A DNA stretch of 37,245 nt from Bacteroidota bacterium (GTDB lineage: Bacteria > Bacteroidota > Bacteroidia > UKL13-3): contig CANHDN010000010.1 of assembly GCA_947459415.1 (NCBI GenBank), forward strand, positions 1 to 37,245, given 5' to 3'. Position 1 is the first letter of the stretch. Each line of letters opens with the position of its first letter. The translations under genes and the position numbers were made by a program. Shown piece after piece: positions 1 through 37,245 of this stretch. Under the pieces are notes generated by a model. That model saw nothing but the letters and a program-made list of their open reading frames with translations. It ran no database searches and was not told where the DNA came from.

Positions 1-431
1 ATCTTACGCAATCCTTTACTTTAAAAGACTGGGCTTTTCTCGAATTTCGAGGGAAGCCCGTTCCTTTTTATATAGATTATACAAAGGCAGAGTTTGCTGA
101 TGAAATTATAATCAAGTTAAGCGGGATAGATACCATTGAACAAGCAAATAATTTAATTGGGAAATTACTGCTGTTGCCCAGTAAACAGGTAAAAAATGTA
201 AAAAATACTGATGATTGGAACTTAGCAGGCTATTTGATGATAGACCAAAAACAAGGTGTTTTAGGAACAATTGTGGGTGTTATAGAAAATACTTACCAAT
301 CTTTAGCGCTTCTAAATTTTAATGAGCGAGAACTGATGGTTCCGCTTGTTGAGGAGATTGTTTTAGAAATAAACGATAAAAAAAAGGAAGTGCTCGTAGA
401 CTTACCAGATGGATTATTAACACTCAATTAA
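1..431 (+). CDS. rimM: Ribosome maturation factor RimM, 5'-truncated by window edge
   Basis: The reading frame is open from base 3 and has no start inside the window, so this is the C-terminal ~142 residues of a protein that begins upstream. RimM binds ribosomal protein S19 and assists maturation of the 30S subunit head. The visible part holds the end of the N-terminal RimM barrel (segment LKDWAFLEFRGKPVPFYI) and then the PRC-barrel-like C-terminal domain, with the family-typical run GTIVGVIENTYQSLALL, the MVPLVEEIVLEI strand, and the ending VDLPDGLL. A TTG at 174 would give a short ORF but lies inside the conserved fold and is not a credible start. Its stop overlaps the end of the convergent MFS gene by 4 bases. 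Identification rests on the conserved C-terminal pattern of the family. Confidence 0.9.
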   Translation, partial: LTQSFTLKDWAFLEFRGKPVPFYIDYTKAEFADEIIIKLSGIDTIEQANNLIGKLLLLPSKQVKNVKNTDDWNLAGYLMIDQKQGVLGTIVGVIENTYQSLALLNFNERELMVPLVEEIVLEINDKKKEVLVDLPDGLLTLN

Positions 432-1660
432 TCTTGCGGGAAACGCAGTTTTTTTAAACTTTTCCCAAATTTTTGCGTAAATCCAACTACGCCTAAGGTA
501 ATGCAAGCACCAAAGATAACTGAATTTGCTGTTCCTAAATATTTAGCGGCTACTCCACTTTCAAAAGCCCCAATCTCATTAGAAGATCCTATAAAAATGC
601 TATTTACAGCTGAAACTCTTCCGCGCATGTGGTCTGGTGTATGAAGTTGTAAAATATTGGATCGAACCACCACACTGATGCTGTCGAAGGCCCCACTTAA
701 AAAGAGTACCACTAATGACAAATAAAAGTTGGTGGATAAGCCAAATAACAACATACATAAACCGAAGGCGCCCACCGCTCTGATGAGCACAATACCTGCT
801 TTCTCAATATTCTTTCTGAATGATAAAATGGTCATCATAATGACAGCTCCTGCAGATGGTGCTGCCCTGAGTAATCCAAGTCCCTCTGGTCCGGTTTGTA
901 ATATTTCATTTGCAAAAATGGGTAGTAATGCTGTTGCACCGCCAAACAAAACGGAGAATAAATCTAATGATAGTGCCGATAGAATTATTTTATGGTGATA
1001 AACAAAAGCTAGTCCCTCTCGCAATCTGGCAATTATTTTTTCTGAAGGTTTTGGTTTTGGGTCAAACCGAATATGTATTTTAAATAAAACAAGTAGGGCA
1101 ATGATGGCTAAAGTGATCAATAAATAGAAACTATTATTTAACCCCAAATAAGCATATGAAATTCCGCCCAATGCAGGGCCAACCACCGAAGCGAATTGCC
1201 AGATAGTGCTGTTTAGGGTGCTTGCGTAAGTGAGTAATTCTTTGGGTATAATTTGTGAAATACTTGCAAAAGAGGAAGGAGAATAAAACCCTCTTGCGAA
1301 GCCACTTACACAGATGAAAACATACACCCAAAAAAGGCTCACTTGGTGTGAGTCTGATTGGTGAAGTGAATAGAAAATGCCAATAGAACTGAGTATGATG
1401 ACGAATAAACTAATTAATAAAATTGTTTTTCTGTTATAAATATCTGCTATATGCCCTGCATATAAAGCAATTGAGATAGCAGGGATGGCTTCAGCTAAAC
1501 CAACAAGGCCTAGTGATAAAGCGCTATTACTAATTTTATAGACTTCCCATCCTATAATTACTGCTTGAATCTGTAGGGCAAGTGTAAGAAAAAGTCTTGT
1601 ACATAAAAAGAGTCGAAAACTTGGAATGGACAATGCCGCAAGAGAGGAGGATCTAGCCAT
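428..1660 (-). CDS. MFS transporter, EntS-like (MFS_3) exporter
   Basis: A 410-residue hydrophobic protein with about twelve membrane segments, as expected for a major facilitator. The loop between helices 2 and 3 carries a good motif A, GHIADIYNRKTIL at residues 69-81. The overall pattern (N-terminal FRLFLCTRLFLTLALQIQ, a second motif-A-like segment HMRGRVSAVNSIFIGSSNE near residue 340) matches the enterobactin-exporter/EntS-like branch of the superfamily, which exports siderophores, drugs or other small molecules by proton antiport. The start codon shares one base with the stop of the ABC permease upstream (TAATG), so it is almost certainly translated from the same mRNA. Its 3' end overlaps rimM, convergent, by 4 bases. 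The substrate cannot be read from sequence. Confidence 0.85.
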   Translation of the reverse strand: MARSSSLAALSIPSFRLFLCTRLFLTLALQIQAVIIGWEVYKISNSALSLGLVGLAEAIPAISIALYAGHIADIYNRKTILLISLFVIILSSIGIFYSLHQSDSHQVSLFWVYVFICVSGFARGFYSPSSFASISQIIPKELLTYASTLNSTIWQFASVVGPALGGISYAYLGLNNSFYLLITLAIIALLVLFKIHIRFDPKPKPSEKIIARLREGLAFVYHHKIILSALSLDLFSVLFGGATALLPIFANEILQTGPEGLGLLRAAPSAGAVIMMTILSFRKNIEKAGIVLIRAVGAFGLCMLLFGLSTNFYLSLVVLFLSGAFDSISVVVRSNILQLHTPDHMRGRVSAVNSIFIGSSNEIGAFESGVAAKYLGTANSVIFGACITLGVVGFTQKFGKSLKKLRFPQD

Positions 1661-2958
1661 TAATTTTTACGAAATAACCATTTAAATAATTCTTGGTAAC
1701 TAGGTTTTTTGCCATATGTTAAAATACCAATTCTATAGATACGACCAGCAAACCAAGTGGTAGCTAAGAATCCTGCAATCATGAAGGCCATAGATGCAAT
1801 GATTTCTGAAGTTGGCACACCAAATGGCAATCGAATCATCATAATGATTGGAGAACTAAATGGAATCATGGATAGCCACACTGCAAGCTGGCTTCCAGGT
1901 GCATTAATTACAGTTTGAGCAATCCCTATTGAGAAAATAAGTGGTAAGGTAATTGGCAGCATAAATTGTTGGGTGTCTGTTTCATTATCTACGGCAGATC
2001 CAACGGCTGCAAATAAAGCACCGTAAAAGAGATAACCACCAATAAAATAAAATACAAATAAGCTTAAAATAAGTGGTATATTGATGTGAGAAAAGCCAGA
2101 TAGCAATTCCAAATTTCCGCCTTGCATACTTATTTCTTTTCCACCTTTGGCAAGGGCACTTGGATCTATGTTTGCCATTTCCATTACCAAAGCAGCTACC
2201 GGTCCGCTGAGGCTTGTTACCAATATTACCCAAATTGAAAATTGTGTAAATCCTACCATGGCAATACCTGTTATCTTACCTAACATCAGTTGGAAGGGTT
2301 TTACCGAAGAAATAATTACCTCTACTATCCGATTTGTTTTCTCTTCAATTACCCCTTTCATTACCTGCACACCATACAAGAAAATAAAAAAGTATATGAG
2401 GAAAGCTCCAATAAAACCGATAATGGTTGTAGCGCCAGAATTTCCTTTTTCTATGCCTGTTTCCGTGTTTTTTTGTGTGGTAATCTGAACAGAAATGTCA
2501 TTCAATTCTTTTAATATGCCGGCTTCAATACCCTTACTTTGTAGGTGTTTATCTTTTAATACTTTTTCTAATTTATCTGATATGGCAGATAGGGTGCTAA
2601 GACTGGGTTGTTCGTTACTTAATAATTGATAGGTATAATGATCATCTTGCTTGTTGATGGATAGAATGGCATAATAATTTTTGGAGTCTAAAGCTATTTT
2701 GGATGAATCTAAACTAATAGCTTGATACTTAAATTGAATATTTTCACTAGTTTCTAATTTATTATCAAAGAAGCCTGTAGCATCGTTTACCAAGATAGTT
2801 TTTTGCTCATCTGCTAGTTCTTTATTAAATGAAAAGTAAAAAATAAATCCATAGAAAACTACGATGAGTAAGGGAGAAAGTAATGTCATGAGTAAGAAAG
2901 ATTTTTTCATTACCCTTGTTACATATTCGCGTTTGCAAATGAGCCAAATTTTGTGCAT
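1660..2958 (-). CDS. ABC-2 type permease, NatB-like
   Basis: A 432-residue permease of the ABC-2/NatB type. There is one N-terminal membrane helix (about residues 20-46), then an extended extracytoplasmic domain to about residue 180, then five or so further helices; this one-plus-five arrangement is characteristic of NatB/YhaP-like permeases. The segment GVIEEKTNRIVEVIISSVKPFQLMLGK is the recognisable cytoplasmic coupling loop of the family. It would form the membrane half of an exporter with the ATPase encoded 3 bases upstream. NatAB was described as a sodium extrusion system in Bacillus, but most relatives have no proven substrate, so only the transporter type is asserted. Confidence 0.88.
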   Translation of the reverse strand: MHKIWLICKREYVTRVMKKSFLLMTLLSPLLIVVFYGFIFYFSFNKELADEQKTILVNDATGFFDNKLETSENIQFKYQAISLDSSKIALDSKNYYAILSINKQDDHYTYQLLSNEQPSLSTLSAISDKLEKVLKDKHLQSKGIEAGILKELNDISVQITTQKNTETGIEKGNSGATTIIGFIGAFLIYFFIFLYGVQVMKGVIEEKTNRIVEVIISSVKPFQLMLGKITGIAMVGFTQFSIWVILVTSLSGPVAALVMEMANIDPSALAKGGKEISMQGGNLELLSGFSHINIPLILSLFVFYFIGGYLFYGALFAAVGSAVDNETDTQQFMLPITLPLIFSIGIAQTVINAPGSQLAVWLSMIPFSSPIIMMIRLPFGVPTSEIIASMAFMIAGFLATTWFAGRIYRIGILTYGKKPSYQELFKWLFRKN

Positions 2959-2961
2959 TGC

Positions 2962-3876
2962 TTAATTATTAATGTTTTTTTGTTGAACAGCACTGATAAA
3001 AATATCTTCCATACTAGGTAGTTTTTCTTGAAAAGAAACCATGCCAATTGGTTCTTGAATAAATTGTTGTAAAAATTGATTTGGACTTAAATTTAAACCA
3101 ATGTGAATCAATTGCGTGATGTATCCATCTTTTTCTTTTGTTTCAATTACCTGCATCCAATCTTTATTGAGTAGGGCAGATCCCGTGTATTTAACTTCGA
3201 ATAAGTTTTTTTTAAATGCCTGTTTTAGTTCTCTTACATTTCCATCTAATATTTTCTCTGACTGATTAATTAATGCAATGTGATCGCATAATAATTCAAC
3301 AGAATCCATTCGATGGGTAGAAAAAATAATACTAGCTCCATTACTTTTTAAAAGCAGAATTTCATCTACTAACAATTGTGCATTTATTGGGTCGAACCCA
3401 GAAAATGGTTCGTCTAAAATGATTAACTTAGGCTCATGAACTACGGTGGCAATAAATTGTATTTTTTGTTGCATACCCTTAGAGAGTTCTTCTACTTTTT
3501 TATTGAGCCAGGTTTTGATATCAAATTTATCGACCCAGTATTTCAGTTTTTCTTTGGCTTGTTTATTCGATAAGCCTTTGAGTTCTGCAAAATAGAGTAA
3601 TTGGTCTTTAACGGTCATTTTTTTATATAAGCCACGTTCCTCTGGAAGGTAACCCATTTGATAAATATGACTTGGATTGAGCTTCTGCCCTTCGAATAAA
3701 ATTTGGCCTGAATCTGCTTCGGTTATTTGTGTTAAAATGCGAATTAAGCTGGTTTTACCTGCGCCATTAGGCCCTAAAAGGCCAAAAATAGATCCGGTTT
3801 GAACCGATAAACTAACATCTCTTAATGCCTGATGCTGCTGGTACCGTTTGTTTAGTTGATCAATTTGTATAATCAT
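2962..3876 (-). CDS. ABC transporter ATP-binding protein, NatA-like
   Basis: A 304-residue ATPase subunit. Walker A GPNGAGKTS lies at residues 35-43, the ABC signature LSKGMQQ at 131-137, Walker B LIILDEP at 151-157 and the switch histidine at 188 (STHRM). The ~75-residue tail after the nucleotide-binding domain fits the DUF4162-type extension common in NatA-like subunits. It is the first gene of a three-gene operon (ATPase, permease, MFS) with a 3-base gap and then a one-base overlap. I found no convincing TAnnTTTG element upstream of it on the minus strand. Family and pairing are secure; the substrate is not. Confidence 0.92.
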   Translation of the reverse strand: MIIQIDQLNKRYQQHQALRDVSLSVQTGSIFGLLGPNGAGKTSLIRILTQITEADSGQILFEGQKLNPSHIYQMGYLPEERGLYKKMTVKDQLLYFAELKGLSNKQAKEKLKYWVDKFDIKTWLNKKVEELSKGMQQKIQFIATVVHEPKLIILDEPFSGFDPINAQLLVDEILLLKSNGASIIFSTHRMDSVELLCDHIALINQSEKILDGNVRELKQAFKKNLFEVKYTGSALLNKDWMQVIETKEKDGYITQLIHIGLNLSPNQFLQQFIQEPIGMVSFQEKLPSMEDIFISAVQQKNINN

Positions 3877-3961
3877 ATTGCAATTAACTTATAATTTCCT
3901 TAGCCTGCCAATTATTTTATTTAGAGGATACTTTAATTTGATAGGTGGTTAATTGGGGTGG

Positions 3962-3973
3962 CTATTTAAATAG
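3962..3973. promoter_or_regulatory. 12-bp perfect palindrome in divergent intergenic region
   Basis: CTATTTAAATAG is a perfect palindrome lying in the 215-base gap between the divergent ABC operon and the outer-membrane protein gene at 4092. Its half (CTATTTA/TAAATAG) recurs in the spaced inverted repeat at 13376-13400. It may be an operator, but A/T-only palindromes occur by chance in DNA of this composition. Apart from this and the promoter below, nothing else was recognised in the gap. Confidence 0.25.
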
Positions 3974-4056
3974 AAAAAGCATTACCTGTCAATCAAAATC
4001 ATACTTCTTGCAGATAAAATAGAATATTTGATGCAAAATTCATACATTTTATTAAT

Positions 4057-4085
4057 TTTGAAAATATATATTTTTGATAACTTTG
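4057..4085 (+). promoter_or_regulatory. Bacteroidota-type promoter for the 4092 gene
   Basis: TTTG at 4057-4060 and TAACTTTG at 4078-4085 (an exact TAnnTTTG match) are separated by 17 bases, which fits the -33/-7 promoter consensus reported for Bacteroides and Flavobacterium. The G of the -7 element lies only 6 bases before the ATG at 4092, so transcription starting at the usual distance would give a message with almost no leader. Confidence 0.5.
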
Positions 4086-4091
4086 CCTATC

Positions 4092-4886
4092 ATGTTAAGA
4101 GCAGTTCAGCTATTTGTATTGATGTTTGTGTTTCCTTGCAATGAAATCTTTGCGAGCAGTCCATCTAGTCTTTTTAGCGATAAGACTCCTTATAAACTAA
4201 TGCCGACTGCAAGTTTCACTACTATTGAGGATTTTAGATTTGGAGCAGGTGTGGGGCTTGGTCTGTTTGTAACCAACCAAATGGATTACCATATTACTAC
4301 TAATTTTGGAGATTTGAAGGAGTTTATACCTACCTATTTTGGAGCAATTTATAAAAAAGTAAATCCTAATTTAGAAGTTGGTGTACAAGGTAGATTTGGT
4401 AGTTTATTTACCTTAAAATCAGAAAACACCCAAGGTTCAAGATGCGATTTTAATGAAGTGCAGCTGTCTGCTGTTTATAGCTTTACTAAAGATCCGGCGA
4501 TGGAATACAATAAATTTACTTTTAATGGCATTGTTGGATTAGGCTTCACTAATTTTAGAGCTAAGTATTTTACGGTAAATACTAGAACCCAACGAGAGGC
4601 ACTTGTAGTTGCTTCTGTGGGTTATGGAAACAAGGATTCAAAGGGATTTCAAGCCGAGCGTCAAACAGCATTCATTGCGCATACGGGTATTAGTGTTGGA
4701 TACAGATTGAATAACCTTGCTTCTTTATATTGGGAAGCTACTTACAATATGTGTTCAAGCAATAAATTAAGCGGTAATTTACTCAAAAAGAATTTTTACC
4801 CGCAAGATGGATATTTTTACAACTCTATAGGAATATATATAAGATTTGGAAGTAAGCGCGGACAATTATCTTGTCCTAAATTTTAG
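4092..4886 (+). CDS. Putative outer-membrane beta-barrel protein, unknown function
   Basis: A 264-residue protein beginning with a signal peptide ([21 protein letters not shown], cleavage likely near residues 21-23). An in-frame TTG at 4074 is upstream but inside the predicted -7 element, so the ATG is preferred. The mature part is rich in alternating aromatic/glycine strands ([34 protein letters not shown]) and finishes with an aromatic strand, [12 protein letters not shown], followed by a short polar tail. That pattern fits a small outer-membrane barrel of about eight strands. I do not recognise the family; the PorT group was considered but no diagnostic feature was seen. It is a single-gene unit, convergent with dnaJ and overlapping its end by 4 bases. 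Confidence 0.65.
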
Positions 4887-6034
4887 TTGAAAAACTCTTT
4901 CATTCGGTCAAAAAATCCACTATCAGACTTGTCTGGCTTAGGAATAAAGTTTTCCGAATTACGTAATTTTTCTAATATGCTTTTTTCTTCAGCACTCATT
5001 TTTTTAGGAGTCCAAACATTTACCTGTACCAATTGATCACCATGGTAACCAGAGTTTACTTCAGGTAAACCTTTGCCTCTTAAGCGCAGAATTTTGCCTG
5101 CTTGTGTGCCCGCATCAATTTTAAGTTTTACTTTTCCACTCACTGTAGGAATTTCTACTTGGGTTCCTAAGGCTGCATCTGCAAAATTTAAATATAAGTC
5201 ATATATAATATTGTTGCCATCTCGTTTTAAAGAGGGGTCTTCAATTTCTTCAATTAAGATAATTAAATCTCCCGGAATTCCACCTCTCTCTGGAGCATTG
5301 CCTTTACCACTCATAGATAATTGCATGCCATCTGCCACACCAGCCGGAATGTTCACAGTAATTATTTCTTCACCCTCTGAGCGTCCGGTACCTCTACAAG
5401 AACCGCAGCTGCTTGTTACTACGGAGCCTTCCCCATTACATGTTGGGCAAGTAGCAGTAGTTGCCATTTGACCTAGGAAGGTTTGTGTTACTTTTCTTAC
5501 TTGCCCCGAGCCTCCGCAAGTGCCGCAATTCTTGAAGGATGATTGATCTTTAGCTCCATTACCATTACAAGTTTTACAGGCTACCTGTTTATTAACTTTT
5601 AATTTTTTCTCAACCCCAGTGGCAATTTCTTGCAAGGTTAATTTTACCTTTACCCTAAGATTAGAACCTACTCGTTGGCGTTTGCCTCCACCTCTTCGCT
5701 GACCACCGCCACCAAAGAAAGATTCGAAAGGATTTCCATCTCCAAATACATCTCCAAACTGGCTGAAAATATCATCCATATTCATACCGCCACCATAGGA
5801 TCCACCGCCGCCCATAGCCTGATGCCCAAATCGGTCGTATTTGGCTTTTTTATCAGAATCGCTCAACACTTCATATGCCTCTGCTGCTTCTTTAAATTTA
5901 TCTTCAGCTTCTTTGTTTCCAGGATTTTTATCTGGGTGAAACTTGATAGCCATTTGCCGATAGGCTTTTTTTATCTCATCGGCACTCGCGCTTTTGCTTA
6001 CACCTAATATTTCGTAATAATCTCTTTTCGCCAT
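4883..6034 (-). CDS. dnaJ: Chaperone protein DnaJ
   Basis: A full-length class A J-protein of 383 residues, the co-chaperone that delivers unfolded clients to DnaK and stimulates its ATPase. The J domain occupies residues 1-70 with HPD at 33-35. The Gly/Phe-rich linker (about 74-122) is followed by four zinc-binding CxxCxGxG repeats at 153-160, 170-177, 196-203 and 210-217, then the two C-terminal client-binding domains and dimerisation tail. The ATG at 6034 ([12 protein letters not shown]) is chosen over an in-frame TTG at 6049 because homologues begin here and because the longer form would start inside grpE. The start lies 4 bases after the grpE stop, implying translational coupling. dnaK is not in the window. 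Confidence 0.97.
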
Positions 6035-6038
6035 TTTA

Positions 6039-6623
6039 TTATTCGCCAATTACAACTTTTGCAAATCTAATAACCTTGTCGTGCAGGGAGTATCCTTTTT
6101 CTAGCACTGCAACAATTTTATCTTTTAACTCGTCTGAAGGGGCAGGAATTTTAGTTATTGCTTCATGTAAATCTGGATCAAAAGCAATACCCATTGCTTC
6201 CATTTCTTTTAGGCCTTTTTGTTGCAGGGTACTCTTAAGTTTATTGTATATTAATAGTATTCCTTCTCTAATGCTGGCAGTATTATCTTCATTTGGCATA
6301 GCTTCCATAGCTCTTTCAAAATCATCTAATATGGGCAACATAGCCAAAACTGTTTCTTGATTCGCTGTTTTAAATAAATCTGAGCGTTCTTTACTTGTGC
6401 GGCGTTTGTAATTATCAAATTCAGAATATAACCTTAAATATTTATCTTGAACCATTGCCAATTCTGCTTTTAGTTTTTCTTCTTCGCTGACATTTTCGCC
6501 GCTATTGACAGGGTTTTCATTTGTATTTTCTTCCTGTGTATTTTCATTTATTTCCTCCGGATGGTTCATATCATTTGCCTTTGCATCTATCTCTTCTTGG
6601 TTTATTTCTTGCTCGTTTTGCAT
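6039..6623 (-). CDS. grpE: Nucleotide exchange factor GrpE
   Basis: A 194-residue GrpE, which drives ADP release from DnaK. Residues 1-50 are strongly acidic and Asn/Glu-rich, as in many GrpE N-termini. A long helix follows ([28 protein letters not shown]), then [12 protein letters not shown] and the C-terminal beta domain ending in [13 protein letters not shown], the family signature. dnaJ follows after a 4-base gap. The 66 bases upstream contain the closely spaced repeats TTGTGACAATGTGACAT but no CIRCE element, so HrcA control is not indicated. The gene is co-directional with murA and the thioredoxin-fold gene upstream, but the 66-base gap could hold its own promoter. Confidence 0.96.
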
Positions 6624-6689
6624 ACGTGTTTAGTTTTATTCCTTTTAGTCAAATTTTTTGCCATCTAAGCTAATTGTGACAATGTGACA

Positions 6690-7184
6690 TTATAAGGCGC
6701 GCAGTGTTTCTTCTAATTGATCCTTTTTTAGGTTTATGCCAATAATAATTCCTTGTGAATCTATCAGATAATTGCAAGGGATTTGATGGACCTTTGATTG
6801 CAGTATTAGAGGGGATTTCCAGCCTTTAAAATCACAGTATTTTGTTTTCCATGGAAGATTATCTTTTTTTAAGGCAAGGTCTAAAATTTCTGGATTGTCA
6901 TCTAGGGCTACGCTAATGATATAAAACTTTCTTCCTTGTTTAAACCTCCGATCTTTGTAACGTCCATATAAATCAATAAATGAAATTTGCATACGTCGGC
7001 TTTCCTCGTTCCAACTTGCCCAATAATTTACCAATACATAAGATCCCTTTAGCTCTTTTAATTGGTATTCTCTAGCAAATTGGCCTTCGTAAGAGAAATT
7101 GGGTAAGGTATCTCCAATGGCAAATTGCCCAGAGGCCGCAAAATTAGTTAAGCATAAAAGAAGAAATAGTTTTAATAGCCTCAT
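6690..7184 (-). CDS. TlpA-like thioredoxin-fold protein lacking the CxxC motif
   Basis: A 164-residue protein with a signal peptide (MRLLKLFLLLCLTNFAASG) followed by one thioredoxin-fold domain of the TlpA/AhpC-TSA type: IGDTLPNF at the start, ELKGSYVLVNYWASW before the active-site helix, and the cis-proline region IPCNYLIDSQG at 135-145. Where relatives have WASWCxPC, this protein reads WASWNEES: Asn59-Glu60-Glu61-Ser62 replace CxxC (codons at 6999-7010). The only mature cysteines are Cys117 and Cys137, the latter just after the cis-proline. It therefore should not act as a normal disulfide reductase; a binding, scaffolding or folding role is more likely. It overlaps murA by 4 bases (ATGA) and precedes grpE-dnaJ, so it is expected to be exported yet co-expressed with a cell-wall enzyme and cytosolic chaperones. 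Confidence 0.8.
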   Translation of the reverse strand: MRLLKLFLLLCLTNFAASGQFAIGDTLPNFSYEGQFAREYQLKELKGSYVLVNYWASWNEESRRMQISFIDLYGRYKDRRFKQGRKFYIISVALDDNPEILDLALKKDNLPWKTKYCDFKGWKSPLILQSKVHQIPCNYLIDSQGIIIGINLKKDQLEETLRAL

Positions 7185-8488
7185 GACATACGCGTAATAT
7201 CTGCCCCAATGGCTTGTAAACGCTTATCTATAAATTGATAACCACGGTCTATTTGTTCAATATTGTTGATGGTGCTTGTTCCTTGAGCGGCCAATGCCGC
7301 AATGAGCATAGAAACACCCGCTCTAATATCTGGAGATGACATCGTTATTCCGCGTAATTTTGTTTCACGGTTTGATCCTATCACTACAGCCCTGTGTGGG
7401 TCGCATAGGATGATTTTTGCCCCCATATCTATTAAGTTGTCTACAAAAAATAACCTGCTTTCGAACATCCATTGATGAATGAGAACACTGCCTTTTGCCT
7501 GAGTGGCTGTAACTAATGCAATAGAAATTAAATCTGGCGTAAAGGCTGGCCAAATTCCATCTTTAATGGTTAAAATTGAACCATCAATTAGGGTTTCAAT
7601 TTTATAGGAATCTTGCTGTGGGATATGAATATCATCGCCTATTATTTCCATTTGAATACCCATTCGTTGAAAAACTTTTGGAATGATTCCCAAGCTTGGA
7701 ACGGCGCAATTTTTTATGGTAATATCAGAGTTAGTTACAGCTGCTAATCCAATGAAACTGCCTATTTCAATCATATCTGGTAACATTCTGTGCTTGCATC
7801 CACCTAAGGCGCTTACACCTTCTATGTGCAATAAGTTTGAACCTACTCCAGTAATTTTTGCGCCCATATTATTCAACATCTTACATAATTGTTGTATATA
7901 AGGTTCGCTAGCAGCATTGTAAATACTGGTTTTTCCTTTTGCCAAACAAGCAGCCATTAAAATATTTGCAGTTCCAGTTACAGAAGCTTCATCTAATAAC
8001 ATGTAGGTTCCCTTGAGTTCTTTTCCATCAATTTTATAGAATCTTTCATGCGGTAGATGTTCAAATTTTGCACCTAAACTTTCAAAGCCTCTTAAATGAG
8101 TATCTACTGGGCGCCTCCCAATTTTGTCTCCACCTGGTTCTGGAATATAAGCCACACCAAAGCGTGATAACAGTGGGCCAATAATCATGATTGATCCTCG
8201 TAAACTGGCGCCTTTTTGTTTAAATTCATCACTCAATAAATAGTCTAAATTTACATTTTTAGCTTTAAATGTATAGGTGTCTGCATTTATTTTATTAACC
8301 TCAACCCCTAAATCTCCTAGAAGTTCTATCAATTTCATTACATCTCGGATGTCTGGGATATTAGAAATTTCCACTTCTTCGGGTGTTAATAAAACAGCAG
8401 ACAAAATTTGTAATGCTTCATTTTTAGCGCCCTGCGGAATCAATTCTCCTTTGAGTTGCTTGCCGCCATTTATTTTAAAAGTACTCAT
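7181..8488 (-). CDS. murA: UDP-N-acetylglucosamine 1-carboxyvinyltransferase MurA
   Basis: A full-length 435-residue MurA, which transfers enolpyruvyl from PEP to UDP-GlcNAc in the first committed step of peptidoglycan synthesis in the cytoplasm. The UDP-GlcNAc-contacting Lys22-Asn23 (GAKNEAL) is present, as are the paired EPSP-synthase-like domains and the Arg-rich loop. In the active-site loop, PGGDKIGRRPVDTHL, Asp121 stands where the Escherichia coli enzyme has the catalytic Cys115. Asp variants are known to be active and fosfomycin-insensitive in Mycobacterium, Chlamydia and Borrelia. The gene sits 9 bases after the beta-barrel gene and overlaps the next gene by 4 bases, so it is inside an operon rather than autonomous. 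Confidence 0.96.
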   Translation of the reverse strand: MSTFKINGGKQLKGELIPQGAKNEALQILSAVLLTPEEVEISNIPDIRDVMKLIELLGDLGVEVNKINADTYTFKAKNVNLDYLLSDEFKQKGASLRGSIMIIGPLLSRFGVAYIPEPGGDKIGRRPVDTHLRGFESLGAKFEHLPHERFYKIDGKELKGTYMLLDEASVTGTANILMAACLAKGKTSIYNAASEPYIQQLCKMLNNMGAKITGVGSNLLHIEGVSALGGCKHRMLPDMIEIGSFIGLAAVTNSDITIKNCAVPSLGIIPKVFQRMGIQMEIIGDDIHIPQQDSYKIETLIDGSILTIKDGIWPAFTPDLISIALVTATQAKGSVLIHQWMFESRLFFVDNLIDMGAKIILCDPHRAVVIGSNRETKLRGITMSSPDIRAGVSMLIAALAAQGTSTINNIEQIDRGYQFIDKRLQAIGADITRMS

Positions 8489-8497
8489 GTTGTTTAT

Positions 8498-10171
8498 TTA
8501 AAAAGTAAAGGTAAATCCACCAATGATATTAATGCCATAAACCGGGTAATTGATAAACCTATTATAGCGGCCATTTGCTATGTTATTACAGTGAATAAAA
8601 GCTGACAGGTTTTTACTGTATCTGTAGTCTATACTCAGGTTTAAATCTACAAACGGATCTAATTTTTGTGTAACGATGTTTCTTGTTTGATCTGGGTTTT
8701 CTGTAAGAATTGCTCCACTGCGCTCACCCCAATAAAATAGATCTATATTGATGAGAAACTTTTCTCCTATGTTATAACCCAAATTAATTTTACTTTCTAG
8801 TTGCGGCAATGAGAAGGCTTTCGAAATTTTACTGGTAGCATACGAGTGAAATTGAGTATGCATGCCCAACCTTAATTTGTCTCCCATTTGATGCTGGATT
8901 CCAAGAGCTAATGAAGTTCTTTTGGCATTACCTTCATCAAATAATAGCACCTGTGCGGCATTTTTGGCAAGGGTTGTAAAGGTAACTAAGTTTTCTATTG
9001 AGGTTGAAGAACTATTTAAATAAAAGCTAGTTTGGGGGCCAATCTCTCCTTTTACTCCGCCATAAATTTCAATTTTGTGAATGGTGTTTCTCAAGGGTAA
9101 CTCTGTGATAAATGGGTTCAAGCCAATAATGTTTCTGAAGGTGTTTGGGGCTAGGCCGCCAGTTAAACCTGCATACACAATTAATTTTTTAGGCACAATG
9201 GCGTAACCACCTTCTGCTTTTGGAAAGAAGTGGAATTTGCCACCTGCAGAATCGCTACTTATGGTAGAATTAAATCCACCTTGTAGGTAATAATCTGCCC
9301 CAATCATGAATAACTGAGGATTTAAATCAAAGAAAAGACGCTGGTAATTATTTGTAGATCCATCTAATTGGGTGAGCTTATTATTGTTTAATCTAAAGCT
9401 TGTTTGTAATTCAAAAGGAATATTTGCATTTAATTGTGCAATACGCGCTTTAGCTTGAAAATCATTTTCATTAAATGCATTTTCTCTATTAAAATGGTAG
9501 TAGTTTGCCTCAATTTTATAACTTAAATCTTTACTGTCTTTGGCGTGGTTTTGAAAGTTTGTTTTACCGTCAATTAAATGATATGCCAGTTTTGGGTCTG
9601 CAGGTAAACTCAGTTTATCGTTCGGAGATCCATATAGGTTCACTACATTCCTGTGATAATACCATTCTGTTCCTAATGTGCCTTTGCTGCTAAATTTGTT
9701 AACATACCCATGGATGGTATTTTGAGAGAAATTATTATAATTCTGGTCTCCATTTCCAGAGAGGTGTTTTACAAAAACACCTGCCTGATAATCTTTGTTT
9801 CGAACTGTATTCAGGTATACCTCACCCATGGGCATAAAGTAATTTCCAAATCCAGCTTTTACATAATTGCCTTTTAGTTTTGGTAATAACATGGTTCCTA
9901 AACTCAAAGGTTTAATGGTGTATATGGTAGGTTCAACAATATGTGTTTGGCTTGGAACGCGGTAGGTAAATACTGGTTTTACATAAGCAGGTATTTCTGG
10001 ATTTGGATTTACCGGAATTTTGATCGCATCAGATAAAACAGGCTTAAAGTTTTTAATTACGTCTATTTGATTATCCTTAATTAAACTATCATTGCCTTGC
10101 GCCCTTGCTGTAATGGTGATTAACAAAGCTGTTAGCCCCAATAGTATGTGTTGAAAAGTTAAAGTTTTCAT
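8498..10171 (-). CDS. Outer-membrane beta-barrel protein, plug-less TonB-receptor-like
   Basis: A 557-residue outer-membrane protein with a signal peptide (MKTLTFQHILLGLTALLITITARAQG). An in-frame GTG at 10186 would overlap the TPR gene by 11 bases; the ATG at 10171 fits the signal peptide better. After a ~90-residue periplasmic leader containing IDVIKNFKPVLSDAIKI, the rest reads as amphipathic strands with aromatic girdles and ends in GGFTFTF, a typical barrel C-terminal strand. There is no plug domain. From memory of the phylum, a barrel family with the leader pattern KPxxPxxSDAxKI often follows a ~1000-residue TPR protein; this gene fits that pairing. Databases tend to label the family as TonB-dependent receptor, but without a plug a TonB-driven uptake role is doubtful. 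Confidence 0.78.
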   Translation of the reverse strand: MKTLTFQHILLGLTALLITITARAQGNDSLIKDNQIDVIKNFKPVLSDAIKIPVNPNPEIPAYVKPVFTYRVPSQTHIVEPTIYTIKPLSLGTMLLPKLKGNYVKAGFGNYFMPMGEVYLNTVRNKDYQAGVFVKHLSGNGDQNYNNFSQNTIHGYVNKFSSKGTLGTEWYYHRNVVNLYGSPNDKLSLPADPKLAYHLIDGKTNFQNHAKDSKDLSYKIEANYYHFNRENAFNENDFQAKARIAQLNANIPFELQTSFRLNNNKLTQLDGSTNNYQRLFFDLNPQLFMIGADYYLQGGFNSTISSDSAGGKFHFFPKAEGGYAIVPKKLIVYAGLTGGLAPNTFRNIIGLNPFITELPLRNTIHKIEIYGGVKGEIGPQTSFYLNSSSTSIENLVTFTTLAKNAAQVLLFDEGNAKRTSLALGIQHQMGDKLRLGMHTQFHSYATSKISKAFSLPQLESKINLGYNIGEKFLINIDLFYWGERSGAILTENPDQTRNIVTQKLDPFVDLNLSIDYRYSKNLSAFIHCNNIANGRYNRFINYPVYGINIIGGFTFTF

Positions 10172-10175
10172 TCGC

Positions 10176-13100
10176 TTATTTTTCACTTTGTTTAATCCTT
10201 TGTTCGATAAGTTTTTGTGAGCTTGATTTTTGTTCTTGCTCTAATTTTTCAATCTCTATTAATTTAGCCTTGCATTGGTCTATTACCTCTTTCCCATCAT
10301 AGTTTTCTATTAAGCTTTGTAAAGTAGCTTTAGCTTGGAAATAATCTTTTTGTTGGATGTAAGTTTCTGCTAGTAATAAAAAACCTTTAGCCACCCAAAA
10401 TTCAAACGAACTAAATTTATCATTCAGTTCAAAAATGGTTTTTTGAGCTGCTTTGTAATCCTTTTTTTCTGCTTGAACCAACGCCACGTGGTATTTGGCT
10501 TCAGCTCCTAACAAACCTTTATTTTCTTTTAAAACATATTGATAGGATATAAGTGCCGAATCATAATTTTGTTGTGCCATATAGTATCTGCCTATAAACG
10601 CATGCGCTTCTATACTTCCTTCTTTTTGGGCAATGGCAGATCCTAAATATCTAAAACTAGCTTGTGCTGCAGAATCTCTTTTTCCTAAAAATGAACAGGT
10701 TCTCATTTGTCCTAATAGGGCCAGTTGAAGGTTGTCTCTATTGCTGGCAATTCGTTCTAAAGCAGCAAAATAATCGAATGCTTTTTCATAGTTTTTTCTT
10801 AGATTGAGTAATACTGCGCTTTGTCTTGTGCAACGCTCAGAATATTCATTTCTAAGCGCATTGGCAACATATTCATAATGAAGCAATGCATCATCGTATT
10901 TTTTGAGTTTATAATCAGACTCAGCTTTGAAATAGTTTGCTTTTAATATAAAATACCCTCCGGGGAATCGCTGAATATAATTACCAAAACCTTTGGATGC
11001 TTTTTCGTAATTTTCTTTTTGGTACAAGATAAAAGCAGATTCATAACTTAAAGAATCTTGGGTAGATGCAGAGATAACGATATTGGGTAATACCTTAATA
11101 AAGTTTAAGTATTCTTCTCCTTTACCCTGGTTTACAAAAATTGTTTGAACCATTGGCAGAGCCTCTTTTGCTTCCTCGCTACTTGGATAATTGGTTATTA
11201 GCTTTTTAATTTCTTCTAATGCAGGATCATCTTGTTTTAAGTTAAATAAGGCCAAAGCCTTATTTAAAATGGCTTGTCTTAAAAAAACAGATCTAGGGTA
11301 TTTAACGATTAGGTTTTCAAAGGCAATTGCCGCCTCCTGATACTCTTCATTTTTTAAATAATTATCTGCAATTTCAAAAACTGCATCATCTATATAGGTT
11401 GAATGAGCATAGTTTTTTTCTAAGAGTTTAAGGGTACTTACTTTTTCAGCGTTCTTGTTTAAAAGACCTAATATCAATGCTTTTTGAAAAAGGGCATAAT
11501 CTGCACCTTTTAAATCTTTTTGAATCATAAGGTCGTAATAAGTTAAAGAATTGGTATAATTTTTATCTGCAAAATAACAATCAGCCATGCGCAACACCGC
11601 GTCTGTATAAACTTCAATGTTTTGGACAGGAATATCCCTTTTTTCATAGTTAGCAAATGCTTCAACCGCCTTAGCATAATTAGCTAACTTTAAGTAATTG
11701 TATCCAAGGTTATAAAAAGAATGCTTGTAAAATTTACTGCTTCGCACTTCTTTAGTCTCTTGAAAAAGTAAAATATACTCGATGGATTGTTTGTAATTTT
11801 GTTCTTTGTAGGCTAATTCAGAGAGCCAGAAATTAGCAAGCCCACTCATTTTTAAATCATAATTAGCCTCTGCCGCTTTTTTAAAAAATTCTTCAGCATC
11901 TGCGAAATTGTTGTTCAGATATAGTTCTTCTGCCCTATAATAAGTTACCCTTTGTAAGTTTGTTAAATCTGCAGTATTGGGTTTTTTTATCGCACTTAAT
12001 ATTCGAATTGCCTCTTTATAGTTTTTCCCATTTAATAAGATGTTTCCTAAATTACTTCTTGCTTCTTCAGTAAATGGGCCATCGCTATATCTATCTATTA
12101 ATTTTACATACCTATTAGTGGCCTGAGATTGCAAGTTTAGTTCGTCTGATAATTTGGCAGAGAAAAATAGTGAAGCTTCTGCCAACAGGCTATTACTATC
12201 TGCTTGGTAACAATTTTCAAAGGCAGCCCGAGCAGCAGTTTTGTTGCCAGATTCTAAGTAGCAATTTGCCATTTGATATTGAACGTATTTCTGCAGCGTA
12301 TCATTTTTAGTGTCAATTTTTAAAAATTGCTGAATGGCTTTTTCGTAGGCTTGGGTTTGTGCATAAGCCTCTGCTAACATATAATAATCATTGTCGCTTG
12401 GCATAATGGGCGCCGCCTTCATGAATTTTTCTAAATGTGGAATGGCGGCAGCATAATTTTTTAATTGATAGTGAGATTGGCCAATTAAACCTGCTACATC
12501 ATTTGCAATTTCTGGCTTGGTTATACTATCACAAAAATTAATTACATCTTGATATTGTTTTCTTGCAAAATATACCTGAGCTACATATACAGCAGCAAGT
12601 GGGCCAAAAGTTTTGTGATATTTCACCCGATTAAAATGGATGAGCGCCTCATCATAATCATTGTTTTTATAACACACATAACCATAGTAATAATTTGAAG
12701 CATCATAATACTTGCTACTTTCATCTTTGATGGGCTTAAAGGCCTTTTTAGAATCTTCAAATCTTTCAACTTTAAAAAGGGAATAGCCGTATATGAAATA
12801 AAATTCTTTTAAGTCTGTGCCACTTAAATATTTTGTCTGAACCAAATCTAATGAAGCAACGCTTAAGGTATTATTCTTATTTCTGTAATGAAATTTGCCA
12901 ATTTGAAATAATGCCAATTTCGAAGTTGGATTGGCTGGGTATTTTTTTAAAATGCTGCTAAGCCTTGGTAGGGCATCATTATTAAATAATTCCATGGCAC
13001 AAACAGCAGCATAGTATTCGGCATTTATTTTGTTTATTGGGTCTGATCCAATTCTTGCATACCAATCAAAGTGTTTTTGAGCTGCTGCAAATTTCTCTTT

Positions 13101-13295
13101 ATCATACAAAGACAAGCCCTTGTTGTAGAATTTTACCTCATCTGTAAAAATGGCTGTTTGTTGCGCGTGCAGGTTATTTGAGTTTTGAAAAAATAGCAAG
13201 CAAATTGCCAATAACTTTCCTAAAAACTGAAATAAGTTTTGTGTTAATCCTTGCCTACAGAGAGGGTAGATTTTATTTTTATTTTTATTTTGCAT
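10176..13295 (-). CDS. Large exported tetratricopeptide repeat protein
   Basis: A 1039-residue protein with an N-terminal export signal (hydrophobic core LGKLLAICLLFF, likely cleavage after NNLHA near residue 45) and tetratricopeptide repeats through almost the whole remainder. Examples of repeat helices are KFAAAQKHFDWYARI, NYAAAIPHLEKFMKA, NYKEAIRILSAI, EYQEAAIAFENLIVKYP and NYDSALISYQYVL. Such solenoids bind partner proteins; an envelope location is indicated by the signal. The charged C-terminal ~30 residues look like a short coiled coil. It is the first gene of the minus-strand string and is followed 4 bases later by the barrel protein, suggesting the two act together at the outer membrane. 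A specific function cannot be assigned. Confidence 0.85.
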   Translation of the reverse strand: MQNKNKNKIYPLCRQGLTQNLFQFLGKLLAICLLFFQNSNNLHAQQTAIFTDEVKFYNKGLSLYDKEKFAAAQKHFDWYARIGSDPINKINAEYYAAVCAMELFNNDALPRLSSILKKYPANPTSKLALFQIGKFHYRNKNNTLSVASLDLVQTKYLSGTDLKEFYFIYGYSLFKVERFEDSKKAFKPIKDESSKYYDASNYYYGYVCYKNNDYDEALIHFNRVKYHKTFGPLAAVYVAQVYFARKQYQDVINFCDSITKPEIANDVAGLIGQSHYQLKNYAAAIPHLEKFMKAAPIMPSDNDYYMLAEAYAQTQAYEKAIQQFLKIDTKNDTLQKYVQYQMANCYLESGNKTAARAAFENCYQADSNSLLAEASLFFSAKLSDELNLQSQATNRYVKLIDRYSDGPFTEEARSNLGNILLNGKNYKEAIRILSAIKKPNTADLTNLQRVTYYRAEELYLNNNFADAEEFFKKAAEANYDLKMSGLANFWLSELAYKEQNYKQSIEYILLFQETKEVRSSKFYKHSFYNLGYNYLKLANYAKAVEAFANYEKRDIPVQNIEVYTDAVLRMADCYFADKNYTNSLTYYDLMIQKDLKGADYALFQKALILGLLNKNAEKVSTLKLLEKNYAHSTYIDDAVFEIADNYLKNEEYQEAAIAFENLIVKYPRSVFLRQAILNKALALFNLKQDDPALEEIKKLITNYPSSEEAKEALPMVQTIFVNQGKGEEYLNFIKVLPNIVISASTQDSLSYESAFILYQKENYEKASKGFGNYIQRFPGGYFILKANYFKAESDYKLKKYDDALLHYEYVANALRNEYSERCTRQSAVLLNLRKNYEKAFDYFAALERIASNRDNLQLALLGQMRTCSFLGKRDSAAQASFRYLGSAIAQKEGSIEAHAFIGRYYMAQQNYDSALISYQYVLKENKGLLGAEAKYHVALVQAEKKDYKAAQKTIFELNDKFSSFEFWVAKGFLLLAETYIQQKDYFQAKATLQSLIENYDGKEVIDQCKAKLIEIEKLEQEQKSSSQKLIEQRIKQSEK

Positions 13296-13315
13296 GAATC
13301 TGGTACAACTGCTAT

Positions 13316-13323
13316 CAAAATTA
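13316..13323 (-). promoter_or_regulatory. Candidate -7 promoter element of the TPR operon
   Basis: Read on the minus strand this is TAATTTTG, an exact match to the Bacteroidota TAnnTTTG -7 consensus, with 20 bases between it and the TPR start codon. No convincing TTTG appears at the expected -33 distance, so the call relies on the -7 box and its position. Confidence 0.4.
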
Positions 13324-13375
13324 ATGGCTTGTGCTAGCTTATTGCTAAGGCTTTTATCCCCATATTAGCAGCTGC

Positions 13376-13400
13376 CTATTTAGTATGATTAACTAAATAG
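13376..13400. promoter_or_regulatory. 9-bp inverted repeat between divergent TPR and PAP2 genes
   Basis: CTATTTAGT and ACTAAATAG are perfect reverse complements separated by 7 bases (ATGATTA). The element lies in the 159-base divergent region, 81 bases from the TPR start and 55 bases from the PAP2 start. It could be a regulator binding site with half-sites about 1.5 helical turns apart, or an RNA hairpin in a leader. It shares the half-site core CTATTTA with the palindrome at 3962-3973. Confidence 0.35.
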
Positions 13401-13415
13401 ACACTTTGAGATGGC

Positions 13416-13446
13416 TTGGGAAAAGGCTCAAATTGAATTAATATTG
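13416..13446 (+). promoter_or_regulatory. Weak candidate promoter for the PAP2-GT39 operon
   Basis: TTG at 13416-13418 and TAATATTG at 13439-13446 (one mismatch to TAnnTTTG) are separated by 20 bases and end 8 bases before the PAP2 start codon. Spacing fits the phylum consensus, but the -7 box is imperfect. Confidence 0.25.
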
Positions 13447-13454
13447 CGGTATTC

Positions 13455-14090
13455 ATGCAGAAACAAAATTACATTAGATACGCAACAGGCATCAGTTTGT
13501 TAATCCCACTTATTTTAGTGCAGCTTTTTGCTCATCAATTAGACATCGTCTTATGGATCAATAGTCATCATCAGCCTTTATTAGATGCTATTTGTTTGTA
13601 TGGCACATTTTTAGGAGATGGGTGGTTTGTTGTGTCAATTTGTTTGATTTTATTTTTTTTCAATCCTAGAATGGCTTTGGTTTTATTAGTAACCTATTTG
13701 CTTAGTGCTGTCATAACACAATCACTTAAGCATTTTATTTTTCCTCAATATCATCGTCCACTTTGGTATTTAGAAGCAAGTAAACAATTTACCTATTATG
13801 TTGCACCGGGTTCAGAGCTAAGTTATAATTTTAGCTTTCCGAGCGGTCACACTACTTCTGCCTTTGCTTTTTTTGGAACCTTGTATTTTTTTTCAAGTAC
13901 AGTTTTAAATCGTCTGGTTTGGATAGTGTTAGCTTTTTTTACAGGTTTTACAAGAATGTATTTATTGCAACACTTTTTAATTGACACCACAGTAGGTGCT
14001 TTTATTGGATTTAGTACCGCATTTCTTATTTATACTTTTTGGTTTCAAACCGGCAAACTAGATTTTATTTTTAGAAGGCTTAAGGCATGA
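13455..14090 (+). CDS. PAP2-family membrane phosphatase
   Basis: A 211-residue membrane protein with about five or six helices and the three motifs of the type 2 phosphatidic acid phosphatase family: Lys92 to Arg101-Pro102, PSGH at 129-132, and Arg167-x5-His173-x3-Asp177. In this family the PSGH histidine assists and the third-motif histidine forms the phosphoenzyme. The first motif has eight residues between Lys and Arg-Pro rather than the usual six, a small departure. Relatives dephosphorylate undecaprenyl pyrophosphate, phosphatidate or lipid A phosphates at the outer face of the inner membrane. The ATGA overlap with the following GT39-type gene suggests both act on the same lipid or lipid-linked sugar. 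Confidence 0.88.
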   Translation: MQKQNYIRYATGISLLIPLILVQLFAHQLDIVLWINSHHQPLLDAICLYGTFLGDGWFVVSICLILFFFNPRMALVLLVTYLLSAVITQSLKHFIFPQYHRPLWYLEASKQFTYYVAPGSELSYNFSFPSGHTTSAFAFFGTLYFFSSTVLNRLVWIVLAFFTGFTRMYLLQHFLIDTTVGAFIGFSTAFLIYTFWFQTGKLDFIFRRLKA

Positions 14091-15748
14091 GAAAGATTAT
14101 AGATAATTACCCCTATTTAATTTTAGTGATGTGGGCTTGTTTCTTGTTTGTTCCATTTCTGGGAGCAGTCCATTTATTTGATTGGGATGAGGTAAATTTT
14201 GCTGAGTCTGCCCGTGAAATGCTCTTAACTGGAAATTACCAGCAGGTGCAAATTAATTTTAGTGCCTTTACTGAAAAGCCACCTTTGTTTTTTTGGTTAC
14301 AAGCGGCAAGCATGCAAATTTTTGGTATCACAGAGTTTGCTGCTAGGTTTCCTAATGCACTGGTTGGAGTGATTACTTTAGTCTTTATATTTTCTGTGGC
14401 TAAAAGATGGTATAATGAGCGCTTTGCTTGGTTATGGGTATTGCTAACTACAGGTTCATTAACCCCTCATTTATATTTTAAAACAGGTATTATTGATCCT
14501 TTATATAATTTATTTATTATACTATCTTTGTATCAATTGTTTTTGTATAGTTTGAGCCAGAAACCCTCACATGCTTGGCTTCTTGGATTATTTTTGGGTT
14601 TAGCAATTATTACTAAAGGTCCGGTTGCGGTTGTCATTATTTTACTTTGTTTTATGGTATATTGGGCTTTTCAAAAAGCAAAGCTTTTTTTTAAAATACA
14701 ACATTTACTGTATGCTGCTCTGAGTGCCTTTTTGGTAAGTGCCATGTGGTTTGGTATAGAGACCATAGAAAATGGGCCAGGTTTTTTACTTGCCTTTATC
14801 GCTTATCAAGTAGATTTATTTTTGAATCCTGTTGCCGGACATGGCCAACCATTTTGGTATCACCCCTTAGTGCTCTTATTGGGTTGTTTTCCGGCCTCTA
14901 TTATTGCCTTTCCAAATTTATTGGGCAAAATAAGTCCTCAAGAAAAATCACCGCAAGCGCAACTCCTATTCTTTATGCGTTTGGTATTTTGGGTAGTACT
15001 TATTTTGTTCTCTATTGTAGAGACAAAAATTGTACATTATAGTTCCTTATGTTATTTGCCTCTCAGCTTTTTAGCTGCCCATTTTTTGTTTCAATTACAA
15101 AGTAAATCTATTGCTTGGAAAAAGTATCAAACGGTACTATTTATATTGGTCGGCGGGTTACTAGCATTTTTGTTAATTACAATTACTTTCATAGATCAAA
15201 TAAAGCGTTTTCTTATTCCATATATACAGGATGATTTTGCGATTGCGTCTCTGCAAGTAACTGGTGCTTGGCAAGGTTGGGAATTTAGTTTGGGCTTATC
15301 TTTATTACTTGCACTGATTTATGTTTTTGTTCAGTTTTTTAGAGGGAGTATCTACTTAAGTTTGCGAGGCTTTTTATTATTTCACTCTGTATTAATTCCT
15401 TGTTTATTAGCTGCTCTAGCCCCTCGTGTAGAGCAATATAGTCAGGCTCCAGCCATTGAGTTTTTTGAAAGCCTACAAGAGAAAGATGTATATATTGAAA
15501 CATTGGGGTATAAAAGTTATGCTCAATATTTCTATGGAAAAACTAAAGCTCATACTAACGACAGCGCCAAACAGATTGATTGGCTATTGCATGGAGAAAT
15601 AGATAAAGATGTTTATTTTTCTTTGCATGTAAATAACACGAAGGATCATGTACATCCTAATTTAACAAAGATTGGTGCTAAGGGAGGATTTGTATTTTAT
15701 AAGCGATCGGTTCGAGCCAATCGCTTAGAAAGTATAGTTAAACCCTAA
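14087..15748 (+). CDS. GT39-type (ArnT-like) membrane glycosyltransferase
   Basis: A 553-residue protein with about a dozen membrane helices. The first extracytoplasmic loop holds the acidic motif DWDE at residues 32-35 followed by AESAREML, and EKPPLFFWL begins at 63; these are hallmarks of the PMT/ArnT (GT39/GT83) superfamily, which uses polyprenyl-phosphate-linked sugars as donors and modifies lipid A, proteins or other envelope acceptors. The last ~120 residues form a small periplasmic domain. It overlaps the PAP2 gene by 4 bases. Its last 24 bases overlap the convergent TonB-receptor gene. Donor and acceptor are unknown. Confidence 0.85.
   Translation: MRKIIDNYPYLILVMWACFLFVPFLGAVHLFDWDEVNFAESAREMLLTGNYQQVQINFSAFTEKPPLFFWLQAASMQIFGITEFAARFPNALVGVITLVFIFSVAKRWYNERFAWLWVLLTTGSLTPHLYFKTGIIDPLYNLFIILSLYQLFLYSLSQKPSHAWLLGLFLGLAIITKGPVAVVIILLCFMVYWAFQKAKLFFKIQHLLYAALSAFLVSAMWFGIETIENGPGFLLAFIAYQVDLFLNPVAGHGQPFWYHPLVLLLGCFPASIIAFPNLLGKISPQEKSPQAQLLFFMRLVFWVVLILFSIVETKIVHYSSLCYLPLSFLAAHFLFQLQSKSIAWKKYQTVLFILVGGLLAFLLITITFIDQIKRFLIPYIQDDFAIASLQVTGAWQGWEFSLGLSLLLALIYVFVQFFRGSIYLSLRGFLLFHSVLIPCLLAALAPRVEQYSQAPAIEFFESLQEKDVYIETLGYKSYAQYFYGKTKAHTNDSAKQIDWLLHGEIDKDVYFSLHVNNTKDHVHPNLTKIGAKGGFVFYKRSVRANRLESIVKP
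15701..15726. terminator. Hairpin at convergent gene ends, possible bidirectional terminator
   Basis: AAGCGAT (15701-15707) pairs perfectly with ATCGCTT (15720-15726), with GG/CC pairs inside beyond one C-A mismatch and a 6-base loop (TTCGAG). It lies across the 3' ends of the convergent GT39 and TonB-receptor genes, where a terminator serving both would be expected. No T-run follows on either strand, so classic intrinsic termination is not shown. Confidence 0.35.
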
Positions 15749-18010
15749 GGTTGGCATAATTGGTAATTGATTGGTTCTTCTGTAGTTTAAACGATCAAAA
15801 AAGAAGATGTTTTCTCTGTTGTAAACATTGGTAGCAGAAGCGATAATGCTCAATGTTCTGCTTTTTTCAAAGTAAATTTTCTTAGAAATAGATGCGTCTA
15901 AACGATGGAAATAAGGCAGTCTACCTGTATTAACATCTGTATAATGTATTCCCAAATTGCCATTTTGGTTTTTAATATCGGTACTTACTCCGTTGCTAAA
16001 ATCTAGGTTAGCAAAAAAACCTTGGGTTTGCGTAAATGGAAATCCTGAACCAAAGTTCCAGCGGGTATTTAAACTCCAGCTTTTTTTATCTCCCCAGGCA
16101 TAGGTAAATACTAAATTTACATTATGTCTTCTATCAAAATGAGGTGTATAATCTCTTCTTCCGTCATTTCTGGTTACAAAAGTTAAGGAGTAAACAGCCC
16201 ATAAGTAGAAGTTTTTAAATTCATATTTTAAGCGCGCATCTGCTCCATAGGCTTTTCCAGTTTCTTTAATAACATCTCCACGCAGGTAATATGGTTTATT
16301 TAAATTATCTGCTGAGTTGTCATAAATTTTATCGCGGTTTATATTGGTAATTTGAGAAAAGTTTTTAATAAATCCCTCTATGTTTATTTCAATGTTTTTA
16401 CCTAGATCTATTTCTGTACCAATTACTAAATGTTCTGCTGTTTGACGGCGCGTTTCGCTGTTTACCTCATCTGGGCTAGATAAAAAACCATAGAATAAAT
16501 TTACAACGTCTTGGTCACTTACTGCGGCCATTAAATTCTGAGAGTAGGTTCCTGCAGCTAATTTAACTCGAATATTGCTATTTACATTGTATTTTAAACC
16601 AAGACGAGGTTCAAAACTTCCTTCTGTGAGTGAAGAGTAGTATACTGCCCTAATACCTGGTTCAATGATAAAACGATTCCAAACTTTCCTGTATTTAAAA
16701 AAACCATGAATTTCTGTTGCATAATCGTCTTGTTTTAACAAGCGGCCAACTCCATTTGTGTATTGAAATTGGGTGCCAAAACCAACCGCTTCAAATCCAT
16801 ATTTAACATCATCCTTTCCTATAAAATTAGTGAAATTTATACTGGTATTGAAGCTACTAATAAAACTTTCCCTTGGTAAGTTATCTAGCGTTTTTTGATT
16901 CATTTGATAATTTGAATATCCCATATTCGCATTAATCAATGTGTTTGAGCCATCCGGAATGATTAATAAATTTCCGCCAAAACCGTTAGATGTCCAGGTG
17001 TATTGGTTATTGGTAAACTGAGTTTTATCATCGAAATGAAACCCAAATAGATTTAACCTACTTCCGTTTGAAGATACATTCGAAAACTTGGCATATATAT
17101 CATTAAAAGAATAAGGCAAGCCATTTACTTTATCAGCATAGCTATACAGTATTGGACCGGTTCTATTTAAGTATGAACTTTTATAAGACAAAATGTAGGA
17201 AGAGCTGCCCCCATCTTCGGTAAATTTTCTAAGAGGTCCTTCTAATAATATCTTTGAACTCATTGGGTTTCCCGCAATTTTGCCGGAGAATTTTTTCTTG
17301 TCACCTTCGCGCGTGCTCACATCTATAATTCCGCTAATTCTACCTCCGTATTGTGCATTAAATCCACCTGAACTCACTTCTGCGTTTCTGATAATGTCTG
17401 CATCAAAAACTGAAAATAAACCAATACTATGAAATGGATTATAAATAATCATTCCATCGAGCATTACTTTGTTCATGACAGGTGGCCCACCACGAACATA
17501 CAATTGACCTCCTTGGTCTCCACTAAAATTAACACCCGGTAAGACCTGCAAGTACTGAACCAAATCTGGCTCGCCACCAAAAGTTGGTAGTTGTTTTAAT
17601 TCTTTCTGGGTAATGGTATTTGCAGAAATATTTACATTTTCTTTTTGCTTTTGTTTGTCTGCCTTGATCTCAACGGTATTTAATTCAAATTTTTTAGCCT
17701 TCAAAAATAGATTTTGGCTAACTATTCCGCCTGCTTTAACCGTAATTTTTGCAAAGCTAGAATCGTAGCCTAAACCAAAACTCATGAGGGTATAATTCCC
17801 TGGTTTTACTTTCGAAAGCGAGTAAAATCCATTCTCATCTGTATTTTTTCCAATCATCAATTCTTTGATAACCACATTCGTAAAAATCATGGGCTCACCT
17901 GTTTCTTTATCAAAAACAAAGCCTCTGATTTCACCGGTTTGTGCCATAGAAAGACTTCCATAGAAACTCAGCAATAAGATGTATAAAATTCTTTTAAATT
18001 TATTTATCAT
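15725..18010 (-). CDS. TonB-dependent receptor with carboxypeptidase-regulatory-like domain
   Basis: A 761-residue outer-membrane receptor. The ATG at 18010 starts a clean signal peptide (MINKFKRILYILLLSFYGSLSMAQ); an upstream in-frame start at 18088 would add 26 uncharacteristic residues and is rejected. Next comes an Ig-like CarboxypepD_reg-like domain (about residues 26-110: GEIRGFVFDKETGEPM, PGNYTLMSFGLGYDS), then the plug (about 120-235: LQVLPGVNFSGDQGGQLYVRGG, MLDGMIIYNPFH, NAQYGGRISGIIDV), then a 22-strand-type barrel to the terminal GFNYTF. Such receptors import siderophores, cobalamin or glycans using TonB energy. No SusD partner or oxidoreductase is adjacent, so a SusCD-type pair is not indicated. 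The plug is of the type often seen without SusD. Substrate unknown. Confidence 0.93.
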   Translation of the reverse strand: MINKFKRILYILLLSFYGSLSMAQTGEIRGFVFDKETGEPMIFTNVVIKELMIGKNTDENGFYSLSKVKPGNYTLMSFGLGYDSSFAKITVKAGGIVSQNLFLKAKKFELNTVEIKADKQKQKENVNISANTITQKELKQLPTFGGEPDLVQYLQVLPGVNFSGDQGGQLYVRGGPPVMNKVMLDGMIIYNPFHSIGLFSVFDADIIRNAEVSSGGFNAQYGGRISGIIDVSTREGDKKKFSGKIAGNPMSSKILLEGPLRKFTEDGGSSSYILSYKSSYLNRTGPILYSYADKVNGLPYSFNDIYAKFSNVSSNGSRLNLFGFHFDDKTQFTNNQYTWTSNGFGGNLLIIPDGSNTLINANMGYSNYQMNQKTLDNLPRESFISSFNTSINFTNFIGKDDVKYGFEAVGFGTQFQYTNGVGRLLKQDDYATEIHGFFKYRKVWNRFIIEPGIRAVYYSSLTEGSFEPRLGLKYNVNSNIRVKLAAGTYSQNLMAAVSDQDVVNLFYGFLSSPDEVNSETRRQTAEHLVIGTEIDLGKNIEINIEGFIKNFSQITNINRDKIYDNSADNLNKPYYLRGDVIKETGKAYGADARLKYEFKNFYLWAVYSLTFVTRNDGRRDYTPHFDRRHNVNLVFTYAWGDKKSWSLNTRWNFGSGFPFTQTQGFFANLDFSNGVSTDIKNQNGNLGIHYTDVNTGRLPYFHRLDASISKKIYFEKSRTLSIIASATNVYNRENIFFFDRLNYRRTNQLPIMPTLGFNYTF

Positions 18011-18114
18011 TGTTAAAGGGACTGCTCCAATTTTATTTTTACCTTTTTTTGAAGCGCCACGAATATAAGTGAAGTGTGCAAAAAACACTCAAAAGTTGCT
18101 CCTTTAAGAGAAAA

Positions 18115-18146
18115 TTGAGGAAAATTTTATTGAAAAGCTTAATTTG
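18115..18146 (+). promoter_or_regulatory. Candidate promoter of the polysaccharide locus
   Basis: TTG at 18115-18117 and TTAATTTG at 18139-18146 (one mismatch to TAnnTTTG) are 21 bases apart and end 23 bases before the SLBB-protein ATG, within the 159-base gap shared with the divergent TonB-receptor gene. The placement is plausible but the match is imperfect. Confidence 0.3.
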
Positions 18147-18169
18147 CCCAATTCAAATAAAATTAATTC

Positions 18170-20659
18170 ATGAACTTGTCTCTATTGAAAATCAGGAATA
18201 TTAAGATTGTGTACCATGTGCAATGCTTGGTTTTGGTTTTGTTTTTAGCTGCTGGCCAAACTGAGTTGTTTGCTCAAGGTGCTAAAAATCCACAAGAAAA
18301 TCTAGCAAATGTTAAGGTTGATGAACTAAGCGATCAACAAATTATTACCTTTAAAGATAAATTTTTAGCACAAGGTGCTAGCTTGGCTGATTTAGATGCT
18401 TCGCTGAGAGAAAGAGGCTTGCCTGAAAGTGAAATTGAGAAATTAACACTTAGGTTAGAAAAATTAGGTGTGAGCAAGGGGCCAGAAAAGACCATTGAAC
18501 CATCAAATAACAATGTAAAAAGAAGCGTTCAAAAAACTAATGAGCCTTTGTTTGCCAGTGAAAACCCATTTGCTGCCTTATTACCTAAAATATTTGGTTC
18601 AGAATTATTTAATAATCCAAGATTAAGTTTCGAGCCTAATTTAAAAATGGCTACCCCATTAAACTATCAGATTGGTCCGGAAGATGAGTTACTCATAGAT
18701 ATTTTTGGATTCTCCGAACAAAGTTTTAAATTAGTGGTAAGTCCGGAGGGGCATATTCGGGTTCCAAATTTTGGTCCCATACAAGTAGCAGGACTGAATA
18801 TTGAACAAGCACAGCAAAAGATTCGCAACCAATTAGTAAAAATTTATCCAAGGATTAATACAGGCGAGACCTCTGTCTCTGTAAACTTGGGTAATATTAG
18901 GAATATTCAAGTTACCATTTTAGGAGAAGCAGTATTGCCAGGCACCTATTCATTGCCGTCTTTAGCGTCTGTTTTTAATGCCTTGTATGTGTCTGGGGGG
19001 CCAAATATGAATGGGTCTTTTAGAAATATTAAGGTGATTCGTGGCAATAGGGTAATTGCTAAGGTAGACGTCTATGATTTTTTAATAAATGGAAATTCTA
19101 AAGGTAATATTGCATTAAAAGATCAGGATGTGATAAAAATTGAACCATACGATGTACGTGTAGAATTAAGTGGTTTTGTTAAACGTGATGGTTTTTTTGA
19201 ATTATTACCTAAAGAGCATCTTGGTCATTTGCTTAAATATGCCGGAGGATTTAAGCCACAGGCGTATACCAAAAGAATAAAGGTGATCAGAAATACAGGA
19301 AGCATGAAAAGTGTTTCTGAGGTAACTCAAGAGAAATTTTCGTTATTTTTTCCTGCCAATGGTGATGTTTATATGGTAGATACCATTTTAAACCGATTCG
19401 AAAATAGGGTGCAAATTGAAGGCGCCGTTTTTAGACCTGGTTATTTTAGTATTACAGATAACCCTAGTTTAAAAACTTTAATTTCCAATGCAGAGGGTTT
19501 AAAAGCAGATGCTTTTTTAACAAGGGCAACCGTGTTACGCACCAAGGAGGATAATTCTTTAGAGATGATCGCTGTCAATTTAAAAGAATTGATGGCTGGT
19601 TCGAATGATTTTGAATTAAAGCGTGAAGACAAAATTACCATTTCATCTACCTTAGAAATGCGTGAAAATTTAAACTTAACCATCAATGGAAATGTTTTAA
19701 AGCCTGGCATTTATCCGTATGCTTCAAAAATGAAAATTGAAGACCTTATTATGATGGCAGGTGGTTTAAAGGAGGCAGCTTCCTTGACTAATATTCAGGT
19801 TGCTCAGCGTTCTTTTGATGTAGATAAATCTAAGGCTAATAGTGATATTGCTAAGGTTCAGATTATTTCAATCAATAAAGAACTTAAGTCTGACCCAAAT
19901 TATGATTATGAATTAAAACCATTTGATATTGTTACCATCTTTTCGGTTCCTGGATACAAACCTCAAATTCAGGTGGAACTTAATGGGGAAATAATATTTC
20001 CGGGAAAGTATGTGATAGAAAAAGGAAATGAACGTATTTCTGATATTATTAAACGTGCAGGAGGGCTCACAGCAAATGGTTTTGCGGGTGGAGCTATTTT
20101 AATTCGAAAAAAAGGGAATAGCCTACAAGATCTGATTATTAAGCAAAATAAGTTAGATGCCCTAAAAAAACTGAGCAAGGATACGCTAAAGGTGGGTGAA
20201 GAAATAGATAAGGAAATGAACAGAGAGGCAGATATTGTGGGAATAGACCTAGAAAAGATTTTAAAAAGACCCGGTTCTAAAGAAGATTTGTATGTGCGAG
20301 ATGGCGATGTATTAGAAATTCCATTTTTAAAACAAACCGTATTGGTAAGTGGGCAAGTATTATATCCGGTAAGATTGAGGTATGAAGGTGGAAGTAGTTT
20401 TAAAAAGTATGTTTCTATGGCAGGTGGTTTTAGCTCCAAGGCTTTAAAAAAGCGTTCTTATATTGTGTATGCCAATGGAACAGCGAAGGATACGAAGAAC
20501 TTTTTGTTTTTTAAGATTTATCCAAAAGTTAAGCCAGGTGCAGAGATTGTGATTCCTTTAAAAGATGAGAAGAAGAAAATATCTGCCATAGAAATGGTTA
20601 CCATTGCCACTAGTTTAACGAGTATGATTTTTATATTATCTACGGTAATTAAATTTTAA
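18170..20659 (+). CDS. Multi-SLBB polysaccharide export protein (Wza-like)
   Basis: An 829-residue exported protein. After a signal peptide (core LVLVLFLAAG, cleavage near FAQG) is a helical segment (LSDQQIITFKDKFLAQG and ERGLPESEIEKL), then the poly-export domain (YQIGPEDELLIDIFG near residue 165; HIRVPNFGPIQVAGLN), then a series of about five or six SLBB units, each opening with a pattern such as GEAVLPGTYSLP, GAVFRPGYFSI, GNVLKPGIYPYA, GEIIFPGKYVI and GQVLYPVRLRY. The last residues (MVTIATSLTSMIFILSTVI) form a membrane segment. It would be the outer-membrane or periplasmic conduit of the glycan machinery. There is no lipobox cysteine, unlike E. coli Wza. It heads the polysaccharide locus, 47 bases before the Wzz-like gene. 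Confidence 0.9.
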   Translation: MNLSLLKIRNIKIVYHVQCLVLVLFLAAGQTELFAQGAKNPQENLANVKVDELSDQQIITFKDKFLAQGASLADLDASLRERGLPESEIEKLTLRLEKLGVSKGPEKTIEPSNNNVKRSVQKTNEPLFASENPFAALLPKIFGSELFNNPRLSFEPNLKMATPLNYQIGPEDELLIDIFGFSEQSFKLVVSPEGHIRVPNFGPIQVAGLNIEQAQQKIRNQLVKIYPRINTGETSVSVNLGNIRNIQVTILGEAVLPGTYSLPSLASVFNALYVSGGPNMNGSFRNIKVIRGNRVIAKVDVYDFLINGNSKGNIALKDQDVIKIEPYDVRVELSGFVKRDGFFELLPKEHLGHLLKYAGGFKPQAYTKRIKVIRNTGSMKSVSEVTQEKFSLFFPANGDVYMVDTILNRFENRVQIEGAVFRPGYFSITDNPSLKTLISNAEGLKADAFLTRATVLRTKEDNSLEMIAVNLKELMAGSNDFELKREDKITISSTLEMRENLNLTINGNVLKPGIYPYASKMKIEDLIMMAGGLKEAASLTNIQVAQRSFDVDKSKANSDIAKVQIISINKELKSDPNYDYELKPFDIVTIFSVPGYKPQIQVELNGEIIFPGKYVIEKGNERISDIIKRAGGLTANGFAGGAILIRKKGNSLQDLIIKQNKLDALKKLSKDTLKVGEEIDKEMNREADIVGIDLEKILKRPGSKEDLYVRDGDVLEIPFLKQTVLVSGQVLYPVRLRYEGGSSFKKYVSMAGGFSSKALKKRSYIVYANGTAKDTKNFLFFKIYPKVKPGAEIVIPLKDEKKKISAIEMVTIATSLTSMIFILSTVIKF

Positions 20660-20706
20660 AGACAGATTAGTGCTAATTTTATGATTTTTAAAGAAGGGGG
20701 ATATTA

Positions 20707-21789
20707 ATGCAACATCAATCAATACACAAAGAACAATTGTTAGCTTTCATTAAAGATTATACCGCATTTTTACTTGGAAAGTATAGAATTATTGTTGCTT
20801 TTGTTTTATTAGGATTTTTCATTGGGCTCAGCTATGCAATTGTTAAAAAACCTACCTATGAAGCCAAATTAGTTTTTATGCTAAATGATGCTAAGTCTTC
20901 AAATATGGGTGGATTAAGTGCCTTGGCAGGTCAGTTAGGTTTGGGTCAAAGTTCAGGATTAAATGTTTCCGAAGACAGGGTGTTTTATTTAGCCTACACC
21001 AAAAGAATCATAGGTGGCGCCTTATTGTCAAAAAATGATCAAGGAGAGACCTTAGGAGATAGACTGATTTACTTGCGGAATTTGAAAAGTTCCTGGGAGA
21101 ATGATACGGTTTTAAGTAAATTTCAATCTTTTCATTCAAAGGAGATTAACCAAATGAGTAAGCTTGAAAATATGGCTATGGATCAGCTTATTCAGATTGT
21201 ATTACTTTCAAAAAAATATGTGGTTGATTCTTATAAAAAGAAAGTATCTAGTTTGGTTGGTTCACAAAGTAGTGGGATGATGTTTGTCAGTTTTGAATAC
21301 ACGGATGAGCTATTTTCAAAAGACTTTGTTAAATCTATCTATAATGAATTATCTAATTTTTATTCGATGGTTGCTATTAAATCACTTCAGAATAATTTTG
21401 ACCTCATTAGTGCCAGAGAAGATTCATTAAAGCTTGCTTTACAAGAAATAGAAGATCAAATGGCATATACCATAGATAATAACTTTCAGGTAAATAAATT
21501 TATTGGCAAAGTTGGAGAAAACAGGTTAAGAAGAAAACTTGAGATTCTCAATTTATTTTATGCAGAAGTAATTAAAAATAAAGAAGTCGCTAAATTTAAT
21601 TTGGACCAAGAGCGTCCTGTTTTTCAGGTGGTTGATGAGCCTATGTTGCCCTTAGAGGCTAAGTTTAAATCTAAGGTTGTATATAGTTTATTAGCAGGAT
21701 TTGGGTTTTTATTTTTGGGAATTGGCCTGCTCAGTTTATTTTATATCAAAAGCCTTTGGCCATTAAATAAGAAATCTTTCGACCGATAA
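20707..21789 (+). CDS. Wzz-like chain-length determinant / polysaccharide co-polymerase
   Basis: A 360-residue protein with the two-helix topology of polysaccharide co-polymerases: one helix at about residues 28-46 followed by KKPTYEAKLVFML, a large, partly coiled-coil periplasmic region, and a second helix near the C-terminus preceded by the proline-containing segment VVDEPMLPLEAKFKSK. It is a class 1-type form: it stops after the second helix and has no fused Walker-motif tyrosine kinase. It would set glycan chain length together with the Wzy-like protein encoded 8 bases downstream. A purine-rich GAAGGGGGAT precedes the ATG, an unusually strong ribosome-binding site for this phylum. Confidence 0.87.
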   Translation: MQHQSIHKEQLLAFIKDYTAFLLGKYRIIVAFVLLGFFIGLSYAIVKKPTYEAKLVFMLNDAKSSNMGGLSALAGQLGLGQSSGLNVSEDRVFYLAYTKRIIGGALLSKNDQGETLGDRLIYLRNLKSSWENDTVLSKFQSFHSKEINQMSKLENMAMDQLIQIVLLSKKYVVDSYKKKVSSLVGSQSSGMMFVSFEYTDELFSKDFVKSIYNELSNFYSMVAIKSLQNNFDLISAREDSLKLALQEIEDQMAYTIDNNFQVNKFIGKVGENRLRRKLEILNLFYAEVIKNKEVAKFNLDQERPVFQVVDEPMLPLEAKFKSKVVYSLLAGFGFLFLGIGLLSLFYIKSLWPLNKKSFDR

Positions 21790-21797
21790 TATCCAAT

Positions 21798-23039
21798 ATG
21801 AAGCAGATCGAAAAAGCTTTTAATTTTGGAATAGGTTTGGTGCTTTTGAATAATTTATACCTATTATCAGGCTTAACTCGAATTCCAAATGTATTGGTAA
21901 TAAGTATCAGTCTTCTTATATCAATTTACTACACATTTGCGAATTGGAATTCAGTAAAATCTACTCAGTTATTGTTAAATTGGTTTACTTTTTTTTCTAT
22001 TTTCTTTTCATTATTTTTATTTACGATAGATTATTTTTTTAATGAAAGTGCTATCAGAATAAACGATACAATTAGAATACTTTTATATGCCTTTTATTTC
22101 ACTTGGACCTATCTATTATTTGCAGAAAAAGAGCAGCTTTTGAATTGGATAAAAAAGTTAGCAATCTGGTCTATTTTTGTATTGATTTTGCAGGGTTTGT
22201 TTGAATATTATCAACCTTATTTATGGACATTTATGTTGTCTGAAAATGTTGAGAAAAGAACGGTTGGCAGGATTGCGGGAAGTTTAATTGATTCCAATTC
22301 TTATGCATGTAGTTTAATTATCTATTATTTAATTTATTTTAAAGAAAATCAAAGCTCTTTTCAAGTTAAGAAATTACTAGCCTTACTTGGATTATTTTTT
22401 ATAGTTGCGTATTTGAACGATATCAGTGGCTCTAGGCAAGGTTTATTGCTAATTTTATTGTTTTTAGGATACCTTTTATTTGAAAATTTAAGTGTTCGAA
22501 ATCTCAAATATGTAATTATTTTTTGTGGTTTAATAGTTGTTTTGAGTTTGCTTTTTAATCAACAAATTTTGGATTATGCAAACCAAAATCCTCATTCTTC
22601 TGTGGGTAGGATTTTGAGTTCTACAGATAATAAAGCAAGTCAAAGTAATTTAGATCGAGAGCAATCAATTTATGCGGGTATTTTATTTTTATCTGAAAAT
22701 TACTTTTTAATAGGACCTGGCATGTTAAATTTTGCTTCCAGATGGGAGAATTTTACCACTGTGCATGAACCACATATTGGTTTTTTGTTTTTAATTGTGC
22801 AATATGGGGTATTATCCTTAGTGCTTTTTTATATATATTATTTGAGTTTTATAAGGTCTAGTTTAGCTAAGGTTAATATGCTTTTTTGGGCTATTTTTAT
22901 TCATATTGCTTTGCAGCCTAATACAGTGTATTATGCCATTAGTTTTTTCGTTTTTTTTTACATCGATGCAAAGTATTTTACAGTTTCAGAAATGTTAATA
23001 TTGCCAGATAATAATGGAGATGATGAGCATGTATCGTAA
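21798..23039 (+). CDS. O-antigen polymerase/ligase family membrane protein (Wzy/WaaL-like)
   Basis: A 413-residue protein with about ten to twelve membrane helices. The second half holds DSNSYACSLIIYYLIYF, SGSRQGLLLILLFLGYLLF and then a larger periplasmic loop with GPGMLNFASRWENFTTVHEPHIGFLFLIVQYG; the arginines, the GPG and the HEPH just before the next helix match the Wzy_C/O-antigen-ligase pattern. It sits between the chain-length protein and the flippase, so polymerase (Wzy) is preferred over ligase, though the two cannot be separated by motif alone. Its last 26 bases overlap the flippase ORF. Confidence 0.82.
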   Translation: MKQIEKAFNFGIGLVLLNNLYLLSGLTRIPNVLVISISLLISIYYTFANWNSVKSTQLLLNWFTFFSIFFSLFLFTIDYFFNESAIRINDTIRILLYAFYFTWTYLLFAEKEQLLNWIKKLAIWSIFVLILQGLFEYYQPYLWTFMLSENVEKRTVGRIAGSLIDSNSYACSLIIYYLIYFKENQSSFQVKKLLALLGLFFIVAYLNDISGSRQGLLLILLFLGYLLFENLSVRNLKYVIIFCGLIVVLSLLFNQQILDYANQNPHSSVGRILSSTDNKASQSNLDREQSIYAGILFLSENYFLIGPGMLNFASRWENFTTVHEPHIGFLFLIVQYGVLSLVLFYIYYLSFIRSSLAKVNMLFWAIFIHIALQPNTVYYAISFFVFFYIDAKYFTVSEMLILPDNNGDDEHVS

Positions 23040-24390
23040 ATTAAAAACAATATTCAGCTCTGATAATTTTGGTCGAAGTCATTTAATGTTTAAAAATGTT
23101 TTTCTTTCATTTTTTACAAAAGGGGGCATAGCTTTTATCGGAATACTGATGGTTCCAATGATGCTTCAATTGCTCAGCAAGGAGGAATTCGGAATTTGGC
23201 AGACTTTATCTTCTATCTTAGCTTGGTTGTATTTCTTAGATATTGGACTAAGTAATGGGTTTAAAAATTTATTTACACAAGCCATAGCCCAAAATGAAAT
23301 GGATAAAGCCAATAAGTTTTTGAGCACAACTTATGCTATTATAATTCTTTCTAGTTTGTTCTTTATCTTAGTATTTGAATTAATAAATCCTTTTTTAAAC
23401 TGGGGCCAAATTTTAAATTTTGAATTTCATAGCATACCAGATTTTGCTATTATTATTCAATTTGTTTTTATATCCTTTGCCTTTAAATTAGCATTGTCTA
23501 TCCTAAATACTGCCTTAGCCTCCAATCAGCAATATTCTGCAAGTACGGTTATAGAGTTGTTAACTAATATCGTAGTTATTTGTTTTTTGTTTTTTTTAAT
23601 TAGGCTTCAATTGCCTTCATTATTATTGGTTGCCATAACCAGCAGTATCACTCCAATATTTTTATTACTTCTAGCTAGTTTTTATTATTTTAATTTTGGT
23701 TCACTAAAAGCATTTGCGCCGGCATGGCGAAATATTGATTTTAGCCTTACTCGGAGTTTATTCGGTAAAGGAATTCAGTTTTTTTTCATTCAAATTGCCT
23801 TTGTACTCATGTTTACTGCTAATAATATTATAGTTGCTCAATTGTTTGGTCCAGAGCAGGTAGCGGAATTGAGTGTGGTTAATAAGTATTATTCAATACC
23901 CATGATGGCCTTTATTATTGTTCTAGGACCGTTCTGGGCTGGTTTTACAGAGGCGTATTATAAAAATGACATTGCTTGGGTCCAAATAACTATTAAGAGG
24001 TTGTTGTTGATTTGGTTTTTATTTTTGGTGTTAATTTGGACCATGTATTGGTTTTTTGAACCTATTTGCATGTATTGGTTAGGTGCTAATTTTAAAGCAT
24101 CATCTCGCTTAGTTTTTTATTATGCGATCTTTGCCAGTGTAGTTACATTCAATAATATTTTCTCCTATTTTTTAAATGGTATTGGTAAAATTAGGGTCCA
24201 ATTGATTGGGGCTGTTTTTTTAGGTATTATTAGTATTCCTTTGTCTATATATTTTTGCAAGCTTCCTTATTTTGAAGCTGATGGAGTGCTTGTGGCAAAT
24301 ATTGTGTGTTTGTCACTAGGTTTATTTTTGGGGCCAATTCAGTATTATTTGATCATTTCTAAGAAAGCTAAAGGTGTTTGGTTAAAATAA
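23014..24390 (+). CDS. Wzx-like polysaccharide flippase
   Basis: A 458-residue protein with about twelve membrane helices of the MOP/PST flippase superfamily, which moves undecaprenyl-diphosphate-linked repeat units across the inner membrane. The N-terminal part (FTKGGIAFIGILMVPMMLQL, KEEFGIWQTLSSILAW, DIGLSNGFKNLF) is the conserved start of this group. Several starts are possible: 23014, or the ATG at 23029 (MYRKLKTIF), which is preceded at good distance by GGAG and gives a smaller overlap with the polymerase gene. The longer form is listed. Together with the preceding genes it defines a Wzx/Wzy-dependent pathway. Confidence 0.87.
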   Translation: MEMMSMYRKLKTIFSSDNFGRSHLMFKNVFLSFFTKGGIAFIGILMVPMMLQLLSKEEFGIWQTLSSILAWLYFLDIGLSNGFKNLFTQAIAQNEMDKANKFLSTTYAIIILSSLFFILVFELINPFLNWGQILNFEFHSIPDFAIIIQFVFISFAFKLALSILNTALASNQQYSASTVIELLTNIVVICFLFFLIRLQLPSLLLVAITSSITPIFLLLLASFYYFNFGSLKAFAPAWRNIDFSLTRSLFGKGIQFFFIQIAFVLMFTANNIIVAQLFGPEQVAELSVVNKYYSIPMMAFIIVLGPFWAGFTEAYYKNDIAWVQITIKRLLLIWFLFLVLIWTMYWFFEPICMYWLGANFKASSRLVFYYAIFASVVTFNNIFSYFLNGIGKIRVQLIGAVFLGIISIPLSIYFCKLPYFEADGVLVANIVCLSLGLFLGPIQYYLIISKKAKGVWLK

Positions 24391-24441
24391 TGAAAAGTAT
24401 TAAGTTGCCAATTGTTTAAAATTCTTTTAAAATTTTAATGA

Positions 24442-25536
24442 ATGGAAATTAGCATCCCAATTTACCAACCTTCCTTGTCTGGAAACGAAAAAAAATATGT
24501 GAATGAGTGCATAGATTCAACATGGATTTCCTCTAAAGGCAGTTTTATAAGTAAGTTTGAACATGAATTTTCTAGTTATATTGGCTGTAAATTTGGTTCG
24601 GCAGTCTCCAATGGTACAGTGGCCATACATTTGGCTATGTTGGCACTTGGAATTGGAGAAGGTGATGAGGTCATAGTTCCTACTCTCACTTATATTGCTT
24701 CGGTTAATGCAATTGCTTATGTAGGAGCAACGCCGGTATTTGTAGACAGCCTCCCCAATACTTGGCAAATGGATCCGGCAGATGTTGCCAAAAAAATTAC
24801 CGCTAAAACAAAAGCGATTTTGGCTGTTCATTTATATGGTCACCCATGCGATATGGATGCATTATCTCAATTATGTAATGCGCATCATTTGTTTTTGATA
24901 GAAGATTGTGCAGAGGCAATTGGTTCAACTTATAAAAACAGGAAAGTTGGGTCATTTGGAGATATATCAACTTTTAGTTTTTTTGGTAACAAAACCATAA
25001 CTACGGGAGAAGGGGGTATGGTATTATCTAACAATGAAACCTTGCATGAGAGAATCAATCATTTTAAAGGACAAGGATTAGCAAAACATAGGCAGTACTG
25101 GCATGATGTAATTGGGTATAATTACCGCATGACTAATATCTGTGCAGCAATTGGTCTAGCCCAGTTTGAGCAAGTTCAGGTTTTTATAGATAAAAAACTT
25201 CAGGTAGTTGCATGGTATAAAAAATACCTAGACAATTCTTTTTTGACTTTTCATGAACAAGCTCATGAGTCTTTGCATACTTACTGGATGTTTTCTGTTT
25301 TAGTTCCAGATTCTAAACTAAGAGATCCATTGCGCAGCCACCTGGCAGAAGCCGGAATTGAAACAAGGCCATTGTTTTATCCTGTGCATACGATGCCCAT
25401 GTATAACAAGAATTTTCAACATATTCCAGTGGCTGAAGACCTAGGTTGGAGAGGGATTAACTTACCAAGTTTTCCCGGGTTGACTGAAGACCAAGTGAAA
25501 TTTATTTGTGATACCATTTTAAAATTTAAACCATGA
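24442..25536 (+). CDS. DegT/DnrJ/EryC1/StrS sugar aminotransferase (perosamine-synthase-like)
   Basis: A 364-residue PLP-dependent aminotransferase that adds an amino group to a nucleotide-linked keto sugar. The Schiff-base lysine is Lys184 in FFGNKTITTGEGG, and the PLP-contacting Asp155 lies in IEDCAEAIGS. SNGTVAIHLAMLALGIGEGDEVIVP (split across residues 56-80) is the typical cofactor-phosphate region. The SFFGNKTITTGEGG form resembles GDP-perosamine synthase (RfbE/Per) and PglE-like enzymes. A lysine rather than the histidine of ColD-type dehydratases is present, so aminotransfer is expected. It overlaps the next acetyltransferase gene by 4 bases, indicating an N-acetylated 4-amino sugar as joint product. 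No dehydratase to make the keto substrate is in the window. Confidence 0.9.
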   Translation: MEISIPIYQPSLSGNEKKYVNECIDSTWISSKGSFISKFEHEFSSYIGCKFGSAVSNGTVAIHLAMLALGIGEGDEVIVPTLTYIASVNAIAYVGATPVFVDSLPNTWQMDPADVAKKITAKTKAILAVHLYGHPCDMDALSQLCNAHHLFLIEDCAEAIGSTYKNRKVGSFGDISTFSFFGNKTITTGEGGMVLSNNETLHERINHFKGQGLAKHRQYWHDVIGYNYRMTNICAAIGLAQFEQVQVFIDKKLQVVAWYKKYLDNSFLTFHEQAHESLHTYWMFSVLVPDSKLRDPLRSHLAEAGIETRPLFYPVHTMPMYNKNFQHIPVAEDLGWRGINLPSFPGLTEDQVKFICDTILKFKP

Positions 25537-26177
25537 AGGTAATATTTGGTTCTGCAGGGCAAGCCAAAGAAGTGGATTGGTTTTTGTATGAAATTTCTAA
25601 GCAAAAAGGTGCTCATCATCGCTTAGATTATTACATAGGAAATGAGCCTAATGATTCAGGTATTCATGGGGTTCCCATCATTACAGAAAGCGATTTTTTA
25701 CCCATGATTAAAAATTCAGTTAGCGTTGAAGCTTATATTGCCATTGGGAGTCCGGTAATTAGAAGAAAAATCTGGGATAAGTTTAAGGACTTTTCACCTA
25801 TCCATTATCCTGTTTTAATTCATCCTAGTGTATTTTATGATGAGAGACAAGATAGAGTTAAGCTTGGAACGGGTAGTATTCTGTGCGCTGGCACTGTGTT
25901 AACAACAGATGTCACTATTGGTGATTTTGTTCACGTTAATATAAATTCAACCATTGCACATGATACGCAAATTGGTAATTTCTGTACCATTTCTCCAGGA
26001 TGCAATATTTCTGGAAATGTAATATTGGGAGAAAATGTCTTTCTTGGCACAAATGCTAAAATTATTGAGCGAATAAGTATTTGCAATGATGTAATTATTG
26101 GCGCAGGTAGTTTAGTCACTAAATCTATTACAGAACCTGGAACTTATGTGGGTATACCCGCCAAAAAAATTAAGTAA
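25533..26177 (+). CDS. NeuD/PglD-family sugar O/N-acetyltransferase
   Basis: A 214-residue acyltransferase with two parts: an N-terminal nucleotide-sugar-binding fold (MKVIFGSAGQAKEV) and a C-terminal left-handed beta-helix made of hexapeptide repeats (LGTGSILCAGTVLTTDVTIG, GNFCTISPGCNISGNV, GENVFLGTNAKI). His143 in STIAHDTQIG corresponds to the catalytic base of PglD. The end, GTYVGIPAKKIK, is the usual closing motif. It probably acetylates the amino sugar made by the aminotransferase encoded immediately before it (ATGA overlap), giving an N-acetyl derivative such as N-acetylperosamine or a bacillosamine-type sugar; which one cannot be decided here. Its stop codon shares one base with the next start. 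Confidence 0.87.
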   Translation: MKVIFGSAGQAKEVDWFLYEISKQKGAHHRLDYYIGNEPNDSGIHGVPIITESDFLPMIKNSVSVEAYIAIGSPVIRRKIWDKFKDFSPIHYPVLIHPSVFYDERQDRVKLGTGSILCAGTVLTTDVTIGDFVHVNINSTIAHDTQIGNFCTISPGCNISGNVILGENVFLGTNAKIIERISICNDVIIGAGSLVTKSITEPGTYVGIPAKKIK

Positions 26178-27403
26178 TGCGTGTAGGTATAAATGCTGAT
26201 ATTTTTATTGAATGGGCAGGTGGGATAGACTTTTTAAGAATTGTTCTAAAAGGTCTGAACCACATAAACAAACATACACCTATTGAGGTTTTTGTGTTTA
26301 TTCCTGAGAAAAAAATATCCTATGCTAACTTGTTTAAGGTATTTTTAAAGCGAGTTATTAATATTATTCTTGGGTATCAAAAATATAGTTTACAATTACC
26401 TAAACCTTTGGATGTGGAAGGGGCAAAGCTGATTTTAGGAAAAGATTGTAAGGTGCAATTTGTTACTTATGATTTTAGTTTGAAGAATTTAGAAAGAGAG
26501 GCATTAAGTCGTGGTGTTGAGGTATTACTTCCATGTTTTCATTCTTTGGGTGAAGGGTTTAAAGTATCTTGGGTTGGTTATTTATATGATTTTCAGCATA
26601 AATATTACCCTCATTTCTTCTCACCTAAAGAAATACAATTGAGAGACACCTTGTTTTGCAATATGCAAGATGAGGCAAGGGTGATCATGGTGAACGCAAA
26701 TGCAGTTAAAAATGATGCTGAAAAGTTTTTTCCAGGTAAACATGCGCAGATTATTTCCCTTCCATTTTGTCCATTATATAAAGATGAAAGCATCGATTTT
26801 GATGATGTGCTTCTGCCAGATAATTTACCAAAAAAATATTTTCTGATTTCTAATCAATTTTGGCAACACAAAGATCATAAAACTGCCATAGAAGCGCTAT
26901 CTATGTTTCACAAGGAATATGGGTTAAGTGATGTTCATTTAATTTGTACAGGTGAAATGCATGATTATCGAGCACCCGGCTATGTTGATACAATACAGGA
27001 ACTAGTTAGGAAATTATCTCTTGAAGATAAGGTTCATTTCTTAGGCTATATCAGTAAAGCACTACAATTACGAATTATGAAAGGCGCAATAAGTTTGGTT
27101 CAACCTACACTATTTGAAGGTGGTCCGGGGGGAGGAGCTGTATATGAAGCTTTAGCCATTGGGGTAAATGTTGTATTAAGTGATATTCCTGTAAATCAGG
27201 AAATAAAACGTGCAAATTGTTTGTTCTTTGAGGCAGGAAATCCAAGTAGTTTGGCTAAGAAATTGTTTGAAGTTATTGGCTTAGAGAAATTGAGTCTGTG
27301 GCAGCTTAAGCAGCAACAAGAGACAGATGTAAATGAGTTTTCTCAGGCATTGCATGCCATTATTCAAACGTCAATTGCTGGCAATAAGAAAGGTCTTAAT
27401 TAA
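26177..27403 (+). CDS. Glycosyltransferase family 4 (GT-B)
   Basis: A 408-residue GT-B glycosyltransferase. The C-terminal half shows FLISNQFWQHKDHKTAIEAL, VHFLGYISKALQLRIM and the donor-binding Ex7E segment EGGPGGGAVYEALAIG followed by VVLSDIPVNQEI, all typical of retaining GT4 enzymes that use NDP-sugars. The N-terminal acceptor domain is less conserved, with GINADIFIEWAGGIDFLRI at the start. It begins on the last base of the acetyltransferase stop (TAATG), so it may use the amino sugar made by the two preceding enzymes, although that link is inference from gene order. Confidence 0.87.
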   Translation: MRVGINADIFIEWAGGIDFLRIVLKGLNHINKHTPIEVFVFIPEKKISYANLFKVFLKRVINIILGYQKYSLQLPKPLDVEGAKLILGKDCKVQFVTYDFSLKNLEREALSRGVEVLLPCFHSLGEGFKVSWVGYLYDFQHKYYPHFFSPKEIQLRDTLFCNMQDEARVIMVNANAVKNDAEKFFPGKHAQIISLPFCPLYKDESIDFDDVLLPDNLPKKYFLISNQFWQHKDHKTAIEALSMFHKEYGLSDVHLICTGEMHDYRAPGYVDTIQELVRKLSLEDKVHFLGYISKALQLRIMKGAISLVQPTLFEGGPGGGAVYEALAIGVNVVLSDIPVNQEIKRANCLFFEAGNPSSLAKKLFEVIGLEKLSLWQLKQQQETDVNEFSQALHAIIQTSIAGNKKGLN

Positions 27404-27430
27404 TTTTACAGGTAATAGGTTTGTTTTAAG

Positions 27431-28261
27431 ATGATAAAAAATACACCATCATATCCCAAGGTAACAGTAGTATCTGTTTCATATAATTCTGCTCCTGTTG
27501 CTGCTGCTACTATTGATAGTGTATTAAATCAAGATTACCCTAATTTAGAGTATATTATCATTGATAATGTATCTACAGATGGGACCTTAGAAATGATTAG
27601 AAAATATGGGAGTAAAATAAATTTGCTCGTTAGTGAGAAAGATGCTGGGCCATATGATGCAATGAATAAAGGGGTGAAGTTGGCAAAGGGTGAGTGGATT
27701 TGGTTTATGAATATGGGTGATAGATTTCCAGATAACCCAAATGTTTTGAAAGAGATTTTTTCATTTAAGTTGCTTGGAGAAGTTAGAGTAATATACGGCA
27801 ACACCTTCGTAGAGGCAGAATCTATCAATTATTTAAAAAGATTTAACCAAAAAATTTCTAGAAATTTAAAGTTTGGAATTTTACATTTAAATCATCAATC
27901 AATGATTTGTAAGGTGAATTGTTTCGATGAGATAGGTTTTTTTGAGACCGATGAATTTAAAATAAAATCAGATGCCTTTTGGCTTACAAAATTATATCAT
28001 GCTTTTGGCTCAAGCTGTTTTTATTATGTAAATACTGTTTTTGCACATTACAATGAAACCGGACTTTCTTCTAATCCATTAAATTTTAAAAAAATGCATG
28101 AGGAGGATGTGCGAATTTTGAAATTAATAGGAACCAACATTCAGTTGCTATTATTGCAATTTAACTGGTTTTTTAAGCGAATTAGAATTCAATTATTTTT
28201 TGTTTTAAAAAAACAATCATATTGGTTCAATATATATAGAAACTTAAAATACCGAAAATAA
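27431..28261 (+). CDS. Glycosyltransferase family 2, WcaE-like
   Basis: A 276-residue GT-A protein. The N-terminal nucleotide-sugar fold is clear: TVVSVSYNSAPVAAATIDSVL, LEYIIIDNVSTDGT, and SEKDAGPYDAMNKGV, with the acidic metal-site segment FMNMGDRFPD. The AGPYDAMNKG plus NxGD combination is typical of the WcaE/WcaA-like group found in exopolysaccharide clusters. No membrane helix is evident. A 27-base gap separates it from the GT4 gene. It would transfer one sugar on the cytoplasmic face; donor unknown. Confidence 0.87.
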   Translation: MIKNTPSYPKVTVVSVSYNSAPVAAATIDSVLNQDYPNLEYIIIDNVSTDGTLEMIRKYGSKINLLVSEKDAGPYDAMNKGVKLAKGEWIWFMNMGDRFPDNPNVLKEIFSFKLLGEVRVIYGNTFVEAESINYLKRFNQKISRNLKFGILHLNHQSMICKVNCFDEIGFFETDEFKIKSDAFWLTKLYHAFGSSCFYYVNTVFAHYNETGLSSNPLNFKKMHEEDVRILKLIGTNIQLLLLQFNWFFKRIRIQLFFVLKKQSYWFNIYRNLKYRK

Positions 28262-28280
28262 ATAGAAGGATTTAGTCGCC

Positions 28281-29231
28281 ATGTTTTCAATCGTAATTCC
28301 ATTATATAATAAAGCAAATCATATCGAAGATGCGATTAGGTCTTTGATGAGACAATCTTTTGATAGGTATGAGATTATTGTGGTTGATAATAATTCTAGT
28401 GATGATGGCTTGGCTATTGTTCAAAAAATGGATGAGCCTAGAATTGTTGTTGTTGAAGAGAAAAATCAGGGCGTTTCATATGCCAGAAATAGGGGTGTGA
28501 GTTTGGCTAAGTATCATTGGATTTGTTTTTTAGATGCAGATGATACCTGGGAAAAAGACCAATTGTTAAATTTTAATCATGCTATTAGTAAGCATACAGA
28601 AATACTTGTTTTTGCAAATAATTATAAAATAGTTGATGCTAAAGGCAGAGAGAGAAAATGTGAAAGAAATAATTCGCATTATGATCATCAGATTTATAAT
28701 AAACCATGCTTTTTTCATGACTACAATCATGGAGATATGCCTGTAAATATGAATTCTGTATGCATGCATAAGGATGTTTTTCAGAAAATTGGTGGTTTTA
28801 GCAATGAGTTAAAAAACGGGGAGGACACCTTGTTTTGGATGAAAATATTTTTGAGAAATAAAATATATTTTACAGATTATGTTGGGTCAACTTATCATTT
28901 AAAGGCCTCAAATAGGTCCAATAATTTAGAGGTATTTTCTGTTGAACTTCCTGTAATTAAGGAGTTTGTTAAGGTATTTAAATCTGAACCTATTTTTAAT
29001 AATTATCAAAAAGATTTTCATGCTTTTATTGCAAAGCACTTATTTGTAAGTGTAATGGCAAACATAAAATTAGGAAGATTAGCTTTAGCAAAATCGTTTT
29101 TTTATGATAAACGTGTTTATGCATATCCACAGAAAACAACCCTTTTTGTGGCGCTTTTATTGAGTTTTACGCCCATTTTCATTAGTAAATCCTTATTGCA
29201 ATTTTTGCTTAAGAAGGGCTTTGTGAGCTAA
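28281..29231 (+). CDS. Glycosyltransferase family 2
   Basis: A 316-residue GT-A enzyme. MFSIVIPLYNKANHIEDAI opens the fold, YEIIVVDNNSSDDG provides the donor-binding acidic residues, and FLDADDTWEKDQL contains the DxD-type metal site (DADD). NGEDTLFWMKIF near residue 180 is the usual ED catalytic-base motif. A hydrophobic stretch near the C-terminus (TLFVALLLSFTPIFISKSLL) may associate it with the membrane. It is preceded by a GAAGGA-like ribosome-binding sequence and is the last gene of the first co-directional block of the glycan locus. Confidence 0.88.
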   Translation: MFSIVIPLYNKANHIEDAIRSLMRQSFDRYEIIVVDNNSSDDGLAIVQKMDEPRIVVVEEKNQGVSYARNRGVSLAKYHWICFLDADDTWEKDQLLNFNHAISKHTEILVFANNYKIVDAKGRERKCERNNSHYDHQIYNKPCFFHDYNHGDMPVNMNSVCMHKDVFQKIGGFSNELKNGEDTLFWMKIFLRNKIYFTDYVGSTYHLKASNRSNNLEVFSVELPVIKEFVKVFKSEPIFNNYQKDFHAFIAKHLFVSVMANIKLGRLALAKSFFYDKRVYAYPQKTTLFVALLLSFTPIFISKSLLQFLLKKGFVS

Positions 29232-29252
29232 TTAACCTTTAGTTGCCTTGCA

Positions 29253-30176
29253 TTAAATGCTTTCTAATTGATTTGTCTGTGTATTGAGCACAGGCATGCC
29301 CTTTAACAATGCTAATCTATTGCTGCCAGCCAGGTAATTTAGTTGGCCATTTTTATCCCTACTTTCTCTGAATTTTGATCTAATATATCCACTTTGACAA
29401 GTATGAATTTTTAAATCCTTTTCCTTTCCTTGTTTTACAAAATAGGCATTGTTTCCGGCAGAATTACTGCCAATAAAGTAGTATCCTTTTTCATCTGCTA
29501 AATCGCATAAGGAGCGTAATGATGAGCCGCCATAAAGCTGACTATAATGTGCTTTGTTTCTTTCAAAATTGGCTTGATAAGGAATGGTGTAAGGTTTTTC
29601 TGAACCAAAAATACTGTTATATTCCATGATAACTAGGGTAGGAGATATAATTTGTATGGCCTTCCAAATATGGTAATCGTTTCCATCAATATCTATATGT
29701 AACAGTCCAATTTTATTCGCAAATTCATTTTCTTGAATAATTTGATTGATGTTTTCTTTTGTAATAAAATGACAGGCCGCTGTTAATTCATGTTTCCAAT
29801 ATAAATCACTTTTCTTAATTGCATTTATATGATCTATTGATCCATCAATCACAAAGCCTTTCCAGTTTCTACTGATTAATAGGTAGCGTGTGTTTGATTC
29901 TTCATAATTCTCCACGCCAAATTCTAAAAAACTTTCATGTTCAAAATCTAAATATTGGGTCAAAAAATCTATGATGCCATCATCTCCCCATTGCGAAAAA
30001 ACGCTAAACTCTGCTACAGCTAAATTTTTTAAAATAGTATCTTTATTAGAAAAATTATGATGAGATAAAAGTTTTGCTTGGAGTATTTTAGTTTCGTCCA
30101 TTTTTTTTGCCAACTCTTTGCTTCTATAAGCTAATTGGTGTAGGTTTTTAAGAATTTGAATGATTTTTTCTAGCAT
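29253..30176 (-). CDS. FkbM-like / SAM-methyltransferase-fold protein, antisense within glycan locus
   Basis: A 307-residue protein on the strand opposite its neighbours. The centre resembles a SAM-dependent methyltransferase of the FkbM kind: ESFLEFGVENYEESNTRYLL at 81-100 (glycine-containing first motif), WKGFVIDGS at 105-113, and LLHIDIDGNDYHIW at 158-171. The preceding SQWGDDGIIDFL is also common in such proteins. The first ~40 residues are helical and possibly coiled-coil. Relatives are frequent in polysaccharide clusters and mostly uncharacterised; O-methylation of a sugar is a reasonable but unproven role. It converges on the GT2 gene (21-base gap) and diverges from the GT4 gene, so it is transcribed alone, interrupting the locus. 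Confidence 0.6.
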   Translation of the reverse strand: MLEKIIQILKNLHQLAYRSKELAKKMDETKILQAKLLSHHNFSNKDTILKNLAVAEFSVFSQWGDDGIIDFLTQYLDFEHESFLEFGVENYEESNTRYLLISRNWKGFVIDGSIDHINAIKKSDLYWKHELTAACHFITKENINQIIQENEFANKIGLLHIDIDGNDYHIWKAIQIISPTLVIMEYNSIFGSEKPYTIPYQANFERNKAHYSQLYGGSSLRSLCDLADEKGYYFIGSNSAGNNAYFVKQGKEKDLKIHTCQSGYIRSKFRESRDKNGQLNYLAGSNRLALLKGMPVLNTQTNQLESI

Positions 30177-30285
30177 AAATATTAAATATTGTATGTTTAT
30201 GTATATTCAATTGGTAAAAATAAGAGAATTACTTTAATTTGTTCTTACTATTTAGTGCCGGTAAACTGGTTGATTGATAAAATAA

Positions 30286-31359
30286 ATGATTAAGGTCTTA
30301 ATTATAAATTCTACACTTGAGCGTTCTGGGCTTTCAAATGTTATCTATTATTTGGCAAAATTTATAAATAAAGATCTATTTGAGATTCATATTTTAACCT
30401 TATCGCCTGAGCCTAAAAACTCTATGTGGACAGAATTTGCAGCATTAGGTGTTGTGTTGCATACTTTGAGGGCTACCAGACTACAATCTTTGTTACATAT
30501 TGGTGCAAAATTAAAACAAGAAGTGAAGCGAATAGGTCCAGACATGATACATACCCATAGTTTTAGAGGTAGTTTTTTAGCAGGAAAATTTTTATCAAAT
30601 TATAAAAGAGTGGTTACCGTTCATGGTGATTTGCATAATAATCATTCAGTAATTTATGGAAAATTTTTAGGCACCTATTTTGCAAATAGAGAATTAAGCA
30701 GTTTTAAACGTGCTAATGCAAGAACAGTTGTTTCTTATTATTTGAAAGATATGTATCATCATTTGGGTGAAATGAATGTAATTCCAAATGCGGTTCCTAC
30801 TGATTTGTTTTACAAGGCTAAATCTTCTGAGGTAATCCTCTTAAGAGAACAAATGGGAATTTCTGTTCATGCAAGGGTGTTTGTAATTGCAGGTGATTTA
30901 ATACCACGTAAAGATCCTGTTATGGTTATCAGGGCATTTGTAAATGCAAAGCTACCCGATGCCTTATTAATTGTATTAGGAAAAGGTCCTCTTTTGGATG
31001 AATGTAAACAGATTGCTAACCCACAGGTCAGATTTTTGGGCCAGGTTTCAAATGTGGCAGAGTATTATAAAATGGCAGACTTCTTAATTTCTGCATCAGT
31101 TTCTGAAGGTCAAGGCTTGTCTGTATTAGAAGCTGCCATGTGTGGGTTAACTTGTTTGGTTAGCAATTTGCCGCCACATCAAGAGATTTTTTTCAATTCT
31201 TCACATCAGGCCAGATTTTTCAGCCCTCGAAATGAATTTGAGTTAAGCAAATTAATCAGGGAGGAGCCAGTGGTAAATAATAAATTGGGAGCTTATTTTT
31301 CTATTACAGATATGGTAAATCAATATCAAAATTGCTATTCAAGTTTAGTTACTGAATAG
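30286..31359 (+). CDS. Glycosyltransferase family 4 (GT-B)
   Basis: A 357-residue GT4 enzyme. The acceptor domain begins IKVLIINSTLERSGLSNVIYYLA, with HTHSFRGSFLAGKF near residue 88 and the linker VIPNAVPTDLFY near 160. The donor domain has FVIAGDLIPRKDPVMVI, VRFLGQVSNVAEYYKMADFL and the Ex7E segment EGQGLSVLEAAMCG, then LVSNLPPHQEI. The divergent 109-base gap to the antisense gene should hold its promoter, but no good TAnnTTTG match is visible, only an approximate TTTAATTTG. It starts the second co-directional block of the locus. Confidence 0.9.
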   Translation: MIKVLIINSTLERSGLSNVIYYLAKFINKDLFEIHILTLSPEPKNSMWTEFAALGVVLHTLRATRLQSLLHIGAKLKQEVKRIGPDMIHTHSFRGSFLAGKFLSNYKRVVTVHGDLHNNHSVIYGKFLGTYFANRELSSFKRANARTVVSYYLKDMYHHLGEMNVIPNAVPTDLFYKAKSSEVILLREQMGISVHARVFVIAGDLIPRKDPVMVIRAFVNAKLPDALLIVLGKGPLLDECKQIANPQVRFLGQVSNVAEYYKMADFLISASVSEGQGLSVLEAAMCGLTCLVSNLPPHQEIFFNSSHQARFFSPRNEFELSKLIREEPVVNNKLGAYFSITDMVNQYQNCYSSLVTE

Positions 31360-31405
31360 TATCAAATCACTTTTTTTTGTATTATCGTATTTTACAAATT
31401 AACTC

Positions 31406-31972
31406 ATGAGCAACGAAGATTATTTTAATTACCTAAAAACTAGAAGTAATAAAGCACTTTTATACAGAACTAAAATAGTTTATCCTTATTTAAGTAAACA
31501 TTTAACAGGTAAAGTGCTAGATATTGGTTGTGGTATTGGAGATTATTTGAGCGTAAATAAAAATAGCATTGGAATAGATATCAATTCATTCAATGTTAAT
31601 TATTGTAAACAACTAGGTTTTGAAGCCCATATCATTGAAAATAATATTTTCCCTATCAGTAATAATTCCTGCGATGCGGCAATTTTAGATAATGTGCTCG
31701 AACATCTAGTTGAACCAGAAATAACCCTTCAAGAGGCTAAAAGAGTATTAAAAGTAGGTGGTAAATTGCTTATTGGTGTTCCGGGTAAGAAGGGGTATAC
31801 CATGGATCCAGATCACAAGAAGTTTTATGACGAGGCAGAAATGGATCATTTACTTAGTCTGAATGGGTTTAAAACTGTTAAGTTTTTATATACACCTACT
31901 TTCTTTAAATCAGATTTTATAAGTAAGAAGTTGGCTTCCTATTGTGTATATGGCGTATTTGAAAAGCTTTAA
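31406..31972 (+). CDS. Class I SAM-dependent methyltransferase
   Basis: A compact 188-residue methyltransferase. Motif I is VLDIGCGIGDYL (about residues 37-48), the acidic end of strand 2 is GIDIN, motif II-like AILDNVLEHLVEPE follows, and RVLKVGGKLLIGVPG is motif III. The size and the LDNVLEHL segment match Methyltransf_11-type enzymes common in glycan loci, which methylate sugar hydroxyls, sugar carboxylates or chain ends. Chain-end methylation can stop polymerisation, but nothing here shows this. The 46-base gap upstream includes a T8 tract without a hairpin. Confidence 0.85.
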   Translation: MSNEDYFNYLKTRSNKALLYRTKIVYPYLSKHLTGKVLDIGCGIGDYLSVNKNSIGIDINSFNVNYCKQLGFEAHIIENNIFPISNNSCDAAILDNVLEHLVEPEITLQEAKRVLKVGGKLLIGVPGKKGYTMDPDHKKFYDEAEMDHLLSLNGFKTVKFLYTPTFFKSDFISKKLASYCVYGVFEKL

Positions 31973-31986
31973 AAAATAAAGAGATT

Positions 31987-32811
31987 TTGATAGGGTCCCT
32001 TGCAAACATCAGTTTTTCTTTAGTTGTGTACAATCACAGTTATGAGCTAATTAGCCAATTGGTTCAGACCGCATTAAACTTTAAGCAAACCCATACTTTC
32101 TTTATTATAGATAATTCGCCCAAAGATAAGCTAAGTCTCAGTTTACCCGTGCATGATAAGTTGGTTTATGTTTTTAATGGGGATAATTTGGGTTATGGCA
32201 AGGCTCATAATTTGGCCATCAAAAAAATTTTAAATCAAACCCAATACCACCTTGTATTAAATCCAGATATTATTTTTGAGGTCTCTGCATTAAATGAAAT
32301 GCTTGAATTTTTGGATTCTCACCCAAACATTGGTTTGTTGATGCCAAAAGTGCTATATGGAAATGGCGAAATTCAATATTTATGTAAGCTTTTTCCTACC
32401 CCATTTGATTTAATAATGCGAAGGTTCATTCCTAATTTTTTGAAAAATAAACTGCAAGCTAGGCTAAACCAATATGAGTTGAAGCACAAGAATTATGGAG
32501 CTCAAATGGAGGTTCCCAATCTCTCGGGTTGCTTCATGTTGCTGAGGGTAGAGGTGTTAAAAATTGTAGGTTTATTTGATGAACAGTTTTTTATGTATTT
32601 AGAAGATACAGATTTGAGTAGGCGTATTAATATGCAATTTCAAACGATGTATTTCCCTGAAGTTTCAATTATTCATCAATATGAGAAAGGCTCATACAAA
32701 AATTTAAAATTGCTAAAGTATCATATTGTTTCTGCCTTTAGGTATTTTAATAAATATGGTTGGTTTTTTGATACGGTAAGAACCACCATTAATAAGCGTT
32801 TGGTATCATGA
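31987..32811 (+). CDS. Glycosyltransferase family 2, rhamnosyltransferase-like
   Basis: A 274-residue GT-A enzyme. ISFSLVVYNHSYELI opens the fold, NLGYGKAHNLAI and LVLNPDIIF (NPD in the metal-site position) follow, then LSGCFMLLRVEVLKIVGLFDEQFFMYLEDTDLSRRI, split over residues ~178-214, a pattern typical of WbbL/RfbF-like rhamnosyltransferases. No ATG occurs near the N-terminus; the start is taken as TTG at 31987, preceded by the purine-rich AAATAAAGAG. It ends in an ATGA overlap with the next glycosyltransferase. Rhamnosyl transfer is only suggested by resemblance. Confidence 0.85.
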   Translation: MIGSLANISFSLVVYNHSYELISQLVQTALNFKQTHTFFIIDNSPKDKLSLSLPVHDKLVYVFNGDNLGYGKAHNLAIKKILNQTQYHLVLNPDIIFEVSALNEMLEFLDSHPNIGLLMPKVLYGNGEIQYLCKLFPTPFDLIMRRFIPNFLKNKLQARLNQYELKHKNYGAQMEVPNLSGCFMLLRVEVLKIVGLFDEQFFMYLEDTDLSRRINMQFQTMYFPEVSIIHQYEKGSYKNLKLLKYHIVSAFRYFNKYGWFFDTVRTTINKRLVS

Positions 32812-33584
32812 GGGTTTCTGTAATTACAGCGGTTTTTTCTAATAAGGCTTTTGTTACAGATGCCATAGAGTCTGTATTGACCCAAAAAAATGTTGACATA
32901 GAATATATTATCGTAGATGGTGGTTCTAAAGATGGCACGGTAGAAATTGTAAAATCATATGGGTCTCGCATTCATAAGTTTATTTCTGAGCCAGATGAAG
33001 GGGTTTACTTTGCCTTAAACAAAGGCATTGAAATGGCTACCGGAGATATTATTGCTTTGTTACATAGTGATGATTTTTATGCACATCCCTTTGTATTGTC
33101 GCAGGTGGTAGAGGCATTTGAAAAGACAAATTGTGATGCCGTTTATTCTAATTTGTATTATGTGAAAAGTAATAATATCAATAAGATTATTAGGCTGTGG
33201 GATTCTGGTGATTATAAAGAAAATAGTTTTTTTGAAGGTTGGATGCCCCCACATCCTGCCTTTTTTGCAAAGCGAAGTGTATATCAAAACTTTGGTTCAT
33301 TTAATACTACCTTAAAAAGTGCTGCCGACTATGAACTGATGTTACGACTCATCTTTAAAAATAAAATTAGCTTACAATACCTTCCTAAATTTTTTGTAAA
33401 AATGCGTACCGGTGGAGCCAGTAATCGATCTTTACTCAATAGGATAAAGGCAAACATGGAAGATAGAAAAGCATGGCAAATTAATGGACTGCAACCAAAG
33501 TGGTACACGCTTGTGTTGAAGCCTTTGATAAAATTATTTCAGTACCGTTTTTTTAGTTATTTTCGACCCGATTCTATTCATTAA
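32808..33584 (+). CDS. Glycosyltransferase family 2, WcaE-like
   Basis: A 258-residue GT-A enzyme with VSVITAVFSNKAFVTDAIESVL, IEYIIVDGGSKDGTVEIV, SEPDEGVYFALNKGIEMATG and the metal-site LLHSDDFY. The EPDEGVYFALNKG motif places it with the WcaE-like group, as for the gene at 27431. PHPAFFAKRSVY and SAADYELMLRL near residue 170 are the usual acceptor-side and catalytic motifs. It overlaps the preceding gene by 4 bases and is followed 3 bases later by the RidA gene. Confidence 0.88.
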   Translation: MRVSVITAVFSNKAFVTDAIESVLTQKNVDIEYIIVDGGSKDGTVEIVKSYGSRIHKFISEPDEGVYFALNKGIEMATGDIIALLHSDDFYAHPFVLSQVVEAFEKTNCDAVYSNLYYVKSNNINKIIRLWDSGDYKENSFFEGWMPPHPAFFAKRSVYQNFGSFNTTLKSAADYELMLRLIFKNKISLQYLPKFFVKMRTGGASNRSLLNRIKANMEDRKAWQINGLQPKWYTLVLKPLIKLFQYRFFSYFRPDSIH

Positions 33585-33587
33585 ATT

Positions 33588-33998
33588 ATGAGCATACATT
33601 CAGAAAAAGCACCAGAACCAGTTGGGCATTATCCGCATGCACGTCGTGTGGGAAATTTATTATTTTTATCGGGTGTAGGTCCGCGTGAAAAAGGTACCAA
33701 AGTAATACCTGGTGTTACCTTAGATGAAGCAGGTAATATGGTGAGTTACGATATAGAAAAACAAGTTCGTTCTGTTTTTAATAATATTAAAAATATTTTG
33801 GAAGATGCAGGAAGTAGCTGGGGAAATATGGTAGATGTTACGGTGTTTTTAACCAATATGAAAGACGATTTTCCAACCTATAATAAACTTTGGGCAGAAT
33901 ATTTTGCCATTGACCCTCCTTGCAGAACTACCCTAGAAATAAACTGCTTGCCAACACCGATAGCAATTGAACTAAAGGTTATTGCTACAATAGACTAA
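33588..33998 (+). CDS. RidA/YjgF-family protein, 2-aminomuconate-deaminase-like
   Basis: A 136-residue member of the Rid superfamily, trimeric enzymes that hydrolyse reactive enamines/imines. GNLLFLSGVGPREKG (22-36) and VRSVFNNIKNILEDAGSSWGNMVDVTVFL (60-88) are conserved, and Arg113 in PCRTTLEI matches the substrate-carboxylate-binding arginine of RidA. The opening SEKAPEPVGHYPHARRVGN and PGV segment resemble bacterial 2-aminomuconate deaminase, an enzyme of tryptophan/kynurenine or aromatic amine breakdown; that sub-assignment is from recollection of the family. The gene is only 3 bases after a glycosyltransferase and 9 bases before an acyltransferase, so it appears to be co-transcribed with the glycan locus although no catabolic partner is present. 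Confidence 0.82.
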   Translation: MSIHSEKAPEPVGHYPHARRVGNLLFLSGVGPREKGTKVIPGVTLDEAGNMVSYDIEKQVRSVFNNIKNILEDAGSSWGNMVDVTVFLTNMKDDFPTYNKLWAEYFAIDPPCRTTLEINCLPTPIAIELKVIATID

Positions 33999-34007
33999 GC
34001 AAGGTTT

Positions 34008-35021
34008 ATGGGTAAAAACAACTTCGATTTTTTAAGATTTGCTTTTGCATTGATTGTTGTTTTTTCGCATGTCATTGATTTGTCACTGGCACCTAATTTG
34101 CAATTTTTAAAACCTTTTTTTGATACTCATATTTCAGTAACTGGTTTTTTTGTGATCAGTGGCTGTTTAATATCAGCCTCTTATATGCGTTCTTCTTCTA
34201 TCTCCTCTTATTTTGAGAAAAGAGCCAGGCGTTTGTTGCCAGCCTATTTTTTAGTCATTATATTGTCTGTGTTGGTACTTTCCTTTTTTTCTCAGCTGAA
34301 TATAACTGATTATTTTTTGAATACGCAACTTTATACCTACTTAGTTTCAAACCTGCTTTTCGTGAATTTTATTCAGCCTTGTTTGCCTGGCGTTTTTATA
34401 GATAATGCGTATTGTGCAGTAAATGGAGCATTATGGACTATCAAAGTAGAAGTTGGATTTTATTTAGTATTACCTTTGATTTTATTGGGCTTAAAAAGGA
34501 TTTCTAACAAGTTCTATTATTTAGTAGGTTTATACCTGTTTGGCTTGATATACCAATATACCTTGCCTCAATTGATACCTGTTTGGCCAGCAAAGGCTTC
34601 ATTATTGAATACCTTGCAGCATCAGTTACCTGGTTATTTAACATATTTTACAGCCGGAATTATTTTGTTTCAGTACTTAGATGTTATAAAAAAAAACCGA
34701 GTTGCATGGGGCTTGCTTGCCTGCTTGGTATTTGTAGTAGAGTATAGGGCTGGTCTAGAAATTTTGAGGCCAATGGCTATGGCCATCTTAATTGCCTGTT
34801 TTGCATTTGGTTTTTCTTTTTTAAATAATTTTGGCAAATATGGGGATGTTTCTTATGGAATTTATATCCTTCATTTTCCGTTCATACAATGTTTGGTGAG
34901 CTTGGGCTTATTTGAGAGATACAATCCATTTTTACTCTTATTTGGAATTGTATTGATGGTTTTAGTGGCAGGCTATTTATCATGGCAATTGGTTGAAAGT
35001 AGGTTTATTCACAGAAAGTAA
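34008..35021 (+). CDS. Acyltransferase family 3 membrane protein (OafA/YrhL-like)
   Basis: A 337-residue integral membrane protein with about ten helices. The start, NFDFLRFAFALIVVFSHVIDLS, contains the conserved R and H of the Acyltransferase_3 family, and FFVISGCLISASYMRSSSISSYFEKRARRLLPAYF, in residues ~45-82, and ALWTIKVEVGFYLVLPLIL are further family hallmarks; SYGIYILHFPFIQ is the usual near-C-terminal motif. Family members O-acetylate or otherwise acylate sugars of O-antigens, capsules and exopolysaccharides. There is no SGNH domain. As the last membrane gene of the locus it likely decorates the glycan. Confidence 0.88.
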   Translation: MGKNNFDFLRFAFALIVVFSHVIDLSLAPNLQFLKPFFDTHISVTGFFVISGCLISASYMRSSSISSYFEKRARRLLPAYFLVIILSVLVLSFFSQLNITDYFLNTQLYTYLVSNLLFVNFIQPCLPGVFIDNAYCAVNGALWTIKVEVGFYLVLPLILLGLKRISNKFYYLVGLYLFGLIYQYTLPQLIPVWPAKASLLNTLQHQLPGYLTYFTAGIILFQYLDVIKKNRVAWGLLACLVFVVEYRAGLEILRPMAMAILIACFAFGFSFLNNFGKYGDVSYGIYILHFPFIQCLVSLGLFERYNPFLLLFGIVLMVLVAGYLSWQLVESRFIHRK

Positions 35022-35047
35022 GCATAATTCAACTTAGGGCCAACAAT

Positions 35048-36271
35048 TTGCATTATATTGCAGAAAAAAATAATTTGACATTCGACGATTTTCAATTTGA
35101 CTATGACCTCATGGATGGCTTAGATGCCATGGGGTTTAATAAGCCCACACCTATTCAAGAATTGGCTATACCAGTTATTTTAGCACATAAAGATTTAATT
35201 GCTTGTGCTCAGACTGGAACTGGTAAAACAGCAGCCTATGTGCTCCCCATTATAGACAAAATAATTAGCTCAAATCATAGCCATTTAAATACATTAATTT
35301 TGGCTCCAACCAGAGAACTTGCTGTGCAAATAGATCAGCAAGTTCAAGGATTTAGTTATTATGTTCCTGTGAGTTCTATTGCCATTTATGGGGGTGGAGA
35401 TGGTGCCATTTGGGATCAGCAAAAAAAAGCACTCAAGGCTGGAGCAGATATTATTATTGCCACACCAGGTAGGTTAATATCTCAGTTAGCTTCTGGAGAT
35501 ATTAAGCTAGATAAGCTAGAACACTTTATACTAGATGAGGCAGATAGAATGCTAGACATGGGGTTCTATGATGATATTTTAAAGATCATTTCTTATTTGC
35601 CAAAGAATAGACAAACTATTTTGTTTTCGGCTACCATGCCTCCTAAAATTAGAACCCTTGCTTCTAAAATTTTAGACAAGCCCGAAGAAATCAGCATTGC
35701 AATTTCTAAACCTGCAGAAGGTATTTTACAACAGGCTTACCTTACCTATGATGCCCAAAAAATTCCTTTGCTAAGCGAAATTTTTAAAGCCAATTCCTAC
35801 CAGAGTGTCATCATATTTGCAGGTACAAAAGAACGCGTGAAAAGTCTTCAATTTGAGTTAAAACGAATTGGTTTAAAAGCCAAATCTTTCCATTCAGACC
35901 TTGAACAAAAAGAACGCGAAGATTTGATGAATGAGTTTAGGAGTAGAAAGCTGCAAGTGCTCATTGGAACAGATATTTTATCTCGTGGCATAGATGTAGA
36001 CGGAATAGATTTGGTAGTGAATTTTGATGTGCCGCCAGATCCTGAAGATTATGTGCACCGCATCGGTAGAACTGCCCGCGCTGAATCTAAAGGTACTGCA
36101 ATCACTTTCATCAATGAAAAAGATCAAAGGCGCTTTCATGCTATTGAAGCGCTGATAGAAAAGGAAGTGCCCAAACTTTCTTTGCCTATTTTTCTGGGTG
36201 GTGCACCCGTTTATGCACCAAATACTCGCAGGTCTGAACCTAAACAAAGGTTTAAGCCAAGACGGAAGTAG
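35048..36271 (+). CDS. DEAD-box ATP-dependent RNA helicase, RhlE-like
   Basis: A DEAD-box helicase of 407 residues with all motifs: Q motif (GFNKPTPIQ), I AQTGTGKT at 54-61, Ia PTREL, Ib TPGRL, II DEAD at 163-166, III SAT at 194-196, V GTDILSRGIDV and VI HRIGRTAR at 337-344. A short basic tail (RRSEPKQRFKPRRK) supports RNA binding. RhlE-like helicases assist rRNA processing, ribosome assembly and cold growth. No ATG precedes the conserved region; the start is TTG at 35048 or, to give MTFDDFQFDYDLMDGL as in many relatives, TTG at 35075. It follows the acyltransferase by 26 bases but is functionally unrelated. Confidence 0.93.
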   Translation: MHYIAEKNNLTFDDFQFDYDLMDGLDAMGFNKPTPIQELAIPVILAHKDLIACAQTGTGKTAAYVLPIIDKIISSNHSHLNTLILAPTRELAVQIDQQVQGFSYYVPVSSIAIYGGGDGAIWDQQKKALKAGADIIIATPGRLISQLASGDIKLDKLEHFILDEADRMLDMGFYDDILKIISYLPKNRQTILFSATMPPKIRTLASKILDKPEEISIAISKPAEGILQQAYLTYDAQKIPLLSEIFKANSYQSVIIFAGTKERVKSLQFELKRIGLKAKSFHSDLEQKEREDLMNEFRSRKLQVLIGTDILSRGIDVDGIDLVVNFDVPPDPEDYVHRIGRTARAESKGTAITFINEKDQRRFHAIEALIEKEVPKLSLPIFLGGAPVYAPNTRRSEPKQRFKPRRK

Positions 36272-36355
36272 GCATTAGTTTTGAGTTATGAGGCATGAGT
36301 TTTGAGTTATGAGGTATGAGTTAAGAGGTATGAGTTAAGAGTTAAGAGTTAAGAG
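36272..36355 (+). repeat. Heptanucleotide tandem repeat, 12 units (NNNNGAG)
   Basis: Starting right after the helicase stop codon, the sequence divides into 7-base units: GCATTAG, TTTTGAG, TTATGAG, GCATGAG, TTTTGAG, TTATGAG, GTATGAG, TTAAGAG, GTATGAG, TTAAGAG, TTAAGAG, TTAAGAG. All but the first end in GAG, and a decayed unit (TTGGAAG, 36356-36362) follows. The first part shows a 21-base higher-order period, the last part is a homogeneous TTAAGAG triplet. It fills most of the 132-base gap before the aldo/keto reductase gene. Confidence 0.9.
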
Positions 36356-36403
36356 TTGGAAGTGGAGTTAAAACATTATGTTAGCGTTTTTAGTTGAATA
36401 CAT

Positions 36404-37245
36404 ATGAAATATCAATTATTCGGTCATACAGGATTGCGCGTTTCTGAACTTTGTTTAGGAACCATGGGTTTTGGAACAGAGAACGGTTGGGGTGCAGATT
36501 TTGAAGGCAGCAAGGCTGTTTTTGAGGCATATTCCAATGCTGGAGGTAATTTTTTAGATACTGCCAATATATACACACAAGGCACTTCAGAGAAATTTTT
36601 AGGAGAATTTATTGGTTCAGACCGCGACCATTACGTAGTGGCTACCAAATATTCGTTGAAAGATAGAAATGGCGACCCAAACTATGCGGGTAATCATAGA
36701 AAGAATATGATGCGTTCTGTTCAAGAAAGTTTACAACGCTTGAAAACAGATTACATAGATGTGTTGTGGCTCCATATCTGGGACTTTACCACCCATCCCG
36801 AAGAAGTTTTGTTGGCCATGAATGATTTAATTTCTCGTGGATTGGTTCATTATATTGGTATTAGCGATACGCCAGCATGGCGCGTTGCACAGGCAAATAC
36901 CATTGCAGAATTGCGTGGTTGGAACCGTTTTGCTGGACTACAAGTTGAATATAGTTTAATTAACAGAACGGCTGAGCGTGATTTGCTGCCAGTTGCCAAG
37001 GCTTTGAACTTAACGCTTACACCTTGGGCCCCATTGGCTGGAGGTGCTTTAAGTGGAAAATACCTGAGAGGTGAACAAGGAAGATTGCCGCAAAATTCTA
37101 AAAGGTTAAATGAACGCAGTACTTTAATTGCCCAAAAAGTGATAGCGGTTGCCGAAGCAATTGAATGCACACCTGCTCAAGTTGCCCTAAAATGGACCAT
37201 GCAAAGGAACCAATCAGTGGTTCCTATTGTTGGAGCCACAAAAGC
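36404..37245 (+). CDS. Aldo/keto reductase, 3'-truncated by window edge
   Basis: The frame is open from ATG at 36404 to the end of the window, giving 280 complete codons of a protein that usually has 310-330. It is an NADPH-dependent oxidoreductase of the AKR superfamily with a TIM-barrel fold. The catalytic tetrad is visible: Asp52 and Tyr57 in FLDTANIY, Lys82 in ATKY and His124 in LWLHIWD. GLRVSELCLGTMGFG at the start and TPWAPLAGGALSGKY near residue 218 are typical of the YajO/Tas-like (AKR11/12-like) group. The last visible residues, VVPIVGATKA, belong to the cofactor phosphate-binding region, so little is missing. The upstream region is the heptamer repeat. Confidence 0.93.
   Translation, partial: MKYQLFGHTGLRVSELCLGTMGFGTENGWGADFEGSKAVFEAYSNAGGNFLDTANIYTQGTSEKFLGEFIGSDRDHYVVATKYSLKDRNGDPNYAGNHRKNMMRSVQESLQRLKTDYIDVLWLHIWDFTTHPEEVLLAMNDLISRGLVHYIGISDTPAWRVAQANTIAELRGWNRFAGLQVEYSLINRTAERDLLPVAKALNLTLTPWAPLAGGALSGKYLRGEQGRLPQNSKRLNERSTLIAQKVIAVAEAIECTPAQVALKWTMQRNQSVVPIVGATK

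Follow-up and report, generated by a model that had tools for sequence, protein, structure and literature searches.

The heptamer array behind the helicase gene is one locus of a dispersed, intergenic repeat class with a period of 7 bases, and the arrays of this class that are built from GANKTA-type words have a set polarity near gene edges. The array lies in a window of 37,245 nucleotides, the whole stretch of DNA that was analyzed, from a genome designated G000 (C-numbers denote contigs). We consider that the array is probably a self-expanding repeat, copied between loci and tolerated beside genes. The repeat belongs to an already described kind that is scattered between genes in many bacteria, and some of its quantitative features are new. 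Taken on its own, the window locus is an ordinary outcome.

The array between the helicase and reductase genes

Read on the forward strand, the array consists, in order, of the units GCATTAG, TTTTGAG, TTATGAG, GCATGAG, TTTTGAG, TTATGAG, GTATGAG, TTAAGAG, GTATGAG, TTAAGAG, TTAAGAG, and TTAAGAG, and it starts on the base directly after the stop codon of the helicase gene (Table 1). The original prediction had described twelve 7-base units, eleven of them ending in GAG, that occupy the helicase-reductase gap, and this is correct base for base. TRF reported positions 36277-36357 with a period of 7, 11.6 copies, and a score of 92, the runner-up in the window scoring 42, and GAGNNNNGAGNNNNGAG occurs nine times in the window, always inside the array, with 0.01 occurrences expected. 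The self-identity of the array was 0.77, 0.80, 0.86, and 0.75 at lags 7, 14, 21, and 28, and 0.19 to 0.36 at the remaining lags within 1 to 27. Since identity peaks at lag 21, the 21-base higher-order period that had been noticed at the left is real. The purine (G/A) bias suggested for one strand was also found, with 27 G and 2 C on the forward strand. No unit of the array contains GGG, and on the reverse strand the units read as TAACTCW or variants of it, not as TAACTGA. A second, inverted array was not seen by eye in 36356-36403, and the window locus is a single arm.

Table 1. Coordinates of the array, its parts, and the flanking genes in the window
Feature	Position	Strand	Remark
DEAD-box helicase gene (DEAD, Helicase_C)	35048..36271	+	Upstream of the array
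Helicase stop codon TAG	36269..36271	+	In register with the unit GAG
Array of 12 x 7 bases	36272..36355	+	The purine strand is the + strand, which is the helicase coding strand
Units 2-7 of the array			21-base higher-order repeat
Units 10-12 of the array			Pure TTAAGAG
Left half	36276..36322	+	94% over 47 bp to G000:C188:2850-2896
Right half	36300..36357	+	81% to the TTAAGAA/TTAAGAG array G000:C117:6997-7053
Spacer from array to reductase start	36356..36403	+	48 bp, no sigma-70-like promoter found
Aldo/keto reductase gene (PF00248)	36404..37245	+	Runs to the contig end

A purely local expansion from one end, as had been proposed, is not supported, given that the two halves resemble arrays on two other contigs. 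The left half and the C188 array have the 21-base higher-order repeat in common, and the right half is similar to the C117 array. Therefore, the window array may be a mosaic of array types found elsewhere in the genome, to judge from these resemblances. Local growth of the pure TTAAGAG run may have taken place at the right end.

Unit changes had also been expected to alter the spacing upstream of the reductase gene. In such a scenario, the reductase would be switched or tuned by a local minisatellite in the manner of phase variation; the array does sit in the gap, where units could be gained or lost, and the uspA genes of Moraxella, tuned by a repeat between promoter and start as quoted in the consulted passages of PMC4679880, provide a precedent. 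We regard this as very unlikely, however, because the array abuts the helicase stop and ends well short of the reductase gene, like arrays occur at many other loci, and the gap measures anything from 60 to 171 bp in six syntenic species, in all of which both genes stay. A scan of 36150-36500 for sigma-70-like promoters was negative as well, which is weak evidence, as the sigma-70 consensus used may not fit this organism. A specific role of the array in reductase control is thus not supported.

In the same interval, the one terminator-like site (36440-36462) is inside the reductase gene, as is a single Rfam match that scored far below the gathering score; Rfam gave no match in the array. The RNA fold of 36250-36410 did not go beyond shuffles (z of -0.45), and the unusual RNA structure that had been suggested is accordingly not predicted for the single array. 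When a plasmid collection was queried with 35048-37245, 5 records were retrieved, with every match within the helicase gene. As a single arm between co-directional genes, the window copy probably has little specific function. By eye, the ORF translations of window positions 18170-35021 resemble a polysaccharide export and glycosyltransferase cluster.

Heptamer arrays in the genome, the genus, and beyond

A genome-wide search of G000 (2.56 Mb, 204 contigs) with TGAGTTATGAGTTATGAG, an 18-base TTATGAG probe with up to 3 mismatches allowed, gave 46 matches in 15 places, compared with 1 match for the reversed-pattern control; 4 of the 15 places (C6:30579, C7, C176, and C180) rest on one 3-mismatch match each. 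Hence, arrays with intergenic placement are present at many loci of one genome, and the expectation of similar arrays elsewhere, also beside stop codons, was borne out. The opposite picture, with identical copy number in all relatives and no other arrays, does not hold, because arrays recur elsewhere and their length, and even their unit word, differ between related species. Another word was observed in the same genome at G000:C15:17731-17793 (L098:7731-7793), a 63-bp ACTCTAG/ACTCTGG heptamer array.

The nearest relatives of G000 that were found are 80-83% identical. With up to 2 mismatches, GAGTTANGAGTTANGAGTTANGAG was matched in 23 of the 60 relatives searched. Three GAGTTAN units followed by GAG were matched in 12 of the 19 genus genomes, with 1 to 157 matches per genome, and a GAGTTA match was absent from the other 7; the exact GAGTTAW form was present in 18 of 395 genomes drawn across the phylum. 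A scan of named genomes yielded at least 115 stretches, and the 80 listed loci are mostly from Bacteroidota and cyanobacteria, with the rest from several phyla. The backwards control pattern gave 28 matches in G377 and 8 in G164; the genus of these two genomes thus carries an amplified GAG-type heptamer of a different word.

To describe the period of the arrays, we used 105 stretches from 7 genus genomes that were not chosen for arrays (1,851,078 bases, 158,635 of them outside long ORFs). Stretches picked for known arrays or synteny were excluded from the period and gap counts, and intergenic here means outside ORFs of at least 80 aa or at least 100 aa as given by a mechanical ORF caller, not by annotation. 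In a fixed-length test, 36 intergenic arrays had a period of 7, 2 a period of 8, and 4 a period of 14, with no intergenic arrays of periods 5, 6, 9 to 13, or 15 in the same stretches. Inside long ORFs, there were 5 arrays of period 7 and 2 of period 14. The stretches of G000 and G005 had no arrays; for the 11 stretches of G000, this zero is partly built in, because G000 contigs with TGAGTTATGAGTTATGAG matches had been set aside, and the array counts are identical without G000. A tandem unit of exactly 7 nt is thus found both at the window locus and in the genus.

Different loci have different unit words, and a single genome may hold several of them. When all stretches were counted, AATTACG accounted for 19 of 34 arrays in G004 and AAAACCC for 3 of 12 in G013; G015 had ACATCGT, ACCTCAT, and AACTCAT in 12, 10, and 9 of its 47 arrays, and G014 had ACTATGG and AATTACG in 3 each of 10. 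G015 also carries a dispersed intergenic repeat of 120-165 bp without 7-base periodicity, whose copies (L139:9451-9626, L138:1388-1552, L173:9523-10039, L128:5467-5884, and L131:12398-12639) are 80-96% identical. In G013 gaps (L192, L190, and L187), a short palindrome-like word, CGGTTTGAACCAAAA, recurs.

Placement and polarity at gene edges

Of the 40 array gaps in the 105 unselected stretches, 17 are convergent, 18 are co-directional, and 5 are divergent; 5 of the 40 are shorter than 40 bp. For comparison, the gaps that measure 40 bp or more number 87, 419, and 174 in the same order. The enrichment of arrays in convergent gaps over all other gaps was significant (p = 1e-6). The orientation of each array was taken from the purine majority of its unit, as G-skew was too coarse. 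Over all stretches, the purine strand came first and was followed by an inverted array in 20 of the 25 multi-array gaps, with the opposite order in 2 and one strand only in 3; the corresponding counts were 8, 2, and 1 of 11 in the unselected stretches and 12, 0, and 2 of 14 in the selected ones. Similarly, 17 of the 89 GAGTTA arrays listed from named stretches had an inverted partner within 250 bp in the purine-arm-first order, and none of the 89 had one in the opposite order. Three hand-picked inverted pairs fold as RNA hairpins of -29, -31, and -55 kcal/mol, values that carry no shuffle comparison. Hairpin effects are possible only where two arms face each other.

Very dense arrays were observed in L111 (G004:C1:735001-755000), at about 7300-19200 within 20 kb and mostly between co-directional ORFs of about 190 to 670 aa. 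Three L111 gaps also have in common a repeat of about 150 bp (85-90% identity) that contains TTGTTAGGC, which we take to recall the integron attC core.

REP, BIME, and REPIN elements form genome-wide populations of extragenic inverted pairs at gene ends. A non-autonomous mobile palindrome of the REP/REPIN type, spread by a RAYT (Y1) transposase, might be considered for the present arrays, as they are intergenic and dispersed, form inverted pairs, and prefer convergent gaps, and a Y1_Tnp match was found in 15 of 19 genus genomes. Nevertheless, arrays are matched in four genomes that lack a Y1_Tnp match, namely, G000, G014, G008, and G016 (completeness of 96, 98, 96, and 68), a single array is a direct tandem repeat, and the unit words vary by locus, which leaves this origin highly improbable. 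In contrast with REP, BIME, and REPIN elements, the arrays are tandem 7-mers with no fixed palindrome. A RAYT transposase as the driver was rejected, with no PF01797 match in G000 (96% complete).

The polarity of the arrays relative to genes was assessed in 119 arrays of at least 4 exact units that could be placed beside a gene in the 115 named stretches, which come from many taxa. The GAGTTA strand leads away from the nearest gene in 90 of these arrays. Split by distance to the gene, the outward counts are 73 of 85 up to 50 bp, 10 of 15 between 50 and 150 bp, and 7 of 19 farther out. As a control, 32 of 62 single GAGTTA words from gaps without arrays were outward. Within 50 bp, the arrays at the 80 listed loci were outward in 33 of 38 cases in Bacteroidota, 7 of 8 in cyanobacteria, and 7 of 11 in other phyla; counted by assembly over the same loci and distance, 39 of 49 were outward, 8 inward, and 2 tied. 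In the genus, again within 50 bp, GANKTA-type words were outward in 49 of 60 cases, and non-GANKTA words in 23 of 39, which is not significant. All words in the unselected genus stretches were outward in 31 of 47 cases, including L189, a G013 stretch whose array matches were known beforehand.

The start side and the stop side of genes gave different patterns. Near starts, words with ATG were outward in 20 cases and inward in 1, versus 1 and 4 for words without ATG; this split suggests that the start-side polarity reflects an avoidance of stray start codons. Near stops, outward arrays outnumbered inward ones by 32 to 5 for words with ATG and by 20 to 2 for words without it. ACTATGG words at stops go in the opposite direction, with 0 of 3 following the polarity.

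The polarity near stops would fit arrays that are selected transcription insulators. A Rho-type insulator was considered because C outnumbers G on the antisense strand of the array (27 C versus 2 G in 84 nt, a C-G of 25); among 24,774 windows of the contig (both strands, step of 3), only 4 without overlap with the array reach this excess. RNA entering a gene from outside would first read this C-containing, G-poor strand (CTCATAA...), load Rho, and thereby stop antisense read-through, and the polarity reported in the excerpted parts of Rehm et al. 2015 (PMC4692102) fits as well. The RhoTermPredict rut rule, in the portion of PMC6407284 that describes it, asks for C over G across 78 nt with regularly spaced C; however, the C spacing given there is 11-13 nt, and that of the array is 7. 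Furthermore, AATTACG words, with equal C and G, have the same polarity at stops (14 follow it versus 2), and C/G asymmetry is therefore not needed. We judge that the arrays are unlikely to act as such insulators.

Arrays might instead be seeded at the stop codons themselves, the stop and the next bases serving as a first imperfect unit that slippage amplifies, which would yield position and polarity without any copying between loci. Consistent with this, among 47 arrays whose start lies -12 to 30 bp from a stop, 42 are in sense orientation, and the window stop codon is in register with the units. In the 35 sense arrays starting at or after the stop, 62 of the 105 stop-codon bases were in register with the unit, compared with 54.1 of 105 for permuted stops, the observed value being reached in 62 of 5,000 permutations. 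Seeding at stops is still distinctly unlikely as the general origin, since the same words occur at dispersed loci, irregular stretches are identical between loci, and arrays near starts and inverted arms require another seed.

Word replacement in an orthologous gap and relation to known repeats

The helicase and reductase genes are adjacent in 6 of the 19 genus genomes (G000, G001, G014, G004, G006, and G015). In place of the TTATGAG/TTAAGAG words of G000, the gap contains TTATGAA/TTACGAA followed by GACYAAM in G001, AAGTTTT/AAGTGTT in G014, a short TTACGAA array in G004, and AAATTCT followed by GACCAAM in G006; the G015 gap has unrelated sequence without a lag-7 signal. In each of the other five gaps, the lag-7 signal was reached by 0 of 500 shuffles, and the signal at other lags of 4 to 12 by at least 36 of 500. 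A stricter detector found arrays in the gaps of G000, G001, G014, and G006 and not in that of G004, i.e., in 3 of the 5 gaps other than that of the window. One of the newer details of this analysis is that this gap holds a repeat in several related species although the words are not the same.

The gap arrays of G001, G014, and G006 were then queried against seven genomes, and all three match non-orthologous arrays better than the orthologous gap. Nineteen further matches to the G014 array lie in G014 itself, and no orthologous gap is matched; apart from the array's own locus, the highest scores are 69.8 bits in G014 and 67.1 bits in G013, and 33 irregular bp of it are 100% identical to another G014 locus. 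The best other match of the G006 array is on its own C316 (118 bits), compared with 80.6 bits for the orthologous gap of G001. Over 56 bp, the first block of the G001 array is 96% identical to C55 of the same genome (93.3 bits), and the best match overall lies in G006, at a compound locus that is not orthologous (99.6 bits). Two orthologous gaps match the G001 array (G006 with 80.6 bits and G004 with 63.5 bits), and some inheritance of words therefore remains; the G000 and G014 gaps are absent among the matches listed for it. The top score of the window array is in a distant species, G015 (105 bits), with 72.5 bits for its own C188. Taking the scores of G001 to G006, G014 to G013, and the window to G015, the pool of words would not be strictly per genome. 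An irregular 37-base heptamer element, ATGTCGAACATCGAATGCTGAATGTCGAATTTCGAAG, is identical at two G004 loci (L106:13656-13692 and L118:17329-17365). The stretch containing ATGTCGAACATCGAATGCTGAATGTCGAATTTCGAAG is matched dozens of times in G001 and G006 combined.

At the helicase gap, the array location persists while its word changes, which is most simply read as copying between loci. We infer this explanation of word replacement from one orthologous gap; neither a direct instance of copying nor machinery for it was found. Under the reading of a self-expanding, copied, and tolerated repeat that we prefer, arrays would grow and shrink by 7-base slippage or unequal exchange and copies of other arrays would seed and overwrite them; the word of a gap would thus be drawn from a pool of words and not inherited with the gap. 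Selection would purge harmful placements, inside genes and in divergent promoter regions, as well as the orientation in which ATG-containing words would introduce start codons directly ahead of a gene. Two arrays that face each other in a convergent gap would form hairpins, which may end or stabilize transcripts. A broader proposal is that the heptamer arrays of Bacteroidota, cyanobacteria, and others are one self-propagating population, in which a dedicated copying process with 7-nt steps rewrites arrays from a pool of words, locations persist across species, the purine strand is placed leaving the gene, and convergent genes end in heptamer hairpins; we hold this to be rather unlikely.

Heptameric repeats have been described in pieces, in Xanthomonas, Nostoc, and Beggiatoaceae, without an established function. 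A gap that keeps its array while the word changes makes it testable whether position, period, or word is important. In addition, the polarity, the ATG split near starts, and the behavior of AATTACG, which has no C/G asymmetry, are quantitative constraints on any mechanism, be it slippage, Rho, a hairpin terminator, or a mobile element. We found no description of GAGTTA arrays in Bacteroidota in the titles and abstract starts of a partly covered open-licence literature. A further newer detail is that repeats of this type tend to have a fixed orientation with respect to the closest gene.

The 7-nt unit has precedents. Long simple sequence repeats (Mrazek 2007) and the heptanucleotides of Calothrix are alike in that 7-nt units predominate, as cited in PMC4679880 and PMC4692102; the citing passages of these two papers quote neither gene-edge polarity nor unit turnover from them. 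In the consulted portion of MacGregor 2015 (PMC4679880), TAACTGA direct repeats are described in Beggiatoaceae, cyanobacteria, and five Bacteroidetes, and, like the present arrays, they are heptamer direct repeats, mostly intergenic and patchy in cyanobacteria and Bacteroidetes. On the opposite strand, the TTATGAG unit can be read as TAACTCA, which differs from TAACTGA at a single base. According to the same portion, TAACTGA lies mostly just upstream of start codons in the Beggiatoaceae genome and direct repeats of related heptamers are rare there, whereas the present arrays prefer stops and have many unit words.

The GGGAATC and GGGGA(C/T)T heptameric repeats of Xanthomonas and Nostoc, as presented in the available sections of Rehm et al. 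2015 (PMC4692102), have a period of 7, are intergenic and depleted between divergent genes, form inverted convergent pairs (70 in one genome and 75 in another), and have the coding strand near stops and the non-coding strand near starts. Two related species also carry them between the same genes, with variation in length and sequence. The period, the intergenic placement, the depletion between divergent genes, the inverted convergent pairs, the strand preference at gene edges, and the persistence between the same genes are all found in the arrays described here; the pairs and the polarity are features of the class, and the window locus has the stop-side polarity and one arm. Unlike the units of the present array, which have no G tract, the repeats in those sections are G-rich and quadruplex-forming, and they prefer gaps between aligned ORFs, while the present arrays are enriched in convergent gaps. 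Finally, in comparison with what those sections report, a different unit word here takes over from species to species within one genus, and a single genome carries several words.
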